A stretch of DNA of 64,000 bases. Source: a bacterium (lineage in GTDB: Bacteria; Hinthialibacterota; Hinthialibacteria; OLB16). How positions within the stretch are numbered: position 1 is the first letter of the stretch; the number at the start of each line of letters is the position of its first letter. Under the pieces are notes generated by a model. The model was not told the origin of the DNA. It made no database searches and worked only from the letters and a program-made list of their open reading frames with translations. This document shows, piece after piece, positions 1 to 64,000 of the stretch. The position numbers and the translations under genes are program-made. The DNA lies in assembly GCA_022072055.1 (NCBI GenBank), contig JAJVIK010000002.1:1-64000 (forward strand). The letters are read 5' to 3'.

Positions 1-7
1 TCCTTGA

Positions 8-3000
8 CTACGGCATGTTCTGCCCTCTCATCACCACGTTGCGGATGTAGACCTTGTTGTCCCCCGAATCCAACAAACACCTGAACCACAGGCCGAAGTT
101 CGGATTATCATCCGTGGCGTCCTGTGCGAAGAAGTCGAGCGTTACCTTTTCCCAGCTTCCGTATTTCGCCCGCAAAACGGAGCGTGGAATGGCTTTCGCA
201 AGCTTCCAGTTAAGAATACCTCCAGGAAATTGATCCTGTTCCGTTCGGAAAGCAGGGAATAGCGACATCTTATATGGAGGGCTATAATCCGTCGTGTACC
301 ATATCTCGAACAACTGCTCCATCATGAAGCAGTCGATGCAGGCTTCAAGAATATTGGGAGCGGCGTTCTTGCACACAAGGTAAGGCAAATGTCTGTTCCC
401 GTCCTCCAACTGAGGCATGTACCCCGAGCCCGGCATCCGCCGTCCGTGAGGGATCGCGCTCAGCCCCTCCGCGAAGAGCTCAAACTCGACGATCACGTTC
501 TCGTAGCCCCGTGTGTCGATCCGCTTCCACATGTCCCCGCCCTCGAAGTTGTGAATGTCGCACACCGGGTTGCATTCGTGGTTATCCCAACTGCAGGTCT
601 CTGGCGGCTGGTAGGACAACGTGGGCGTCGGTGTTGGAGTCAGACAGCCCGGAAGACCCGCGCAGGGCGGATCGCTCCCGGGCTCCAGGTTGTCGCAGCA
701 GGTCCCCGCCGCGATGCAGAGACTCTGCCAGTTGCAGTTCGCGCAGCCCGCACCCCCCGTGAAGCGGATGTCATACTCATACGGTGTGGGCGTTCCGGTC
801 GGGGTCACGCGCTGGATATACACCAGCGTTGGGGTCTCCAGTGCCCCCAAAGAGGAGTAGTTTCGCGAGTACCAATAGTACGTCGGGGCGAAGGTGGGGG
901 TCGGCACAGGTGTCGCCCCGGTGGGTGTAACCGTCGCGGTGGGGCCTCCCGTCGTGGGGGTGGGGGTCACCGTATTGGTGGGCGCGGGCGTGGCCGTCTC
1001 GAACGGATTGGCGCTGAAATCCCACGCGTACATGTTTGCGAAATCTGGGGTGTCGACTTGGATCGGAATGTAGCGGTACGCGCTCTCCACCATCCCACCC
1101 TGACCTAGGCCTGTGTACTGATCGCCCAGCTTGCCTTCCTCATAGACCACCGTGAGGCGATGGTAGACGCTCTCCGCCGCAAGAGTGGCCTTGTCACCCG
1201 CCGCCGCCGCGGCGCTTGCCAGCGTAAACACGACCTTATTGCCATCGGTTGTGTAACTGCTCGCCATCTCAATCCCATCAATCAGAAGCTTCATTGTGCC
1301 GGTCTTGACCACTGGGTCAAGGAGTACCTTGACCGTGTGCGCGGTCCAGGTGGCGCCATCCCAACTGATGTTGAGAACTGGGTTACCACCGGTGAGAATT
1401 TCCAGAGAAGCTATCGTGGAGATTGGAGGATTGTCCACCACGGATTGAGCCGGGTCATCTCTCATCCCTCCCGCAATGGCCTTCCAGGCGTAGTAGGAAG
1501 GATTGTGAGACACTCGCTCGGTGAAGTAGAAATCAAAGTAATTGGTGCCGCCCTCAACATCGTCCATCAGCGGATGCTTCCACCCAGATGGGGCATCGTA
1601 TCCCACTGGTTTGATGCCGGTTGTGGCATAGTCCGCCTTCTTCTCCTTCCCAAAATGGAAATCGTACAGACCAGAGTCGTTGAAATCGTAGGGTTCCTTC
1701 GAATCAATGTCCTTTGTATTGGTGTACAGAACCCTTGCCACTCTGGGATCCTGGAGGTAAGCCTTCAGGGTCTCGAATGTACAGCTCCTTCCCCAATCCA
1801 AGTCTTCTTGGTCATCCGAGGCATTGATGATCGGCTCACCACGGATCGCGTTTCGTGTATTCCGCAGGCCGCGGAACACGGTAAACTGCTGGATCCAGAA
1901 TTCGACTTGGTCGTAAAGGCGGACTGTGCCATTGTACATATAGTCGTGGATGAAATCGACCCGATTAATGGTTCTTCTGGCCACAGTGATGGGCCGATGG
2001 CGGGCAAACGAGTCCTCCGGACCTATGGTTATGAATATATTGTGGCCAAGTATGTCTACAACATCGAGAAATCGGTTGACATTCTCCTGATCACTAAATG
2101 AAACATCACCCGCCTCGGTAATCAAATTCGTCAGCAGCGTCCGATAGTCGAAATCGTTCGCTGGCGTTCCCGCCGTCTGATAAACACATCTGAAAGCAAT
2201 AATGATCTTATCCTCTTCAGCTCCAACCTCGTCAAGGGCCTCCCGAGTGGCGGTTAAGAGGTCCCAGAGGATTCCTTCACGACCATGGTAAAACCGATCC
2301 TCAACCTCACTGATCACCTCATAATGATTGACAAACGGGAACAAGGTCTCGATCCTTTTGACATACTCCTTCCAATAGTCGAGGGTACATGTCGATCCAC
2401 CTTGGCACGGGAGAAATCCAGTGAATTGGGGATAATACAGGCTCGGCATGAGACGTCTAAGCAACAATACCGCGGAGTCTTCGGAAGGAGGGCCCGGGTA
2501 AAGCTGCTCCCGAAGATCCACAAAGGACGGAACATCAGCGTGTTCACTCGCATCACTCAGGAATCTCGCGATCCAAATGGGCATGTCAGTTAATCCCACC
2601 ACGACATCAATGCCCTCTTCGTGCATACGCCAAAGGGCGTGGTAAACCCCCTCAGCCCACTTATAGTGGAAGGCTTTCAAGTATCCCAAGTTCGCCTTGT
2701 GTCTGGGATGAAAGATGACATGGTGTGGGTCTCCCCAGATGGACCCAGTCCATGTCGGTGGGTCGGGGTCGGTTGGGTCCCAGTCTTCATAAGGGTGACT
2801 GAGCTCCTTCACTGCCCAATCGGAAGAAGAGTCAAGGTAATAGGCGTTGAGCGTTCCATCCTCGTTCCAGACCCACTCCCCCGACACGGGCTGGACCAAG
2901 TACCAGGGAACGAAGACTTCGGTGGTCTTCATCCCAAGGTCTTTCATTGTTGCGAGCCAAGCCTCGAGTCGCTCGGGGACGAACCATAGCGGTTGAGGAT

Positions 3001-6000
3001 CCGTTGAGGGAAACCCCTCGGCGATGCGAACGTCAAAATGGATTGCATAGGCTTGGTCCGAGGTTCCAAAAAACTTCGGGTCTGGCCACTCGTAGCAGCC
3101 CATGTCCGGTTTCTTCTCTCCGAAAGCGGATGGGCGTGGGTTGAAGTCAATATCTACAGTAACGCCGGAAGTTGTAGCCTCGTCACGGCACGGTGAGTCA
3201 TAGGTGAGATGCCAGTCAGAATCCTCACGGTAAAACATCGGGTCGGCATTCAGGTTTCCTGTTCCATCCACACTCTGAGTAAAGCAGGTATGGTCAGAAG
3301 TGAAAGATGCACTTCCCGCATGATCTGATCCGGCATTCTTGGCAACGATCGAGTTACTCACAGTTACAGGCCCATTGTGTTGAATACCAGGGCCCTCATT
3401 GGCGGCAACCGTACAGTGCTTCATCGTTGCATCCGAGCCCAGGTCAACAAGAAGTCCTATCCCAGAATTCGCCGAAATAAGGCAGTCAAGAAACTCCGAT
3501 TGGGGAGTCTCTTTGAGGTAGACTCCCGCCGGATCAGAGACAGACGAATTGCGTGTAACTCTAACACCATGGAAGAGCAACATTGAATTCGCTCCCGCTA
3601 TGTATATGCCACCCCCTTTCTTTGAATCTGTACTGTTTTCGTGGAAGAGTGAAGGGAACAAGAAAACGTATGGTGTGTCGCGGACCATGAGACCTCCACC
3701 ATTCCACCCTGCAACGTTACGATATATATCACAATCCCGGAGGGCAAAAGCTCCCGCTCTTTCGACATAAATCCCTCCACCTTCCCGGGCTGCCTCGTTG
3801 TCGTGAATTCGGCATTTGGAAAGAAGAAGTGAGCCGTTCTTAATATAAATCCCGCCCCCACTGTGGAGAGAGGTTCCTCCGGTAATCTCGAGACCTTCGA
3901 TGATACATCCCCCTACATTGAACGTCACGGTTCTACCATTGTTCGCGGTGACCACGGATCGGAAAAGACCAGGCTGGTACAACGGATCGGGTTGAGACCC
4001 CCTCAAACGGAATCCTCCAAAGACCGAGACCGCCTTGGAGATGGTAAGAGATTCCTGGTACAGGCCTTCGGCAACAAAGATCTGATCCGCGTCCTCCAAG
4101 TCGGGATTTGTTAGAACGGCACTGATGGTTTGGTACGCCTCCGCCCAGCTGGAACCATCGCCACCAGGAGTGGCGTTGGCGTTCACGTACCAATTCGGCC
4201 CCGGGTTCGTCTGATAAGCTCCGACCGTGGGAACATCAGGTCGAGACTTTTGGACTATATCCTGGCCAATCGGAGGGTTCTCAATCGAAACCCCAGCCGA
4301 AATGCAGGATGAGTCCACTTGAGGACGTAAGTTGTATGCAAGCCCATCCCACTCCACCATGAACTTCGGGTCACCAGAGACATTTCCCGTCCCCGAGAAT
4401 CCACCCTGAACGCATGAGTAGGTGACCGTGGGGGCGGTCCCCGTGGAGTCGATCTCGTTCCCACTGTCCCACAGGATGCAGTTGGTCAGCGTCTCGGTGG
4501 AGTTGTTGGAATACAGGCCTTCGCCGTCGCCGGTCTCCCCCACCGTGTTCGCGTGGATCGTGCAGTAGACAAGATCGGAATCGTCATCCTTGGCGTACAC
4601 CGCGCCCCCGGCATGGGAGGCGTGGTTGGCCACAAAGATGCAGTTCTTGACCATCAGCGTGGAGTCCTCGGTGTACACCCCACCGCCGAATCCCGACGTC
4701 ACGTGCTCCGCCGTGTTGGAGACAATCTCGCAGCTGTCGAGGACGGTTTGAGAGTTCAGACAGTAGACCCCAGCGCCCTGGGATGCGTGGTTATTGAAGA
4801 TTCGGCATCGGACAATCTGCGCACTGCTCCCCTCGCAACGGATGCCGGAGCTGCTCCCGTGAGTCACCCAAAGACCGTCCAGGAGGGTGTCGTTGGCTGT
4901 GGAGGCGATTTCAATGGCGGTGCCCGTGGTCTCACCCGTGCCGTCCACAATCGCCACCCGGCTTGTGCAATCGCGCTGGGAGAGTTGGGTCTCGCGGGCT
5001 CCTTCTTCCGTGGAATCCCCAACAAACCCGCCGTAAATGTTGAGCCGCTTGGTGATTTCCAGTCGCTCGACATAAAGCCCTTCCGCCACCCAAATGCTGT
5101 CGCCCGGCCAAGCCGCGGCGAGGGCGTCAGTGATTGTCAGAAAGGCGCGCTGCCAGGTCTTGCCGTTGTGGATCCCGCTGGAAGCGTCCGGGTCCACATA
5201 GATGGTCTTGGGAACAGGCGTGGGTGGAATCCCGATCCCCTCGATAAGGTACACCTGCCCGGCCGCGGAGTGCGGCTCATCATTCCCAAACCCACCCACC
5301 AGAAAGTCCCCCGGCTTCTGGTCTGCGTTGACATCCCCAAGGAAAGCGAGACTGAGGCCCGCAATGTCACCGGCGGCCTCTCCCGTCCAGGAAGCGTCGG
5401 CGGTGCAGAGGTCACGGTCCATGCTCCACCCTGTGGTAGCTCCGAGAATGAGGTACGAGCGACCCGCTTCAGCGCCGCCCGCGTCGTTTTGCCTCGCTCC
5501 AATGAGGAGGTCCGCCAGCCCGTCCCCGTCATAATCCCCCCCACCGGACAAGGCTAGTCCCGCCCAGTCGCCTGCGTTTTCTCCAATGAAGGATGCGTCC
5601 GCCGAGGATAGGCTTTGGTCCATGCTCCATCCGCTCGTGGCCCCGAAGATCAGGTAGGCCTGACCCGCGTCGGCTCCACCCGCGTTGTTGAAGTAGGCGC
5701 CGATGGCAAAGTCGGGGAGGGCGTCGCCGTTCACGTCCCCAACCCCCGCAGTGCTATATCCCGCGCGGTCCGTGCTCGCCTCTCCCCAGAAGGAAGCCGT
5801 GGCGGCCGTGGCCACGTTCATGTGCATGCTCCACCCGCTCGTGGCTCCCAGGATGAGGTATGCCTGGCCCGCCGAGTTGGCCGCCGCACTGTTGATCGGC
5901 GCGCCCAAGACAAAGTCGTCGAGGTCATCGCCGTTGACGTCGCCGACCGAGGCGGCGGACATCCCCAGTGAGTCACCCGCCGCCTCCCCCACGAACGACG

Positions 6001-7333
6001 CGTCTGCCTCCGATAGGTCCGTGTCCATCGACCAGCCGGAGGTCGTTCCGAAGAACAGATACACCTGCCCCGCGTTCGCCCCAGCATAGTCGTTCTTGGC
6101 GGCGCAGATCAGGAAGTCCTTCAACCCATCGCCGTTTACATCACCTGCTGGCGAGACACACAACCCGCTCTCATCCCCCGTGGCCTCCCCGATGAAGGAG
6201 GCGTCGGCCTGCGAGAGACTTCGATCCATGGACCAGCCGGACGTGGCCCCAAGCACCAGATAGGACTGCCCTGCGGAGCTTCCCCCTGCATCGTTCAGGT
6301 ACGCGCCCATGAGCAAGTCGTCCAACCCATCTCCATTCACATCTCCCACGCCACGCGCGCTCCATCCCATGTTGTCGCTGACCGCCTCCCCCAGAAACGA
6401 CGCGTCCGCCTCGGAAAGGTCCGTGTCCATTGACCACCCCGTCGTCGCGCCGAAGATCAGGTAGGCTTGGCCCGCGTGGGTGGCTCCATTGTCATTGGAG
6501 TAGGCCGCGATCAAGAAGTCGTTGATCCCATCGCCGTTCACGTCGCCCGCAGCACCCACCGCCGATCCCGCGCCATCGCTCGTATTCTCACCCCAAAAAC
6601 TCGCATCAGCGGATGCAAGACTGGAATTTGGAGGCCCGCACGTCGGAGTGGGCGTTTGGGTGACCGTAACCGTGGGCGTTGGGGTAAAAGTCGGTGTCGG
6701 GGTGAATGTCTTCGTTAGCGTCGGTGTGGGGGTGAACTCCGGACCACAGACCTGACAGTAGACGGCTTGAATGTAGTAGATGTCGGCCCCGGTCATGCTG
6801 CCGGGTTTGAAGCCGACTTTGAGCTGGTTCATCTGGGTCTTGGTCCAGGTCCCGGTGAAGAGCAGCGACTTCCACGACCCCGTGGACTCGTCGAGCGTCA
6901 GGCTCTGCGCCGTCGCCAGGGACCCCGCGTCATCGTAGACCGTCACGGTCAGCGCCGGGGGATTGCTCTCCTGGAAGCCGTGGCAGTACACATAAATCTT
7001 GGTGACCGTGGAGTAGTTGGTCCCCACTGGGTCGCCAAAGGTCCATTTCTGTTCGAGGTTGTCATCGGTGCTCCCGGCCTCCACATCCGTCTCGCCCCCG
7101 TTCGGGGCGGAGGGAGCAGTGACCGCGTCGTCGATATAGGTGTAATCGTACGCGTCCCAGAGGGTGTTGACGTTCCCGTTCGGGCGCAGGATCTCACACG
7201 CCTCAAGGGGCGGTTGCGTGGCGCTGCTTTCCACAATCCCCAGCGCAAGACTCGCCGCGCAAACAACCGCTGTGAGACCCGCATTGATCCTCATGCCGAG
7301 ATGGCGCTCGTGAGTTGGCAAGAATCCCTGCAT
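8..7333 (-). CDS. Giant secreted multidomain protein (FG-GAP repeats, beta-helices, glycosidase-like region)
   Basis: The product is 2441 residues. I chose the ATG at 7333 because GAGAGGAG lies just upstream and the preceding gene stops at 7347; longer starts run into that gene. A signal peptide (hydrophobic stretch at about residues 16-35) is followed by an N-terminal domain, then a Thr-Pro linker (about 198-228). Seven FG-GAP/integrin-alpha-like repeats of about 65 residues follow (about 230-700), each with a calcium-loop core of the type GDVNGDG and a segment like ATSGWSMD. Two right-handed beta-helix (pectate-lyase-like) domains span about 705-1045 and 1047-1394. A TIM-barrel glycoside-hydrolase-like region (about 1420-1960) comes next, then further Thr-Pro linkers, a Cys-rich insert and a C-terminal beta-rich domain. 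It is probably a surface or extracellular polysaccharide-binding or degrading protein; the substrate is unknown. The domain calls are pattern-based. Confidence 0.8.
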   Translation of the reverse strand: MQGFLPTHERHLGMRINAGLTAVVCAASLALGIVESSATQPPLEACEILRPNGNVNTLWDAYDYTYIDDAVTAPSAPNGGETDVEAGSTDDNLEQKWTFGDPVGTNYSTVTKIYVYCHGFQESNPPALTVTVYDDAGSLATAQSLTLDESTGSWKSLLFTGTWTKTQMNQLKVGFKPGSMTGADIYYIQAVYCQVCGPEFTPTPTLTKTFTPTPTFTPTPTVTVTQTPTPTCGPPNSSLASADASFWGENTSDGAGSAVGAAGDVNGDGINDFLIAAYSNDNGATHAGQAYLIFGATTGWSMDTDLSEADASFLGEAVSDNMGWSARGVGDVNGDGLDDLLMGAYLNDAGGSSAGQSYLVLGATSGWSMDRSLSQADASFIGEATGDESGLCVSPAGDVNGDGLKDFLICAAKNDYAGANAGQVYLFFGTTSGWSMDTDLSEADASFVGEAAGDSLGMSAASVGDVNGDDLDDFVLGAPINSAAANSAGQAYLILGATSGWSMHMNVATAATASFWGEASTDRAGYSTAGVGDVNGDALPDFAIGAYFNNAGGADAGQAYLIFGATSGWSMDQSLSSADASFIGENAGDWAGLALSGGGDYDGDGLADLLIGARQNDAGGAEAGRSYLILGATTGWSMDRDLCTADASWTGEAAGDIAGLSLAFLGDVNADQKPGDFLVGGFGNDEPHSAAGQVYLIEGIGIPPTPVPKTIYVDPDASSGIHNGKTWQRAFLTITDALAAAWPGDSIWVAEGLYVERLEITKRLNIYGGFVGDSTEEGARETQLSQRDCTSRVAIVDGTGETTGTAIEIASTANDTLLDGLWVTHGSSSGIRCEGSSAQIVRCRIFNNHASQGAGVYCLNSQTVLDSCEIVSNTAEHVTSGFGGGVYTEDSTLMVKNCIFVANHASHAGGAVYAKDDDSDLVYCTIHANTVGETGDGEGLYSNNSTETLTNCILWDSGNEIDSTGTAPTVTYSCVQGGFSGTGNVSGDPKFMVEWDGLAYNLRPQVDSSCISAGVSIENPPIGQDIVQKSRPDVPTVGAYQTNPGPNWYVNANATPGGDGSSWAEAYQTISAVLTNPDLEDADQIFVAEGLYQESLTISKAVSVFGGFRLRGSQPDPLYQPGLFRSVVTANNGRTVTFNVGGCIIEGLEITGGTSLHSGGGIYIKNGSLLLSKCRIHDNEAAREGGGIYVERAGAFALRDCDIYRNVAGWNGGGLMVRDTPYVFLFPSLFHENSTDSKKGGGIYIAGANSMLLFHGVRVTRNSSVSDPAGVYLKETPQSEFLDCLISANSGIGLLVDLGSDATMKHCTVAANEGPGIQHNGPVTVSNSIVAKNAGSDHAGSASFTSDHTCFTQSVDGTGNLNADPMFYREDSDWHLTYDSPCRDEATTSGVTVDIDFNPRPSAFGEKKPDMGCYEWPDPKFFGTSDQAYAIHFDVRIAEGFPSTDPQPLWFVPERLEAWLATMKDLGMKTTEVFVPWYLVQPVSGEWVWNEDGTLNAYYLDSSSDWAVKELSHPYEDWDPTDPDPPTWTGSIWGDPHHVIFHPRHKANLGYLKAFHYKWAEGVYHALWRMHEEGIDVVVGLTDMPIWIARFLSDASEHADVPSFVDLREQLYPGPPSEDSAVLLLRRLMPSLYYPQFTGFLPCQGGSTCTLDYWKEYVKRIETLFPFVNHYEVISEVEDRFYHGREGILWDLLTATREALDEVGAEEDKIIIAFRCVYQTAGTPANDFDYRTLLTNLITEAGDVSFSDQENVNRFLDVVDILGHNIFITIGPEDSFARHRPITVARRTINRVDFIHDYMYNGTVRLYDQVEFWIQQFTVFRGLRNTRNAIRGEPIINASDDQEDLDWGRSCTFETLKAYLQDPRVARVLYTNTKDIDSKEPYDFNDSGLYDFHFGKEKKADYATTGIKPVGYDAPSGWKHPLMDDVEGGTNYFDFYFTERVSHNPSYYAWKAIAGGMRDDPAQSVVDNPPISTIASLEILTGGNPVLNISWDGATWTAHTVKVLLDPVVKTGTMKLLIDGIEMASSYTTDGNKVVFTLASAAAAAGDKATLAAESVYHRLTVVYEEGKLGDQYTGLGQGGMVESAYRYIPIQVDTPDFANMYAWDFSANPFETATPAPTNTVTPTPTTGGPTATVTPTGATPVPTPTFAPTYYWYSRNYSSLGALETPTLVYIQRVTPTGTPTPYEYDIRFTGGAGCANCNWQSLCIAAGTCCDNLEPGSDPPCAGLPGCLTPTPTPTLSYQPPETCSWDNHECNPVCDIHNFEGGDMWKRIDTRGYENVIVEFELFAEGLSAIPHGRRMPGSGYMPQLEDGNRHLPYLVCKNAAPNILEACIDCFMMEQLFEIWYTTDYSPPYKMSLFPAFRTEQDQFPGGILNWKLAKAIPRSVLRAKYGSWEKVTLDFFAQDATDDNPNFGLWFRCLLDSGDNKVYIRNVVMRGQNMP

Positions 7334-7346
7334 GGCGGCACTCCTC

Positions 7347-8696
7347 TCACTGGGCTTGTAGCTGCTCGAGCAGCCGCTGGTATTCATGGACGTAGGAGAC
7401 ACGCTGGCTTCCCGAAGTCTTCCCCTCGCGAAGCCGGAGGCGGGTGAAGTCCACCGCTTCCGCCTCCGCGTCGCTCCCCCCCTGGTCAAGCGCCAGACCG
7501 CTCTCAAACGCCGCCTGGGCTTCCTCCAACCTCCCCTGGCAGCGCAGCACGTGCCCCAGCCAGCACCACGCGTCCACCACGCGCCCCGCGAACTCCTCGG
7601 CGGGAATCCGTTCCGTCATCTCCCGAAACCCGGCCTCGGCGTCGGTGTACCGCCCCAGGATCGAGTTGACCGCGTGGTAGTTGTAATGAACCCACACCAC
7701 CCACTCGCGGGTGGGGCCTTGAATCGTGTCGAAGGCGCTCAGGGGAAACCGGTCCTTCCAGGGGCGCAGACGTCGCTCGACCGCGATCAGGTTCCCTGAC
7801 TTGAAGTCCGGGTCCGCCGCCTCCACGTCGAGGATCATTCGCGACAGCGTGTCGCCTTCCAGGACCCCCCGATACCAGGATAGCGTCGTCTGGGTCTGAC
7901 CGAAGCGGCGCTGCTCCCAGTCGCTTGCCGGGCTGGGCGTCACGCCTGGCAGCAATTCGGACAGCTCGGTGTAGGCCCGCAACGCTTCCGTGGGGTTGCC
8001 GATGTGGTGCGAGTAGATGATCCAGACCCCCAGCGCCCAGGCCCGTTCCATTAAATAGTCGGACTGGAGGCACTCCGAGGCGGCGCGGACACCCAGATTC
8101 ACCTGCTCGTGTCGATACAGGTCGTCGGCGGAGGCGTGCCGGACGGCGAACACGGCGGAGGGATCGCCAAGCTGCTCGGCGAGAAGAATGGCGAGTTCAT
8201 ATTCGGGGGTGGCCTCGGCGAGCCGCCCGGCGTCGAGCAAGGTTCGACCCAGCAGAACTCCAACACCCGGATTCTCGACGTAGAGCGGGTCTTCAACCGC
8301 CTTGCGCAGGCACTCCTCGGCCCCGACCAGGTTGCCGAGCGCTCGGTTCAGGATCGCCGCGTCGAGGAGCATGATCCCTTCGGCTGTTCCCGAAAGGATC
8401 TCTTGGCTTCGCTGTTGGAGGCCCTCCCGGATCGCCTGCTCGGTCTGGGAGGCATAGGCCTCCTCAACCTTGCGAAGCAGGTCCAGGAAGTCGCCGCTCT
8501 CCCGCCACACATAGAGGACCCGGCCGCTGTCGGGGAGCGCGCTGACCAGCTCCCCCTGGCCGATAACGGCTTCGGCACGTGCGTAATCAGTGAGCATCGC
8601 TTCCCGGACGGCTGCTCCTTGTTCAGGGGTTGCAGCTATCCAGGTCATGCTGAGGGCGGAGAACGGGATGAGGAGCGCGGTAAGGACCGGAGTCAT
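7347..8696 (-). CDS. Exported TPR-repeat protein
   Basis: The product is 449 residues and starts at the ATG at 8696, preceded by AGAGGAGG at good spacing. The N-terminus (MTPVLTALLIPFSALSMTWI) is a signal peptide. The body is helical with tetratricopeptide-like segments, for example around an LGNLVGAEECLRKA stretch and a C-terminal repeat with the pattern LGHVLRCQGRLEEAQAAFES. TPR domains mediate protein-protein contacts. The gene ends 13 bp before the giant secreted gene, so the two are almost certainly co-transcribed, and this protein may assist its export or assembly (inference). No enzymatic motif was seen. Confidence 0.75.
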   Translation of the reverse strand: MTPVLTALLIPFSALSMTWIAATPEQGAAVREAMLTDYARAEAVIGQGELVSALPDSGRVLYVWRESGDFLDLLRKVEEAYASQTEQAIREGLQQRSQEILSGTAEGIMLLDAAILNRALGNLVGAEECLRKAVEDPLYVENPGVGVLLGRTLLDAGRLAEATPEYELAILLAEQLGDPSAVFAVRHASADDLYRHEQVNLGVRAASECLQSDYLMERAWALGVWIIYSHHIGNPTEALRAYTELSELLPGVTPSPASDWEQRRFGQTQTTLSWYRGVLEGDTLSRMILDVEAADPDFKSGNLIAVERRLRPWKDRFPLSAFDTIQGPTREWVVWVHYNYHAVNSILGRYTDAEAGFREMTERIPAEEFAGRVVDAWCWLGHVLRCQGRLEEAQAAFESGLALDQGGSDAEAEAVDFTRLRLREGKTSGSQRVSYVHEYQRLLEQLQAQ

Positions 8697-8785
8697 CGGG
8701 ACGACCTCCTCTGCGACAGGAAACACTATGTGCCTGATACAGCCGCCTGAGCGAGTCACGCAAGCGAATCAAATAAACCGGTACG

Positions 8786-8814
8786 AAGATATCACATCAG
8801 GCTCTACAATTCAA
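8786..8814 (-). promoter_or_regulatory. Weak sigma70-like promoter candidate for the TPR/secreted operon
   Basis: On the minus strand TTGAAT and TATCTT are separated by 17 bp, about 90 bp upstream of the TPR gene start at 8696. Each hexamer matches 4 of 6 consensus bases, so this is only a candidate. The rest of the 8697-8950 spacer shows no gene. Confidence 0.25.
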
Positions 8815-8950
8815 TTCTCTCTTCGTCAACTCAGAAATCTTCTTGGTGGATCACCCTAACCCCTGGACCATAAGCACGTTCCGACACGGCTACGGGCGGA
8901 TAGCAGCTGGGAGCCGCGCCTCTGAGGGAACACACCGGATGTGCCTCCTA

Positions 8951-8980
8951 AAGAGAAAAGGCCACCCGGTGGGGTGGCCG
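8951..8980 (-). terminator. Rho-independent terminator of the ArdC-like gene
   Basis: Read on the minus strand, GGCCACCC pairs with GGGTGGCC across a 4-nt loop and is followed by TTTTCTCTTT. It begins 7 bp after the ArdC-like stop codon at 8988. Confidence 0.85.
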
Positions 8981-8987
8981 TGGAGGG

Positions 8988-9848
8988 TCAGGGGGCGGCA
9001 AGGGCCTCGACCCGCGATTCGAGCGCCTCAATGATCCGCCCCGCCGTGTGGCGCACGATCTCCAGGCGGTTGAGGAGCAGCTGCGGCGTGGCCTCGTGGA
9101 GCAGGAGGTAGTCGGCGGTGTCGCACTCGATCCCGTAGCGGTGGCACACCACGAACGCGGTGGCGTCGGCCTCGGTCTCGCGGATCGTCTTGTCCTCCTT
9201 CTCCGCGCGCCAGTGCAGAAGCTCGTGGGCATACTCGTGAACCAACGTGCGGAAGGCGTCGGCGGGCGCGAGGTCCCGCTTGATCACGATCCGTCCCTTG
9301 AGGGATACGCCACAGGCTCCGAACGAACCCGGCACGCTGTCTTCGATATCGAGGATGATTCCCGCTGAGCGGACGACTTCCACGAGCGCGGGATAGAGCG
9401 TGGAGACATTCCCGGTTGCGTGAATCACCTCCGGGAGCGGTTTGCCCTCGGTCTGGGACACGTCGAACACATACACGATCTTGAAGATGAGGAACGATTC
9501 GAGAGTCTCCCCGTCGTCCTCGTTCGGCATGTCGGCGTGTCGGTACCCCACGCGCATGGGGGCGAGGATGGCGATCCCCTTCTCCCCGCGCTTGACGTAC
9601 CGCCCCAGGTCGTTCCAGCGCCGCATCCCCGCCAAGCGCGAGAGGTCGGGCCGCTGGGTGAGCGCGAGCAGGATGTTGTGGAACGAGTACTGGTGGAACT
9701 TGGCGCAGCATTCGAGGTAGCGGAGCAGGGTCTCGGATTTCCCGGCCTCCATCTCGCGCAGGAGTTCTTCGGCGGCGTCCTGGACGGACTCGTTGAGCGC
9801 CTTGACCTTCTCGCTGGGTTTGGAAAGAACAACGTCTTGAACCGGCAT
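8988..9848 (-). CDS. ArdC-like protein with HExxH metallopeptidase domain
   Basis: The product is 286 residues and starts at the ATG at 9848, preceded by AAGGAGGTG. The first half resembles the ArdC N-terminal ssDNA-binding domain (DUF1738 type): a helical segment, the stretch YSFHNILLAL, then RRWNDLGRYVKRGEKGIAIL. The second half carries HEYAHELLHW with a downstream ETEADATAF, fitting a zinc HExxH site with a glutamate third ligand, as in ImmA/IrrE-type peptidases. ArdC proteins on plasmids protect incoming DNA from restriction. The gene stands alone between an inverted repeat and its own terminator. Family-level identification is good; anti-restriction activity is inferred. Confidence 0.8.
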   Translation of the reverse strand: MPVQDVVLSKPSEKVKALNESVQDAAEELLREMEAGKSETLLRYLECCAKFHQYSFHNILLALTQRPDLSRLAGMRRWNDLGRYVKRGEKGIAILAPMRVGYRHADMPNEDDGETLESFLIFKIVYVFDVSQTEGKPLPEVIHATGNVSTLYPALVEVVRSAGIILDIEDSVPGSFGACGVSLKGRIVIKRDLAPADAFRTLVHEYAHELLHWRAEKEDKTIRETEADATAFVVCHRYGIECDTADYLLLHEATPQLLLNRLEIVRHTAGRIIEALESRVEALAAP

Positions 9849-9876
9849 CGATTCACCTCCTTGCAAAGAGCAATCG

Positions 9877-9900
9877 CCGACTCAGGTAGCGATGAGTCGG
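9877..9900 (-). repeat. Inverted repeat between the RuvC-like and ArdC-like genes
   Basis: Perfect 8-bp arms CCGACTCA and TGAGTCGG surround an 8-nt loop, 20 bp after the RuvC-like stop (9920) and just upstream of the ArdC ribosome binding site. On the minus strand it is followed by CGATTGCTCTTTGC, a poor T-tract. It could be a weak terminator for the upstream operon or an operator for ardC. Confidence 0.5.
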
Positions 9901-9919
9901 TCATGACTCCCGACAAGGT

Positions 9920-10414
9920 TCAGAGGGAATCGAGCGCCACGAGTCCCAGCGCCACGGCGTCGAACATGTTGGCGTGGAACCTCTGCTTCCACTTGGGTAG
10001 CTCGACGACGTACCCCTTGAGTTGCGGGTACCTGGCCACCAGGACGGCGGCGACTTCAGCCTTGCTGGCGTGGCCGTTCCCGGTGACTCGCTTCTTCACG
10101 GTGCTCGGAGCGAAGGAGAGGACGGTGAGGCGCTTCCTCCTGCCAAGCGCCTGGACCTCATCCGCGAGCACGTTGACGAGCGCGGCGTTGCGGTTGTTGG
10201 CGAAGAAGGTTTTCTCCACGACGAGCGCGTCCGGCGTGAAATCGCGGATCATGCGCAGGATTGTGGTTCTCCCTTCCCTGAGGATCGCGTGGGGAGAGGT
10301 TCGGTGGAGGAAGACGTGCACGCCGTGGTACACCACCGCGTCCCCTTCCAGGACGGCGACGCCCATCTCGCGCGTGCCGGGGTCAATCGCCAGGATGCGG
10401 TGGGGTTTGGGCAT
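9920..10414 (-). CDS. RuvC-like Holliday junction resolvase-fold protein, copy 2
   Basis: The product is 164 residues with an RNase H/RuvC-type fold: strand 1 with IDPGTREMGVAV (first catalytic Asp), VVEKTFF (Glu) and a C-terminal MFDAVALGLVAL (Asp). RuvC proteins cleave four-way DNA junctions using a D-E-D-D cluster; here the last position shows one Asp where RuvC has DxxD. It lies 11 bp after a second RuvC-like gene, and the two share the start pattern DPxxRxxGVxV. The pair sits in an XRE-headed operon in a mobile region, so a role in element replication or recombination is likely (inference). A non-catalytic or CRISPR-like use is not supported. Confidence 0.7.
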   Translation of the reverse strand: MPKPHRILAIDPGTREMGVAVLEGDAVVYHGVHVFLHRTSPHAILREGRTTILRMIRDFTPDALVVEKTFFANNRNAALVNVLADEVQALGRRKRLTVLSFAPSTVKKRVTGNGHASKAEVAAVLVARYPQLKGYVVELPKWKQRFHANMFDAVALGLVALDSL

Positions 10415-10425
10415 GGAAACTTGAA

Positions 10426-10917
10426 TCAGCGGAGGGAGTGGTAGAAGGTGAGGGCAAAGGCGGCGGCGTCGAAGAGGCTCATGCGCGGGTCTTCGCTCAT
10501 CCAGGGTTTTCGGAAGGGAGGAAGCGACGGGGCCAGTTCGGGAAGCCGCGCGGCGATCCGCGTGGCGGCCTGGTGTTTGGTGTCGGCCCCAAGTCCCTTG
10601 AGGACTTGGTCGCGGTTCACGGAAACGACACCCACCTTGCGCGACAGGGCCATGGGGCGGATCGAGTCAATCAGGATGCGGACCCGCGCGCACCTCCGGC
10701 ACGCGGGGTGCGCCGTGTCTTCGATCACCACCACGTCCGGCTGGAAGCGGTGGAGGAGGTCGGTAACCAAGGCGAGACAGCGCGCGTCTTTGGCGTCGCG
10801 CAGCTCGCGGACACCCCACTCAATCGGGAGCGTGGGACTTTCAAAGACCACGACGCCCAGACCTCGGCTGGTGGGATCGAGCGCGAGGACGCGTGGAGAT
10901 TGGGGGTGAGGCTTCAT
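10426..10917 (-). CDS. RuvC-like Holliday junction resolvase-fold protein, copy 1
   Basis: The product is 163 residues and keeps the same D-E-D layout: ALDPTSRGLGVVVF, VVVIEDTAHPAC and SLFDAAAFALTF. It also has a CRRC pair directly after the Glu motif that the neighbouring paralogue lacks, possibly a metal site or a structural feature. It overlaps the upstream XRE regulator gene by 4 bp (ATGA), implying translational coupling. Two diverged RuvC-like proteins side by side is unusual. They may form a heterodimer or act on different junctions (inference). Confidence 0.7.
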   Translation of the reverse strand: MKPHPQSPRVLALDPTSRGLGVVVFESPTLPIEWGVRELRDAKDARCLALVTDLLHRFQPDVVVIEDTAHPACRRCARVRILIDSIRPMALSRKVGVVSVNRDQVLKGLGADTKHQAATRIAARLPELAPSLPPFRKPWMSEDPRMSLFDAAAFALTFYHSLR

Positions 10918-11270
10918 ACCGGGAGATCGAGCACGTCCCCGTGGCTTTCCATGAGGGTCCGCAGGGTCTCGCGCTTGCGCTCCAGGCGGGGGCTTGCGCT
11001 GGCGCGGGTGAGGCGCGCGTGCAGCCGTCTGGCTCGACCGGTGGTCTTGCGTTCGACCTCGTCCTGGACCCCAGCGAAGAGGCGGCGGACAGGCGCGTGG
11101 AAGAGGAGTTCAAGCGCAAGCAGGGTGCGGAGGCTCGGTTCGCGGACGGCGTGTTCCAGGCGGGAGACCTGAGAGGCGGTGGGGAGGCCCAACAAAAAAG
11201 CGACCTCCTTCTGGGTCAGTCCGGCTCCCCGGCGGAACGCGCGGAGATAGTTGTGGAGGGGTTTGGACAC
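10914..11270 (-). CDS. XRE-family helix-turn-helix regulator
   Basis: The product is 118 residues with a GTG start at 11270. An HTH_XRE domain covers about residues 7-65: RRGAGLTQKEVAFLLGL, then SQVSRLEHAVREPSLRTLLALELLF. The C-terminal half is basic and helical (many Arg), with no known domain. It heads the minus-strand operon of two RuvC-like genes and faces a divergent operon starting at 11601. It is the natural candidate to bind the palindrome at 11505-11532. The start codon has only a weak ribosome binding site. Confidence 0.85.
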   Translation of the reverse strand: MSKPLHNYLRAFRRGAGLTQKEVAFLLGLPTASQVSRLEHAVREPSLRTLLALELLFHAPVRRLFAGVQDEVERKTTGRARRLHARLTRASASPRLERKRETLRTLMESHGDVLDLPV

Positions 11271-11497
11271 AAAAGAACAAAGAATGGCTTTCGACCACGA
11301 GCCGGGGAAGGTGCTCAGTGTGTTCTATTGTATCGGGGTGCGTGGGGAGAGAAAGACGGGGAAACGTGCTGGGGGAGCACACTTCGTTTGTTTCCAACTT
11401 CCCTCCACCAACTCCCGACGTTGAACCCATTCAGATTCGGCACTTGGACTTACCACCTGGGCAAACTTGTGGAACCGCTGGCAATTCGGTCTACCAT
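11271..11497. other. Left half of divergent intergenic region, no gene seen
   Basis: Together with 11498-11600 this 330-bp gap separates the XRE operon from the rightward 11601 operon. On the minus strand a TACAAT sequence near 11330 could be a -10 element for the XRE gene, but no matching -35 is clear. No open frame here looks coding. Confidence 0.4.
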
Positions 11498-11532
11498 TTG
11501 ACAGATACCATACTTATAGTATTATATGGTAT
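11498..11532 (+). promoter_or_regulatory. Promoter with overlapping palindromic operator
   Basis: A perfect -35 TTGACA (11498-11503) and a -10-like TATTAT (11520-11525) are 16 bp apart, 76 bp before the start of the 11601 gene. A palindrome with perfect 8-bp arms, ATACCATA (11505-11512) and TATGGTAT (11525-11532), fills the spacer and -10 region. Repression by a dimeric regulator such as the divergent XRE protein would block this promoter (inference). Confidence 0.6.
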
Positions 11533-11600
11533 GTGTCACTCCTGAGCAGAAAGGGGTGCCTTGAACCTTAGGGCGCTCCGACTGACTCAGGAGGATACAA

Positions 11601-12353
11601 ATGATCTTTCACAGACTATGGGAACGACTGAAGCAACAGAGAGAGGTACGGAATGAGCGCAGAAGGAGGGGGCGTATCTTATTAAGCCGGGAGCTCGATT
11701 GGCCACCGGATGGGGTACTTGTCCACCTCCCGAGAGGCATGGGTGTGGCCTTGGAACGACTAAACGAGCTTGCTCAAGACACCAAGTACCCCGATTCCCC
11801 GTTCTACGCCGAGCCTGCATTCTTCTTCCGTCCAAGCGAAGATATTAAATGGCTCACATGGGGAATCGCGGACATCTTGGAGGCCGAGGAGAAACAAACG
11901 GCGTTCATGAAGGAATACGTGGAGAACTTGGAGTACACCCTGCGATCACCAACGGACGCAGTGGCATACACCGCTGTTGACATCCCGCCTGATCTTGTCC
12001 CACTCTATATCAGAGAACGATTCACCGAGCCTTACACGAGAGAAATGTACAGAAAAGACGATGAGACTACCGAGCTTTACTTCGGGCACCCACTCACACG
12101 GGAAGAACGTGACGCTCTACCGCTCGTGATGAGAGAATGGTATATCTACGCGGCCACGAATCTCCTTGGACAGATCAGGCCTGTCCATCGCGAACGGGTA
12201 AAGGGGCAAGTCCGGATAGCCATGCTCTACTTGGTAGACCACTACCGACGGGTAGTTCCAGAAAGAGAGAGACTTCGGGAACGGATCAAGGCACTCGAGG
12301 ACAAGGTCAAGGATCGATTTCCTGATTTCCTCCTCAAGTCTGAACTCGCATAA
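11601..12353 (+). CDS. Protein of unknown function, first gene of the channel operon
   Basis: The product is 250 residues. The start is firm: AGGAGG lies 7 bp upstream of the ATG. I do not recognise the family. The N-terminus is very basic (an Arg-rich run near residues 10-25). The centre contains aromatic-rich stretches (FYAEPAFFFRPSEDIKWLTW), and the C-terminus (about 205-240) is a charged helix that could form a coiled coil. There is no signal peptide and no membrane segment. It lies 83 bp upstream of an ion-channel-like gene on the same strand with a terminator between them, so the pair may be expressed at different levels from one promoter. It may sense a trigger or gate the channel (speculative). 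Confidence 0.75.
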   Translation: MIFHRLWERLKQQREVRNERRRRGRILLSRELDWPPDGVLVHLPRGMGVALERLNELAQDTKYPDSPFYAEPAFFFRPSEDIKWLTWGIADILEAEEKQTAFMKEYVENLEYTLRSPTDAVAYTAVDIPPDLVPLYIRERFTEPYTREMYRKDDETTELYFGHPLTREERDALPLVMREWYIYAATNLLGQIRPVHRERVKGQVRIAMLYLVDHYRRVVPERERLRERIKALEDKVKDRFPDFLLKSELA

Positions 12354-12383
12354 TTGCAGCTCTCAAGTGAGAGATGGCGCTTA

Positions 12384-12415
12384 AGCCCCATTCGTCTGGA
12401 TGGGGTTTTCCTTTC
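12384..12415 (+). terminator. Hairpin with T-tract between the unknown and channel genes
   Basis: CCCCAT and ATGGGG flank an 8-nt loop and are followed by TTTTCCTTT. It sits after the stop at 12353 and before the channel start at 12437. It could act as a partial terminator lowering expression of the channel gene. Confidence 0.6.
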
Positions 12416-12436
12416 CACCAGAAGAGGACAACGGTC

Positions 12437-13270
12437 ATGAGTAGCCCCCCCGAGATAGAAAAGGCAAACGATTGGATGAGAATTGTCAAGGAAGAGGGTT
12501 TCATTGTCGCAATCACAGAGCGGATATTCTACTTCCTCCAGTGGATGCTTTCCCCTCTCTACCACAAGGAGTTCTGCCTGACTCTGTACCGTGACTCGCT
12601 CGCAAACAAACGGCCGGAGAAGAAGAGGAGGATTCGACACACCTCAAGCATCATTTACCGAGATATGATGATGACCATCTGGTTCACCATCACGGGGATA
12701 GTACTGCCTTTGCTCTTCCTGTTCGCCCCTCGCTCATTCACGCTGCTTGCGTCATACCACAGTGGGGCCTTCATCGGCGTATGGGGTATATTGGAAATCC
12801 TCCAGCATCACATTAACTTCATCCTCTTCCAGAACATCCGCCGTCGGTGCATGAGATTTGAAAAATACCCGCGAGATATCCTGGGTATAAACGCGCTGCT
12901 GGAGAAATTGCTCGGATTCCGACAGATGGAAATCTCAAAGGATGTCGAGACCGTGACTAGCGTTGCAAGGCGGCTAATTTTCGCTGTGATGGACTACTGG
13001 CGCCTGATCGTCTTCTCCGCGATCCTTTCATCGTCACTCCCACGGGGAGCGTTCAGCCGTGAGCTCACATCATTTGGGGAAACTCTCTACTTCCAGATCG
13101 TCACGGCAACCACGTTGGGCTATGGTGAGATTCATCCTGTCTCTGGACCCGCGATGGTAATCGTCTCGTTTCAGGTGCTTTCGGCATTTCTCTTTACCCT
13201 CATCGCTGTCGCTTATGTGATCTCACTCCTACCAAGGATGGAGATTATATCCGGCGGGGATCAGGAATAG
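12437..13270 (+). CDS. Ion-channel-like membrane protein with K+-type selectivity filter
   Basis: The product is 277 residues. I took the internal ATG at 12437 (AAGAGGA upstream) because a longer start would lie across the terminator hairpin. Four hydrophobic stretches are visible: two near residues 80-140 and the final pair bracketing a pore loop. The pore loop reads TATTLGYGEI, matching the T-x-G-Y-G potassium-channel selectivity filter, and is followed by a last transmembrane helix (AFLFTLIAVAYVISLL). This is the ion_trans_2 (2TM channel) pattern. In a defence island such a channel could be a membrane-depolarising effector, but an ordinary transport role is possible. Confidence 0.75.
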   Translation: MSSPPEIEKANDWMRIVKEEGFIVAITERIFYFLQWMLSPLYHKEFCLTLYRDSLANKRPEKKRRIRHTSSIIYRDMMMTIWFTITGIVLPLLFLFAPRSFTLLASYHSGAFIGVWGILEILQHHINFILFQNIRRRCMRFEKYPRDILGINALLEKLLGFRQMEISKDVETVTSVARRLIFAVMDYWRLIVFSAILSSSLPRGAFSRELTSFGETLYFQIVTATTLGYGEIHPVSGPAMVIVSFQVLSAFLFTLIAVAYVISLLPRMEIISGGDQE

Positions 13271-13423
13271 TCTCAACGGACCGACAATGCCGGCAACTGC
13301 CAGCAGGGATCCACCGCAGGTGGCTTCAGGTGACCTTGGGTGATTTCAGCCCAGAGAAAGAAGGACATACGGGCTGACCCGTTACTTTGTCAAGCCACTT
13401 CACTTTCTGGCCACTCAAGGTTC
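13271..13423. other. Intergenic, nothing recognisable
   Basis: First part of the 352-bp gap between the channel gene and the P-loop ATPase gene. No gene, terminator or clear promoter was seen; the rest of the gap holds a degenerate gene end. Confidence 0.4.
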
Positions 13424-13560
13424 TCAATCTCCTCTTATTGTTACCCGAATTGATGCAACGTCTCCGGCGGGTTTCGCCTCGGCCTCTCCCTTACCGACAT
13501 ACTTGTGGAATAGCCAAATGAGGAGCGGACCCGGAGAGGTGTCCTCTTACTTCGTCATTG
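13424..13560 (-). pseudogene. Degenerate second copy of the 3' end of the downstream P-loop ATPase gene
   Basis: On the minus strand this stretch encodes GPLLIWLFHKYVGKGEAEA and ends at a stop at 13424. This parallels the C-terminus of the intact ATPase at 13623, which has GPFLTRLFRKYGVGEDEAP. Upstream of about 13543 the similarity is broken by a frameshift. It looks like the remnant tail of a related gene, left when the present copy replaced it or after a tandem duplication. Confidence 0.55.
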
Positions 13561-13622
13561 AACCCGCGCAGGACTTTGTGGACTTCAGGGACTTCAAACG
13601 GGCAAGGCAAACCAGTCGATCC

Positions 13623-15032
13623 TCAAAAACCCAAGCGGTTAACAGAGCCGCGGTTTGATCCGTCCCCCTTTCCCATTCCCTCTCCAAAGTCACTAACGTC
13701 CCTGAAGTCCCTGGAAGGGGCCTCGTCTTCTCCAACTCCGTACTTCCGGAACAGCCGCGTGAGGAACGGCCCCTGGGTTGAATCAATCACAAACGATCCC
13801 TGGATACGCTGGGTCCTGAGGTGCAGCTTCTTCCGAATCACATACCCGATCCACTTCGGCGTGATCTTCCTTTCATACTCCTCCCCATGCCGGTCGGCGA
13901 ACCATCCCGTGATCGCCTTGAGCGCGAGCGGTTCCCCGGCTTCGCGCAGGTCGCGGATGACTTGAAGCACCTGGGCCTCCATGTCCAGCCCCCGGTCGGT
14001 GACCAGCTCGGCGTTGTAGGTCCGCGCCAAGTCCCGCAGGTCCTCGCGGGCCTGCTTGTCCTCAATGATGGAAAGCAGCGGGATGAAAATCTGGTTCAAA
14101 CGCGGTTCAATCGAGCGGTCGATCAACCCTTCCACGATCCGGCGCTTGGTTCGGTTCTTGAACCGGAAGAGGAGCAGCTGGTTCCTGAGGCGGAGCGCCT
14201 CCTCCTTGTACTCGGGCGGGAGGTTGATGGGAATGTCTTCGCGGAGTGGCCTTGTCCCCAGGTCCTCCTTGAGAAAGCGGCTCTCCAACGCGGGGTCCTG
14301 GTAATCACCACGGGTGGCCACGATCTTGGGGCCGAACACGGAAAACGCCGTGGGTTTGAACTCTTTGTCACGGGTGACCTCACTGCGGAGCACGGGGAAC
14401 CCCTTGACGTTCCCGTTGTTGAGGATCTTGACGATCTCCGCCCGTTCGTCCGACATCCGGAAGTCGGCCTCGTCCAGGATGAGGGTGCCCTTGAAAGCGT
14501 CCAGGATGCGGAAGAGCGGGGAGATGGTGGACGCGCCGCTCGCGAAGATGGGTTTGTAGCAGAGGGAGCCGAGCACGAGGAGAAAGCGAGTCTTCCCGGA
14601 GCCGTAGTCGCCTCGGACGCGGAGGTACGGGAGTTCGCCGAAAGCGTCGTACACCCAGGAGAAGAGGACGTAGTAAGCGGCAATCTGTTCAAACAGCGGG
14701 GACACGTCCACATAGCGGTGGACGTACGCCCGGATCGAGGCGATCAGGTCCTCCTCGGTCCCGTACTCCTCCGGCCCCGAGGGAAACAGCACGACCTCGT
14801 GTTTAAGGAGGTTGTTCGTGGCCGAGTACGGGACATACTTCCGCCCTCCGATCACCGCGTATTGCTGCACGGACCAGGAACCGTCCTTGAAAACGCAGAA
14901 CGATGTCTCCGCCGGATCGGATCGGTATAGGGTCTCAATCAGGGTCCCGTCAGCCAACGTGCCGGAAACGAGCGGCCAGCTTGATTGCGGCGGGGCGGGT
15001 GGCTTGGGCAAGGCGTCACGGACCGGGTGCAT
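13623..15032 (-). CDS. P-loop ATPase, phage/plasmid primase-helicase-like
   Basis: Taken from the ATG at 15032 the product is 469 residues. An upstream non-ATG start is possible because the frame stays open, with a CPAC motif upstream. A longer form would overlap the small gene at 15139. The Walker A is GDYGSGKTR (about residues 138-146) and the Walker B is TLILDEADF (about 182-190), followed by an arginine-containing segment and a C-terminal winged-helix-like region. The architecture resembles D5-like or DUF927/DUF3987-type helicases of phages and plasmids, though the exact family is not certain. It is divergent from a serine recombinase, a typical integrative-element arrangement. Confidence 0.6.
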   Translation of the reverse strand: MHPVRDALPKPPAPPQSSWPLVSGTLADGTLIETLYRSDPAETSFCVFKDGSWSVQQYAVIGGRKYVPYSATNNLLKHEVVLFPSGPEEYGTEEDLIASIRAYVHRYVDVSPLFEQIAAYYVLFSWVYDAFGELPYLRVRGDYGSGKTRFLLVLGSLCYKPIFASGASTISPLFRILDAFKGTLILDEADFRMSDERAEIVKILNNGNVKGFPVLRSEVTRDKEFKPTAFSVFGPKIVATRGDYQDPALESRFLKEDLGTRPLREDIPINLPPEYKEEALRLRNQLLLFRFKNRTKRRIVEGLIDRSIEPRLNQIFIPLLSIIEDKQAREDLRDLARTYNAELVTDRGLDMEAQVLQVIRDLREAGEPLALKAITGWFADRHGEEYERKITPKWIGYVIRKKLHLRTQRIQGSFVIDSTQGPFLTRLFRKYGVGEDEAPSRDFRDVSDFGEGMGKGDGSNRGSVNRLGF

Positions 15033-15138
15033 GCGGTCCACGGTATCAGGGGGCGTGAATTGGCCAAGGCAAGGGAACGTGCAGGCGGGGCAAATCCTCC
15101 CTTCTTTCTTCAGAGGGCGGTGAAGATACGCTCGAAAG

Positions 15139-15366
15139 ATGTCCGACGCCGCACCCCCGCCTTCCCTCAAGGCCCTTTTCCCAACTCTCAGTGAAGAAGA
15201 ACTCCGAGAAGCCGAGTTCAACCTCCGGCGATACCTCTCCCTGGTGATGGAAATCGTGGAGCGACAGGAGCGAGAGCTTGTGGATAACTCGTTTGACGAA
15301 CCGCCTCGCAAAACGGTAGCTTCGAAGCTCTTCTCTTCAGAAGAGAATCAAACCTCTTCCTCATGA
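15139..15366 (+). CDS. Small protein preceding the serine recombinase
   Basis: The product is 75 residues, acidic and helical, with a pattern LSEEELREAEFNLRRYLSLV seen in small genes that accompany large serine recombinases. It overlaps the recombinase start by 4 bp (ATGA at 15363-15366), so the two are translationally coupled. The function is unknown; it may regulate or assist recombination (inference). The ribosome binding site is weak. Confidence 0.6.
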   Translation: MSDAAPPPSLKALFPTLSEEELREAEFNLRRYLSLVMEIVERQERELVDNSFDEPPRKTVASKLFSSEENQTSSS

Positions 15367-16892
15367 AAACATACGCGGGATACATTCGCGTCTCCACCGC
15401 CAAGCAAGGCGAGAAAGGCGTGTCGCTTCAGGAGCAGCGCTCCGCGATTGAAGGCTACGCCGTCCGGAACAACCTGGCTGTTTCCGAATGGTTCGAGGAA
15501 CGGGAGACGGCGGCCAAACGGGGACGGCCCGTGTTCAATGAGATGCTCACTCTGCTTCGGAGGCGGAGACTGGACGGCGTCGTAATCCACAAAATCGACC
15601 GCTCCGCGCGCAACCTCAAGGACTGGGCGGACATCGGCGACTTGATCGATTCCGGCGTGGAGATTCACTTTGCGGGGGACGCGCTCGACCTCAACACCAG
15701 AGGCGGACGGCTTTCAGCGGACATTCAAGCGGTCGTGGCGGCGGATTTCATTCGCAACCTTCGGGAGGAAACGCGCAAGGGCATGTACGGGCGACTCAAG
15801 CAAGGCTTGTATCCTCTTGCTGCGCCGCTCGGATATTTGGACGGTGGGAAGGGAAAGCCCAAAGAGATTGACCCGGCGCGCGCCCGGCTCGTGCGATACC
15901 TCTTTGAGCGGTATGCCACCGGGAGCCATAGTCTCGACACGCTGGTGGTGGAAGCACGACGGATCGGTTTGACCAACAGGCGCGGGGAGCCACTGAAACG
16001 CTCCGCACTTTCGCTGATCCTCAAGAACCCTTTCTACATCGGCGTCCTCAGGATGGGGCCAGGGGGAGAAGTCTACCAGGGAGTCCATCAGCCGCTTATC
16101 TCCCGGCGTCTGTTTGAAACCGTCCAAGAGATTCTAGCTGGCAGAGTCCGCCATGTCACCTTTGCTCACCCATTCCTCTTCCGTGGCCTCCTCACGTGTG
16201 GCGTGTGCGGAAGGCTTCTCACCGGAGAACTACACAAAGGCCACGTCTACTACCGCTGTCACAACCGGAGCTGCGTCGAAAGGGCTTCAGCCCGAGAGGA
16301 AGAGGTTGAGAAGTCTGTTCGCGGCCTCTTGGCTCAAGTTCAGCCCACGGATGCGGAGATGGAAGTGATCCTCAAGCTGATCGCTCACCTACGGGCTGAG
16401 TGGAATGAGGAGCGAGACAAGCGAAGGGATCAGCTCCGTCTGCAGCTGGGGCAGGCCAAGATACGACTTGACCGGCTCATTGATTCGCACCTCGAAGGAT
16501 TGCTCGAAGATGGAGTCTTCTGCCGGAAGAAAGCCACGATCCTCTCCGAGATCAACCGCCTGGAAGAGGACTTAGCCGCATTGAAGGACGATTCCGCCAG
16601 TTCCATCGCCAAACTGGAAAAGTGTTTCGAACTCGCGAAAACGGCTCTGTTGACCTACGAATCGGGAAACTCTGACGAAAAACGGCGTTTGGTGGAAATC
16701 GCCAGTTCGAACCGGAGGGTGTTCGGGAAAAACGTTGTGGTTGAGCCGTCAAATCCGTTTCAGCTGCTCATGAATCGACCCCCCGTCCGGTCAAGGGTCC
16801 TTGAACCGAACCCAGTTAGAACTTTGTTGGAGTGGTTCACGTCGAAGGAGGGACTCTTGTTCGATCTCAAGATGGAAGAACTCGGGTTGTGA
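15363..16892 (+). CDS. Large serine recombinase (site-specific integrase), copy 1
   Basis: The product is 509 residues. The N-terminal resolvase domain begins YAGYIRVSTAKQ, with the catalytic Ser at residue 11, followed by the resolvase Arg cluster (HKIDRSARN). A recombinase domain follows (PLGYLDGGKGK to KNPFYIGVL), then a zinc ribbon (LTCGVCGRLLTG with YYRCHNRSC), and a long coiled coil near 340-420. Large serine recombinases integrate and excise elements at attP/attB sites. The gene has no good ribosome binding site of its own and probably relies on coupling to the upstream small gene. Nothing gene-like was seen in the 200 bp after it. Confidence 0.92.
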   Translation: MKTYAGYIRVSTAKQGEKGVSLQEQRSAIEGYAVRNNLAVSEWFEERETAAKRGRPVFNEMLTLLRRRRLDGVVIHKIDRSARNLKDWADIGDLIDSGVEIHFAGDALDLNTRGGRLSADIQAVVAADFIRNLREETRKGMYGRLKQGLYPLAAPLGYLDGGKGKPKEIDPARARLVRYLFERYATGSHSLDTLVVEARRIGLTNRRGEPLKRSALSLILKNPFYIGVLRMGPGGEVYQGVHQPLISRRLFETVQEILAGRVRHVTFAHPFLFRGLLTCGVCGRLLTGELHKGHVYYRCHNRSCVERASAREEEVEKSVRGLLAQVQPTDAEMEVILKLIAHLRAEWNEERDKRRDQLRLQLGQAKIRLDRLIDSHLEGLLEDGVFCRKKATILSEINRLEEDLAALKDDSASSIAKLEKCFELAKTALLTYESGNSDEKRRLVEIASSNRRVFGKNVVVEPSNPFQLLMNRPPVRSRVLEPNPVRTLLEWFTSKEGLLFDLKMEELGL

Positions 16893-17093
16893 GTCGTATG
16901 GGCTCAGTCTCGCATTCCGGCTTCAAAGAGGAAAGGAAGGGGGATGTGCCGAAACAGCATGTTTCAGACCAAGGTACCAATCGAATCGGCTTCGGGCGAA
17001 GCATGACGGATACACCCGAGATTCGGGGCGAAAAACACCGGCCCAAAACCACCTTATTCAACCCACTTTTCTGTCCAGCTCACCCCGAGGGGT

Positions 17094-17759
17094 TCACCCC
17101 TGCTCTTTCGGAAGCATATTAAGAAGGTCGGAGAACTTCTTCCCGTGCTTGTACAGGTCGAGAATTATGTTTCGCCAGTTTTGTTCCTCCTCGTCCTGAT
17201 TTCCCCTATCAGGCCAGTATTGTTCAAAGGAATCGTCATTGAGGATAGCGGGGAGTGCCTCTTTTACAACGCGTGGCAATGAGTCCGGCTGATAGTAATG
17301 GCAGAGTTCATGACGGATCTTGGCGTTGCGGTGAAGGTGGTTGGTAAATAGCGGTGCGGTAAACCAGGGAGACACCGTATCCTTATAATCGTATGGGTAA
17401 ATGTCGGTCCTTACCAAGTAACACGTCAAATCCGGTTCAATGAGCGACACCCCATAGAACTGGCCAAGTGTTTCGTAAAAATGATCAGAAACATTTCTCC
17501 AAGATCGTTCGATAAACGACACTTGACTTAGCATGAAGCGGGAAGCTGGGTCCGGCACTACCTCAAGGATCTGTTCGCGGAATTGATCCAACTGGCCATG
17601 ACCTTTAGTTGGAGCCATTTTCGTCTCAAATACGAATGCTTCGATATCCGAACTATATGTAAACCGTATCACACATGAATTGGTGGCGACATTCCACTCA
17701 ATGTTGTGATTATAACATAATAATGAAAAGGAGGGTACGACTTCGTATCCCTCCTTCAT
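17094..17759 (-). CDS. HExxH protein next to a RiPP-like precursor (candidate protease)
   Basis: The product is 221 residues from the ATG at 17759; a TTG at 17780 would add seven residues. A single clear motif, IRHELCHYY, gives H-E-x-x-H, the core of zinc metallopeptidases, roughly 150 residues in. There is no signal peptide or membrane segment, so it should act in the cytoplasm. Outside the motif I do not recognise the family. It is the third gene of the operon radical SAM protein, 44-residue peptide, HExxH protein, beginning 33 bp after the peptide stop. By analogy with other RiPP loci it could remove the leader peptide (inference). It could instead be a non-catalytic partner, since a distant third zinc ligand is not obvious. 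Confidence 0.75.
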   Translation of the reverse strand: MKEGYEVVPSFSLLCYNHNIEWNVATNSCVIRFTYSSDIEAFVFETKMAPTKGHGQLDQFREQILEVVPDPASRFMLSQVSFIERSWRNVSDHFYETLGQFYGVSLIEPDLTCYLVRTDIYPYDYKDTVSPWFTAPLFTNHLHRNAKIRHELCHYYQPDSLPRVVKEALPAILNDDSFEQYWPDRGNQDEEEQNWRNIILDLYKHGKKFSDLLNMLPKEQG

Positions 17760-17792
17760 CCCATCGGGAACTTTCAGCAATCGAAACGGCGA

Positions 17793-17927
17793 TTAGCTGT
17801 AGTCACCTGGGTCATCGCTCGTGCAATCATCAGGGGGCGCGGGACAATCGTCTGAAATAATCGCTGAGAGCCCCTTGGGAAGATCCTCCGGAATCTCTTC
17901 AGACACCATCAGGGGAAGATCCGTCAT
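17793..17927 (-). CDS. 44-residue Asp/Cys-rich peptide, candidate RiPP precursor
   Basis: A short gene read directly from the sequence: ATG at 17927, TAA at 17793-17795. An excellent ribosome binding site (AAAGGAGGTGA) overlaps the last codons of the radical SAM gene, which ends only 3 bp upstream. The N-terminal half (about 1-25) is an acidic, hydrophobic-patterned leader-like stretch with LPKGLSAII. The C-terminal 20 residues contain Cys28 and Cys35, each preceded by Asp-Asp, then a third Asp-Asp at 38-39 and a final PGDYS. Radical SAM/SPASM enzymes commonly modify such peptides, and two Cys could form thioether links. Precursor status is inferred from position, size and composition. Confidence 0.75.
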   Translation of the reverse strand: MTDLPLMVSEEIPEDLPKGLSAIISDDCPAPPDDCTSDDPGDYS

Positions 17928-17930
17928 CAG

Positions 17931-18965
17931 TCAATCACCTCCTTTCCTTGAAATGACATCATCTGGATGAAACACGGTCCATAGAACTGGGCACGAGCCG
18001 CCGCATAGTCCGTAATATGAACACTCCTTGCATTCTGAGGAAGGATATCTGGAAAGCTGATTGTAAACATCCAATATAGCAGGATCTTCCAAGAATGATT
18101 GAAATTCGGTTAGAGTGGTGAAGTCGGTCCCATATTTTCCTATCGGATAGGGGAAAAGGTGGTTGCAGGAAAGCACAGATCCGTCGGTATCGAAGACCAA
18201 GCCATTCCTGCGAGAAACCATGCAGCCTGATGAAAGGACTTGTTTTTGCATGAGGAGAGGGATATATTCTGCTGGCCATGCACAGAACGGATAACTGCTT
18301 CGAAGGAAAAGTTTTCCGTCAAGAATGTCTGCTGCCTCCAAGTACAGACTACTAATCGTTGATAACATGTGCCTCAGTTCGGACCAGGAATAAGCAGATT
18401 CCCATTTGCCGGAGGTGAACGTGGGGGTATATAAACTGAGATGCAATCGGTCACCACCAAGCTGTTTGGTGAGGGAAGCTGCATCGATAATATTGTGATC
18501 GTCGGGATGGCAGACAAAGGTTATAGTAGAATTCGGGAAAGTGAGGGCCTCTCGAATTCCCTCCAGCATGCTTTCCCATTGCCGCTCGGCGTGAGTGCCA
18601 ACAACTCGCCCTCTACTGGAAGCCTTGAGTGAAAGTCCAGTACGGCGAATTGAAAATTCTCGGTACTGGCTTCGAAAGGACTGATCAGAAAACCTCAGTC
18701 CGTTTGTGACCATCGAAATAGGGACTCTCCCAGCGATATATTCGTTGAAGTCACGAAGGAACGGCCACAAAGTCGGTTCACCGCCGATCAAGATGAGTTC
18801 ACGTGCGCCAACATCAATCGCGAGGTCAGCCAGTGAGCAAGACAAGTCGAGTGGCATCGGCGAAGAGCCTTGCTGTGCTCCTTTGGAATAGCACCATTCA
18901 CAATTCATGTTGCACGAACGATTTACCGTTAGGCAGACGACTCGTGGGAAAACCCTTGGCCGCAT
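17931..18965 (-). CDS. Radical SAM/SPASM protein (peptide maturase-like)
   Basis: The product is 344 residues. I chose the ATG at 18965 because GGAG lies 6 bp upstream and a promoter lies 26-54 bp upstream; the longer frame runs into the previous terminator. Near the N-terminus CNMNCEWC (Cys18, 22, 25) binds the [4Fe-4S] cluster that cleaves S-adenosylmethionine, followed by a GGEPTLWP motif. The C-terminus is a SPASM domain: SSGCMVSR, LSCNH, then CKECSYYGLCGGSC for auxiliary Fe-S clusters. This architecture is typical of enzymes that make sactipeptides, ranthipeptides and other radical-modified peptides. The small Asp/Cys-rich gene directly downstream is the likely substrate. Confidence 0.9.
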   Translation of the reverse strand: MRPRVFPRVVCLTVNRSCNMNCEWCYSKGAQQGSSPMPLDLSCSLADLAIDVGARELILIGGEPTLWPFLRDFNEYIAGRVPISMVTNGLRFSDQSFRSQYREFSIRRTGLSLKASSRGRVVGTHAERQWESMLEGIREALTFPNSTITFVCHPDDHNIIDAASLTKQLGGDRLHLSLYTPTFTSGKWESAYSWSELRHMLSTISSLYLEAADILDGKLFLRSSYPFCAWPAEYIPLLMQKQVLSSGCMVSRRNGLVFDTDGSVLSCNHLFPYPIGKYGTDFTTLTEFQSFLEDPAILDVYNQLSRYPSSECKECSYYGLCGGSCPVLWTVFHPDDVISRKGGD

Positions 18966-18990
18966 GATGATCTCCGATGTACTGAGAAGG

Positions 18991-19019
18991 ATTGTACCAC
19001 TTGAAGGTTTGAGTGACAA
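18991..19019 (-). promoter_or_regulatory. Sigma70-type promoter of the radical SAM/peptide operon
   Basis: On the minus strand TTGTCA (19019-19014) and TACAAT (18996-18991) are spaced by exactly 17 bp, 5 of 6 consensus matches each. Transcription would begin near 18984, 20 bp before the radical SAM start codon. It lies just after the terminator of the preceding gene, so the operon is independent. Confidence 0.7.
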
Positions 19020-19030
19020 ACACGATTTCA

Positions 19031-19060
19031 GCAAAGACCCAGCCCTCATCAGGCTGGGTC
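19031..19060 (-). terminator. Rho-independent terminator after the Cas4-like nuclease gene
   Basis: On the minus strand a perfect 9-bp stem (GACCCAGCC with GGCTGGGTC) and a 7-nt loop follow the stop at 19072; a short T-tract (TTTGC) comes next. It separates the nuclease operon from the radical SAM operon. Confidence 0.75.
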
Positions 19061-19071
19061 AGAATGAACCT

Positions 19072-19860
19072 TCACACCCTCACCAACGTCTCCTCGACCC
19101 GCTTCCGGTCTCCGGTGCAGACCGCTAGGAAGTCGCACCAAGCGCAGTGTTGGCCAGGACGTTTGTAGAAGCGGCGGTCGTGGATTTCCTGGGCAATTAA
19201 CCCCAGTTTCTCCAGGTATTCCCGCAGTTGCGGCCCGGTCCGGGAGGACAGGTGCCACTCGATCTTGGGTTCCTTGGTCTTCACGAACACCAGGAGGGCA
19301 GACTGTTCCGCAAAGGGTTCCGCGCACTGGTAGGCGGTGAGCTGGTCCGAAAGGAGGGCCTCGTGGCCCTCATAGGAGGAACCCGAGGTCTTGAAGTCGA
19401 TCACGGTGCGTTTGCCGTCCAGGTCCGCCACCAGGTCCAGGAACCCCACGAAGGGGAGGTCCAGGTTGGAGAGGGTCAGCGTGAACTCCCTCTCCGAGTC
19501 GTGGACCGTCCCGATCTTGGGCAGTTCCTCGGACACGAACTTCTCGAGGAGGAGGGTCCCCCGCTCGCGGAGGGTCTCGCGCTTCTCGCGGAAGGCAAAG
19601 CGCAGGTCCTGTTCCTCGGTGCAGTCCCAGGCGTCCTGGAAGTATTTCACCGGATCACCGTTCTCTTGGAAGAGCACGGCGAGCGCTTGGTGAATCAGCT
19701 TCCCGAAAACGAGGCTGGCTCCTTCCCGTTTGGGACGGAGGCCTTCGAGGTAGTACAGACGGTACTGCTCCGGGCAGGTCAGGTACTTGTTGGCCTGCGA
19801 ATAGGAGAGGTGGGGAACGCTTGGGGGGAGGAGTTGGTCGTCGCTTAGGTTGGCCACCAT
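19072..19860 (-). CDS. PD-(D/E)XK nuclease, Cas4/RecB-like, Fe-S type
   Basis: The product is 262 residues from the ATG at 19860, which overlaps the stop of the preceding gene (TGATG), implying coupled translation. An early Cys (YLTCPEQYRLYYL) and a C-terminal HCAWCDFLAVC give the four-Cys iron-sulfur arrangement of Cas4 and AddB-type nucleases. The active-site pattern is GFLDLVADLDG followed by VIDFKTS (D, then DxK). Such enzymes are DNA exonucleases or endonucleases. No Cas1/Cas2 or CRISPR array is present, so this is a Cas4-like exonuclease outside CRISPR, probably serving the element's DNA metabolism or its conflict with other elements. Confidence 0.85.
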   Translation of the reverse strand: MVANLSDDQLLPPSVPHLSYSQANKYLTCPEQYRLYYLEGLRPKREGASLVFGKLIHQALAVLFQENGDPVKYFQDAWDCTEEQDLRFAFREKRETLRERGTLLLEKFVSEELPKIGTVHDSEREFTLTLSNLDLPFVGFLDLVADLDGKRTVIDFKTSGSSYEGHEALLSDQLTAYQCAEPFAEQSALLVFVKTKEPKIEWHLSSRTGPQLREYLEKLGLIAQEIHDRRFYKRPGQHCAWCDFLAVCTGDRKRVEETLVRV

Positions 19861-20789
19861 CAGTACGGCACCCCCTCTTGGTACGCGGGGAACACCTTCA
19901 CCACGTTGGTGTACTTGCCGTCCTTGCTCGGTTCCAGAACCACCTGGCAGGGAAGGTTGAACTTCAGTTCTGGGTGAATCTGGACCGGGTTGATCGAGTG
20001 CCCGGCGCTCGCCACATGTTCCGCAAGCTGCTGGTGGTTCCCAAACAGTTTGTACTGCTTGCCGCTGACGTCCACGAGGAGGTACAGCCTCCACCCGGAC
20101 TTGGTCTGCATCCCGCCGACACTGAGGAGCGTGGCCGGGACCGGTTGCCCGTTGGCTTGCTGCCGGTACTGGCCGTTGGAGGGAGACCCTCCCTGGCCGT
20201 ACGCGCCGGTCTGCGGACCAAGGTTTCCGTTCGACGGGGGCCGTCCGTTGCCGTTGCCTTGGGTTCGGCTGCCGCGCTTGTCGGCGAGGAAGGTCTGGAC
20301 GATGGCGTCCTGGATACTGAGCGCCGTGCAGGCTTGGGTCACCGTGGCTCCGAAGTCGGCCTCGTGAACTGGGCAGGACAACTCCACCGAGAGCGAGTCG
20401 ATCTTTCCGTCCGGGGAGACACTGCGTTTGATCGTGAGGTCGCTGGGGAACCGGGGCGGCGTGTACCGTGTGTCCAGTCCGGTGACGCCGGACTCTTCCT
20501 GCATCGCCAGCCGCTCCTCGGCTTCAATCGGATCGACTTCCGGAGTGTGTTGTCCGTTGCCGCCCCGTCCGCCGAAGACGGCCAGAATGTGGGGACAGCG
20601 ATGGAGCCCGTCGCGCCGGTGAAGAAACTCCGCACAAGTGCAACTGGGCGCGGCGGGCGTGCCGCTCACGTGGAAGTGGGTGCGGGGGTCATCGGGTGAG
20701 AACACGTCGAACCCGCGTTCGGCTTCCGTGACGACAAAGATCGGGAGGGGGCTGTGTTGAACTTGGGTCTGGTACGCTGCTTGGACCAT
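19860..20789 (-). CDS. SWIM zinc-finger protein
   Basis: The product is 309 residues, with AAAGGAGG upstream of the ATG. The N-terminal part has CTC, a 12-residue gap, then CPH, the CxC...CxH SWIM finger pattern, which binds DNA or proteins. The centre is a low-complexity Gly/Asn/Gln/Pro linker (about 170-215). The C-terminal domain (about 215-309) is beta-rich with no recognised family. It is translationally coupled to the Cas4-like nuclease gene and may load the nuclease on DNA (inference). Shu2-type SWIM proteins in eukaryotes act in recombination, a loose precedent. Confidence 0.75.
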   Translation of the reverse strand: MVQAAYQTQVQHSPLPIFVVTEAERGFDVFSPDDPRTHFHVSGTPAAPSCTCAEFLHRRDGLHRCPHILAVFGGRGGNGQHTPEVDPIEAEERLAMQEESGVTGLDTRYTPPRFPSDLTIKRSVSPDGKIDSLSVELSCPVHEADFGATVTQACTALSIQDAIVQTFLADKRGSRTQGNGNGRPPSNGNLGPQTGAYGQGGSPSNGQYRQQANGQPVPATLLSVGGMQTKSGWRLYLLVDVSGKQYKLFGNHQQLAEHVASAGHSINPVQIHPELKFNLPCQVVLEPSKDGKYTNVVKVFPAYQEGVPY

Positions 20790-21122
20790 GAAGATGGTCC
20801 TCCTTTCGGGTATGGGTGTGATGGGTTCTAAAAGAACTCTGCACCCAGCGTACCGAGTGTGGGGAAAGGCGAAAGGAAGGGGTTTGTGCCGATTGCGGCA
20901 TGCTCCTCCCGGTCGTGGCTCAACCGAGACTTCAGGTCCTGATTGCAGTTTTAGCCAACCAGGTGTCGGTGGAAGTTTTCTTGACTTCTTTCCGATGGGG
21001 CGTACTCTTTGGGATAGACAGCGTCGAACTAAACGACGGCGAGCGGATCAGACTGAATCTCTGGACCGCCCGTTCTTTGACACAGCCCGGTTCAGGTGAT
21101 TCATCGTCAAGGAAGGGGCGGC
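20790..21122. other. Intergenic region between the SWIM operon and the higBA-like pair
   Basis: No confident gene. On the plus strand an open stretch from about 20835 encodes a Cys pattern reminiscent of a zinc ribbon (CTQRTEC, then CADC). It has no start codon before 20900 and runs into the toxin gene, so it may be a decayed gene. No promoter could be fixed. Confidence 0.35.
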
Positions 21123-21455
21123 ATGAGGATCATAAGTCGGAAGACACTGAGAAACTTCTGGGAAAGGTATTCGGATTCTGAAGAGGCGCTGAAGCGATGG
21201 TATGAGGTTACCAGGAAGGCAAGATGGTCAAGCCTGCCTGAGGTGCGACAAGACTTCCCGACTGCGGATAGCCTCAAACTGTCAAACGGCAAAATTGTCA
21301 CGATTTTCAATGTTGCAGGAAACAAGTACCGGTTGGTTTCAGCGATCCACTATGACAAACAGAAGGTTTTTACCCTCCAGATTCTGACGCACCAGGAATA
21401 CGACAAAGAACGATGGAAGGAGCAGCTGTCCTATGTCCAACGCCACAAGAGCTAG
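21123..21455 (+). CDS. HigB-family toxin (RelE superfamily mRNA interferase)
   Basis: The product is 110 residues from the ATG at 21123. The N-terminus RIISRKTLRNFWERY and the pattern ALKRWYEVTRKARWSS, followed by a beta-rich part ending with FTLQILTHQEYDKERW, match the HigB-type toxin family. These toxins cleave mRNA in translating ribosomes. The gene overlaps the downstream antitoxin-like gene by 23 bp, with toxin first, as is usual for higBA. A terminator closes the pair. Confidence 0.85.
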   Translation: MRIISRKTLRNFWERYSDSEEALKRWYEVTRKARWSSLPEVRQDFPTADSLKLSNGKIVTIFNVAGNKYRLVSAIHYDKQKVFTLQILTHQEYDKERWKEQLSYVQRHKS

Positions 21456-21705
21456 AAAAACCAAGTGTGTTGATCACTCCAAGGATCGAGTGACCAGTTC
21501 GGTGAAAACCGTGCCCTCCACTCGTGAAGAACTTGAAGCGATTTACCCCTTGCGTCCCATCAAGACCGAGAGAGAGTATGACAGGGCTCGCGCCCTTGCT
21601 GCGCAGCTGGTTGTGCTCACAGATCCAACACCTCTCCAGGAGGAGTGGTACGACCAAATCACGGATTACATGGAAGCATACGAAGACGTTCACTATCCGA
21701 TGTAA
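21433..21705 (+). CDS. HigA-like antitoxin lacking the HTH domain
   Basis: The product is 90 residues, with AGGAG 10 bp upstream of the ATG. The stretch IYPLRPIKTEREYDRARALA, then a short loop and EAYEDVHYPM, matches the N-terminal region of HigA antitoxins that carry an HTH_3 DNA-binding domain after this point. Here the protein stops right where the HTH would start, so it should still neutralise the toxin but cannot by itself autoregulate the operon in the usual way. The stop codon is followed within about 50 bp by a good terminator, so the short form is the real end rather than a sequencing slip. Confidence 0.75.
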   Translation: MSNATRARKTKCVDHSKDRVTSSVKTVPSTREELEAIYPLRPIKTEREYDRARALAAQLVVLTDPTPLQEEWYDQITDYMEAYEDVHYPM

Positions 21706-21754
21706 CCGGATGACGTCCGGGCCAAGAGAGTGGCCTGAGCAAGTCAGGTCTTTT

Positions 21755-21790
21755 GAGCGCCCCTCTTCAAGGAAGGGCGCTCTTTTATTT
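21755..21790 (+). terminator. Rho-independent terminator of the higBA-like pair
   Basis: GAGCGCCC pairs with GGGCGCTC across a 12-nt loop and is followed by TTTTATTT, 50 bp after the antitoxin stop. Confidence 0.9.
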
Positions 21791-21879
21791 CCAGGCGGAG
21801 CGATAAACGGAGGGTCAAGGCACTGATTCAGACATACTCCCCAGGCTTGTAGATTAAGAGAGGCTTGCGACACTGGGGG

Positions 21880-23082
21880 ATGAACCCCAACGCCGACAAC
21901 CCGGTGACCTATTTCGCGCGCACCAACTTTCGTGGGGAAGGGAAACTTTTCGGTATCAAACAGCGCGACCGGCTGGCGCATCTATATGTCATCGGGAAGA
22001 CCGGGACCGGGAAATCCACGCTGCTCGAAACCATGATGAAGCAGGACTTGGAGCGCGGGGTCGGTTTCGCCCTACTTGACCCTCATGGGGACTTGGTGGA
22101 GCGCGTCCTGGCCGCCGTCCCCGATCACCGGAAGGCGGACCTGATCTACTTCAACGTTCCCAACCGCGAACACCCACTCACGTACAACCCGCTGGAACGG
22201 GTTCCATCCGCCAAGAAGTCGCTGACGGTCTCCGGTCTCCTGGAGGTTTTCCGCAAACTCTGGCCGGAGTTCTGGGGACCGCGCTTGGAGCACATCCTCC
22301 GGAACGCGCTGCTTGTGCTTCTGGATCAACCCGAAGCCACGCTCGCCGACGTGCTGCGCCTGTTTGACGAGAAAGCCTATCGCCACGAGGCGGCGGCGCG
22401 ATCACCCAACGCCCAGTTGCGGCGCTTCTGGCTCAAGGAGTACGAATCGTACCCCGCGCGGTTGCGGGCCGAGGCGATTGCTCCAATTCAAAACAAAGTT
22501 GGGGCCTTTCTCGCCGATCCCCTCCTTGCCCGAATTCTCACACAGCCCAAGAGCGACTTCTCACTGCGGGAGGTGATGGACGGCGGCAGGGTGCTCCTGG
22601 TCAACCTGGCCAAGGGGAAGATCGGGGAAGACAACGCGCGGCTGGTGGGGGCCCTGCTCGTGGCCGGGTTCCACGCGGCGGCGCTGAGTCGGGGGGACAC
22701 TCCGGAATCCGAACGGCAGGACTTCTTCATTTATTTGGACGAATTCCATTCGTTCGCTACCGGGACGCTGGCCTCCATGATGTCGGAGCTGAGGAAGTTC
22801 CATGTTGGGCTTGTGCTCGCCCATCAGTTCCTCTCGCAACTCGATCCCTTGGTTCGAGATGCGATTCTCGGCAATACCGGAACGATCATTTCATTCCGGC
22901 TCGGACCGGCGGACGCGGAGTTTCTCGCCAAAGAGTTCTTCCCGGAGTTCAGTCCCGAAGATTTCACCCGGCTCCCCAACCAGGAGGTGTACCTGCGTCT
23001 CTTGATCGACGGGAGGGTGTCGAGGGGGTTTAGTGGTAAGGTCGGGACCAACGGGAGTGGAGGACAGACCCCCCTCCCATAA
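21880..23082 (+). CDS. VirD4/HerA-like DNA-pumping ATPase (type IV coupling protein-like), short form
   Basis: The product is 400 residues from the ATG at 21880; a TTG at 21865 is an alternative. The Walker A is VIGKTGTGKSTLLE (about residues 42-55), followed by ALLDPHGDLVERVL, a segment typical of this family, and the Walker B region is FFIYLDEFHSF. There are no transmembrane helices. It is homologous to the central part of the 1053-residue protein at 45514 but lacks that protein's N- and C-terminal extensions. These ATPases move DNA in conjugation or pack it; without relaxase or channel genes nearby the job here is uncertain. Confidence 0.85.
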   Translation: MNPNADNPVTYFARTNFRGEGKLFGIKQRDRLAHLYVIGKTGTGKSTLLETMMKQDLERGVGFALLDPHGDLVERVLAAVPDHRKADLIYFNVPNREHPLTYNPLERVPSAKKSLTVSGLLEVFRKLWPEFWGPRLEHILRNALLVLLDQPEATLADVLRLFDEKAYRHEAAARSPNAQLRRFWLKEYESYPARLRAEAIAPIQNKVGAFLADPLLARILTQPKSDFSLREVMDGGRVLLVNLAKGKIGEDNARLVGALLVAGFHAAALSRGDTPESERQDFFIYLDEFHSFATGTLASMMSELRKFHVGLVLAHQFLSQLDPLVRDAILGNTGTIISFRLGPADAEFLAKEFFPEFSPEDFTRLPNQEVYLRLLIDGRVSRGFSGKVGTNGSGGQTPLP

Positions 23083-23173
23083 AGGCAAAGTTTGCCGTAT
23101 CTTTGGGAGAATCTAGGAGCCACTAAGGAGTCTCTGCCGACACCAGAATGCCGGTACACCTAAGTTGGATTTA

Positions 23174-24296
23174 TACAGGCCGTCATAAATGATTGCGCAT
23201 TCGTCATCGTTGTGGTAATCTCCCCGCAGGGATTGTGGGAGGGACATTATGCGCAGACTGGAAGTACAAAATGCCGACTTCATGCGACTGGCGGTTCAGG
23301 ACGAGATTCTCCGCTCGGAGGAGTCTCGCTATGATCATCGCTTGCACGGGATTCTGCTGGTTTGCTCCGGGTTTAGTTGTTCGAAGGTGGCGGAACTCTT
23401 GGGGCAAAGCCGACGCACGGTTCAATACTGGGTTCGGCGGTTCGAGCGGAGTGGGTTCGCCGGATTGCAGGAGGGCATGCGCGCGGGACGTCCGCCTGCG
23501 CTGGATGAAGCCACCTTGGTGGAGGTTGGGAGAGACCTGCGGCGTTCGCCTCGTGATTGGGGGTACTCCCAGAATCTGTGGGATGGAAGACTTCTCAGTC
23601 ATCACCTGGCCGAGCGATACGGCGTGCGGCTTGGCATACGGCAATGCCAGCGGTTGTTCCGGCAGTTGGGATTCCGGCGCCGCAAACCGCGGCCGGTTAT
23701 CGCCCAGGCTGACCCCGAAGCCCAGCGGGCATATAAAAAAACTGCGCCGCCTGGCCGCAAGAGAAGACCTTGACCTCTGGTTCGAGGACGAGTGCCATTT
23801 CCAACAACACGGATCACGCTGCACGATGTGGGTCCCTCCTGAGGATAGTGACCCCGTTCTCAAGCATGCCCCAACCCGCAAGAGCGTCGCGATCTTTGGA
23901 GCCGTGCGCGTGGAAGACGGTCGCTTGGTCACAGGGCAAGCGGAGACGTTTGACGCCACCTCGTTTCAGTCTTTCCTGAAGCAACTCCTGCGGCATCTTC
24001 GCAACGGGCGCAGGATGTTGGTTGTTCTGGACAACGCGCGCTATCATCACGCCGCGAACCTCCAACCTTGGCTGTGGAAACACCGTCATGTTCTCAGCCT
24101 TGATTTCCTGCCCCCTTATAGCCCGGACCTCAATCCCGTGGAGAGGGTTTGGAAAATGACCCGTCACCTGTGCACCCACAACCGTTACTTCGCCTCGCTG
24201 GAGGAACTAACGCACGCGGTCCTTGACCAATTCCAGCTTTGGCAGAAACCAAATACACAACTCCAGAGATTATGCGCAATCATCTAAGACGCTGTA
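23174..24296 (+). mobile_element. IS630-family insertion sequence
   Basis: About 1.12 kb. The ends form imperfect inverted repeats: both begin TACAG and share ATGATTGCGCAT about 15-30 bp in, with a 2-bp length difference between the two. TA dinucleotides flank both ends, as expected of TA target duplication in the IS630/Tc1 group. It lies between the VirD4-like gene and the methyltransferase operon and interrupts no recognisable gene. Confidence 0.85.
23249..24287 (+). CDS. IS630-family transposase, two frames joined by a frameshift at an A7 run
   Basis: The first frame (23249-23773) carries the helix-turn-helix part (KVAELLGQSRRTVQYWVRRF). The second frame ends at 24287 and carries the DDE catalytic part: LWFEDECHFQ, MLVVLDNARYHHA and LPPYSPDLNPVERVW. 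The frames overlap, and the switch is +1 (equivalently -2) near 23730, exactly at a run of seven A residues. This allows transcriptional or translational slippage to make the full enzyme. It could instead be a plain mutation. All catalytic residues appear intact. Confidence 0.85.
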
Positions 24297-24483
24297 TATA
24301 GTAGCGTAGTCATCGGGGACCGTCTTCAGTTGAGTTCCCGGTCTCTTGACACCAAAAACATTGGAAAAGATGAATTGTCTTCGAAGGAAGCCGAACCCCG
24401 ATGTCCAGGCCAATGGACAGGATTTTGTCACTGCGCTACGTTCGGGTATCTTACATCGAAACCGTATGTGGGTTGAACTTTTT

Positions 24484-25677
24484 ATGACGCGCTCCGACAC
24501 ACCTTACCAATTTGTGAGCCTGTTCTCGGGCTGCGGCGGTTTTGATTTGGGGCTGGTTGATGCCGGGTTTGTTCCTGTGCAAGCCTACGACAGCTGCGCC
24601 GACGCAATCTGCCATTATCAGCGGAATGTTTGCTCAAAGGCTGTACAGGCGGACCTTACAGAATTCATGCCTCAGATTGACAGGACTCCTGACATTGTCA
24701 TTGCAGGGCCTCCATGCCAAGGCTTTTCGACAGCAGGGAAGCGGGACTTGGCAGACGAAAGGAATCACCTGCTTCCCCTCGCGGGAAGGATCGCAGCGCA
24801 CATCAATCCAAGAGTCATTGTCATCGAGAACGTCACCGCAGCGGCGTCTGGTGCTCATCTGAAGTATTGGAAAGAAATGGAAGAGCATTTGCGGTCGAAG
24901 GATTATCGTACCCACACATTGAAAGCTAATGCGGCAGATATCGGGCTCTCCCAAACCCGCAGGCGGCTTCTTCTTTTTGCCTGGCGAACTGCGCGAGATA
25001 TTGACTTCCAAATTCATGCCAAGCCAAGCAGGCGATTGGATGTAACCTTGAGCGGAGTGGAAAAATTGCCGAACCACGATCCCGAGCCGCTCGCAGTTGA
25101 TTCCCGTGACTACCGTATTGCTTGCCGCATTGGCCCTGGCCAAAAGCTTAGCAATGTCCGAGGCGGTTCTCGGTCTATACACACTTGGAACATCCCAGAA
25201 GTCTTCGGCAAAACCACGGCAGCAGAATGCCAAATGCTGGAGTTCATCATGCGTGTCCGCAGACAGGAGCGACGCCGTACGTTCGGCGACGCCGACCCCG
25301 TTTCTGTGGCTAGATTGAAGAAGCAGTTTAAAGAACAAACCACCCCACTCATCCAAGCCCTTTTGCACAAAGGCTACCTGCGGCGAGTTGGCACCGATCT
25401 CGACCTCTGCCACAGCTTCAACGGTAAATACCGCCGCTTCCAGTGGGACGACAAGGCCTGCACGGTCGACACACGGTTTGGTGAGGCACAGCTTTTCCTT
25501 CACCCGAATGAACACCGCCCTTTCACCGTGCGCGAAGCCGCCCGCATTCAAGGCTTCCCGGACGACTACGTGTTCGATTGCACAAAACGCACCGCATTCC
25601 GTCTGATTGGCAACGCTGTCCCTCCACCGATGGGTAGGATGGTCGCAGGTTTTGCCAGGGAACTTCTTGGAAGATGA
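24484..25677 (+). CDS. C5 cytosine DNA methyltransferase
   Basis: The product is 397 residues from the ATG at 24484; the frame is open further upstream. The methyltransferase motifs are in canonical order: SLFSGCGGFDLG (I, about residues 12-23), GPPCQGFS (IV, with the catalytic Cys near 78), VIENV (VI), QTRRRL (VIII), then REAARIQGFPDDY (IX) and GNAVPPPM (X). Motifs VIII and IX are separated by a target-recognition region of about 190 residues. It transfers a methyl group from SAM to cytosine C5. Its stop overlaps the next gene by 4 bp. In this operon it probably marks self DNA while its partners act on unmarked DNA (inference). Confidence 0.93.
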   Translation: MTRSDTPYQFVSLFSGCGGFDLGLVDAGFVPVQAYDSCADAICHYQRNVCSKAVQADLTEFMPQIDRTPDIVIAGPPCQGFSTAGKRDLADERNHLLPLAGRIAAHINPRVIVIENVTAAASGAHLKYWKEMEEHLRSKDYRTHTLKANAADIGLSQTRRRLLLFAWRTARDIDFQIHAKPSRRLDVTLSGVEKLPNHDPEPLAVDSRDYRIACRIGPGQKLSNVRGGSRSIHTWNIPEVFGKTTAAECQMLEFIMRVRRQERRRTFGDADPVSVARLKKQFKEQTTPLIQALLHKGYLRRVGTDLDLCHSFNGKYRRFQWDDKACTVDTRFGEAQLFLHPNEHRPFTVREAARIQGFPDDYVFDCTKRTAFRLIGNAVPPPMGRMVAGFARELLGR

Positions 25678-26720
25678 GCGCCCGCGATCTTATTCTCGAA
25701 ATGGTCACGGCTTGGCAGGACGAGCTTTCTGATCAGGAAGCGTCCGCTCGGCTGAGTTGCATCCTTGCCGACCTCCGCTTCCTCGAACGCACTAAATTCA
25801 ATACCTACGTACCCACTCTCTATTCGCGCCATCCATCCGTATTTGCGGAACGGTTCCACAGCTGGCTCAACAATCCAAACCTCACCTCAGCCGAGAAACG
25901 CGACCTGTTCGAGTTCACCCACTGCATCGCGTTCTTCTCCTTTGATGATTTTGTGGCCATGTTCCAGAACGCCTTCTCTGGACCGATCAGCCGTTGGTGC
26001 ATGAGCCACGCAGGCATTTGCCTTACACAAACGGGTTGGCAAGACCTGCTCAATGAGGAGCGCTTCAATCACACTTGGTTCTGTCCCATCACCGACAGCC
26101 TCCTCATCAGTGTCTTTCACCATGTCAATGGAATCGAAGGGAAAGAACGCAAACCGGCCTTCCGCGACCTGAAGCACTTTGGCGATGTAGAGAAGATCCG
26201 CAAATACATCGACCAACAGAAATACAAGAGAATCGTGCTCCTAGAGGACTTCGTCGGCACCGGCATGCAATCCGAGGCGACAGTCGAGTGGGCTGTCAGA
26301 ACGCTCGATCTCCCAGTGATGTTCTGCCCGATGATCATCGCCACCGAGGGCGCAGATCGGTATCGCAGTCTGAAGGCAAAACTGGACGCGGCAAGGCCTG
26401 GGCTCCCCGATCTCCCGGAGTTCAATTTTAAGCCTGTTTTCGAACTAAGCAGCGATTGCTTCGTCTACTCTTGCGATACGCCACAGGATTCGCTATTTGA
26501 TCGGGTTCGCAAAATGGCCGAAGAGATTCATACCCGACTCTGCAAGTCGCAGGAGGAGTGCAAAGAAGGGGCTCTTGGCTATTGGAATGACGACTCGCCT
26601 CAGAAGGGAGCCACCGTGATCATGTTTTCCAACACGCCGGACAACTCTTTGCCGCTTTTCCATCATGGTGCTGGAGCATGGAAACCGCTTTTCCCCCGAG
26701 TGGCGCGCCAACCCCTATGA
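25674..26720 (+). CDS. PRTase-like (PRTase-CE type) protein of a predicted conflict system
   Basis: The product is 348 residues. Around residues 188-205 IVLLEDFVGTGMQSEATVE matches the phosphoribosyltransferase-fold signature in which two acidic residues and a GTG turn bind PRPP. The N-terminal half is helical; the C-terminal part is of unknown fold. Proteins of this kind (PRTase-CE) have been predicted as conflict-system components together with ORC/CDC6-like ATPases. The gene overlaps both neighbours by ATGA. It may act as an effector or nucleotide-dependent sensor (inference). The family assignment rests on the motif and the neighbour. Confidence 0.7.
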   Translation: MSARDLILEMVTAWQDELSDQEASARLSCILADLRFLERTKFNTYVPTLYSRHPSVFAERFHSWLNNPNLTSAEKRDLFEFTHCIAFFSFDDFVAMFQNAFSGPISRWCMSHAGICLTQTGWQDLLNEERFNHTWFCPITDSLLISVFHHVNGIEGKERKPAFRDLKHFGDVEKIRKYIDQQKYKRIVLLEDFVGTGMQSEATVEWAVRTLDLPVMFCPMIIATEGADRYRSLKAKLDAARPGLPDLPEFNFKPVFELSSDCFVYSCDTPQDSLFDRVRKMAEEIHTRLCKSQEECKEGALGYWNDDSPQKGATVIMFSNTPDNSLPLFHHGAGAWKPLFPRVARQPL

Positions 26721-28855
26721 AGCCTTTCCTTTCCAACCCGTTCACTGAAGCATACGTGACTCACACGGTCTCAGGCGAGCACTTCGTGAGGTTCTTCAGC
26801 CCAGTGCTTGTGGCGTCGGCGGGTGCAATTCTTCAGTCCGGGAATGTCGTGATCAAGGGAACCCAAGGCTCCGGAAAAAGTATGCTCCTGCGGCTCCTCG
26901 ATCCCGAGATCCGAATAGCCTATTTCAAGGTCGATCCAGAAGAAAGGTCGACGGAGACCCGCTTCCCGATTTCGCAAAATCTCCGCAAATTCATCTCCAC
27001 ACGAGTGGACCTTAACAAGAGTGGATTGCTCGACATCGCCAACACCCTGCCCAGCGAACCGTCGTCGGATGACATAGAAGATTTGGCAAAGTCCTTTGCA
27101 GACTTCTTCAATTACTGGCTGTTACGCGGCTTACTGATCTGCATCGACACTATTTGCGAGAAGCCGGAGGCGTTCGTCAGCTTGATCCAGGCCGACCACA
27201 AGGATGCATTCGCTACGGAGCTCGCAGCCCAGGACTGTTGGTTTGACTTCCTTTCCACCGTCATCGACTGGGAGAGCCTCAAGCGTAAGGTCAAGGACAG
27301 GGTGATCGCCTACCGGGCTTGGGCGAACGGCAATCGGGATCTTCCAGATTCGATTCGCAAATCGCGAACGATGATTGGCGAACCGCTAGCCCGAGCCTCA
27401 GGGCAACTAAAATTGTCCGGCGTCATTTCGGAGGCAACCAATGTCTTCGCAACCATCGATCAGATCGAAGCCCTGTGGATGCAAGGCCAAGGCAAGCGCG
27501 CACTCGGACAACGCCTCCGCAATGAACTCCACGAAGTGCTTGGCAAACGCGATGACCGCGTCTCCTACCGCATTGGGGCACGGCGCTATGACTGGGGCAA
27601 AGGCGGCTCCCTCGCCATGCGCGACGGTCGCCAGCTTGAAGAGGGCAGAGACTACCAAGTCTTTGACATCGATGCGCTGCTGAGACGCGGTGAATACGCC
27701 AAGAACTGGACTTTCCGCATATTAGCCAAAGATGTTTTTAAAAGGCGTGTTCAAACCACCTTTCCCGATGCTGCGGAATTACCGAAGGACCTGCACAAAC
27801 CCGAGCAGTTCTTCGGTCCCTCACCAACCCCGCAGGAGGTTGTCGCCGAAGCCATAAAAAGGCCCGAGTTTGAGAAGTTGATCAAACTGGATTCCGAGTG
27901 GCCCGAGGCATGGCGGGTCGAAATCAAGAAGGTTTATCATAAAGAGTTGACTGGCATTCCTCAGCCGTCACCGGAGCATTCTCCTGTCGATCCCCTCAAC
28001 GCCCTTCTCCTCGCTGCGTGGGGCCTGCAAACAGAGGGAAAAGGCAAAGCAAAGGAGCGCATGAATCGCGCACGACTTAATGCACCCCAATCCACCGACG
28101 AAGCGCCTTGGAACTCGGCTAAAGTGTATTGGCGCAAAGAGCGCTACCCACAGGCAGTTCTGCAGTTAGTGTCTCGCCATCAACAAAAAATGCTTTGGTG
28201 GGGTGAGTCCAAGGTGCTCTCCCTCTGCGGCAGCAACATCCTCCAATATATCACGATATGCCGCTTTACGTGGGATTATTGGCAGCGCCTCACCGATGGC
28301 ATGCGTACGCCCCAAGGTCAGCGCAAATGCATTGTCCCCGCGCAAATTCAGTCACGTGCGGTCCTGGAAGCCTCGCGAAAGGTGTACGAAGTGCTGATGC
28401 GACAGCCAGGTCAACCAGCGGGCGATGTGCGCAGCCGCTTCCTCAACGAAGTAGCATCTTGGCTGCGCGCCGGGCTACTCGATGACAAATCCATGTCCAA
28501 TCCCGGCCAGAACGGCTTCTCCTTGCGGGTCAGTGAGTTGGAGAGGAACGAGGCCCTTCGCCAGCTCATCGAGGAGGCTGTCGGATGGGGCGACCTGTAC
28601 GAGATGGATCACACCTCGAAGATTAAGTCTGAGCACGCTAGCGAGCCGCGCAAAAAATACTACATCAACCCTGCGCTCTCACCCTTCTACGAGCTTCCGG
28701 AAGCCCATACCAAGGAACCCGTCTATGCCAAGATTGAGGACATTTTGAAACTCGCTAAAGCCGCGGGTGTGTTGCCCAAGGAAGTCCCGGACAGTATTGC
28801 GTCGTCACCAATGAAAGACCCCAACCAAGCCTGGCTTTTCCCCGAAGTAATATGA
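26717..28855 (+). CDS. ORC/CDC6-like P-loop ATPase
   Basis: The product is 712 residues from the ATG at 26717, overlapping the preceding stop (ATGA). The Walker A is KGTQGSGKSMLLRLL (about residues 47-61). After it comes a region with DPEERSTETRF and a helical ATPase lid-like segment. The long C-terminal part is mixed helical, with a winged-helix-like segment near 560-640, and has no membrane segment. This resembles the ORC-CDC6-like ATPases that partner PRTase-CE proteins. It probably provides the nucleotide switch that recognises invading DNA and controls the PRTase-like partner (inference). The Walker B was not certain by eye. Confidence 0.7.
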   Translation: MKPFLSNPFTEAYVTHTVSGEHFVRFFSPVLVASAGAILQSGNVVIKGTQGSGKSMLLRLLDPEIRIAYFKVDPEERSTETRFPISQNLRKFISTRVDLNKSGLLDIANTLPSEPSSDDIEDLAKSFADFFNYWLLRGLLICIDTICEKPEAFVSLIQADHKDAFATELAAQDCWFDFLSTVIDWESLKRKVKDRVIAYRAWANGNRDLPDSIRKSRTMIGEPLARASGQLKLSGVISEATNVFATIDQIEALWMQGQGKRALGQRLRNELHEVLGKRDDRVSYRIGARRYDWGKGGSLAMRDGRQLEEGRDYQVFDIDALLRRGEYAKNWTFRILAKDVFKRRVQTTFPDAAELPKDLHKPEQFFGPSPTPQEVVAEAIKRPEFEKLIKLDSEWPEAWRVEIKKVYHKELTGIPQPSPEHSPVDPLNALLLAAWGLQTEGKGKAKERMNRARLNAPQSTDEAPWNSAKVYWRKERYPQAVLQLVSRHQQKMLWWGESKVLSLCGSNILQYITICRFTWDYWQRLTDGMRTPQGQRKCIVPAQIQSRAVLEASRKVYEVLMRQPGQPAGDVRSRFLNEVASWLRAGLLDDKSMSNPGQNGFSLRVSELERNEALRQLIEEAVGWGDLYEMDHTSKIKSEHASEPRKKYYINPALSPFYELPEAHTKEPVYAKIEDILKLAKAAGVLPKEVPDSIASSPMKDPNQAWLFPEVI

Positions 28856-29871
28856 CAGCGAAGTCGCCATTCCGCCCTTGGGGACAGCTTGAGTGGGCGC
28901 TCGATCTGAGTGCCCAACGTAAGTGGCGTTTCTTGGGGTGTGTCGCCCCTGAAGAACGGTCCATCTCAGCGCTTATGGCACTGCACCGGAGTGACTTGCT
29001 GGAGAGCATCGAAATGCTCCGAGTCATCGACACCGAACCAGCGGACAGCGCCGCTGAAGAGGTTAGAATCCGCGAGCGGTTGGCCAGCTGCACCACAGAA
29101 GGACTTTCAATTCAACCGACAGAAGTCGCGCTCGAAGCACCTCTGCAAAACGCGGCTTGGAAACAAAAATTCGATTTCTCGCCGGTAACTCACTTCTGTC
29201 TTGACATCAGTTCTCTGCCCAAACGGTTCTTTTTTCAAGCGATCAAGTCGGCGCTGACCTCACCTAGTGTGCGCGACTTTCTTATCGTATATTCGACGCC
29301 ACTAAGTTATCCTGAGGGGGCACTGTCCGGCAATTGCAGGGATTGGGGAGCAATCACTGGTTTTGGCTGCGTAGATCCTGATAAGCAGCGCGTTGCGGCC
29401 TCGCGTTGGATCGTCGGCGCGGGATTTGCCGTGGGTGGATTGCACGTTCATCTCGAAGGTCGAGGTAGCGGCATCAATGTTGATGTCTTAATCCCGTTCC
29501 CTGCTGAACCATGGCGATCCGTCCGCCGCTCATGGGAGTCCGCGCGTGCAATCGAAGAGGCGCTCGGATCCGATCCAGAAAATAGTATGTCTGAAGTCAA
29601 GCCACGCTTCCATCAGGTTGGTGCATTGGACACTTGCACGTGCTTCGACAAATTGCTCAGCCTAACCCAACACGCTACGACCGCTGCAGCCTTGGCACCC
29701 CTTGGCCCGAAACCGCTTTCAGTCGCCATGTGTTTACTTGCCTCCCAGGCCGACCATTATCCGGTTTATTATGCTCAGCCGAAGACCTATGCTTTAAACT
29801 ATTCTTCCGGTTTCAGAACCACTTACGCCTACTGGATTAAGCATGACGGCGTAAATCTGTATCAAGTGTAG
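28852..29871 (+). CDS. Unknown fourth component of the methyltransferase/PRTase operon
   Basis: The product is 339 residues and overlaps the ATPase gene by 4 bp (ATGA), so it belongs to the same system. I do not recognise the family. The segment HFCLDISSLPKRFFFQAI (near residues 113-130) followed by FLIVYSTPLSY suggests alternating strands and helices of a Rossmann-like alpha/beta domain. No nuclease, protease or membrane motif is evident. The protein is soluble. It could be a sensor domain, a nucleotide-binding component or a new effector. Confidence 0.7.
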   Translation: MTAKSPFRPWGQLEWALDLSAQRKWRFLGCVAPEERSISALMALHRSDLLESIEMLRVIDTEPADSAAEEVRIRERLASCTTEGLSIQPTEVALEAPLQNAAWKQKFDFSPVTHFCLDISSLPKRFFFQAIKSALTSPSVRDFLIVYSTPLSYPEGALSGNCRDWGAITGFGCVDPDKQRVAASRWIVGAGFAVGGLHVHLEGRGSGINVDVLIPFPAEPWRSVRRSWESARAIEEALGSDPENSMSEVKPRFHQVGALDTCTCFDKLLSLTQHATTAAALAPLGPKPLSVAMCLLASQADHYPVYYAQPKTYALNYSSGFRTTYAYWIKHDGVNLYQV

Positions 29872-29887
29872 TCATATTAGATGTTAC

Positions 29888-30060
29888 ATGATCTTTGGGC
29901 GCGAGAAGAGCATCACCACCTACAACCTTGCGCCGACAAACATGCTGCTGCACGGGGGTTAAGGATTCGGAGTTTGAAACCTTCCACTGGACACGCTGAC
30001 CAACGACTGGGGCATGCTGCGCGAGACCAATCCGGCGAAGATAACCGAATTTGAGAGTGA
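29888..30060 (+). pseudogene. Frameshifted fragment of a type I methyltransferase (hsdM-like) gene
   Basis: Translated with frame changes, the stretch reads IFGREKSITTYNLAPTNMLLHG, then a piece ending TLTNDWGMLRETNPAK. These match the conserved HsdM segments that normally read like GQExNxTTYNLARMNMLLHG and the DTLxNDW region. Stops and frame jumps make it non-functional. It is unlike the intact hsdM at 39026, so it derives from another type I system formerly present next to hsdR. Confidence 0.65.
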
Positions 30061-30110
30061 ATTCCCAAAATTCTCCCCTTATCCACTAGCCAGAGATATG
30101 GATCCGCCCC

Positions 30111-33100
30111 TCACCCCACCCAATCCACACACAACAGACTCGCCTGTTCCAGCACGGTCTGCGTCGCCTTCTCCTGCATATCGGGCGGATAGCCGTACTT
30201 CTTGAGGATGCGCTTGACCATGATCCGCAGGCGGGCGCGGACAGCTTCCCGCTCCGTCCAGTCGAACGTCACGTTCCTCCGAATCGCGTCCACCAGTTCT
30301 TTGGCGATGACCTTCAGCGTTGGCTCCCCAAGCACCTTGACGGCGCTGTCGTTCACTTCAAGGGCATCATAAAAGGCGAGTTCATCCTCGGTAAGGTCTA
30401 ATTCGTCCCCGCGCTTAGCGGCTTCCCGCATGTCGCGGGCGAGTTCGATCAGTTCTTCGATGACCGCCGCCGTTTCAATGGTACGGTTCTGGTACTTCCG
30501 AAGAGATTGTTCGAGGAGACCGCCGAATGAGCGTGATTGAATGAGGAACTTCCTCTCGCGCACCTTGAGTTCGTTCTGCAGGAGTTTCCGGAGGAGTTCC
30601 ACCGCGAGGTTCTTGTGCGGCATATCCCGGACCTCGGCAAGGAAGTCTTCGGAAAGAATTGAGATGTCCGGTTTCTTGATTCCCGCTGAGGCGTACAGGT
30701 CGATCACTTCATCGGAAGCCACCGCGCGGGAGATAATCTGTCGGATCGCGGATTCAATCTCATCCGCCGACTTGGCTTTCCCTCGTTCCTCTCCCTTGGC
30801 GAGCGCCGACCGTACGGCTTGGAAGAATCCCACGTCGTCACGAATTTCAAGCGCCTTCTCGTGCGGCACCGAAAGCGCGAACGCCTTGGACAGTTCCGTG
30901 ACCGCCTGGAGGAATCGCTTCTTGTAGTCGTCTGGGGTCGAGTCCTTCCGGGAGTTCTCCAGAATATGCTCCTGGGCGGCGGCGAGCAGCGACACCTGCT
31001 GACCGGCGTTGGCCCTTGCCCAGCTGCTCCAGTCGAAACCATGGAAGAAGTCCCTGCACACTTCGTACTTCTCCACCATAATGGCGACGGCCTGGTCCTG
31101 ATCGATCGCGGTCTCCCCGGCTCCCCCGCTTTCGGTGTAGGTCGCGAGCGCCTGCTTCAGTTCCGGGGCGAGGCCGAGGTAATCGACGACCAGACCACCC
31201 GGCTTGTCGCGGAACACGCGGTTGACTCGGGCGATGGCCTGCATCAACCCGTGACCACGCATCGGTTTGTCCATGTACATCGTGTGAAGGCAGGGCGCGT
31301 CGAACCCGGTGAGCCACATATCTCGGACGATCACGATCTTGAACGGGTCTTTCGGGTCCTTGAACCGAGCGGCTAGGCCGTCACGCCGGGGCTTGTTGCG
31401 GATGTGCGTTTGCCATTCAATTGGATCCGGAGCCGCACCGGTCATCACGACCTTCATCACCCCCTGGGCGTCGTCTTCGTCATGCCATTCGGGGCGGATG
31501 CGGCGGAGGGCTTCGTAGACCTCCACGCAAATTCGGCGGCTCATGCAGACAATCATGGCTTTCCCATCGATCACTTCGAGCCGTGTCTCCCAGTGCCTCA
31601 CTAGATCCTCGGCGATCAGCCGAATCCTTCGGTCCGAGCCGACGATAGACTCAAGCGCCGCCCACTTGGTCTTGAGCCGCTCCTTGTGAGCCATTTCTTC
31701 GCCTTCGGTGGCCTCTTCGAAGTCGCGGTCGAGATTCGGTTTCTCCGCTTCGGCCAGGGCCAACTTGGCGAGGCGGCTTTCATAAAAGATCGGAACGGTG
31801 GCCTTGTCTTCCACAGCTCGTTGAATGTCGTAGATGCTGATGTATTCTCCGAACACGGATCGAGTGTTGGCGTCGGTCGATTCAATCGGCGTCCCGGTGA
31901 ACCCGATGAACGAGGCGTTCGGGAGGGCGTCCCGCATGTGGCGGGCGAACCCGTCGATGAAATCGTACTGGCTGCGGTGGGCTTCATCGGCGATCACCAC
32001 GATGTTCCGCCGATCCGACAGGAGCGGATGCTGTTCGCCTTTGCCTTCCGGGAAGAACTTCTGCACCGTAGTGAACACGACTCCCCCGCTAACCACCTTG
32101 AGGAGTTCCCGGAGGTGGTCCCGATTCTCGGCCTGCACAGGTTTCTGGCGCAGGAGTTCGGCGCACCGGGAGAAGGTCCCGTGAAGTTGGCCGTCGAGGT
32201 CGTTCCGGTCCGTGAGGATCACCAGCGTCGGGTTCTCCATCTTCGGTTCCACCACCAGCCGCCCGGCGTAAAACGCCATGGTGAGCGACTTGCCGGAACC
32301 CTGGGTGTGCCACACCACGCCGACGCGCTTGTCCCCGGTCGGGAGCGAAGCCCGGACGGTTTCCTCGACCGCGTTGCTGACCGCGTGGAATTGGTGGTAC
32401 CCGGCCATCTTCTTGATCAGGGAACCGTTGTTGGGGTCTTCTTCGAAGACGATGAAATGACGGACCAGGTCGAGGAAGCGCCGTTTGTCGAAGGCCCCGC
32501 GCAGCAGTACTTCCAGTTGCGGCAGAGAAGCGGGGGCGAGGGTCTCACCTTCAATGGTGCGCCAGGGCATGAACCGCTCCCGGTCGGCGCTGATCGTGCC
32601 GACGCGGGCTTCGAGGCCGTCCGAGACGGCGAGGATGGCGTTGTAGGTGAACAGGGAAGGGATCTGCTGTTTGTAGGTTTGCAGTTGATTGAACGCGGCC
32701 CAGATGTCCGCGTTCTCGTCCGCCGCGTTCTTGAGTTCGATCACTGCGAGGGGGAGGCCGTTGACGAAGACGACCACATCGGGTCGCCGGTTGTGCCGAC
32801 TCTCGATCACGGTGAACTGGTTGACCACGAGCCAGTCGTTGGCGTCGGGATCGGCGAAGTCCAGCAGTCGAACAATCTCCGCGCCGACGCTGCCGTCCTC
32901 GCGGCGGCATTCGACGGCAATCCCGTCGACCAGCATCTTATGGAAGGCGCGGTTGTTGGCGATCAAGGAGGGAGACTGCGGGACGGTGATCTTCCGGACG
33001 GCTTCCTCAAGGGCGGCATTGGGGACCTGCGGGTTGAGCCGGCCCAGGGCGATCCAGAGGCGGTTGTTGAGGACCACATCCCCAAACCCGGTCCGCTCGG

Positions 33101-33209
33101 CGTGAACCTCCCCCGGCGCGATCTCCTGACCGTGGACCGCCACATAGCCCAGTTCGCAAAACCAGGAAAGGGCCGCTTCTTCAACGGTGGATTCGGTCAA
33201 TGGGGCCAT
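30111..33209 (-). CDS. hsdR: Type I restriction endonuclease subunit R
   Basis: The product is 1032 residues, with GGAAGG 5 bp before the ATG. The N-terminal nuclease domain has [21 protein letters not shown] split as a D-x(n)-ExK site (about 135-160). The helicase core follows: [14 protein letters not shown] (Walker A), [10 protein letters not shown] (DEAH box), FIGFTGTP (motif III) and later [14 protein letters not shown]-type motifs. HsdR translocates and cuts DNA in complex with HsdM and HsdS. It lies 133 bp downstream of an IetAS-type pair, at the end of the minus-strand restriction locus. Confidence 0.95.
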
Positions 33210-33342
33210 TATTTCCTTCCAATGTGAGGCCTTTGGGGTTCAGAGTCAAATCGAGTCTTGGGACCGTCGTAACCCTTTCTCCCGCTTTTATTTATTTCAT
33301 GCTCCACAACAATGAAAAGAGAGCATGGTTGCGTCCTCCATA

Positions 33343-35919
33343 TCAACGTCCCTCCCTTGTGCGAATCTCGACGGCGGACGCTATACGGGTGCGAATTTCT
33401 TCATAGATGGCAATGTCGATACCCTCAGCGACCTCAAGGGTCACTGCTAGTCCGTAAGCGACGGGTTGTTGAATGCTCGCCGCATCTTTTCTGCAATTGA
33501 CTTTGATCGTCAGGTTGGCGTCGTCAGTGATCGCGAAGGCTCGGTCGCCTTCAAATACCTCGTGCTGCACTGTTCCCCGTCGAGATGCTTTTGTGTCAAC
33601 GTCGGCACGACTTGTCGCAATGGCGCTGCCATCCACCTCGAACCACAATCCGGCAGAGCGGTAACGCTGAGTCCTCGCCGCAACTGGAGACATCCAGGCC
33701 AAGGTGACCGTAAGTCGCCGCCATTCACGGCGCGCACCAAGCGAGGGAGGCAGGGGCAAAGAGAAGAGATGTGCTTCTTCGTCGCCAAGCTGACCGAAAC
33801 CAAGCAACGTCGCGCGCTGTTCGGTACAAGACAAAACACGATTACTGTCAGGTACGCCGTAACCCAACCAGCGGCTGATCAAACTCCGAACCTGGTGTCC
33901 GTTGTTCGGAGTTTGAAGAATGGCACGAAGTCGATCTGCTATCTCACCCCAGGAACAACCATGAATCACCATAGCCTTCAGAAGCGGTGCCAAATACGGT
34001 CTCAACTCAATATCGGGTGCCTGCTCCTCGAATATCTCAAGCAGCGCATCGTGGCAGGATGCGGTCATTCGGGAAACCAAAGCGGCGGCATTGCTGGTTC
34101 CACAGCAGTAGGCGACCTTGGTCAGGTCTCCGGAAACGGCACTCGGGGAAGCCACTTTGTTTCCAGGTGCAATTCGCATGCGCCGTGCTTTGAAGGTCGC
34201 ATCGACAGTGGTTCCGAGCGGCTCTGTGTAGAGAAACCTGCCCCCGTTGAAAAGGAGGTCGGGCTTAACGGCTCTGCGATAGCCACTTCCAAATGGCGAA
34301 ACGGGACTTGGCAGCAGACTTTCGAACAAGTTCACCGCATAGTCCATGTTAGGCACGGTTGCCGAATCATGGTGAAGTGCGCCTATGGTGAGGCCATTGA
34401 TGCTTTCGCCGGGAGAGAGCATCTTCCGGTGCCGCGCATCCTCATAAAGCGCCTTGACGACTCGAGCTTCCTTCTCGGTAGTCGTCAGCGCATCGAATTC
34501 AGTCTTCGACATGCGGGTTTCGATGTCATCCGGATGGTTCCCCGCACTGATGACGAAAAGAACTCCATACTGGATACTCAGCCAATCGAGGAGTCGGGCC
34601 AACGGACTCAACGCTTGAGTGAACTGCCGACATGGGTCGCCAATGGAGAAGTTGATGATGCGTACAGTTGGTGCCGCAGGATCGGCCGTCCCTTCTCCCT
34701 CGAATATGCGGCGGACGGCCCGGTGAATGTAATCGACCACCAGCACATCATCTGGAATCTGCTCCGGACGGGGCGAATCAATCCATGGGATGGGCTTCAT
34801 GATCGGACGCACGTAAACAGGGCGAGCCAGTGGTGGCGCGTCATCGCTCAAGTCCCCGCAGCAAACCAGGGAGGCCATTGCAGTTCCATGCATCCGATCC
34901 GCAACGGTGTACTCAGAGGCATAGTCGTCCGGGTCGTCGATAATCAGGCGGTTTTCAAGTAATCCATGATTTGCCAGAGGCAGGCCATCAAGAATCGCAA
35001 CCACAGGGTCGCCTGTTGGGAGGGGGGCCGCTCCTATGTCATGATCCAACAATTCGCCCTTAATCGGGTTCCTTCCAGTTGCCATTTGGCCAACCGGCCT
35101 AAAAAACATTACGCTGTCGCACTTGATCAAGTCAACTTCGGGGTGATCGATAATCTGTTGGGCGGCATTGCCTGGAATTTCAGCGAGTAAGGCGTGGTAG
35201 GCAATATCAGCGATGGTGCAGTTGCCCAATAGTGATCCGCCAAGCTCTTCGATGAGCGTCTGAACTTGCCCTTGAGCATTCTGGCGCTTTTCGTCCGCAC
35301 CTCGGAACCACAATTCGACCTCGAAGCGGATGGCGCGTCTGCCATCGTGTTCCAAATCCTCGTGCCAAGCAGCGAGCACACCCGTTTCCTCGATCCGATC
35401 TTGAACTCCCCACCGGCGGATATCCTTGAGACACAGAAACACTTCGCGGAATTTGGTAAGCCCACGCTCGAATGTCATATTCGGATCTGCTTGATATCGG
35501 TGCCATAGCGAGAGCATCTCAATCAGCGCCCGATGATTTGTCATGACGAGATAGAGTCGCCCGCTAAGCTCCCTGTTTGCATTCTGTGTGTCGTAGAAAT
35601 CCTCGTCGGGCGCGATTTCGTCATTTTCCAATTCGGCCATCCATTCAAGTCCGGGAATCCGCCTTACAGCGTTTGCGAAATTCTCGACGCCGCCAACCGT
35701 TTCAATCACCAGCACCTGCTCTGGATCGGCTCCTGCTGCTGTCTGCTGTAACTCCACGCGCCGTGCATTAAACTCGGTTTGAAGCTGAGTAAAAATCGGA
35801 GAAAGTCGCTGTCCTTGCCTGTCAAGAGACGGCCTGTGGATGCGCGGAAAGCCAGGCGGCCGCCGGGACCAGTCGGCGGTTTCGGGAGTTGGAAACAGCA
35901 ACAACGGATGTTCCGCCAC
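33343..35919 (-). CDS. ietS: IetS-like subtilase (serine protease) of an IetAS-type defence pair
   Basis: The product is 858 residues with a GTG start at 35919, one base overlapping the stop of the AAA gene, and GGAGG upstream. The subtilisin catalytic triad is present: VVAILDGLPL (Asp), MHGTAMASLV (His) and CCGTSNAAALV (Ser), between about residues 290 and 640. There is no signal peptide, so it acts in the cytoplasm. The pairing of an AAA ATPase of about 330 residues with a cytoplasmic subtilase matches IetAS, an anti-phage system first noticed as a plasmid incompatibility locus. The symbol is by architecture, not alignment. Confidence 0.85.
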   Translation of the reverse strand: MAEHPLLLFPTPETADWSRRPPGFPRIHRPSLDRQGQRLSPIFTQLQTEFNARRVELQQTAAGADPEQVLVIETVGGVENFANAVRRIPGLEWMAELENDEIAPDEDFYDTQNANRELSGRLYLVMTNHRALIEMLSLWHRYQADPNMTFERGLTKFREVFLCLKDIRRWGVQDRIEETGVLAAWHEDLEHDGRRAIRFEVELWFRGADEKRQNAQGQVQTLIEELGGSLLGNCTIADIAYHALLAEIPGNAAQQIIDHPEVDLIKCDSVMFFRPVGQMATGRNPIKGELLDHDIGAAPLPTGDPVVAILDGLPLANHGLLENRLIIDDPDDYASEYTVADRMHGTAMASLVCCGDLSDDAPPLARPVYVRPIMKPIPWIDSPRPEQIPDDVLVVDYIHRAVRRIFEGEGTADPAAPTVRIINFSIGDPCRQFTQALSPLARLLDWLSIQYGVLFVISAGNHPDDIETRMSKTEFDALTTTEKEARVVKALYEDARHRKMLSPGESINGLTIGALHHDSATVPNMDYAVNLFESLLPSPVSPFGSGYRRAVKPDLLFNGGRFLYTEPLGTTVDATFKARRMRIAPGNKVASPSAVSGDLTKVAYCCGTSNAAALVSRMTASCHDALLEIFEEQAPDIELRPYLAPLLKAMVIHGCSWGEIADRLRAILQTPNNGHQVRSLISRWLGYGVPDSNRVLSCTEQRATLLGFGQLGDEEAHLFSLPLPPSLGARREWRRLTVTLAWMSPVAARTQRYRSAGLWFEVDGSAIATSRADVDTKASRRGTVQHEVFEGDRAFAITDDANLTIKVNCRKDAASIQQPVAYGLAVTLEVAEGIDIAIYEEIRTRIASAVEIRTREGR

Positions 35920-36917
35920 TATTCATCGCCTCCATTTTGCTGCTTTGTCTTGACCGTCCGCGAAGCCCAGTTCTTCAGGTTGCGATCCACAATTTTCTTC
36001 ATGTCGGAGTTGGGCTGTTCGAGAACGTACTGCCGGAAGACACTTGCCCCGAACTCTTCAGCTTCGGCGAAATTGACGCCGAACAGCCTTTTTGCCATGG
36101 TCTCAGGCGTGTAGCCGAGCGGTACCTTGACCCGCTTTTCGAACTTGGCGAACCATTCAGCAAGTCGGGCGCGTGTAGGCTCGGGCAATGTCATGCGAAC
36201 CTGGAACCGTCGCCATACGGCACGGTCAAGCAGTTCGGCGTGATTGGTTGCCGCGATGACAACGACGTGGCTCGGCAGTGCGTCAATCTGCATGAGTAGC
36301 GAGCTGACCACGCGCTTGATCTCGCCCGTCTCGTGGCGGTCGCCCCGCTCCTTTCCCAGCGTTTCGAATTCATCAAAGAACAGAACGCACCTCCGCGTGC
36401 GGGCGTGCTCCAAAAGACGATGCAGCCGAACTGCTGTTTCTCCGAGGTAGGTCCCGATGACGCTTTCGTAACGGACAATCAATAGAGGAACCATCAAGGC
36501 ATGAGCAAATGCCTCGGCAAGGGAGGTCTTTCCATTGCCTGGCGGGCCGATCAACAGCACGCGGTTGCGTGGTTCAAGGTTGTATGAGCGCAACAGGTCT
36601 AACCGATGATGCTCCTGGACGACATCTCTCGAAATCTCGCATACGTCTTTGGGCAGAATAAGGTCGTCGAACGATCGTTCGGGCATGACCTCATGAAGCA
36701 GGTTAGACACTTTCTGCTCAAGCACGGCGCTTCCGCCATTCGGGGCTGGCCTGTCCGCGGGTATGGCGCGGAGTAAGTCCTCCAACCTTTTCGCAAGGAC
36801 GGTATGCTTCTTCGCTCTTTCTTCGGCGATAATAGCCTCAACCACTTTTCGTAGCCTGACCTTGTCTCCAGACATACCGAAGCGGACGAGGTCGGTTAGT
36901 AAGTCGGCTCTAGCCAT
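35919..36917 (-). CDS. ietA: IetA-like AAA ATPase
   Basis: The product is 332 residues, with GGAG 6 bp before the ATG. An N-terminal helical region is followed by an AAA core: LIGPPGNGKTSLAEAF (Walker A, about residues 122-137), CVLFFDEFETLGKE (Walker B) and a sensor region with VIAATNHAELLDRAVWRRF, which carries arginines of the second region of homology. This is the FtsH/katanin-like AAA type. It likely forms a ring that controls or feeds the subtilase encoded immediately downstream. It follows hsdS by 21 bp, suggesting co-transcription with the restriction genes. Confidence 0.85.
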   Translation of the reverse strand: MARADLLTDLVRFGMSGDKVRLRKVVEAIIAEERAKKHTVLAKRLEDLLRAIPADRPAPNGGSAVLEQKVSNLLHEVMPERSFDDLILPKDVCEISRDVVQEHHRLDLLRSYNLEPRNRVLLIGPPGNGKTSLAEAFAHALMVPLLIVRYESVIGTYLGETAVRLHRLLEHARTRRCVLFFDEFETLGKERGDRHETGEIKRVVSSLLMQIDALPSHVVVIAATNHAELLDRAVWRRFQVRMTLPEPTRARLAEWFAKFEKRVKVPLGYTPETMAKRLFGVNFAEAEEFGASVFRQYVLEQPNSDMKKIVDRNLKNWASRTVKTKQQNGGDE

Positions 36918-36938
36918 GGTCTGCTCCGCTCATTTTCA

Positions 36939-38201
36939 TTAGGCGACCTCATAGTTCTGCATCGTTGTGCGCACGTCTAGCTCGCCGGAGAGAAGTTGGG
37001 GCAACAGCTCATCCCTCACCGCTGCAAGGTTTCGGGATTCCTCACGATTGCGATGAGCCTGTTCGTAGAGAGGTCCGCACATTTGATGGAAAACTTTCGC
37101 AACCTCTGGCATTTGGGGGAACACGACCTGCCACTTCCCGATGGTCTCTGGAGAAACGGCAGGGTAAGCCCCACCGTCTGCCTGATGGCCAAGGTGCTCG
37201 AATAATTCAGGCAGAGTGAGAGCCGAATGGATGAATGACCATGGCGCAAGTCTCGGTGTGATCACTGCAAAGCCGGTTGAAGCGATCAGAGAAGGCGAAG
37301 GATGTAGGCACAAGAAATATGAGCCGCGGTCGGGCCGGACCGTAGACAAGACCGTGTCCCCATGCCGAAGAATGCGCCGAGCACGACTTGGTTCTGCGCC
37401 GCGCTGGTAGATTTGGATGGCCCCGATGTTCCCTTGTGATACGGCGGAAATCTCTACGTACTCAATGGTCTCCAGTTTGTCTGCCTTTCCAAGCGTCTTA
37501 GCGTTGATCTCGGCCAAGTCTGAAATTGTCCCAACCCCCCACCCCTCCGGGATGTCCCCGATCTCCGAATCGACGAGGCGGTCCGGGAACAGCGCGGCGG
37601 TTTCGGAGTCCATGCCGACGGGGGGGCGGCCTTCCATCTTGGCGCGGACGGGATCGAAGTCCACGAACCACGACTTGAACAGGGCTTGCGCCATCGCCTC
37701 CAACGTCTCGTTCATCCGCCGGTTGTTCTCGATCTTGTCGTCCAAAGTCCCCAGGATGTGCGCAATGGCCCGCTGCTCGGCCAGGGGGGGAATCTCGCAG
37801 GGGAGATGAGCGAGTTGAGGATATGACACATTCGGAAAGGTGGAGCCAGTCGCGTGAGCAAGCAATTCTGGAAGACGGTAGTCGATAATCCCACGAAGAA
37901 ACGGCTGAAACTCAACTCCCGCTTTGTGTCGTATTGCCGCTATTCCACGCCCAATAGCGTAATCGCGATCCGCCCAGTTCATCCTTCCTGTCGTTGATCC
38001 ACGGACACAGAAAAGTATGTCCCCTTTGCGAGCTCGTTTCTTGACCTGATTTGTGAACTGAACTGGGTATGGATGAGATGGACCAAACTCTGTGGGACCG
38101 TTTAAGAGTGGTGTCCCCTCTCCGAATGTATTACACGATTCGCCAGGGGGAGACTGACCCATGGTAATAGTGGCTATTGAACCAAGGGAGTCTGTAATCA
38201 T
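36939..38201 (-). CDS. hsdS: Type I restriction specificity subunit S
   Basis: The product is 420 residues with two target-recognition domains and two helical spacers. The first half ends with PLAEQRAIAHILGTLDDKIE and the second begins after ALFKSWFVDFDPV, with SEIGDIPEGWGV introducing the second recognition domain. HsdS reads the two halves of a bipartite DNA target and bridges HsdM subunits. Its start overlaps the NYN gene stop by 4 bp (ATGA), so it is translated with that gene. This placement of a nuclease ahead of hsdS is not the standard hsdMSR order. Confidence 0.93.
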   Translation of the reverse strand: MITDSLGSIATITMGQSPPGESCNTFGEGTPLLNGPTEFGPSHPYPVQFTNQVKKRARKGDILFCVRGSTTGRMNWADRDYAIGRGIAAIRHKAGVEFQPFLRGIIDYRLPELLAHATGSTFPNVSYPQLAHLPCEIPPLAEQRAIAHILGTLDDKIENNRRMNETLEAMAQALFKSWFVDFDPVRAKMEGRPPVGMDSETAALFPDRLVDSEIGDIPEGWGVGTISDLAEINAKTLGKADKLETIEYVEISAVSQGNIGAIQIYQRGAEPSRARRILRHGDTVLSTVRPDRGSYFLCLHPSPSLIASTGFAVITPRLAPWSFIHSALTLPELFEHLGHQADGGAYPAVSPETIGKWQVVFPQMPEVAKVFHQMCGPLYEQAHRNREESRNLAAVRDELLPQLLSGELDVRTTMQNYEVA

Positions 38202-38833
38202 GTTTTGTTTTCCCTTGATCGGTAATCATTCCCATCCAAGCACGAGTCGTACATCGCCCGGTCGATCTTGATCCAATCGGTTCCGTTGATGCCGCGTCGG
38301 TTGGTGGTTGTGGGACTGAACGGGAAGGCGGAAGCGACCTTGATCCAGCGGTCCTGCTCGATGGAGATTTGCTTGACCTCGTCCGCCACTTCCGAAAGGT
38401 CCTGGTCCTGGCTGAAGATGAGCGCCACGTCGTAGTCGCGCGAACGCGCCATCCGCACCACATCCAGCGCGATCCGAATGTCGATCCCCTTCTCCTGGCC
38501 GACCAGGACTGTCCGTTCGGTTCCATCCGGGAGAATCAGGGATTCGTTCCGATACCGGAGAGATCGGGAAAAGGTCTTGATCCCACGGGTTCCCATGACC
38601 GCGAGTTTCGCGGCCCAGAAATGACTCCAGGCGGGATTGTCCGCCCGGTCCGGGACGCCCGTGTAAAAGTGAACGCGCTTCAGACGCCAGCCTTTGGATT
38701 CGCACACACGCTGTGCAAGGAGGAGTGGGTCGTAGTTGGGGTAGGTGTGACCGAACGCGGTCTTGGCGCATCGGTAGAGGTTTTGACCGTCGAAGAAGGC
38801 GATGGTCCGCTTGGAAGAGGGTTCAGTAGGCAT
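38198..38833 (-). CDS. NYN-domain (PIN-like) ribonuclease-type protein
   Basis: The product is 211 residues. I chose the ATG at 38833, with AAGGGGG 6 bp upstream; longer frames cross a terminator hairpin. The NYN/PIN fold acidic residues are visible: TIAFFDGQNLYR at the N-terminus, GIDIRIALDVV in the middle and VALIFSQDQDLSEVAD towards the end, all Asp-containing as in Mg-dependent RNases. It sits between hsdM and hsdS and is coupled to hsdS. It could be an RNA-cutting backup effector triggered when restriction fails, like anticodon nucleases linked to type I systems (inference). Confidence 0.85.
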   Translation of the reverse strand: MPTEPSSKRTIAFFDGQNLYRCAKTAFGHTYPNYDPLLLAQRVCESKGWRLKRVHFYTGVPDRADNPAWSHFWAAKLAVMGTRGIKTFSRSLRYRNESLILPDGTERTVLVGQEKGIDIRIALDVVRMARSRDYDVALIFSQDQDLSEVADEVKQISIEQDRWIKVASAFPFSPTTTNRRGINGTDWIKIDRAMYDSCLDGNDYRSRENKT

Positions 38834-38846
38834 ATCGAACCCCCTT

Positions 38847-38891
38847 AAAAAGCAAAACCCCACCGGAGGCCTTTCGGCTGGTCCAGTGGGG
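38847..38891 (-). terminator. Terminator/attenuator in the leader of the NYN-hsdS operon
   Basis: On the minus strand CCCCACTGGA and TCCGGTGGGG form a stem with one mismatch and a 14-nt loop, followed by TTTTGCTTTT. It lies 135 bp after hsdM and only 14 bp before the NYN start codon, inside the predicted leader of the NYN-hsdS transcript. Confidence 0.75.
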
Positions 38892-38907
38892 AGTAAGTGA
38901 TACCTGA

Positions 38908-38936
38908 AATATACCTGATCGCCCGCTCGCACGCAA
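38908..38936 (-). promoter_or_regulatory. Candidate promoter just upstream of the attenuator
   Basis: On the minus strand TTGCGT and TATATT are separated by 17 bp; the -10 matches 5 of 6, the -35 only 3 of 6. A start near 38901 would put the hairpin at 38858-38891 within the first tens of nucleotides of the NYN-hsdS-ietAS transcript. Confidence 0.4.
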
Positions 38937-39025
38937 GGGGCGGTTTTCGAAAGAGTGGATATCTCGAAATCCCCCGTTTCGAAGGATCGAACGCAATCGG
39001 GCGGAGGGATTGAGCGATTCCGAAG

Positions 39026-40627
39026 TCATGACTTGAACGCGAACCCCAGTTTGATCAGGTTCGACCGGATCTCTTTTTCGAGCCGGGCCGACTCCGCAAA
39101 CTGCCCGTCCAACGTTTCGACCAACCGGGACATCTTGTCCTCGAACGGCTCGCCGTCGTCCTCGACCTCGGCGGCTCCGACATACCGGCCCGGCGTGAGC
39201 ACGAACCCATGCCCGCGAATTTCGTCGAGCGAAGCGCTCTTGCAGAACCCGGCGATGTCTTCGTAGTCACCCGCGCCCTTGTCTCCTCGCCAGGTATGAT
39301 AGGTTCCAGCGATCTTCTCGATGTCGGCTGCGTCGAGGTCGCGATGGACCCGATCGATCAATCGGCCCATCTTGCGGGCGTCGATGAACAGGGTCTGCCC
39401 GCGCCGGTCGGCGGCCTCGCCGCCGGAATGTGCGGGAAGACGTCGCTTGTCGCGGCGGAGAAACCAAAGACAGACCGGGATCTGAGTCGAATAGAATAAC
39501 TGCCCCGGCAGCGCCACCATGCAATCGACCAGATCGGCTTCGATGATAGCCTTGCGGATCTCCCCTTCGCCGGACTGATTGGAAGACATGCTCCCGTTGG
39601 CGAGAACGAACCCGGCCAAGCCGGTCGGCGACAGGTGATGAATAAAATTCTGGACCCAGGCGTAGTTGGCGTTGCCTGCCGGGGGCGTACCGTATTTCCA
39701 GCGCACATCCTCACGAAGCCGGTCCCCTCCCCAGTCGCTGTCGTTGAACGGCGGGTTGGCCAGGATGTAATCGGCCTTGAGGCTCGGGTGCAGGTCGCGA
39801 TGGAAACTGTCGGCGTTCTCCGGCCCCAGGTTGCCCTCGATGCCGCGAATGGCGAGGTTCATTTTGGCCAAGCGCCAGGTGGTCGGGTTGCTCTCCTGCC
39901 CGAAGATGCTGATGTCCCCGATCCGTCCTCCGTGGGCTTCCACGAACTTTTCGCTCTGGACAAACATTCCACCCGAACCACAGCACGGGTCGAACACGCG
40001 CCCCTTGTAAGGCGAAAGCATCTCCACCAGAACCTGCACGACGCACCGTGGGGTATAGAACTGGCCCCCCTTCTTACCTTCTGCGCTGGCAAACTGAGAG
40101 AGGAAATATTCGTACACCCGACCGAGGACATCTTTGGACCGGCTGGCCTTGTCGCCCAAGCCGAGGTTGCTCACCAGGTCGATCAACTCACCGAGGCGCT
40201 GCTTGTCGAGCGTGGGGCGGGCGTAGTCCTTGGGCAGCACCCCTTTGAGGTTGGGATTCTCGCGCTCGACCGCGACCATGGCGTCGTCGATCAGCTTGCC
40301 GATGGTGGGCTGTTTGGCGTTTGCTTGGAGCTGGGACCAGCGGGCTTCCTTTGGAACCCAGAACACATTCTGAGCGATGTACTCGTCACGATCCTCAGGG
40401 TCCGCCTCCGGGTCGTCCAACAACTTGGCGCGATGCTCCTCGAAAGCATCCGAAATGTATTTGAGGAAGATCAATCCGAGGACGACGTGCTTGTACTCAG
40501 CGGCGTCCATGTGGCCCCGGAGTTTGTCCGCCGCCGCCCACATGGCCGCTTCGAAGCCGAGGTTGGCCCCATTGGAGGGTTTGTTGTTGTTTTTCGAGCC
40601 TGATTTTCTAGCCATTAGTTTGCCCAT
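39026..40627 (-). CDS. hsdM: Type I restriction-modification methyltransferase subunit M
   Basis: The product is 533 residues; the ATG at 40615 is an alternative start and neither has a strong ribosome binding site. An N-terminal helical domain ([20 protein letters not shown]) precedes the N6-adenine methyltransferase core: SAM-binding [14 protein letters not shown] and catalytic [12 protein letters not shown] (NPPF). A C-terminal helical tail follows. HsdM methylates adenine in the HsdS-recognised site. It is the first gene of the minus-strand restriction locus, separated from the rest by a hairpin and probable promoter. Confidence 0.95.
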
Positions 40628-40708
40628 TGTGTCAAAACCGAGGACTTTTGCAACCTTTTCCCCAATTCCCAGGCGGTTCCGAGTTTACCCGAAGGGTGTG
40701 ACAACAAA

Positions 40709-40879
40709 CCCTGTACACGTCTCCCTCTAGCCGAGTTCTACCAATCCGTCGAGGCCACCCTCGCCAAACATGAGCTTCCTGAACTGGAGGTCTCGAGGGT
40801 CCTCTGGAAACAGCGGAGTTGTGTATTCCCGATACGAGTACATTAGAACACGTGCAGGGCACCTCAAAACTGAAGGTTA
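40709..40879 (+). pseudogene. Truncated, frameshifted paralogue of the membrane protein gene at 44830
   Basis: In one frame it encodes FYQSVEATLAKHELPELEVS followed by RVLWKQRS. This closely matches FYTQVEAAFAKHEAPDAEVS and RVTWKERS of the intact gene at 44830. Right after that the frame shifts and then ends at a stop. Neither the start nor the membrane part is present. It marks where a related element gene was cut, between hsdM and the patatin gene. Confidence 0.65.
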
Positions 40880-42025
40880 GAGTCCAGGGAGATAGTGCGA
40901 AAGCAGAATTCTGGTCAACTGCTCTCCGCGCAGGGTCAATCGGCGAACGTTCTCTTTGCGCATTGGGGAAAAGTTTGTCGGGTAGTCGCCAACTTCCTCT
41001 CTTGCAACAAGGTCAGCCGGAGGGGAAGGAAGCACACTGTCCTGCTGCCCAAGGTATGGAAGGATGAACCCCTTGATCCGGCCGGCCTTCTCGTGCTCAT
41101 GGAGACGGCCAAACGCTCCATCCTGCACCTTCCGAAATGTTGACGAGAAGGCCGCCGACATTCGAGAGCAGAAGTGGTATGGGATCGCCTTTCCGCTGAA
41201 TTGGCCGTGCCCCGCGCTGCAACAGAGGATGTAATCGGGGTTGTAGACGTGGAGACTGTAGTCCCCACTCCGTCCCGGCTCAATGCACGTTAAGCCCAAA
41301 TTGTCAAAAACTCCACCGTCCGTTATTACAACTCGCTCACGCGAAAGTTTTCCGTCTTTCTTGAAGGTCCACATTTCGTCCAGCGCCGGGAGGAACAGTG
41401 GGTATGCTGCTGAACAGGTTACGGCATGAGAAAGTGGAACCTCATTATTCTCTATCTCTCCAAATCTCCAAGACCCCGACCGCTGGTTCCCGAATCGAAA
41501 GGCAGTCCCAGTTCTCAGTTCGCAAGCATTGAAGATGACATCAAGGCCGGGGCGTGCAACTTGAGAGAGCATGGGGTCCCCGAGCACGCTCCGCAAGGCC
41601 CCTTCCAGGGCCAACGTCCGACTTGCCCACCGTCGCAGAGGTGGCTCCTTCTTGAAGAGTTTCGCTGCTCGTGCGATAGGAGAAGACACGAGCTTGGTCG
41701 CTGCGATCAACAGGAGAAGTGACGGAGATAACAGGTGTCGGACAGTGCTCCAGACCAGTCCTCTTCGCAGGAACTCCACGGTTCGCTGGTCGAAGGCATC
41801 GAAATCCTCCTTCCGGTATGCGTACATCCCGGCGATTACCGAACCACCCGAAACCGCAGAGACCACGGAAACGCGTTCCAGAATTCCGCGAGCATTGAGT
41901 TCCCTGAGACAGCCAAGGTGGAAGGCAATCGCGCGTGAGCCACCACCCGAGAGCGCGAGCGCGATATTGGGTGACCTCTCGACAGACTGGTTCGGAGCTG
42001 GCGCACCTCCATCAGTTCTGTTCAT
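40877..42025 (-). CDS. Patatin-like phospholipase
   Basis: The product is 382 residues from the ATG at 42025 with AGGGAGG upstream. Patatin signatures are clear: oxyanion loop SGGGSRAIAF (about 26-35), nucleophile elbow SAVSGGSV with Ser59 (A-x-S-x-G instead of G-x-S-x-G, as in several patatin-like subfamilies), and VITDGGVFDN for the catalytic Asp. There is no signal peptide; a hydrophobic stretch (LLSPSLLLLIAATKLV) near residues 105-120 may contact membrane. It hydrolyses acyl chains of membrane lipids. It follows a metallo-beta-lactamase-fold gene by 19 bp, so the two are likely one functional unit. Confidence 0.88.
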   Translation of the reverse strand: MNRTDGGAPAPNQSVERSPNIALALSGGGSRAIAFHLGCLRELNARGILERVSVVSAVSGGSVIAGMYAYRKEDFDAFDQRTVEFLRRGLVWSTVRHLLSPSLLLLIAATKLVSSPIARAAKLFKKEPPLRRWASRTLALEGALRSVLGDPMLSQVARPGLDVIFNACELRTGTAFRFGNQRSGSWRFGEIENNEVPLSHAVTCSAAYPLFLPALDEMWTFKKDGKLSRERVVITDGGVFDNLGLTCIEPGRSGDYSLHVYNPDYILCCSAGHGQFSGKAIPYHFCSRMSAAFSSTFRKVQDGAFGRLHEHEKAGRIKGFILPYLGQQDSVLPSPPADLVAREEVGDYPTNFSPMRKENVRRLTLRGEQLTRILLSHYLPGL

Positions 42026-42044
42026 ATTCGCCGTCCTCCCTCTA

Positions 42045-43325
42045 TCACGCTGAAAGAATCCCCCCCGCAGAAACGCCTCGATCCTTGTTGGCTTGAATTG
42101 GCCCATACGCCAGAAAATCTCTCAAGACTGCGATGTGTGGGTGCCTGTATCGCTTGTTGTCCGGATCAGAACTGAAGACGCTCAGCTCTGGGGCTATTCT
42201 GGAGGCAACCCCCGAATGCCAATTATGCTCCGAGCCATGGTGCATCACCTGGAGGACACCCGTCGTGCTGATCCGGAACTCCTTGAGGTACGTGAGCAAT
42301 CTGTCCAGCCGTAAGGGGGTGTCGAGATAGCCATCGCCGGTATAGAGCACACTGCCACGAGCGGATGGCCAGGCCCATCCGTCATTAAACAACATCCAGT
42401 CGGCGAATGGGATCAGCATGGGGCTGTGCCAATAAGGAAAGTGCGGGGTGCGAAGCAGTTCCACTCTCTCCCAGGCCGGATAAATGGGACCACCGTATAG
42501 GAAGAGTGAGATTGCATTCCGCGTCTCTGAATCGGATCCGAAACTGTCATCGTATATCGATTTGAGGGCGCGCAACGCTTGGTAACGGTCAGACCCTGGA
42601 ATCAACAGTTTATCTCGCCATTTGCGAACCTCTATGCCAAAGTCACCCGGTATCCTGTCGGCAAGGTCGGCATCGTTATACGGAACAAATTCCCAAAAGG
42701 ATCGAAGTGGCAACGAGCGCCCCGGCGGCAAGAACTCAACCTTGTCACGTTGACTACTCAAGAATCGCAGATCCTCGTCATAGTCATTGACGGAAAGCGT
42801 GGCAAGTTCGCCGAAGAAAAACCCATCCTCATCTGGTCCGGGGGGTCTCCCTCCCTCTGGAATCTCTGGTCCAGCTCCTTCGCTCGGAAGCACAAGAAGG
42901 ATAGTGTCGATCTCCGATCCTTCTATCGCTGTCAGATACTCCACTGGATTCACAAAGAAACTCGCAATCGGGTCGTCCGGGTCCACCCCTTCTTCAAAGG
43001 CAATGGTCAGCCGCGTTTCCAATGGCACATAGGGAAGCATGAGAACTTGGACGCGAAACGCCTGGAGCAAGTCCACGACGCCACTGATATGATCGTGGTC
43101 GAAGTGGGAAAGCGTGACCAAGTCTATCTTGTTCCGTCTCCCATTCTGCCACTGGAGTGCGTCGATCCCTCGGCGGACCAGCCGCGTTGAGGAACTCGTC
43201 CCGCAATCATAGACCCAATTGAACCGGGGTGGACGGGAATCCCTCGCACACAGGGAACCCGAAGCAAAGAGCCCTTGCCCCACCGGGTGAAAGGTGTAAT
43301 TAAAGACCAGGTGGGGCCTTGTCAT
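42045..43325 (-). CDS. Metallo-beta-lactamase-fold protein paired with the patatin gene
   Basis: The product is 426 residues with GGAG about 10 bp before the ATG. The zinc motif THxHxDH appears as LSHFDHDHISG (about residues 72-82), and later MHHGSEHNW resembles the downstream His of the ComEC/Rec2-like MBL group. There is no signal peptide. A long insert (residues about 110-290) separates the motifs. Activity could be phosphodiester or nucleotide hydrolysis. Tight spacing with the patatin gene suggests an effector/controller pair; which gene controls which is not visible. Confidence 0.8.
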   Translation of the reverse strand: MTRPHLVFNYTFHPVGQGLFASGSLCARDSRPPRFNWVYDCGTSSSTRLVRRGIDALQWQNGRRNKIDLVTLSHFDHDHISGVVDLLQAFRVQVLMLPYVPLETRLTIAFEEGVDPDDPIASFFVNPVEYLTAIEGSEIDTILLVLPSEGAGPEIPEGGRPPGPDEDGFFFGELATLSVNDYDEDLRFLSSQRDKVEFLPPGRSLPLRSFWEFVPYNDADLADRIPGDFGIEVRKWRDKLLIPGSDRYQALRALKSIYDDSFGSDSETRNAISLFLYGGPIYPAWERVELLRTPHFPYWHSPMLIPFADWMLFNDGWAWPSARGSVLYTGDGYLDTPLRLDRLLTYLKEFRISTTGVLQVMHHGSEHNWHSGVASRIAPELSVFSSDPDNKRYRHPHIAVLRDFLAYGPIQANKDRGVSAGGILSA

Positions 43326-43421
43326 TGTTCAAAATCTCCTGGGCGAATTTGGTTTGCGTGGTTCGTCTGGACCGAGTTTATGCCACGCGTTTGCCGATCC
43401 TCTACAACGGGCACGGAAGTA

Positions 43422-44531
43422 TCAGTTGCTACCCGTCGCGGTTAAGACCGACAGATTTCCATTCGGGAGCGCGGTCACGACGACGTCCCCATCCCAGGAG
43501 GTTCCATAGATGGCCTTCTCCACGTCCATGCGCTTGAAGCGCTTGGCCCCGTCGGCGGCGCGTGCGTGGATCGGTGCTTCCCGAAGGCGCTCGATATTGT
43601 CAGCAAGGAGCGCGATGGTCACGAGCCGGGGATGGCCGTAGGCGAAGGTCGAAAAACGCTCGCCGGTGTTGCGCCCGAAGTACCACTTCCCGGCTGAGAA
43701 GACCGCAATCTCCGGCGTGACCGCCTGGAGGAAGTCTTCCGTGGTCGCGTTGTACGAGCCGTGATGGCCGACGTGGAGGATGTCGGTATCGAGGGAGTCC
43801 GTTTCCGCGTAGTAATCGACGAGGGTCTCGATTCCCGCCAATTCCAGGTCGCCCGTGGTGAGGAGCGAGGCTTCGCCGAAGTCGATCCGCACCACCAGGC
43901 TGTGATTGTTCTCGTTCTCGAACTCCTTATCCTCCCAGCCTGGGTTCCCCGTGTGACCGCCCGAGAGGATCACAATCTTCGGGTCGCACTCGGAACAGTT
44001 CACCGGGTCAATCAGGTCGTCCGTGAGACCGGAGAGGTCCTCGACCTCGACCACCTCGGAATCCGGCGCCTCGCGGATGGTAATGTTGCGGCCGCCCGTG
44101 CTCGCGTTCTCGTGAAGCCAGAGGGGGTTCTTGGTTCCGGGTTTTCCCTTCAGAACCTCAACCCGCCCGTTGTCCACGTACCGCTCCACCGTGAAGGTCT
44201 CGACGACCTCCTGCAACCCGCGCGTGTGGTCAATGTGGTTGTGGGTGGTGATCACCGAGTCCAGGGTGTTCTCGAGGTCGGCGCGGCGCTTGAAGAACTC
44301 CGTGAGGTAGTCGATCAACTGCTCGGTTGCGGCTGCGTCCTGGCCGCCCGTATCCACGAGGACGGCTCCGCACGGGAACTCCACGAGCATGGAGTCTCCC
44401 TGGCCGACGTCAATGAAGTGGACCCGCATTTCAGGTTCCGCGCCCGCAGGCGCGAGGAGAGACATGAAGGATACGAGGACGCCGCTCAAGAACCCGAGCG
44501 AGCGGGAGTGGGGCTGGCTGAGGCGGACCAT
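43422..44531 (-). CDS. Exported metallo-beta-lactamase-fold hydrolase (ComEC/Rec2-like)
   Basis: The product is 369 residues. The ATG at 44531 has GGAG about 10 bp upstream. A signal peptide (FLSGVLVSFMSLLAPAGAEP) precedes an MBL domain with HFIDVGQGDSMLV, ITTHNHIDHTRGL (zinc site) and ILHVGHHGSYNATTEDFL. It differs from the neighbouring cytoplasmic MBL protein, with which it shares the fold but not the location. It may digest extracellular DNA or nucleotides (inference). Confidence 0.85.
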   Translation of the reverse strand: MVRLSQPHSRSLGFLSGVLVSFMSLLAPAGAEPEMRVHFIDVGQGDSMLVEFPCGAVLVDTGGQDAAATEQLIDYLTEFFKRRADLENTLDSVITTHNHIDHTRGLQEVVETFTVERYVDNGRVEVLKGKPGTKNPLWLHENASTGGRNITIREAPDSEVVEVEDLSGLTDDLIDPVNCSECDPKIVILSGGHTGNPGWEDKEFENENNHSLVVRIDFGEASLLTTGDLELAGIETLVDYYAETDSLDTDILHVGHHGSYNATTEDFLQAVTPEIAVFSAGKWYFGRNTGERFSTFAYGHPRLVTIALLADNIERLREAPIHARAADGAKRFKRMDVEKAIYGTSWDGDVVVTALPNGNLSVLTATGSN

Positions 44532-44829
44532 GTTCAAACTCTCCGTTCTGTGAAGTGCGGTCAGTGCATCCTTGTGGTGGCAGGGGGAAGAGGAGAGCCA
44601 TCTACCCCAGAAACGGAGGGGCAGAGACTATATAGCGTAAGTGAATACTGTCTGGGGTGTCGTTTGTCAAGCTGATTCTGTGTTGGTTCCTTCGGAGTGG
44701 CCAGAAAGCGGGAACACGGCGGCTCATCGCCCCCACAGCCCCCCTTTCCCGGATATTGCGGGGATGGTAGGTTCCTGTACCCCGTGGCTCTAAACGGCCA
44801 CGTGTATTTGAGACTAGGGAGGCTCTCCC

Positions 44830-45507
44830 ATGCAACCCGGCTGGCTCAAGACCCGGAACGCCGAGTTCCTCTCCCACTGGACCAAACCATTCTCGGATTT
44901 CAGCACCTCCCCCACCGACTTCTACACCCAGGTGGAAGCCGCCTTCGCCAAACACGAGGCCCCCGACGCGGAGGTCTCGCGGGTCACCTGGAAGGAGCGC
45001 AGCGTCATCTCCCCGGAACGGGTGTACCTGCGGATCGAACGCCTGAAGTGCGTCTATGACATTTGCGCCGCGCCGTTCGGGAAGGACTTCTTCTTCTCCT
45101 CCTGGCTGGTGATGCTGAAACCCTCGTTCACCTTTCTGCACTGGATCGGGATGGGAACCGGTCTCTTTCTCCTCACCTTCCTCTTCACGAACATGTTCGG
45201 TTTCTTCAAGGGGTTGTTCTTCCTCATCGTGCTCATGTCCTTCCTCTGGTGGCTCATCCGCTCCGGCGCAATGGAGACTCCCCTTGAGTTCGAGGAGTTC
45301 CTCCTGGGTCTCACCGTAATGGGGGCTATCTGGGAGGTCTACTACAGAAAACCCACGTACTTTGAGATTGACACGGCGCTGATGTTTCAAAACGTGGCTC
45401 ATGCGGCGGTGCTGGAGGCGGTGGACGCGATCACGGACGCCAGGGGTCTGCCTCGGCTTTCGGACGACGAACGAAAGCCGATCCACCGCGACTTCTTTAT
45501 GCGGTGA
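44830..45507 (+). CDS. Membrane protein of the coupling-ATPase operon
   Basis: The product is 225 residues, with GGGAGG 8 bp before the ATG. An N-terminal soluble part is followed by two strongly hydrophobic helices (LHWIGMGTGLFLLTFLF and FFKGLFFLIVLMSFLWWLI, about residues 102-140), then a soluble C-terminal part. The family is unknown. It is 6 bp upstream of a large VirD4/HerA-like ATPase gene, suggesting it anchors that ATPase at the membrane. A truncated paralogue lies at 40709, so this gene type recurs in the region. Confidence 0.75.
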   Translation: MQPGWLKTRNAEFLSHWTKPFSDFSTSPTDFYTQVEAAFAKHEAPDAEVSRVTWKERSVISPERVYLRIERLKCVYDICAAPFGKDFFFSSWLVMLKPSFTFLHWIGMGTGLFLLTFLFTNMFGFFKGLFFLIVLMSFLWWLIRSGAMETPLEFEEFLLGLTVMGAIWEVYYRKPTYFEIDTALMFQNVAHAAVLEAVDAITDARGLPRLSDDERKPIHRDFFMR

Positions 45508-45513
45508 TAGCCC

Positions 45514-48500
45514 GTGAGCGGTTCCCTCTTAGTCCCCCCGGACTCTTCATCCCTCACCGAGGAAGATCGCCTCCTGCGCTGTTTCTACTCTTGGGAATAC
45601 CGGGGACGCGGCTGGGTCCTGCATGACCTGCCCGTCGAGTTAGAACCCCCCTTCTGTCCCTTCACCTGGACCATCCCTGCACGACCGGTCGTTGACGACG
45701 GACAACGCCACACGCTCCTCTCCGGCTTGGTCTCGCTCGTTCGGGAAGGCTTCCGCAAACCCAAACCGCTCGAAGAAGAACCTGAATTCGAGGTTGACGA
45801 ACCCGAACCGGAAACCGTCCAGGAATCGGGCCTCAAGGTCGAGATCGAGGTCACCGCCCCCACGGGGTACCGGGTCTCGCACGAGTCCACACGCCGATTC
45901 CTGCAGGCGCTCCGCTATCTTCAGCACCCGCTCGGTTTTGAGATCGTGGGCACGGGCGAGACGATTGGGGTCCAGTTCGCCTGTCACGCGGAGGACGCGG
46001 AGGGCGTGTCCGCCCAGCTCGCCGCCTTCTTCCCGGACTGCGCCTTCAGCCGGACGGCGGGCGGGACGCGGACCCTGTGGGAGGGCGTGGGGGACTCCCG
46101 GACGCTCGTGGTGGACTTCGGCCTCGCGCGGGAGTTCATGCTCCCCCTCTACACCTTCGGGGCATACGACCCCGATCCCTTGACCGCGATTGGGGGCGCG
46201 ATGCAGGGACTCCAGCCGGGCGAGTCCGCCGTGTTCCAGGTGTTGCTCCAGCCGGTGTCGAAGCCCTGGGTGGAGAGCATCCGCTCCACCGTCTTCGCTC
46301 CGGATGGGAAACCCATCTTTGAAGACGCCGACATGGCCAAACTCACGCGCGAGAAGCTCGGCTCCGAACTCTTCGCCGCTGTGGTGCGGATGGCGGTACG
46401 GAGCGGTGACCGGAGCCGTGTTTGGCCGCTGATGCGTTCTCTCGGCGGGGCGCTCGCCCAGTACAACCGCCTCGGCAGCAACGAACTCATCCCGCTCACG
46501 AATCAGGAGTATGACGATGCCGAACATGAAGAAGACCTGATCCGCCGCCGGACGCGTCGCTCCGGCATGATCCTCAACGCCGAAGAAGTCCTCTCGCTCG
46601 TCCACCCCCCCTCGGCTTCCGTGCGATCCCCAAAACTCCGGCGTGAGATTGAGAAGACCAGAGCGGTCCCCGCGCTCGCCACGGACGGCGCGCTCATCCT
46701 TGGGATTAACCGCCACCAGGGCCGCGAGGCCCCGGTCACCCTCACCCCCGACCAGCGCAACAAACACCTGTACGTGGTGGGAGCCACCGGCACCGGCAAG
46801 TCCACCTTCCTCCTGCAGCTCATCCGCCAAGACCTGGAACAGGGCAATGGCTTCGCGGTCCTCGACCCGCACGGGGACCTGATTGATGCGATCATCGGGT
46901 ACCTCACCAAGGACCGGCTTGACGACGTGATCCTGCTCGACCCTTCGGATGAGGAGTACTCGGTTGGACTCAACATCTTGGCCGCGCACTCCCCCCTGGA
47001 GAAGACGCTCCTCTCCTCGGACCTGGTGTCCGTGTTTCAGCGCCTCTCGACCAGCTGGGGAGACCAAATGACTTCAGTCTTGGGCAACGCGATCCTCGCG
47101 TTTCTGGAGAGCAGCGAAGGCGGAACCCTCCGGGACCTGCGGCGCTTCCTGGTGGACAGCGCCTTCCGGAACCGTTTCCTCAAGACGGTCCAGGACCCCG
47201 ACGTCCGGTACTATTGGGAGCGTGAGTTCCCGCTCCTCTCCGGCAAACCCCAGGCACCGATCCTCACCCGCCTCGACACCTTCCTGCGTCCCAAACCGAT
47301 CCGCTCCATGGTGGCGCAGAAGGAGAGCAGGTTGGACTTCCGAGCCCTCATGGACAGCGGCAAGATTCTGCTCGCGCGGCTCTCCCAGGGGGCCATCGGG
47401 GAAGAGAACGCGTACCTCCTGGGGAGCCTGCTCGTGTCGAAGTTCCACCAGGTGGCGCTCTCACGGCAGGAACAGAGAGAAGAGGACCGCCGTCCATTCA
47501 GTCTCTTCATTGACGAGTGCCACCATTTCGTGACCCCCTCCTTGACATCAATCCTCGCCGGAGCACGGAAGTATCGGCTCAGTCTCATTCTCGCGCATCA
47601 GGAACTCCGCCAACTGGGCACCAGCGATCTTGCCAGCGCCGTCCTCACCCACCCGTACACGCGGGTGTGTTTCCGGGTGGGAGACCAGGACGCCAAGAAG
47701 CTCGCGGAGGGGTTCTCGTTCTTTGAGGCCTCGGACTTGCTGAACCTCGGCACGGGGGAAGCCATCGCGCGGGTCGAGCGGGCCGAGTATGATTTCAACC
47801 TGTCGGTTCCCCCGCTTCCCCCTCTTGACGAACACACAACGCACCTCTTCCGCGAGTACGTCACCGCCGCCACGCGGGGGCGGTATGGACGGTCGCGTGC
47901 CGAGGTCGAGGCGGAACTCGCGCGGGAGTTTGCGGAGGACGAGAGCGTGCGCCCGAAGCAGGAGAAGGGACCGGTTCCCGAACCGCCCCGCGAAGAAACA
48001 GTCCTTGCGGAAGCGCCAGCCGACATTCAGCCGTCTCCGCCTTCCGAACCCGAAGGGCGCGTGGAAGGGCATGAGGTGGTGGAGATTCCCCCGCTTCCCC
48101 CGGTCGTTCCGCAGCGCCCAAGACCGAAGCCCATCCTTCCTCCCACGCCCGGACGCGGGGGGAAGGAGCACAAGTACCTCCAGCAAATGGTCAAGCAAAA
48201 AGGGGAGGAACTGGGGTACCGGGTGAGCGTGGAAAAGACGCTCCCCGGAGGCGGGTGCGTGGACGTATCGCTGGAATCCGAGGTCCGCTCGATTGCCTGC
48301 GAAATCTCGGTGACCTCCACCCCGGAACAGGAAATCGGCAACGTCCGCAAATGTCTCGACGCGGGGTACGCCAGGGTGGTCCTCGTGGTGGCTGATTCCA
48401 AGCGTGTTCCCACTTTATCTGCCACCATTTCTGGTACACTCAGTGACACGGAAAAAGCCAAGGTGGAGGTCTGCACGCTCCCGGAGTTGCTCCTTCTTTT

Positions 48501-48675
48501 GGACGAACTCGGACCGGCGCACGCGGAACGCGAATCCCATGTCCGAGGGTTTAGGGTCAAGACCAAGCATGCGGCGGGCGCAAGCGCGGACCGGGAGCGG
48601 AGGAAGCAGGCGATTGCCGACGTCATGGCGAAATCCGTCGGACGATCCGGAAGAACCAAACCGAAGAAAGGGTGA
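45514..48675 (+). CDS. VirD4/HerA-like ATPase fused to a C-terminal restriction-nuclease-like domain
   Basis: The product is 1053 residues with a GTG start at 45514. An N-terminal region of about 400 residues (with a Glu/Pro-rich spacer) precedes the ATPase core: VVGATGTGKSTFLLQL (Walker A near 425), VLDPHGDLIDAI and SLFIDECHHFV (Walker B). After a Pro-rich linker (about 800-880), the C-terminal domain of about 120 residues contains CVDVSLESEVRSIACEIS, a pattern like the PD-(D/E)XK fold but with E-x-S where E-x-K is usual. It looks like a DNA translocase carrying its own DNA-processing domain, active or degenerate. Confidence 0.82.
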   Translation: MSGSLLVPPDSSSLTEEDRLLRCFYSWEYRGRGWVLHDLPVELEPPFCPFTWTIPARPVVDDGQRHTLLSGLVSLVREGFRKPKPLEEEPEFEVDEPEPETVQESGLKVEIEVTAPTGYRVSHESTRRFLQALRYLQHPLGFEIVGTGETIGVQFACHAEDAEGVSAQLAAFFPDCAFSRTAGGTRTLWEGVGDSRTLVVDFGLAREFMLPLYTFGAYDPDPLTAIGGAMQGLQPGESAVFQVLLQPVSKPWVESIRSTVFAPDGKPIFEDADMAKLTREKLGSELFAAVVRMAVRSGDRSRVWPLMRSLGGALAQYNRLGSNELIPLTNQEYDDAEHEEDLIRRRTRRSGMILNAEEVLSLVHPPSASVRSPKLRREIEKTRAVPALATDGALILGINRHQGREAPVTLTPDQRNKHLYVVGATGTGKSTFLLQLIRQDLEQGNGFAVLDPHGDLIDAIIGYLTKDRLDDVILLDPSDEEYSVGLNILAAHSPLEKTLLSSDLVSVFQRLSTSWGDQMTSVLGNAILAFLESSEGGTLRDLRRFLVDSAFRNRFLKTVQDPDVRYYWEREFPLLSGKPQAPILTRLDTFLRPKPIRSMVAQKESRLDFRALMDSGKILLARLSQGAIGEENAYLLGSLLVSKFHQVALSRQEQREEDRRPFSLFIDECHHFVTPSLTSILAGARKYRLSLILAHQELRQLGTSDLASAVLTHPYTRVCFRVGDQDAKKLAEGFSFFEASDLLNLGTGEAIARVERAEYDFNLSVPPLPPLDEHTTHLFREYVTAATRGRYGRSRAEVEAELAREFAEDESVRPKQEKGPVPEPPREETVLAEAPADIQPSPPSEPEGRVEGHEVVEIPPLPPVVPQRPRPKPILPPTPGRGGKEHKYLQQMVKQKGEELGYRVSVEKTLPGGGCVDVSLESEVRSIACEISVTSTPEQEIGNVRKCLDAGYARVVLVVADSKRVPTLSATISGTLSDTEKAKVEVCTLPELLLLLDELGPAHAERESHVRGFRVKTKHAAGASADRERRKQAIADVMAKSVGRSGRTKPKKG

Positions 48676-48681
48676 AGGGTG

Positions 48682-50256
48682 ATGCGGAAGGGCGGCGAGC
48701 AGTCACACAAGCGCGTGGGAATCTGGCTGCGGGTTTCCACCGAAGATCAGGTCAAAGGCGAGAGTCCCGAACACCATGAGCGCCGGGCGCGCGCGTACGC
48801 CGAGTCGCGCGAGTGGACCGTGGTGGAGGTGTATCGGTTGGACGCGGTTTCCGGGAAGGCGGTGATGGAACACCCCGAAGCCAAGCGCATGCTCGAACAC
48901 GTGCGCTCCGGGCACCTTGAGGGGCTGATCTTTTCCAAGCTTGCCCGGCTGGCGCGCAACACGCGGGAGCTGCTCGAGTTCGCCGACATCTTCCAGGCGC
49001 ACGGCGTGGACATGATCTCCCTGCAGGAGTCGGTCGACACCAGCACCCCCGTGGGCCGCCTCTTCTACACCCTCATCGCCGCGCTAGCCCAGTGGGAACG
49101 GGAGGAAATCGCCTCGCGCGTGGCGGCGTCCGTGCCGGTCCGGGCGAAGATGGGGAAACCCCTGGGAGGGAAGGCGCCGTTTGGGTACCAGTGGGTGGAC
49201 GGGAAACTGATTCCGCATCCTGACCACGCGCCGGTGCGGCGAAGAATTCACGAATTGTTCCTTGAGTCCCAGCGGAAGAAGACGGTTGCCCGTATCCTCA
49301 ATGAGTCTGGGTACCGGACCCAGTCCGGAAAGCTGTGGAGTGCCGCCGCTATCGAGTACGTCCTGTCCGATCCAACCGCGAAGGGTCTCCACCGGGCAAA
49401 CCACACCACGCATGGCAACGGCAAGGACGGGCGGCGCAAGAAGCCTGAGAGCGAGTGGGTCCACACGGAGGTCGAAGCGATTGTCCCCCCCGAACTCTGG
49501 GATCGCTGCCACGCGATCCTCACGGAAACGCGGCGGAACTGGAAGCCGCGCTCCAAGAAACCCGTGCATCTGTTCGCCGGACTCGCGTACTGCGATTGCG
49601 GGAAGAAGATGTACGTTCCCTCCAACTCGCCGAAGTACACCTGCGCGCGGTGCCGGACCAAGATCCCCGCTGAAGACCTTGAGGCCATCTTCATTGAGCA
49701 GCTGAGAGGCTTTGTTGTCTCGCCGGAGGACATCGCACAGCACCTAGCCCAGGCGGATCGGACGCTGGCGGAGAAGGAGGAACTCCTCAAGGTCCTGGAG
49801 CGCGAAGAGAAGTCGGTCCAGGCCGAAATGGAACGCGTCTACCGCCTCTACATCGACGGAGCCATTCAGAGCAAGCGATTCGCCGCCAAGAACCGCCCCT
49901 TGGAGGAGCGGCTCTCCCAACTCGAGGATGAAATCCCCCGGCTACAAGCCGAGATTGACTATATGAAGATCACCCACCTCTCCAGCGAACAAGTCCTGCA
50001 CGAAGCGAGATCCTTGTATGCCCGCTGGCCCTCGCTCACCTTCGACGAGCAGCGCCGAATCGCGGAAACGATCACCGAAAGAATTGAAGTGAGCGCAGGC
50101 GAAGTCACGATTCACCTCTATTTTCTCCCCCCTCTTGAGAACATGGCAAAAGGTACAAGTACCGCGCGCGCTTTCTCTACTTTCCGGCCGATGGCGCGCC
50201 CAACCCCGGGGATCAAGCCAGGATGTCCTTCACCACGCGCCCGTAGACATCGGTGA
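48682..50256 (+). CDS. Large serine recombinase (site-specific integrase), copy 2
   Basis: The product is 524 residues from the ATG at 48682. The resolvase domain begins GIWLRVSTEDQ with catalytic Ser19, then KLARLARNTRE. The recombinase domain follows (PFGYQWVDGK, ending near DPTAKGLH), then a zinc ribbon (AYCDCGKKMYV with YTCARCRT) and a coiled coil. The last 25 or so residues are Arg/Pro-rich and unlike the rest, which may mean the coding end was altered by sequence brought in at the element's edge. It marks the right side of the island. Confidence 0.92.
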   Translation: MRKGGEQSHKRVGIWLRVSTEDQVKGESPEHHERRARAYAESREWTVVEVYRLDAVSGKAVMEHPEAKRMLEHVRSGHLEGLIFSKLARLARNTRELLEFADIFQAHGVDMISLQESVDTSTPVGRLFYTLIAALAQWEREEIASRVAASVPVRAKMGKPLGGKAPFGYQWVDGKLIPHPDHAPVRRRIHELFLESQRKKTVARILNESGYRTQSGKLWSAAAIEYVLSDPTAKGLHRANHTTHGNGKDGRRKKPESEWVHTEVEAIVPPELWDRCHAILTETRRNWKPRSKKPVHLFAGLAYCDCGKKMYVPSNSPKYTCARCRTKIPAEDLEAIFIEQLRGFVVSPEDIAQHLAQADRTLAEKEELLKVLEREEKSVQAEMERVYRLYIDGAIQSKRFAAKNRPLEERLSQLEDEIPRLQAEIDYMKITHLSSEQVLHEARSLYARWPSLTFDEQRRIAETITERIEVSAGEVTIHLYFLPPLENMAKGTSTARAFSTFRPMARPTPGIKPGCPSPRARRHR

Positions 50257-50344
50257 GACGGTAATCGCGGGGACACCTGCGCGGGCAAGGTCGAGTACGA
50301 GTACTGCCTGTCCTGCGATGGGGCGCTGTCACCCTCACCCCCCG

Positions 50345-50368
50345 CCCTCTCCCGCGCGCGGGAGAGGG
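50345..50368. repeat. Perfect 24-bp GC-rich palindrome (REP-like)
   Basis: CCCTCTCCCGCG is directly followed by its reverse complement, with CCCTCACCCCCC just upstream, a layout typical of repetitive intergenic palindromes. It sits in the 283-bp gap between the recombinase and the NHL gene. That gap shows no confident gene, only short protein-like open stretches near 50219-50330 on both strands that may be remnants of a disrupted host gene. Confidence 0.55.
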
Positions 50369-50539
50369 GGCCTTGTGCCGCGCGGTGTCGGCGGAGCACC
50401 CTCCTCGCCTGCCCTTCCTAGCACCGAAAGTGGGAAAGTGATCTCGACTCGCCACTCTCCTTCAAGCAGACTGCGCTCGGTCGTGAGATTCGGGGGAGCC
50501 TTGAGACAACTGAATCATGCGAAGGGAGTGAGTAACGAG

Positions 50540-51841
50540 ATGAATCGTGGGCGTATCCCCTGGATGGCATTCGCTTGTGCGGTTGTAACGCTGGCCCTTG
50601 TCTTCCCACCAAGCCCCGCGTCCGCGGAGCCGCTTTCCAAACACCACCGAGCCACCATCAGCCCCTCAATTGTCCAACTCCAACCCGGCAAGGAACAGTC
50701 TTTCAAAGTGGTCATGGTGGCGACACGACTGATGGCCGCGACCATGGCGAAAGAGGTCAGATGGTCGGTAAACGACATCCCAGGCGGCAATGCCGAGTTC
50801 GGGACCATCGATCCGACGGGCCTTTATCGAGCGCCTGGCTCCATTCCATCGCCGCGTGAGATCCACATCGGCGCGGAGGTTCCGGAATCGGCCAACCGCT
50901 ACTTGTGGGCCACTGTCGTGATGGGGGATGGACCTCCGCGCTACAAGTCGGTTGGCATGTGGTCTGAACCGGTGCTCGAAGGACAGGAAAAGACCACTCA
51001 CCTCACTGACCCCCACGGAATCGGGCTGGATGCCGATGGAAATGTCCTTATCGCCGACCAGAAAGGCAACGGGGTGCATCGATACACCCCCCAGGGGCAA
51101 TACCTTGGCCCGCTCGGGAAGGGACAAGGGGCCGCTCCAGGTCAGTTCACCGAACCGAGGATGGTGGCCACCGATGCGACGGACCGAATCTTCGTGACCG
51201 ACAGCAAGGGAGATCGCCCCCGGATCCAGGTCTTCAGCCACGAAGGAGAGTTCCTTCAGATCTTCGCCGAAAAGGGGATGAAACCCGGCATGATCCTTCG
51301 AGCTCATGGGCTCGATTTCGATTCCGAAGGCCGGTTGTACACGGTGGATGTGGATAACATGAGGGTCAATGTCTACAGCGCGACCGGGGAATTTCTTTAT
51401 GATTGGGGAGAGGAGGGCCTCAACCCCGGGCAATTCAATTCGCCTCATGGGCTGTATGTCAACCGAAGCGGCGATGTGTTTGTCACCGGTTATTACGGAC
51501 CCACGCAGAAATTCAACAATGAAGGCGATTTCATCACAGCCTTTTGTTACGGCGACCCTCCTGATGGGTCCGTGTATTTTCACAGCCTCACCGGCGACCG
51601 CTGGGGAAACGTGTATGTGACCGTCCGCACCAAGGAGGGCTATGACAAGGGCCTCCAGATCGGAGCGGGAAACAGGGTCAGCTTGATGAAGTACAACAAC
51701 AATGGGGACTACATTACCAGTATCAGTTTTTCCGCGCCGGAGCACCGAGAGAGTTCAGCGGTGGTGGATGAGGAAGGTCGGGTCTATGCGTTGTTCTCGG
51801 CCGCTGAGGAAATGGGCGTGGAGACATTTCAGGAAGAGTGA
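50540..51841 (+). CDS. Exported NHL-repeat beta-propeller protein
   Basis: The product is 433 residues from the ATG at 50540. A signal peptide (WMAFACAVVTLALVFPPSPASA) is followed by an N-terminal Ig-like beta region (about 40-140) and then about six NHL-type blades, e.g. LTDPHGIGLDADGNVLIAD, MVATDATDRIFVTDSKGD and LDFDSEGRLYTVDVDNMR. NHL propellers bind partners or ligands; no enzymatic residues are visible. It is the first clear host gene after the island. Confidence 0.85.
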   Translation: MNRGRIPWMAFACAVVTLALVFPPSPASAEPLSKHHRATISPSIVQLQPGKEQSFKVVMVATRLMAATMAKEVRWSVNDIPGGNAEFGTIDPTGLYRAPGSIPSPREIHIGAEVPESANRYLWATVVMGDGPPRYKSVGMWSEPVLEGQEKTTHLTDPHGIGLDADGNVLIADQKGNGVHRYTPQGQYLGPLGKGQGAAPGQFTEPRMVATDATDRIFVTDSKGDRPRIQVFSHEGEFLQIFAEKGMKPGMILRAHGLDFDSEGRLYTVDVDNMRVNVYSATGEFLYDWGEEGLNPGQFNSPHGLYVNRSGDVFVTGYYGPTQKFNNEGDFITAFCYGDPPDGSVYFHSLTGDRWGNVYVTVRTKEGYDKGLQIGAGNRVSLMKYNNNGDYITSISFSAPEHRESSAVVDEEGRVYALFSAAEEMGVETFQEE

Positions 51842-51854
51842 TTCGGGATGGTAC

Positions 51855-51889
51855 GGGATCAAATGGGGGGGATGCCGCCCCCCATCCCG
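51855..51889 (+). terminator. GC-rich hairpin after the NHL gene
   Basis: ATGGGGGG and CCCCCCAT pair across a 7-nt loop, with outer CGGG/CCCG pairs, 14 bp after the stop. There is no T-tract, so termination would be weak or Rho-assisted. The rest of the 51842-52054 gap shows no gene. Confidence 0.4.
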
Positions 51890-52054
51890 CTAGGTGCGGA
51901 CAAACCCCGAATGGGCCTTCCCCCGCGGAGGCGCACTCCCCCCGTGTAACGCCCTTCGATTGGGACAATGGCTCAGGTAGACTGAAAACCTTCTTGGGAG
52001 CGGTTTCTGTTCCCGTCTGAACCCCTATTGGCTGGCGAGAAAGGAATCTTCGGC

Positions 52055-52900
52055 ATGGCGCACGGTGACCCCGGTCCGGGAGAAACATTCGAGAACATAC
52101 GGAACTCCATCGCGGTAGCTTCCGGAAAGGGGGGAGTCGGCAAATCCACCGTGGCGGTCAATTTGGCGGTGGCCCTGGCGGAAACCGGCGCGCGAGTCGG
52201 GCTGATCGACGCCGACATCTACGGTCCCAATGTTCCGCTGATGATGGGAGCCACCGAGCCGCCTGAGGTCCGCGAGGGGAAGATCCAGCCAATCGAGCGT
52301 CACGGGGTCAAGATGGTGTCGATGGGCTTCTTCCTCAAGGAAGATGAGCCGGTGGTCTGGCGCGGACCGATGATCCATGGCGCGCTGCGTCAGTTCCTCG
52401 CGGATGTGAACTGGGGTGAGTTGGACTATCTGCTGATCGATCTGCCGCCTGGAACCGGGGATGCGCAGATCTCGATTTCCCAACTGCTCCCGCTGACCGG
52501 GGCGGTGATCGTCACCACCCCGCAAGGGGTCTCGCTCTCAGATGCCCGGAAGGCCGCGACCATGTTCGACAAGGTCCGGGTTCCGATTCTGGGTGTGATC
52601 GAGAACATGAGCTATTTCCTGGTTCCGGGTAGCGGTGAGCGCCATGAAATCTTTTCACATGGGGGCGGCGCGAGGTTTGCCGAGCAGCATGGGTTCAACC
52701 TCCTCGGTCAGATTCCGCTCTATCAAGGGGTGCGCGAGGGTGGGGATCTCGGAGTGCCGGTCGCCCTGCGCGAGCCGGAATCGGAGCCGGCGCGGATTTT
52801 CAAAGAGGCCGCCGCTAGGCTCCTGGAGATTTGCGGATCCGGCGCGGCCCAACAGGCGCGACAACGCCAGTCGGTGGTGTTTCAACCTGTGAGGAAATGA
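52055..52900 (+). CDS. Mrp/NBP35-family P-loop ATPase (Fe-S carrier type)
   Basis: The product is 281 residues from the ATG at 52055. The deviant Walker A is ASGKGGVGKSTV (about 22-33), then GLIDADIYGPNVPLMMG and DYLLIDLPPGTGDAQ. Mrp proteins carry or insert Fe-S clusters. Two features differ from the standard form: the N-terminal DUF59 domain is missing, and after ENMSYF the usual CPxC pair is replaced by VPGS, so the cluster-binding cysteines are absent. It probably keeps ATPase function but not classical cluster binding. The next small gene follows closely. Confidence 0.9.
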   Translation: MAHGDPGPGETFENIRNSIAVASGKGGVGKSTVAVNLAVALAETGARVGLIDADIYGPNVPLMMGATEPPEVREGKIQPIERHGVKMVSMGFFLKEDEPVVWRGPMIHGALRQFLADVNWGELDYLLIDLPPGTGDAQISISQLLPLTGAVIVTTPQGVSLSDARKAATMFDKVRVPILGVIENMSYFLVPGSGERHEIFSHGGGARFAEQHGFNLLGQIPLYQGVREGGDLGVPVALREPESEPARIFKEAAARLLEICGSGAAQQARQRQSVVFQPVRK

Positions 52901-52944
52901 AGCATCCTGCTGACCCCATCAGAGTTGAAGTGGGGAGCCAAGCG

Positions 52945-53208
52945 ATGACCACAGCGGAACAACGGAGAGAGGCGGTCCGCCGAATCAAGGCTCTGGCGGC
53001 GCCCATGCTCAAGGTTGCCACGGAGTTTTTGACATATCTCGATGAAAGAGCGAGCGATGAAGACCCCAACATCAAGCCTCTGAGAGGCAACCTTTTGGGG
53101 AATCACAGGTTTCGCGTGGGGGATTACCGGGTTGTCTACAGAATCGACGACACGGCGCGTATTGCGTATGTCATCCGAATTGTCCACCTCAAAGAGGCGT
53201 ATGATTAG
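52945..53208 (+). CDS. RelE/ParE-type toxin-like protein
   Basis: The product is 87 residues from the ATG at 52945, with GGGGAG 7 bp upstream; an ATG at 52897 overlapping the Mrp stop is an alternative. The C-terminal half is the RelE-type pattern: LRGNLLGNHRFRVGDYRVVY, then RIVHLKEAYD. The N-terminal helix is less typical. No antitoxin gene is adjacent. It lies between the Mrp gene and a lipoprotein gene and overlaps the latter by 8 bp. Confidence 0.7.
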   Translation: MTTAEQRREAVRRIKALAAPMLKVATEFLTYLDERASDEDPNIKPLRGNLLGNHRFRVGDYRVVYRIDDTARIAYVIRIVHLKEAYD

Positions 53209-54817
53209 CCGTTTTCGATTCCCCTGCGGCTTGCTCAGTCTGCTTCAAATCGTTGGGTGCCATGTCGGCGCCCCCTCGCCGGCTCCCCCGCCAAACCCGC
53301 CGAGAATCCTCCTTCGAGCATTGGAGAACCCCACCACGCTCGATCCGGCCCATGCGGTCCGCGCGCTGGAAAGTCACCTCGCCTGCCTGATCCACGGAGG
53401 CCTGGCGCGCTGCAATGAGGATGGAAAGGTCGTTCCGGAGCTCGCCGAGAAATGGCAGGTCTCGGAAGATGGAAAGATGCTCCGCTTCACCATCCGACCG
53501 GGACTCAAGTTCCCCTCGGGAAGGGATCTGACCTCAAGGGATGTCCTCTATTCCTGGAACCGTCTCTGTTCCAAGGGCGCCGCTTCTCCACATGCATGGA
53601 TCTTCGAGGACGTCCTGGGTTACGACGAGGTTCGGGCAGGGACCGTGGAAACACTTACGGGTCTCCGCGCGCCGAGCGAACGAGAGATCGAGGTCGAGAC
53701 CCTGGAGCCTTCAGCATCCCTGCTCGCGCGCCTCTCCATGCCCGCCGCGCGCATTGTGGATCGCGAACAGGTGGCCGCCAAAGGGGACTCCTACGGGAGG
53801 CGGCCCGTGGCGCTGGGGGCTTGGGAACTTGCGGAGTGGATCGATGACTCGCGGTTGAGTCTCCGCCCCAATCGGCTCTACCCCGGACACAATCCCAATC
53901 TATCGACGCTCGAATTCAAGATTGTCGCTCAAGACTTTTCCGCCGCCGCGCTTTTCGAGACCGGCGGGCTGCACATTCTCCAGCCTTTGCCGCCGAGTCA
54001 ATCCGCGCGTTGGAGCAGGTATCCCGAATGGCGTGGGCAGATCCGGCGCTACCCCGAGATGAATTTGTACTACATCGGCTTCGGGTGCCATCGCCCGCCG
54101 CTGGATCGGCTTGAGGTTCGGAGGACCATCGCGCGGTCGATTCAACCGGATCGCTTCCGGAAGGCCTTGTATGGAGAGGTCGCGGAGCTTGCGGAGGGAC
54201 CTGTTCCACCCGGGCTTCTCGGCGCGCAGGCCTCGGGATCCTCCCACGGAGGCAACTCCGACGAGAACCCTAGAGAGGGTTTGGACACGGTCCATGAGAG
54301 CGCCCCCATGACCATTCGCCCTCTCGAACTGTGGTATGTGGAGAGTGATTCGACCACCTCGCTTGCGATGGAAGCGGTGCAAGCGGACCTGGAGGCGGCG
54401 GGAATTGAGTGCCGTTTGCGGAAGACCGATCCGACCACCTACGGGAGCCGGCGGCGCGAGGGAAGGTTTGATTTGTTCTACGCGAACTGGTGGGCGGACT
54501 ATCCGGACGCGGACAATTTCCTTTCGCCGCTGTTCCTCTCTGGGTCCTCCTCGAACCACACACGATTCTCCGATCCCGAAACCGACCGACTGATTCTTGC
54601 CGCGCGTCGGGAGTGGGACCCCGATCGTCGCGCCAAGCTGGAGAGAGAGGTTTTGGATCGGATTCAATCACTCGCTCCCGCGGTTTTCCTTTGGCATCGG
54701 GGGAGCGAGGCGCTCACTCAGCCGTGGGTGGAGGGATATCGGCCTCCGGCGCTTTTTCATGGAACACTCTTCTTGGATTTGAGGGTGCACGGTTTTCGTG
54801 AGGGGAGACTCGAGTGA
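53201..54817 (+). CDS. Peptide/oligosaccharide-binding lipoprotein (SBP_bac_5 family)
   Basis: The product is 538 residues from the ATG at 53201, with AGAGG upstream. A short hydrophobic leader ends in a lipobox-like IVGC (Cys20), so it is probably a lipoprotein. The body is the extracellular solute-binding family 5 pattern: LENPTTLDPAHAVRALESHL, GGLARCNEDGKVVPELAEKW, then FTIRPGLKFPSGRDLTSRDV. The C-terminus has DLFYANWWADYPDADNFL, typical of this family. It delivers peptides or similar solutes to an ABC importer, whose permease genes are not in the window. Confidence 0.88.
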   Translation: MISRFRFPCGLLSLLQIVGCHVGAPSPAPPPNPPRILLRALENPTTLDPAHAVRALESHLACLIHGGLARCNEDGKVVPELAEKWQVSEDGKMLRFTIRPGLKFPSGRDLTSRDVLYSWNRLCSKGAASPHAWIFEDVLGYDEVRAGTVETLTGLRAPSEREIEVETLEPSASLLARLSMPAARIVDREQVAAKGDSYGRRPVALGAWELAEWIDDSRLSLRPNRLYPGHNPNLSTLEFKIVAQDFSAAALFETGGLHILQPLPPSQSARWSRYPEWRGQIRRYPEMNLYYIGFGCHRPPLDRLEVRRTIARSIQPDRFRKALYGEVAELAEGPVPPGLLGAQASGSSHGGNSDENPREGLDTVHESAPMTIRPLELWYVESDSTTSLAMEAVQADLEAAGIECRLRKTDPTTYGSRRREGRFDLFYANWWADYPDADNFLSPLFLSGSSSNHTRFSDPETDRLILAARREWDPDRRAKLEREVLDRIQSLAPAVFLWHRGSEALTQPWVEGYRPPALFHGTLFLDLRVHGFREGRLE

Positions 54818-54840
54818 GAGCGCCATACTGGGACGTAATC

Positions 54841-55077
54841 ATGATTCGAGAATCGGATTGTGTGGCGTTGACTGAGGGTCTGCCGGAGGTTGGACTCAAG
54901 ACGGATGACCTGGGCACGGTCGTCCTCGTTTACGAGGGAGGTAAGGGGTGCGAGGTGGAGTTTCTCACGATTGATGGCGACACCGTCGCCGCTGTCTCTT
55001 TGTTTGCGCGACAGGTGAGGGGCGTTCATCCCGATGAAATTGCGCGAGCGCGGCGTCTCGCGGTTGGGACAGGCTGA
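54841..55077 (+). CDS. DUF4926-family small protein
   Basis: The product is 78 residues from the ATG at 54841; a GTG at 54814, overlapping the preceding stop, would add nine residues. The pattern VALTEGLPEVGLKTDDLGTV followed by CEVEFLTIDGDTVAAVSL matches DUF4926 proteins, short beta-rich proteins that often sit beside toxin-antitoxin-like genes. The function is unknown. Confidence 0.65.
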   Translation: MIRESDCVALTEGLPEVGLKTDDLGTVVLVYEGGKGCEVEFLTIDGDTVAAVSLFARQVRGVHPDEIARARRLAVGTG

Positions 55078-55105
55078 CCGGCACAGCCTCCGCGCGCGCC
55101 TTGGG

Positions 55106-56701
55106 TCACCCGGCCGCCTCCTCCATCTTCCTCCGGTAGTAGGCGATCACTTTGTCCCGGTGGCTCAGATCAAGAGGCGGGACATTGGGGCGTTCGACCT
55201 GCTTCTCCTCCTGGTTCAGAAAGAGCTCCCGCGACCCCTCGGCCCCCCATTCCAGGAGCTTCTTTTCGATTCCACGAGCCTCGGCTTGGTGGGCGGGGTC
55301 ATCGTATAGGTTGTGAAGCTCGGCGGGATCCCTTTCCAGATCAAAGTAGAGCCTCATGGTCAGCCGGCGCTCCTTGTCCTCGACCAGGATCAGCTTTCGA
55401 TTCCGGGACCGCGCGGTGACCTGTTTTCCGAAGTTCGCCTCGGCGAAAACCAGCTCGGGTCCCTCCCTCTCGTCGGCGAGATTCCCTCCCCGCATTCCGG
55501 ACGCGGGCGTGCAGGAGGCCGCGTGGCAGAGGGTGGGCGCAAGGTCCAAATTGTTTACCAACCGATCTGAAGCGCTTCCGGCGCCTACGTTCCCCGGCCA
55601 TTTGAGGATCAGCGGGACTTTGAGCAATGAGTCGTACATCAGGTTGGCCTTGAGCAGCAGATGGTGTTGTCCCATGTATTCCCCGTGATCGGAGGTGAAC
55701 ACAATCAGAGTGTCCTCATAAAGCCCGGCCTGTTGGAGGTAATCGAGCAACCGCCCCACCTGGTGATCAATGTGCGAGATCGAGGCGTAGTAATAGGCCA
55801 TGACACGCCGCAGGGCGGGTTCGGTGAGCGTATCGTTGGGGAAATACCCTCGGTTGTAGTTGAGATCATGCTCAAAACACTTCTCGGTCCATCCCGGGAG
55901 CAGTCGAAGCGCGTCGGGATCGTACAACTCGCTCCATGGCGCGGGCGGATCAAAGGGATGGTGAGGCTTGATAAAGCTCGCGAACAGCAGGCTGCCCCCT
56001 TCGGCGTTCCAGCCCTTCAGGGTTTCGACCGACTCGTTTCCGATCCAGGTGGTGGAGTGGTGCTGTTCTTCGAGGTTGGAAACCAGCGCCCCGAAGGTTT
56101 CCCAATAGGTCGCCCTGGCCTTGTCTCGATATTCGCGGCGCTGGTCCTCCAGGTCGTTCTGATCCACCAGGCCCCGCGCCATCAAATAGCGGTGATAGTC
56201 GTCATCCCACCTTCCCGGCCCATCCTGCTCGGACAGAACCAAGTCCTCGAATCCGACATCGAGGTATGTCGGTGTCATGTGCATTTTTCCGACCGCCTTG
56301 GTCCGATACCCGGAGCGCCGGAGAATTCCGGGAAAGGTTTCAATCCCCGCGCTCAGTGTGGAGTGATTGGTCCAACCTCGGTGGGCATGCACCGGAAGGC
56401 CGCACAGCAGGGAGTAGCGCGAGGGGGTGCAGGCCGGGTAGGGGCAGACACTGTGATTGAAGCGGACCCCATCGGCGGCCAAACGGTCGATGTTCGGGGT
56501 CTTCACATCCGGATTCCCATAGGCTCCGAGGCAATCCATGCGGAGCTGATCGACCAGGATGAAGAGGATGTTGGGTCGCTTGACCGCACTCTCCGCGTTG
56601 TCCGCGCCAACCGTGGCGATCGGGAGGGTGAGCGCGGCGGCCCCCGCGCTCACATCCCGAAGGAATTCCCGTCTGCCAAGCCCCCGAGCTTCGGCGTTCA
56701 T
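55106..56701 (-). CDS. Tat-exported sulfatase (type I, formylglycine-dependent)
   Basis: The product is 531 residues from the ATG at 56701. The N-terminus has the Tat signal GRREFLRDVSAGAAALTLP. NILFILVDQLRMDCLGAYGN carries metal-binding Asp, and CTPSR (Cys91) is the exact C-x-P-x-R signature in which Cys is converted to formylglycine. A later FTSDHGEYMGQHHLL adds metal/active-site residues. It hydrolyses sulfate esters of polysaccharides or similar substrates, a common capacity in this kind of organism. The gene starts 2 bp after the ThuA-like gene, so they form an operon. Confidence 0.93.
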   Translation of the reverse strand: MNAEARGLGRREFLRDVSAGAAALTLPIATVGADNAESAVKRPNILFILVDQLRMDCLGAYGNPDVKTPNIDRLAADGVRFNHSVCPYPACTPSRYSLLCGLPVHAHRGWTNHSTLSAGIETFPGILRRSGYRTKAVGKMHMTPTYLDVGFEDLVLSEQDGPGRWDDDYHRYLMARGLVDQNDLEDQRREYRDKARATYWETFGALVSNLEEQHHSTTWIGNESVETLKGWNAEGGSLLFASFIKPHHPFDPPAPWSELYDPDALRLLPGWTEKCFEHDLNYNRGYFPNDTLTEPALRRVMAYYYASISHIDHQVGRLLDYLQQAGLYEDTLIVFTSDHGEYMGQHHLLLKANLMYDSLLKVPLILKWPGNVGAGSASDRLVNNLDLAPTLCHAASCTPASGMRGGNLADEREGPELVFAEANFGKQVTARSRNRKLILVEDKERRLTMRLYFDLERDPAELHNLYDDPAHQAEARGIEKKLLEWGAEGSRELFLNQEEKQVERPNVPPLDLSHRDKVIAYYRRKMEEAAG

Positions 56702-56703
56702 GG

Positions 56704-57456
56704 CTATCTTCTCTTGGCCGCCCATTCGATGGACTGGACCACGACCTTCTTGAACATCGGATGCGCGCAGGATTTCGCGTCATGCCCCAGCGCGAAGTAA
56801 ACACAGCGGGCGTTGTGGACATAGTGGGTGCACAGGAGCGGCTCCGCGACCGTGTGCCCGAGACGCTCCTCGTTTCCGGTCATCAGCACGCGCATGTCGG
56901 GGCGCATCAGCAAGTTATAGTAGAGCTCGTCATCGGTGGTGAAGGGCGGAACTCCCTCCAGGATCGGGTGGGCCTCATCGGCCACATCCACCCGGAAGGT
57001 GTGGTATGGGCCATGTGTGGATTTCCCGCTCACCCACATCGCGCCGAAGATGTCGATCGAATCGCGCCAGTTCTGGCAATTGGCGACCGCGAAGTGGTTG
57101 ACCACAAGCCCGCCGCCATTCTGGAGGAACTGGAGGATGCCCTCCTTCGCATAGTCCGGCGGCTCGCCGTTCTCGGCGGCGATCTGCACCACATGGAGGA
57201 CCTCATAGTTCTTGAGGTTCTCGTACCTCAACGCCTCCAGGTTTTCCTTCTCAACCGCGGTGATCTCCACCGAGGGATAGTTGGCCTTAATGTCCGCGAG
57301 GACATCGTTCCAGATGCCAGCCTCCTTGTGGGGTTCAAGTCCAATCTGAAGGCACTTCACCGGGGCCTGTTCCGCGACCGCCAAAGCTGGAAAAAGACTG
57401 GCCGCGGCCAGGAACAGGGCAAAGGGCCATGCGCGCAGAGTGTGGGTGATGCTCAT
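56704..57456 (-). CDS. Exported ThuA-like protein (trehalose-utilisation domain)
   Basis: The product is 250 residues from the ATG at 57456, with AGAGGAGG upstream. A signal peptide (ALFLAAASLFPALAVA) is followed by a ThuA/class I glutamine amidotransferase-like fold: an early flavodoxin-like stretch, FLQNGGGLVVNHFAVANCQN and a C-terminal VYFALGHDAKSCAHP. ThuA-like proteins are frequent in planctomycete-type sugar-catabolic clusters, and their exact reaction is often unknown. It is the first gene of the ThuA-sulfatase operon, divergent from the sialidase gene. Confidence 0.85.
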   Translation of the reverse strand: MSITHTLRAWPFALFLAAASLFPALAVAEQAPVKCLQIGLEPHKEAGIWNDVLADIKANYPSVEITAVEKENLEALRYENLKNYEVLHVVQIAAENGEPPDYAKEGILQFLQNGGGLVVNHFAVANCQNWRDSIDIFGAMWVSGKSTHGPYHTFRVDVADEAHPILEGVPPFTTDDELYYNLLMRPDMRVLMTGNEERLGHTVAEPLLCTHYVHNARCVYFALGHDAKSCAHPMFKKVVVQSIEWAAKRR

Positions 57457-57627
57457 GTTTCGGTTCCTCCTCTCATACGACAAGATGGGGAATGTTCCCT
57501 GTTTCCGGTTGCTCCTGGAACCCCTCCCACATCCCCCGCGGGACGGGAATACTCAGGCCCTTGACGAGATGGGAAAAGCCTCCATCCTTTGCACCCTGGA
57601 CCACAGACACACACAAGGACCAAGAAC

Positions 57628-58665
57628 ATGAAACGACTTTTCTTTCTCCTGTTTGTTTCAACCGCCGTTTGGGGCGAACCCACGGTCATCTGCTCCGGAC
57701 CGGCGGCGGGAGGCTACGCGGCCTTCCCGGATGTGTGCCGTCTCGCGGATGGCGAGCTCTTGTGTGTCTTCTACTCAGGTTATGCCCATGTTTCCCTCCC
57801 CAACGCGGAGTGGCCCAAGGGGGCGCGGATCATGGGGATTCGCTCCTCCGATGAGGGCCGGACCTGGAGCGCCCCGGCGGTTCTGATTGACACCTCCGAG
57901 GATGACCGCGACCCCTCGATAGCAGTGGTCCCGAATGGGACCCTCTCAGGGACACTCCTCTGCAACTGGTTCACCTACAAGCCTGTGGCCGAAGGCACGA
58001 CCGAAATCCACACCGTGATCGCGCGCTCCATCGATGGGGGTAAGACTTGGTCGGAACCCACTGAGATTCCGACGGGCACGCTCCCTTGGGTGGCTTGTTC
58101 GACCCCGGTGCGCGCGCTCCCGGATGGCTCCCTGATCCTGGGGCTGTACACGGAACTCAAGGAACAGGACCGGGCCTTTGGCTCCACCATCAAGTCGTAC
58201 GATGGGGGCATGACTTGGAAGGACCACAGCCTGGTGGATGCCGACAGCGGGATTCGCCTGGATGCCGAAACCGATGTCATCCCGCTGAAGGATGGAAGGC
58301 TCTTCGCCGCGCTGCGCGGGGACCGGGTCAACATGCACTTCGCGCTGTCCGAGGATCACGGCAAGACTTGGGGCAAGGTTCAGGACATCGGTTTCCGGGG
58401 GCACTGCCCTTACCTGCTGCGCCATTCCAGTGGAACGATCCTGCTCGGGGTCCGTCACCCCGGCACTTCGGTCTACTGGTCCACCGACGAGACCGCGACC
58501 TGGAAAGGGCCGCTTCAGGTGGACGAGAAACACGGCGCCTATCCAAGCCTGATCGAACTCAAGGATGGACAGGTCTTGATTGTCTATTATGAAGAGGGGG
58601 CCGGGTCCGGAATTCGAGCCGCCCGCCTCAAGGTCACCGCCGAAGGGGTTTCACCCGGCAGCTGA
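57628..58665 (+). CDS. Exported sialidase-like (BNR-repeat) protein
   Basis: The product is 345 residues from the ATG at 57628. A signal peptide (RLFFLLFVSTAVWG) is followed by a beta-propeller with Asp-box repeats: SDEGRTWSAP, SIDGGKTWSEP, YDGGMTWKDH and EDHGKTWGKV. The layout matches exo-alpha-sialidase-like proteins, though the full sialidase Arg triad could not be confirmed by eye. Together with the divergent sulfatase it suggests use of complex, sulfated or sialylated glycans. Confidence 0.88.
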   Translation: MKRLFFLLFVSTAVWGEPTVICSGPAAGGYAAFPDVCRLADGELLCVFYSGYAHVSLPNAEWPKGARIMGIRSSDEGRTWSAPAVLIDTSEDDRDPSIAVVPNGTLSGTLLCNWFTYKPVAEGTTEIHTVIARSIDGGKTWSEPTEIPTGTLPWVACSTPVRALPDGSLILGLYTELKEQDRAFGSTIKSYDGGMTWKDHSLVDADSGIRLDAETDVIPLKDGRLFAALRGDRVNMHFALSEDHGKTWGKVQDIGFRGHCPYLLRHSSGTILLGVRHPGTSVYWSTDETATWKGPLQVDEKHGAYPSLIELKDGQVLIVYYEEGAGSGIRAARLKVTAEGVSPGS

Positions 58666-58702
58666 GGGAGCCGGATTTGAATTCAGGCGCGAGGCTTGCG
58701 AA

Positions 58703-61700
58703 GTGAGTGCTGCGAATGTCCTCTTACTGATCGGGTTCGCCGGGACTTGTTTCGCGGCTGATCCATCTCCCGCCCGATCCGAGGAAGATACCGCCACGCT
58801 GAATGTCTTGGTGGAAGCGCTGGAAACCCTCCGCGCCGACCCGGCCTCGTTGGAGACCCTCAGGCAGAACCTCCAAGCCGGATCCGTTGTTCCGACGGTG
58901 GATTCCAGGGACTTGGAGTTCTTCGAAAAGCGTGTCCGCCCGGTGCTGGCCGACAACTGTTTTCAGTGTCATGGTCCCGAAAAGCAGAAGGGGGGTCTGC
59001 GCCTGGATGGCCCGGAGGGGCTGCGGGATGGCGGGAAATCGGGCCCGCCTATCCTCCCCGGCGATCCGGAGAACAGCCTCTTGGTCCGCGCGATCCGATA
59101 CACCGATCCCGCGCTTCAGATGCCCCCATCCGGGAAGCTCGAGGAGGGAAAGATCGCCGATCTGGTCGAGTGGATTCGACGCGGGGCGCCTTATCCCAGT
59201 CCTCCTCCGAATGGGAAAAGATCGCTCCGGTTGAGTGTGGAGGAGGCGCGCCAAACCTGGCCTTACACCCCACCCAAGGAGCCGATGCCGCCGGAAGTCA
59301 GGGATGTGACCTGGGTGGCGAACCCCATCGACCGTTTCATCCTTTCCAAGCTGGAAAACAAAGGGCTTCATCCGGCGCCACCCGCCGACAAGCGGACCCT
59401 TCTTCGTCGAGTGACCTTCGATCTGACCGGTCTGCCACCGACTCCCGAGGAGATGGAGGGGTTCCTCGCCGACAGCTCCCCCGGCGCGTTTGAAAAGGTG
59501 GTCGAGCGCTTGCTCGCCTCGACTCATTACGGCGAACGTTGGGGGAGGCACTGGTTGGATGTGGTTCGTTACACGGATTCCTTCGATTCCCGCGCCACCG
59601 CCGAGCAGGATGTGACCGAGTCCCACCGCTACCGCGATTGGGTGGTGGATGCGTACAACCGCGACATGCCTTATGACCAATTCCTGAGCTATCAGATCGC
59701 CGGAGATCTGATCCCAACCGAAGGACCCGATCCCGGATTCAACCGGGAAGGCATTATCGCCACGGGCCTGCTGGCCATCGGGAATTGGCCGGGGGGGGAT
59801 GCCGACAAGGAGAAGATGGTCACCGACATTGTTGACGATCAGATCGATGTGGTCATGCGGGGGATGCTCGGAGTGACCTTCACTTGCGCCCGCTGTCACG
59901 ACCATAAATTCGACCCCTTCTCCATGAGCGATTACTACTCCCTCGCGGGAGTCTTCTTCAGCAGCCATATCCTTCCTGGGCCCGGCAAGAAGACCGAAGG
60001 GTCTCCGGTGCTCAAGATTCCGCTCCTCTCCAAGGGGGAACTCGCGGCGCGCGAGCAGGAGACCGCGCGGGTCACAGAACTGCAAGGTCAGATTCAGTCC
60101 CTTGTGGAAGGCCAGAAGGCGGAGCTGGCCCGCGCGCGGCTGCCGGAGACCGGAAAGTATCTCCTGGCGGCATGGCGCTGCCGAGAAGCCGGGATGGAAG
60201 CCTCCGCCTTTGCCTCCAAGGAAGACCTCGATCCGCGCCTTTTGGAGGGTTGGCTGGGCTACCTCGGATTCACCCGTCACCCGCTGCTCCCGAAAAAGGT
60301 TCAGAATCTTCATAACCTGGTGGGACTCTCCGCCTGGATCGCTGAAGAGACCCTCCCGGCGGTGGTGGCCAACAGCCTGGACAAGCCGCTGGAATACCTG
60401 ACCGTGATCCAACCGGCGCGCTCCCTAGTGGTCCATCCCGGTCCGGAGGAGGCGGTCGGGGTGGCGTGGCGAAGCCCGGTTTCGGCAACCGTTGCGGTGA
60501 ACGGATCGGTGGCGGATGCCGACTCCAAGGGTGGAGATGGGATCGAATGGAGATTAGTGGTCGAGACCCAGGAGAAGGACATCCCTCTCGCCGAGGGCCT
60601 GATCGAAAATGGCGCTTCGCAGTCCTTCTCTGAAGGAAAGCAGCACGAACGGGGCGATGGTCCGGCCTTGGTCACCGTGCGGGTGGGAGACACACTCCTC
60701 CTATCGGTGGGTCCGAGGGGAAATCACGGATTCGACTCGACCACGGTGGAACTGGAAGTCCATGAGGTGGGCGGAGAAGGCAGAACGTGGAGCCTTGCGG
60801 CGGATCTGGTCTCGGATCTGCTCGCGGGGAACCCACACTCGGATAGGCTTGGTAACCCCGCTGTCTGGCGGTTTCTTGGTTTGGGCAAGGACAAGCGGAC
60901 GGAGCCGGAAATTCTGGTGCGTTGGAAGAAGGCCATTGGCGAGCTCGCGCTCGACCAAACCCCGGTCGACAATGCTGCTCGGATGATCGAGGAGGCCGCA
61001 TCAAGGATCCAGAAGGCCATTGATTCCGCCGCGGTCGCCCCCGATCAGGACACTCCGGACTCCAAACTGGTTCAGGAGCTTCTGTCGTCTAGCGGACCCT
61101 TTTCGGCGATTGTGGAGGAGTCCTTGTTCTCGGAGGATGCCAAGGGGAGGCTGGCGTCTCTCCGGGAGGAGCTTCGCGCCCTCGAAGGCAAATCACGCGC
61201 TCCGATTGAGTACGCTGTCGGAATTCAGGAAGGCGGAGTTCCGGACACCGTCCACGCCGGGGTCCACGATGTCGCAGTCCACAAGCGGGGCCGCTATGAC
61301 AACTTGGGGGAAGTGGCGCCGCGGGGGTTTCCAGAGGCGTTGCGGACCGGGAACGAAGACCCGATCCGCGAGGGCAGCGGCCGTCGGGAGCTCGCGCGCT
61401 GGGTGGCCTCGTCTTCAAATCCCCTCACCGCCCGAGTTCTGGTCAATCGGCTCTGGCAGCGCCATTTCGGCGAAGGGATTGTCCGCACCCCGGGCAACTT
61501 CGGGAAAATGGGAGAGCCGCCCACCCATCCGGAATTGCTCGACTGGCTCGCGATCCGGTTCGTCCGCTCGGGTTGGTCGATCAAGGCAATGCACCGTCTG
61601 ATGCTGTTGTCCTCCACCTACCGCCAATCGAGCGCGCCCTCGCCTGAGTTGCTCGCCGCGGATCCGGACAACCGCTGGTTTGGTGGAATGAACCGCCGCC

Positions 61701-62173
61701 GATTGGAAGCCGAGGCGATTCGGGACAGCCTGCTGGCGGTCTCCGGGAGGTTGGAACCCGCGTTCGGGGGGCCTCCGGTCGCGGACCTGGCCGCTCCGCG
61801 ACGCACCCTGTATGTGAAGACTGTCCGATCCGACCGGGCCACCTATGGGGCGTTGTTCGATGCCGCCGATCCGACCGCGATCGTGGACCGCCGGACCGAG
61901 TCCACTGTCGCTCCGCAGGCGCTCTTTCTTCTGAACAACAGTCTTCCCCTCCAGCTGACCCAAGAACTTGCGGAGCGCATGTTGGGAACACCCGCGGCGA
62001 ACACATCCGAGCGCATCGCGCGACTCTATTGGCTGCTCTATGGCCGCCCACCGACCGCGGAGGAGGTCGAACTCGGGATCGGCTTCCTTGAGAACGGTCC
62101 GACTTCCAGGCGGATATGGGCGGAATACTGCCAAGTTTTGCTTTGCGCGAACGAGTTTGTTTATGTAGACTGA
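58703..62173 (+). CDS. PSCyt1-DUF1549-DUF1553 protein (planctomycete-type cytochrome)
   Basis: The product is 1156 residues. I took the GTG at 58703, preceded by GAGG, because it starts a good signal peptide (AANVLLLIGFAGTCFA). A c-type haem site NCFQCH near residues 84-89 marks the PSCyt1 domain. DUF1549 follows (about 200-420, with CARCHDHKFDPF). A variable middle region with an IgG-like/coiled segment spans about 420-890, and DUF1553 spans about 890-1135 (LTARVLVNRLWQRHFGEGI). Such proteins are abundant in Planctomycetota and Verrucomicrobiota and are usually encoded next to DUF1501 genes, as here. The redox partner and substrate are unknown. Confidence 0.93.
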   Translation: MSAANVLLLIGFAGTCFAADPSPARSEEDTATLNVLVEALETLRADPASLETLRQNLQAGSVVPTVDSRDLEFFEKRVRPVLADNCFQCHGPEKQKGGLRLDGPEGLRDGGKSGPPILPGDPENSLLVRAIRYTDPALQMPPSGKLEEGKIADLVEWIRRGAPYPSPPPNGKRSLRLSVEEARQTWPYTPPKEPMPPEVRDVTWVANPIDRFILSKLENKGLHPAPPADKRTLLRRVTFDLTGLPPTPEEMEGFLADSSPGAFEKVVERLLASTHYGERWGRHWLDVVRYTDSFDSRATAEQDVTESHRYRDWVVDAYNRDMPYDQFLSYQIAGDLIPTEGPDPGFNREGIIATGLLAIGNWPGGDADKEKMVTDIVDDQIDVVMRGMLGVTFTCARCHDHKFDPFSMSDYYSLAGVFFSSHILPGPGKKTEGSPVLKIPLLSKGELAAREQETARVTELQGQIQSLVEGQKAELARARLPETGKYLLAAWRCREAGMEASAFASKEDLDPRLLEGWLGYLGFTRHPLLPKKVQNLHNLVGLSAWIAEETLPAVVANSLDKPLEYLTVIQPARSLVVHPGPEEAVGVAWRSPVSATVAVNGSVADADSKGGDGIEWRLVVETQEKDIPLAEGLIENGASQSFSEGKQHERGDGPALVTVRVGDTLLLSVGPRGNHGFDSTTVELEVHEVGGEGRTWSLAADLVSDLLAGNPHSDRLGNPAVWRFLGLGKDKRTEPEILVRWKKAIGELALDQTPVDNAARMIEEAASRIQKAIDSAAVAPDQDTPDSKLVQELLSSSGPFSAIVEESLFSEDAKGRLASLREELRALEGKSRAPIEYAVGIQEGGVPDTVHAGVHDVAVHKRGRYDNLGEVAPRGFPEALRTGNEDPIREGSGRRELARWVASSSNPLTARVLVNRLWQRHFGEGIVRTPGNFGKMGEPPTHPELLDWLAIRFVRSGWSIKAMHRLMLLSSTYRQSSAPSPELLAADPDNRWFGGMNRRRLEAEAIRDSLLAVSGRLEPAFGGPPVADLAAPRRTLYVKTVRSDRATYGALFDAADPTAIVDRRTESTVAPQALFLLNNSLPLQLTQELAERMLGTPAANTSERIARLYWLLYGRPPTAEEVELGIGFLENGPTSRRIWAEYCQVLLCANEFVYVD

Positions 62174-62217
62174 AGGAGAGACAGGGTTCCCTATCGGGAC
62201 ACGGAGACGCAAAGCCG

Positions 62218-62487
62218 ATGAGCGAGTTCTCAATGGTGCATGAAAAGTATGTCGTCACCGGCACCCTTAAGGGCGACCGCACGGTGGTTCTGGATGAACC
62301 CATCCCACTCGCCCCGACGCGGGTGCGGTTGACGGTGGAGGCGCTGAGGGCTGTCAAGAAGCGCAAGTCGTTGGATGAGTTCATGGCATGGCTTCGCGCG
62401 AGGCAAGAGGCGCGCGGACATGTGCCCATGTCTGACGCGGAGATTGACGCCTATATCCAGGCAGAACGGGACAGCTGGGACGAATGA
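62218..62487 (+). CDS. VapB-type antitoxin-like protein
   Basis: The product is 89 residues from the ATG at 62218. An N-terminal beta-rich part (VVTGTLKGDRTVVLDEPIPL) resembles small AbrB- or DUF-type antitoxins, followed by a helical tail (LDEFMAWLRARQ, DAEIDAYIQAER). It overlaps the PIN-domain toxin gene by 4 bp (ATGA), the typical antitoxin-toxin order. Confidence 0.7.
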   Translation: MSEFSMVHEKYVVTGTLKGDRTVVLDEPIPLAPTRVRLTVEALRAVKKRKSLDEFMAWLRARQEARGHVPMSDAEIDAYIQAERDSWDE

Positions 62488-62894
62488 CCGTGAGAGTCTA
62501 CCCGGACGCCGTAACGGTCATCTATCTTTTCGAAGGGTCCCCACATCGCTCCCAACAGGTTAGATCGCTCATCGGACGCGTGGACGCCACTTTGGTTGCA
62601 AGCGAGCTCTCTCGCATGGAATGCTTGGTTAGACCACTGCGCGAAGGGCAAGTTTCCCTGGTGGATGAGTTTGTGTCATTTTTCGATACCGAAGTCGATG
62701 AGATGGTGGACCTGGACAGAAGAGTCATGGAGCGGGCCGCCAGAGTTCGAGCGGATCATGGTTACACAACCCCCGATGCGATCCATCTCGCGGCGGCGCT
62801 GGAATCAAAGTGCGATGTCTTCCTCACCAGTGACGACAGGTTGAGGCAGACTGGGGGCATCTCCATCGAGGTTCTGAAGAGGATTGTTCCATGA
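62484..62894 (+). CDS. VapC-like PIN-domain toxin
   Basis: The product is 136 residues. PIN acidic residues appear in VYPDAVTVIYLFEG (Asp), ASELSRMECLVRPL (Glu), TPDAIHLAAALE (Asp) and FLTSDDRLRQ (Asp). PIN toxins cut tRNA or rRNA. Its last 4 bases overlap the start of the DUF1501 gene (ATGA), so the pair sits inside the DUF1553-DUF1501 operon. Confidence 0.85.
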   Translation: MTVRVYPDAVTVIYLFEGSPHRSQQVRSLIGRVDATLVASELSRMECLVRPLREGQVSLVDEFVSFFDTEVDEMVDLDRRVMERAARVRADHGYTTPDAIHLAAALESKCDVFLTSDDRLRQTGGISIEVLKRIVP

Positions 62895-64000
62895 GCGGAC
62901 GCTTCACCCATTCATCCCCGCCGGGGCGGCCTGGATTCTCCCGGCGCGCCATGCTCAAGACCTTCGCGAGCGGTTTTGGCATGCTCGGCCTCTCCGCGCT
63001 TTTCGGACAGGAATCACGGGCCGCTTCGGGCGCTGAAACCAACCCACTTGCGCTCCGTCCCCCGCATTTCGCCCCCAAGGCCAGAAATGTCATCTTCCTG
63101 TTCCTCTCCGGCGGCCCCTCCCATGTCGATCTCTTCGACCCCAAGCCGCGCCTCGCCACCGATCATGGCAAGCCCCTGCCCTTCGAGAAACCCAAACTGG
63201 AGCGCACCAAGACCGGCAACCTGCTGGCCTCGCCCTGGTCTTTCAGGAAGCACGGGCAGTCGGGCATTGAGGTCAGCGAACTGCTCCCCAATCTCGCCGG
63301 CTGTGTCGATGACCTGTGCGTGATCCGCTCGATGGTCGCCGACAACATCAATCACAACGGGGCGTGCCTGCAGATGACCACGGGCGAGCAGGCGTTCTCG
63401 CGCCCCAGCATGGGCTCGTGGTTGCTCTATGGGCTTGGGAGCGAGAACCAGAACCTCCCGGGATTCGTAGTCCTCAGTCCCGCGCAACCCGCGCAGGGGG
63501 CGCCTCTGTGGAGCTCCAGCTTCCTGCCGGCGGCCTATCAGGGAACCCTTGTCTCCAACCTCGAAGACCCGATCGCCAATTTGAAGAACTCCCGGATCGG
63601 CTCGAAGGACCAACGCCAGCAGCTCGACCTCCTCAAGCGCCTGAACAGTCTCCACCAGAGGGAGCGTGAGGAGGACAGCCGTCTCTCGGCGCGGATCGAG
63701 TCCTTCGAGCTGGCTTTCCGCATGCAAACCGAAGCCCCCGAGGCTTTCGGTCTGGCCGGAGAGACCGAGGCGACTCGCAAGCTCTACGGCCTGGACAATC
63801 CGGTGACCGAGATCTTCGGCAAGCAGTGCCTCTTGGCGCGTCGTCTTGTGGAGCGGGGTGTGCGGATGGTTCAGGTGTTCCACACCCAGACCGCCAAACG
63901 GAGCAGTTGCCAACTGTGGGACCAGCATGGCGGACTGCGCGAGGAGCTCACCAACAACTGCCTGGCGACCGATGCGCCGGTGGCGGGGTTGCTCAAGGAC
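62891..64000 (+). CDS. DUF1501 protein, partial (runs off the window)
   Basis: The first 370 residues are present. A Tat-like signal (SRRAMLKTFASGFGMLGLSA) is followed by the DUF1501 core: NVIFLFLSGGPSHVDLFDPK, ADNINHNGACLQMTTGEQ and later RMVQVFHTQ. DUF1501 proteins have a sulfatase-like (alkaline-phosphatase superfamily) fold and are the standard partners of PSCyt1-DUF1549-DUF1553 proteins. The start codon overlaps the VapC-like gene stop. The stop lies beyond 64000. Confidence 0.92.
   Translation, partial: MSGRFTHSSPPGRPGFSRRAMLKTFASGFGMLGLSALFGQESRAASGAETNPLALRPPHFAPKARNVIFLFLSGGPSHVDLFDPKPRLATDHGKPLPFEKPKLERTKTGNLLASPWSFRKHGQSGIEVSELLPNLAGCVDDLCVIRSMVADNINHNGACLQMTTGEQAFSRPSMGSWLLYGLGSENQNLPGFVVLSPAQPAQGAPLWSSSFLPAAYQGTLVSNLEDPIANLKNSRIGSKDQRQQLDLLKRLNSLHQREREEDSRLSARIESFELAFRMQTEAPEAFGLAGETEATRKLYGLDNPVTEIFGKQCLLARRLVERGVRMVQVFHTQTAKRSSCQLWDQHGGLREELTNNCLATDAPVAGLLKD

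Follow-up and report, generated by a model that had tools for sequence, protein, structure and literature searches.

ImmR–ImmA is a switch made up of a repressor and an anti-repressor. Proteins with a RuvC fold that have given up cutting are described in the accessible part of PMC9950373: RuvC-fold pseudonucleases act in transcription there, and the pseudonuclease core of TEFM clamps DNA. For ArdC of plasmid R388, the portion of PMC7213743 that was available reports that the protein is needed in recipients during plasmid entry, that it counters HsdRMS and that its structure is close to that of IrrE. No description of a pair formed by an XRE-family regulator and a RuvC-like protein, or of a pair of the two RuvC-like proteins treated below, was found in the literature searched, which included the available part of PMC8987985 and from which subscription papers were mostly absent.

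The window, i.e., the whole stretch of 64,000 nucleotides analysed here (assembly GCA_022072055.1, contig JAJVIK010000002.1, positions 1 to 64,000), carries a four-gene operon on its minus strand in the order XRE, RuvC-like A, RuvC-like B and ArdC-like protein, with the exact coordinates collated in Table 1. The proteins encoded by the second and third genes are referred to as A and B.

Methods

The operon, the fold, the linkage to XRE, the loss of catalytic residues in relatives, the selection on A and B, and the element context were obtained with computational tools. The locus set comprised 26 A-type loci outside this genome, originating from Alphaproteobacteria (including Bradyrhizobium and Sulfitobacter plasmids), Verrucomicrobia and one IMG/VR contig. 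The recombinase led to three of the 26 loci and B to one; the other 22 came from searches with A. The following matches were left uncounted: a fragment in G134 (58.8 bits; L079), an identical protein (L008), and the plasmid matches H2 and H4. Catalytic positions were scored in 23 A-type proteins outside this genome, with exclusion of the truncated L013, the N-terminally truncated L070 and the broken L071. Values of dN/dS between the two copies of the element were calculated by the Nei–Gojobori procedure.

Results

Operon and element: In the window, XRE and A have a 4-nt overlap, and A and B are spaced by 11 nt. The host possesses its own housekeeping ruvC, separately on contig C18 (142 bits). 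The inverted repeat in front of the operon is weak evidence for an operator, because the whole stretch is conserved in the second copy of the operon on contig C6 and because short repeats can be due to chance. A TACAAT sequence in the outer arm of this repeat is a possible −10 box.

Table 1. Positions and properties of the features discussed in the text.
Feature	Position	Strand	Remarks
XRE-family helix-turn-helix regulator	10914..11270	-	118 aa; first gene of the operon; HTH_3 33.8 bits (cut-off 23)
RuvC-like A	10426..10917	-	163 aa; RuvC fold (model, Foldseek, VIA); contains ACRRCAR
RuvC-like B	9920..10414	-	164 aa; Pfam RuvC 57.5 bits (cut-off 22.2)
ArdC-like protein	8988..9866	-	292 aa; ArdcN 29.8 bits (cut-off 22.6)
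Inverted repeat, candidate XRE operator	11266..11334	.	14-nt arms 11266-11279 and 11321-11334; also in the C6 copy
Terminator-like hairpin followed by T-rich run	8960..8979	-	end of the operon; found by eye; similar hairpin in the C6 copy
Putative P-loop ATPase, possibly a replication helicase	13623..15311	-	GDYGSGKT and DEAD motifs; true start probably inside the ORF
Large serine recombinase	15363..16892	+	Resolvase, Recombinase and Zn ribbon domains
PD-(D/E)XK nuclease-family protein, element core	19072..20094	-	PDDEXK_1 100 bits; homologues in the C6 copy and in L084
SWIM-like protein, element core	19860-20789		
TraG/HerA-like ATPase, element core	21865..23082	+	TrwB_AAD_bind 33.4 bits, DUF87 29.9 bits

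The second copy of the operon is located near the end of contig C6 of the same genome (G000:C6). Core blocks within window positions 8144-23036 are 83-88% identical at the DNA level to the C6 copy, the genes between the blocks differ, and the C6 copy reaches the end of its contig at the position matching window 8144. The core common to both copies consists of the four operon genes and of the genes for the P-loop ATPase, the serine recombinase, and the PD-(D/E)XK, SWIM-like and TraG/HerA-like proteins. No family match for the P-loop ATPase was obtained in Pfam (E up to 1), PHROG, NCBIfam or the PDB sequences. The operon forms part of the core of an integrative element, which the large serine recombinase would drive. 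On the side of conjugation, for which a relaxase and mating-pair formation genes would be the hallmarks, the gene identified is that of the TraG/HerA-like ATPase. A 42-bp repeat near 50.3 kb of the window is a candidate attachment site. Comparison of the window with the C6 copy gave dN/dS values of 0.27 (A), 0.16 (B), 0.35 (XRE) and 0.17 (ArdC-like gene); the values for A and B indicate that both RuvC-like genes are maintained by selection, purifying in the case of A. Together with the existence of a second copy, these two values argue against a chance arrangement.

Fold and relatives of A: Pfam yielded nothing for A at E up to 1, so the cut-off of its RuvC profile was not reached; the score against TIGR00228 was 13 bits, far under the cut-off of 100.65, and phrog_159 (RuvC-like Holliday junction resolvase) matched A with 18.2 bits (E 0.0019) and B with 69.1 bits. 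The model of A, built from six sequences, has a pLDDT of 89.8, and among solved structures it is most similar to RuvC proteins (Foldseek E 2.7e-8; VIA Z 17.6 with an rmsd of 2.3, over 140 residues). By its predicted structure, A is a protein of the RuvC fold. The model also resembles TEFM (Z 13.1) and SPT6 (Z 11.2); the likeness to TEFM is a similarity of modelled fold, and a shared fold does not establish a shared function. The segment xPWMSEDPRMxxFDA before the last helix is kept, along with the fold, in most members of the A group, and an insertion before the last helix is common to A and B in the alignment and missing from the housekeeping proteins.

The scan of genome_contigs with A returned five loci, one in an alphaproteobacterial MAG and four in MAGs of Verrucomicrobia subdivision 3. 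Searches of the corresponding classes found A in 8 of 384 genomes for a Verrucomicrobia MAG (>80 bits) and in 5 of 385 for the alphaproteobacterial MAG (>130 bits), the weaker matches in both (20-40 bits) being mostly ordinary RuvC; 398 genomes of the alphaproteobacterial MAG's phylum contained two matches at E 1e-10, both known before, and the window's genome alone carried A among 14 genomes of its own phylum, absences in genome searches being relative to the best first-look candidates per genome (e.g., 9) and not firm. Relatives of A on plasmids were present in 4 of 72,556 records, all Bradyrhizobium. Divergent A-type genes stand beside the recombinase at two loci of the alphaproteobacterial genome G555 and on one Sulfitobacter plasmid, and a RuvC-like gene precedes B in IMG/VR contig L084. 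A had no match in 50,697 phage records (tblastn), and no match was confirmed in viral_contigs by scans with A and with the A2 alignment; on these searches, the idea of A as a phage protein was rejected.

Catalytic residues: An earlier note on this DNA had stated that both paralogues keep the acidic catalytic residues. This is correct for the Asp-Glu-Asp of window A (Asp14, Glu66 and Asp150) and of B; at the fourth position, three residues before the last Asp, A has Ser and B has Asn. Among the relatives of A outside this genome, the first catalytic Asp is replaced in every one of the 23 proteins scored, the substitute being Ala, His, Tyr, Ser, Thr or Asn. Eleven of these proteins retain the Glu, 15 retain the last Asp, and none retains all three; within the A-type set, the complete Asp-Glu-Asp is present solely in the two copies of this genome (window and C6). 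At the first Asp, a minimum of two changes is required on the tree, e.g., a single loss followed by a regain in this genome, and a losses-only count made by eye gives about four separate losses. Judged by its residues, window A, with Asp-Glu-Asp intact, could be active. The extra CRRC pair that had been remarked on in one paralogue is indeed present in window A, but is not a feature of the family: in the alignment it occurs in this genome's two A copies alone, for which reason a conserved zinc site was rejected, and the lack of conservation makes an important role in metal binding improbable.

Coupling of XRE and A: With 11 XRE queries, ten of them taken from the A loci themselves, an XRE homologue was detected within 1.5 kb of A at 23 of the 26 loci; the 31 housekeeping ruvC loci, examined with similar flanks, had none. 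The window XRE as a single query matched at 21 of the 26 loci; for L126 and for L072, whose gene is partial and lies where the contig ends, the XREs of relatives alone gave a match. The loci that have no XRE nearby (L013, L070 and L071) all contain truncated or broken A genes. At 20 junctions of XRE and A outside this genome, the frames overlap in 15 cases (by 4 nt in 11 and by 11 nt in four) and are separated by 2 nt in four cases and by 10 nt in one, these lengths being approximate because each frame was taken from its first start codon. In L084, XRE and the RuvC-like gene are separated by one gene.

A homologue no more than 8 kb away from A was found for the recombinase at 13 of the 26 loci, for the TraG-like ATPase at eight and for the P-loop ATPase at three, counts that are partly ascertained because of the loci recognised through the recombinase or through B; at the 22 loci obtained from A searches, the corresponding numbers are 10, 4 and 3, with several contigs ending nearby. 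The P-loop ATPase homologue immediately precedes XRE-A at L075, L076 and L077.

The recombinase was matched at E 1e-60 in 8 of 385 genomes. XRE-A adjoins six of the seven recombinase loci of at least 46% identity (G502, G014, G492, G568 and, twice, G555), one of the seven being a partial gene and four of the six being known already from the A search; at 38% identity or less, XRE-A adjoins none of three, two of which are on contigs of less than 7 kb. G467 combines recombinase, ATPase and TraG-like genes without XRE-A, which indicates that A is dispensable. In viral_contigs, the TraG-like protein as query revealed no further elements of this kind, and the ATPase as query revealed one distant relative without XRE-A or B. 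The linkage pattern of A points to XRE together with a pseudo-resolvase as the recurrent unit, often near a large serine recombinase, with B as an occasional addition.

RuvC-like B: The model of B (two sequences; pLDDT 85.3) matches RuvC with a Foldseek E value of 8.5e-11. Of the four catalytic residues of RuvC (Asp, Glu, Asp/His and Asp), the first two and the last Asp are present, and all three B proteins have Asn at −3 and His at −5. B is a recognisable RuvC, with a RuvC fold in the model. Tandem RuvC-like paralogues had been called rare, and the searches agree: in the places searched, B-type genes were limited to the two copies of this genome and to L084. The B protein of L084 is 60% identical to window B, and the same contig encodes TraG-like (51%) and PD-(D/E)XK (28%) proteins; the sharing of all three suggests that the tandem is older than this genome. 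Searches with B gave just ordinary RuvC-like matches of about 33-36% in plasmids and phages, L084 plus one unrelated RuvC-like gene in viral_contigs, the L084 record only among 20 A-bearing genomes or records, and the window's own genome only among the 14 of its phylum.

In the larger tree, A and B are separated together from 15 housekeeping RuvCs with a support of 100/100; the B group is supported by 100/99, A as a single group is weak (70/72), and the RuvC-like gene of L084 sits on a long branch. In an earlier tree, A and the L084 gene were split from B and the housekeeping rows (95/85). Compared pairwise, the L084 gene is roughly as similar to B as to A, so its A-type label rests on its position directly before B, on its lost catalysis (all three acidic positions are gone, and the B of L084 keeps them) and on the weak branch.

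ArdC-like protein: The C-terminal part of the window protein contains HEYAH and matches Peptidase_M78 with 15.7 bits, under the cut-off of 22. A clear ArdC stands behind XRE-A, in the same direction, at both G555 loci (ArdcN 108.5 and 104.9 bits, together with MPTase-PolyVal), these two being the only ArdC-like genes seen at the 26 other A loci. With the window ArdC as query, no match was obtained at the 26 loci at E 1e-5; the G555 proteins match at 1e-4. The G555 genes, taken with the role of R388 ArdC, argue by analogy for a role in DNA entry of the ArdC family, of which the window protein is likely a diverged member. From the module for conjugative establishment that had been proposed for this locus, the part concerning DNA entry is thereby supported.

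Discussion

The reading that we favour, with a confidence that stays somewhat tentative, is that XRE and the pseudo-resolvase A form one regulatory unit within a serine-recombinase element, to which B and the ArdC-like protein have been added in this lineage. XRE and A would work as a functional unit, probably as a stoichiometric complex produced from coupled genes, and such a complex would fit both the close coupling of the two genes and the disappearance of the cutting site from the relatives, with A adding the binding of DNA structures or modulating XRE. A would have descended from the RuvC of a mobile element, cutting being presumably no longer needed in its relatives; it would most likely bind branched or bent DNA, or XRE itself, and thereby tune the control that XRE exerts on genes for entry and replication. 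XRE probably represses its own operon. In this lineage, B may cut the junctions formed on entry or replication of the element, either as a homodimer or with A, and ArdC may shield the incoming DNA.

The coupling to XRE is also what separates this regulatory unit from a somewhat unlikely explanation, namely that A assists the element's replication or recombination, together with the ATPase, as an accessory protein with structure-specific DNA binding, and that XRE is merely an autorepressor acting apart from it. RuvC-fold relatives of A are bound to DNA junctions, and the ATPase gene stands directly before XRE-A at the three loci named above; however, this is three of 26 A loci against 23 of 26 with XRE, and the tight coupling is to XRE, not to replication genes. 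An improbable reading is the one of the earlier note, in which A and B together constitute a Holliday junction resolvase as a heteromer; one subunit might be active and the other weak or dead. A RuvC-like gene lies directly before B at all three B loci (window, C6 and L084), that of L084 is dead by its residues and the B behind it intact, and the two proteins share a branch apart from housekeeping RuvC; yet A stands without B at 25 of the 26 other loci, and the search of 20 A-bearing genomes or records found B in one record. In the survey of neighbours, the copies were thus found apart elsewhere as far as A is concerned, and, with the first Asp lost in all 23 relatives scored, an obligate resolvase of A and B was rejected as the general function; at the three loci with B, the two proteins might nevertheless pair.

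It is highly improbable that XRE and the metallopeptidase-like part of ArdC make up a switch of repressor and anti-repressor comparable to ImmR–ImmA or DdrO–IrrE, with the RuvC-like proteins as passengers. The HEYAH motif with the weak Peptidase_M78 match, the occurrence of XRE and ArdC in one operon both here and in G555, and the structural closeness of ArdC to IrrE are in its favour, but the rarity of ArdC-like genes at the other A loci (2 of 26) means that the unit of XRE and A works without ArdC.

Within the preferred reading of XRE and A as one regulatory unit, a more specific and rather unlikely version is that A is a resolvase turned sensor: branched DNA arising on entry, in replication or by damage would be recognised, and the complex with XRE would switch on the genes of the element. 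If so, A would be a bacterial counterpart of the TEFM-type pseudonucleases, and, where B is present, one fold would serve both to sense (A) and to cut (B) the junction.

If the unit of XRE and A is real, a Holliday junction resolvase has been repurposed in mobile elements as the non-cutting partner of a transcription regulator, and the repurposed resolvase has spread between phyla; on Bradyrhizobium plasmids it is now annotated as a 'hypothetical protein'. The pair would serve as a marker for a family of serine-recombinase elements carrying defence genes, and it poses the testable question of whether mobile elements sense DNA structure by means of a pseudo-resolvase.

Comparison with known systems

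The layout of SCC elements, as given in the accessible part of PMC7581432, is the same in that a serine recombinase lies beside a P-loop ATPase and the variable cargo includes restriction-modification; it differs from the present element, which has a core of XRE and pseudo-RuvC and an ATPase without a match among the known helicase families. The window recombinase scored 96.3 bits against NCBIfam CcrB (cut-off 900), and no match of the element ATPase to the Cch (DUF927) or Cch2 helicases was found in Pfam (E up to 1) or the PDB sequences; membership in SCC was rejected on both the recombinase, which is far under the Ccr cut-offs, and the helicase. R388 ArdC shares ArdcN with the window protein, whose HEYAH may correspond to the HExxH metallopeptidase-like part, and a clear ArdC stands behind XRE-A in G555, whereas the window protein is diverged (see Table 1). 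The pseudonucleases TEFM, SPT6 and Tex (RuvC/YqgF-like) have a RuvC-type fold that does not cut and is used beside nucleic acid, as would be the case for the relatives of A; their partner is RNA polymerase, whereas A is a small stand-alone protein next to XRE. RuvC itself (PF02075; phrog_159) shares its fold with A and B, its Pfam score with B, and Asp-Glu-Asp with B and window A, but A is below Pfam detection, its relatives have lost the catalytic Asp, an extra segment precedes the last helix, and the gene is coupled to XRE. This comparison suggests that what is new here is a RuvC-fold pseudoenzyme in a regulator pair, within a serine-recombinase element.

Element copies and neighbouring genes

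Sequence comparison showed the stretch of the window shared with contig C6 to belong to one integrative element of which the genome has two copies, one in the window and one on C6; the core blocks are fixed and the cargo between them differs. Close to what is probably the far end of the region common to window and C6, 42 bp of the window repeat a piece of C6 exactly. The TraG/HerA-like ATPase of the core additionally matched the PADLOC model mad8 (75.4 bits).

The row of consecutive genes starting with the C5 cytosine methylase is likely to be a defence module. A subtilisin-like protein gene and an AAA ATPase gene sit amid the Type I restriction-modification genes.

At L067, a locus in a Verrucomicrobia-class genome, a Type II CRISPR-Cas locus lies immediately downstream of the XRE-family regulator and RuvC-like A genes; its repeat array has a period of 66 nt, and the system is possibly cargo of the element. 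In L084, an IMG/VR contig, the second RuvC-like gene (B) is immediately followed by a DUF932 protein gene, in the place held by ArdC in the window.

Coordinates of the features
Sequence	Feature	Position	Remark
Window	Element stretch matched to the C6 copy	8144-23036	
Window	TraG/HerA-like ATPase	21865-23082 (+)	
Window	C5 cytosine methylase, PRTase-CE, ORC-CDC6-like protein, CARF6 protein	24346-29871	consecutive genes
Window	Type I restriction-modification genes	30111-40627	hsdR from search match, others by reading
Window	42-bp repeat	50289-50330	orientation opposite to other window-C6 matches
L067	Cas9-like protein (RuvC_III + HNH_4), Cas1, Cas2, repeat array	2407-8275	
L084	DUF932 protein	5698-6429

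Follow-up and report, generated by a model that had tools for sequence, protein, structure and literature searches.

A radical SAM/SPASM enzyme, a small Cys/Asp peptide and an HExxH protein in a putative RiPP module

Do a radical SAM (rSAM)/SPASM enzyme gene, a 44-codon gene and an HExxH open frame that lie side by side on one strand make up a RiPP system, and what would such a system do? The three are found in a stretch of bacterial DNA of 64,000 nucleotides, analysed here as a whole (the window). A preliminary description had read them as a compact RiPP-like locus. We found the rSAM gene, the 44-residue peptide and the HExxH frame where that description had placed them, and the core of the RiPP interpretation is supported. 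On the minus strand, a promoter-like site is followed by the rSAM/SPASM gene, the 44-codon gene and the HExxH open frame. The features of the region are:

19036-19060, minus strand: intrinsic-terminator-like hairpin closing the upstream PD-(D/E)XK nuclease gene (RNA fold z -3.9)
18991-19019, minus strand: sigma70-like promoter, TTGTCA-17-TACAAT with extended TG (10 of 12 matches)
17931-18965, minus strand: P0001, predicted rSAM/SPASM peptide maturase, 344 aa (above cut-off for PF04055 and TIGR04085)
17934-17946, minus strand: 13-nt perfect Shine-Dalgarno sequence within the last codons of the maturase gene (match to the 16S 3' end)
17793-17927, minus strand: P0002, predicted precursor peptide, 44 aa (leader MTDLPLMVSEEIPEDLPKGLSAIIS, core DDCPAPPDDCTSDDPGDYS)
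17728-17756, minus strand: intrinsic-terminator-like hairpin directly 3' of the peptide gene (RNA fold z -4.1)
17709-17717, minus strand: extended -10 element TGTTATAAT just 3' of the terminator, which may serve the HExxH gene as promoter (read from sequence)
17094-17672, minus strand: P0003, HExxH protein, about 192 aa from the likely GTG (open frame reaches 17780)

The genes had been described as one operon, driven by a strong sigma70-like promoter and isolated by a terminator. The terminator-like hairpin upstream is present (GACCCAGCCT-GATGA-GGGCTGGGTC, with TTT after it). The promoter is a good match, but in a promoter scan sites as good as this one were no more frequent than chance (2 found compared to 2.1 expected). 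A single operon that includes the HExxH gene was rejected because of an internal terminator, the hairpin at 17756-17728, which sits between the peptide gene and the HExxH gene and is followed by the extended -10 element. Since this strong hairpin and the -10 element precede the HExxH gene, the three genes, as judged from sequence, are not simply on one shared transcript, and the HExxH gene would be a neighbor with reduced or separate expression. Hairpins are found at the equivalent place, 3' of the peptide gene, in most of the relatives described below, and the order of hairpin and then HExxH gene is also found in L139, L142, L128, L130, L132, L153 and L155. The HExxH protein probably starts at the GTG at 17672 rather than at the TTG at 17780, because that is where its homologues begin, and because the structure model of the longer version leaves the first 34 residues unfolded.

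The cassette was probably acquired by this bacterium, because the P0001 gene was present in this genome only, among 14 sampled genomes of its phylum. GC content in the cassette segment (0.46-0.49 compared to 0.59) is the lowest of the region, and the segment adjoins a gene for a large serine recombinase (15363-16892). Conflict genes, among them type I restriction and a cytosine methylase, populate the surrounding stretch, which looks integrative. Positions 15363-50256 of the window contain two large serine recombinases and two TrwB/HerA-like ATPases (21865-23082 and 45514-48675), and this part looks like an integrative element with defence cargo. The cargo comprises a subtilase, an AAA ATPase, NYN, patatin and metallo-beta-lactamase proteins, a cytosine methylase and type I RM (30111-40627). 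PRTase-CE and ORC-CDC6-like proteins, which are adjacent conflict-system families, are encoded at 25674-28855 beside a cytosine methylase (24346-25677).

Direct searches of genomes, viral contigs, phages and plasmids revealed no close homologue of P0001. Two matches on actinobacterial plasmids (22-25% identity) were discarded, as their neighbors differ, and distant rSAMs diverged too far for their mixed alignment to serve in scanning. A first scan of viral contigs with the DNA motif CNxxCxWCY plus GGEPT yielded one true relative, L039 (33% identity, E 3e-60), which opened the real family; most of the other matches were to an unrelated phage rSAM family. In L039 the ATG of a Cys/Asp/Asn peptide gene overlaps the stop of the rSAM gene, and this rSAM had no match in phage or plasmid records. 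When 85,000 genomes were scanned with the refined motif WC[YF]...GGEPxLW, 32 loci came up, of which 23 were relatives. Profile searches gave further relatives, and 31 loci were analysed altogether.

The 18 relatives that we aligned are 27-33% identical to P0001. The relatives as a whole come most often from Patescibacteria lineages, and also from Nitrospirota, Verrucomicrobiota, Thermodesulfobacteriota and Bacillota. The distribution is sparse: approximately 1% of sampled Patescibacteria carry the family. One family member is on a viral contig. Large serine recombinases are encoded within a few kb of both element-borne cassettes (L059:10186-11745, a viral contig, and the window, 15363-16892), which suggests that cassettes are carried on integrative elements. 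Separately, the rSAM family at L035-L058 (except L039) is widespread on phage contigs, lacks the SPASM Cys cluster, and has the motifs QHVSNFYHRGTLGNNN...CNMxCxWCYYPMG, GGEPT and SMQHPKNY.

We found a small Cys/Asp-rich peptide gene beside all 31 family rSAMs; such recurrence had been proposed as a check on the preliminary description. By a fixed rule (30-90 aa, three or more Cys, start no more than 60 nt from the stop of the rSAM), a peptide was directly 3' of the rSAM gene in 22 of the 31 loci compared to 2 of 27 control rSAMs, 10 of 97 further genes from these loci and 6.5% of shuffles, controls that cover peptides starting at the rSAM stop. The other nine had their peptide nearby. P0002 itself fails the rule with only two Cys, and in eight further loci a similar peptide, picked by eye, is convergent, upstream or after the HExxH gene. 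The ribosome binding site of P0002 had been called excellent, and it is: GAAAGGAGGTGAT (17946-17934) matches the 16S 3' end of this genome perfectly over 13 nt, and this match is unique in the 64 kb, where the next best is 10 nt.

The peptides have a common leader pattern, M..LLxxLxxTGxIPxxxPTG[LI]. P0002 scored 7.6 bits against a leader profile built without it, a score reached by 3 of 4000 shuffles, in agreement with the leader-like N-terminal half that had been noticed. The core varies greatly in sequence and in Cys number (2-10 overall; 3-10 in most relatives, two in P0002). Among 26 non-redundant peptides, Asp preceded Cys 41 times in the cores, compared to 24.7 ± 3.6 expected from shuffled cores. 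Lys was also enriched directly before Cys, and Ser and Gly were avoided there. The Asp-Cys pattern is a family-wide trait, and the repeated Asp-Asp-Cys of the window peptide is therefore an instance of it. Four close peptides from related genomes align over their full length, with pN of 0.15-0.22 and pS, near saturation, of 0.68-0.87. These peptides are under purifying selection, and the small frame is conserved as protein by the synonymous-site check. In this locus, a small precursor gene with a leader and a variable core adjoins a modifying enzyme, as looked for in RiPP loci.

P0001 has the rSAM motif CNMNCEWC (C18, C22 and C25) and scored above the cut-offs for Pfam Radical_SAM (PF04055; 40.3 bits, cut-off 29.5) and SPASM (TIGR04085; 35.8 bits, curated cut-off 27). 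The claim of full cluster motifs holds to this extent, but the complete seven-Cys SPASM motif is not present: the usual last Cys is missing. In the family alignment C248, C267, C312, C315, C321 and C325 are invariant, and none of the Cys beyond C325 is conserved among the 19 aligned members. C228, upstream of this set, is near-invariant. There are 27 invariant columns in the 19-row alignment, including CxxxCxWCY, GGEPxLW, C248, C267 and CxxCxxxxxCxGxC, and SxK stands where SxDG is common. In a quick tree with outgroup rSAMs the family is one clade (SH-aLRT 99). The AlphaFold model of P0001 (pLDDT 86) best matched RiPP or peptide maturases in the PDB: SuiB, anSME, TigE, SkfB and CteB. No NCBIfam equivalog that fits P0001 was found. 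A viperin-type antiviral role was rejected, as the PADLOC pVip matches span the generic core only.

We think it likely that these genes form a RiPP module. The conserved, IPxxxPTGL-like leader of P0002 would be the part that P0001 binds, and the C-terminal Cys/Asp core the part that P0001 modifies with its radical SAM and auxiliary SPASM clusters. The likeliest product would be a ranthipeptide-like thioether that connects a Cys sulfur to a side-chain carbon of a nearby Asp; C28 and C35 are candidates, with D26/D27, D33/D34 and D38/D39. P0003, expressed separately or more weakly behind the terminator, would come next: most likely it would be a zinc peptidase that cuts the leader off the modified peptide, or else it would modify the peptide further. 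We infer the substrate relation, the type of bond, the protease role and the biological role from sequence.

Thioether formation at the Asp-Cys sites is our leading guess and not a result. It comes from the Cys/Asp cores together with known Cys-Asp/Glu thioethers: those made by PapB have been demonstrated (PMC9413430), and the rSAM/SPASM enzyme QhpD joins Cys to Asp or Glu (PMC8172795). The Asp-Asp-Cys pattern had been said to match no familiar RiPP class, but because PapB, in freyrasin, and QhpD do Cys-Asp chemistry, it is not without precedent. Some observations count against our reading. P0002 has two Cys, fewer than most relatives; C35-D39 is the one pair in it with the CX3D spacing of PapB; and across the family it is in front of Cys, not behind it, that Asp is enriched. 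It is quite possible that P0001 makes some other modification (epimerisation, a Calpha thioether, a C-C cross-link or Cbeta chemistry before Cys) and that the product is not a Cys-Asp ranthipeptide. Asp (and Lys) enriched directly before Cys, and not at the CX3D spacing, would fit such a product, as would the few Asp in some cores (L141, L152 and L155), and rSAM/SPASM enzymes have many chemistries. On the other hand, Cys is the most consistent feature of the cores, Asp is by far its commonest neighbor, and the best known rSAM fate of Cys is a thioether.

In the proposed RiPP module, P0003 would be the third partner. A same-strand HExxH protein of 95-330 aa was encoded within 1 kb of the rSAM gene in 19 of the 31 loci compared to 6 of 57 control genes, so the trio of rSAM, peptide and HExxH protein is real. 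No HExxH neighbor was seen in 12 of the 31, which counts against the proposed module, although some of these contigs end early. P0003 has the motif HELCHYY followed by KEALPAIL. The HExxH is invariant in the 19 proteins, and most have a downstream KE, 12-25 residues away in a subgroup. The BLAST homologues of P0003, from L130 (E 7e-6) and L146 (E 9e-4), surfaced only through the rSAM neighborhoods: when P0003 alone was the query, 193 genomes, phages, plasmids and the PDB gave no match. Its model, which is mediocre (pLDDT 69), matched no PDB fold.

P0003 could instead be an alpha-ketoglutarate (aKG)/iron hydroxylase or an oxidative cleavage enzyme that acts on core Asp, within the same RiPP module. 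In RiPP loci, HExxH proteins fused to or beside rSAMs include enzymes that cleave the backbone oxidatively and aKG-dependent Asp/His beta-hydroxylases, with Asp as one possible target (PMC12636437). We keep this role as a candidate because such enzymes are known, and the Asp-rich cores would suit it. One relative weakly matches TIGR04267 (E 0.016, the best of the 19 HExxH proteins), but P0003 does not match it. Other relatives weakly match zinc peptidases (one DUF5700, 7e-6; three SprT-like, 0.003), and the HExxH with a conserved KE resembles the third-ligand arrangement of gluzincins, with the KE of P0003 closer than usual. In addition, M16-type or prolyl-oligopeptidase-like genes adjoin cassettes at L147:2509-3780, L140:984-2207 and L150:5272-7302. 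Two loci without an HExxH protein carry one of these, M16 near L147 and prolyl-oligopeptidase-like near L150 (read from sequence), and they possibly replace or aid the HExxH protein. We consider a hydroxylase or oxidative cleavage role rather unlikely, and a leader protease remains the preferred reading.

The genome of L086 has a second, divergent cassette (L126:1824-3693) in the order peptide-rSAM-HExxH, and its HExxH protein is close to that of L130 (34% identity) though the rSAMs are distant. Three family cassettes have a second, different rSAM/SPASM gene (435-445 aa, CxxxCxHCYN) 1.4-2.1 kb away, at L137:6996-8300, L138:182-1501 and L144:6804-8138, for which no NCBIfam equivalog was found. 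At L137 and L144 this gene directly adjoins another HExxH protein, and a similar HExxH frame is present at L132:2067-3002. The pair is possibly another rSAM-HExxH system.

The lack of a transporter gene that had been noticed in the window extends to the family: none is conserved, and there are three ABC ATPases among 93 neighbors. A role as an alarm or toxin within a defence island had been proposed from this; it found no comparative support, and the neighbors of the cassettes elsewhere are mostly ordinary genes. We think it unlikely that the peptide is a metal-binding or metallophore-like product that the rSAM matures for use inside the cell. CxCxCxC and Asp-rich cores and the missing transporter are consistent with such a use, but the cores and their Cys number vary greatly, the window member has two Cys, and no metal-regulator or metal-transport genes stand out among the 93 neighbors. 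Chance proximity of an orphan rSAM gene to a spurious small open frame, to which the failure of direct searches to find a close P0001 homologue might point, is refuted by the recurrence of the peptide and of the HExxH protein, purifying selection, the Asp-Cys enrichment, the common leader and the unique Shine-Dalgarno sequence, and is highly improbable.

The family is compact: two or three short genes would suffice for cloning it, its leader is clear and Asp-Cys is the candidate site of modification. The HExxH partner may be a protease or a hydroxylase, a question of its own in RiPP enzymology. In addition, a cassette of this kind is carried on an integrative-looking element beside a large serine recombinase. 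Our searches, which covered open literature, turned up little about RiPPs from Patescibacteria, and none of the papers found describes this family.

Several known systems resemble this one in part. Like PapB/PapA, which make the ranthipeptide freyrasin, it has a short rSAM/SPASM maturase (the NF047865 model has 330 positions) and a Cys/Asp peptide. In contrast, P0001 scored 35.8 bits where the NF047865 equivalog cut-off is 340, and PapA has six CX3D motifs whereas the peptides here have a DC-rich core, a different leader and an HExxH partner. QhpD, the maturase of the quinohemoprotein amine dehydrogenase gamma-subunit, acts on an enzyme subunit and not on a small precursor peptide, and P0001 scored 22 bits with its model (TIGR03906), where the cut-off is 453. 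SuiB, SkfB, CteB and TigE are peptide-modifying SPASM enzymes with the closest solved folds to P0001, but they are longer (412-472 residues), are 14-16% identical to it, and have other types of precursor. ChlB/ChlH and their relatives (rSAM with an aKG-HExxH protein, TIGR04267) also combine an rSAM and an HExxH protein in one RiPP locus, but the HExxH protein in our case is separate and short and falls outside TIGR04267, and no cyclophane-type precursor motif was seen. By its genomic traits, the system appears to be an unnamed rSAM RiPP family. More tentatively, it may be an undescribed class of RiPP, in which a SPASM clade with rearranged auxiliary-cluster Cys modifies Asp-Cys sites, aided by a dedicated HExxH enzyme, spread horizontally among Patescibacteria and mobile elements, and making a product that has no dedicated exporter.
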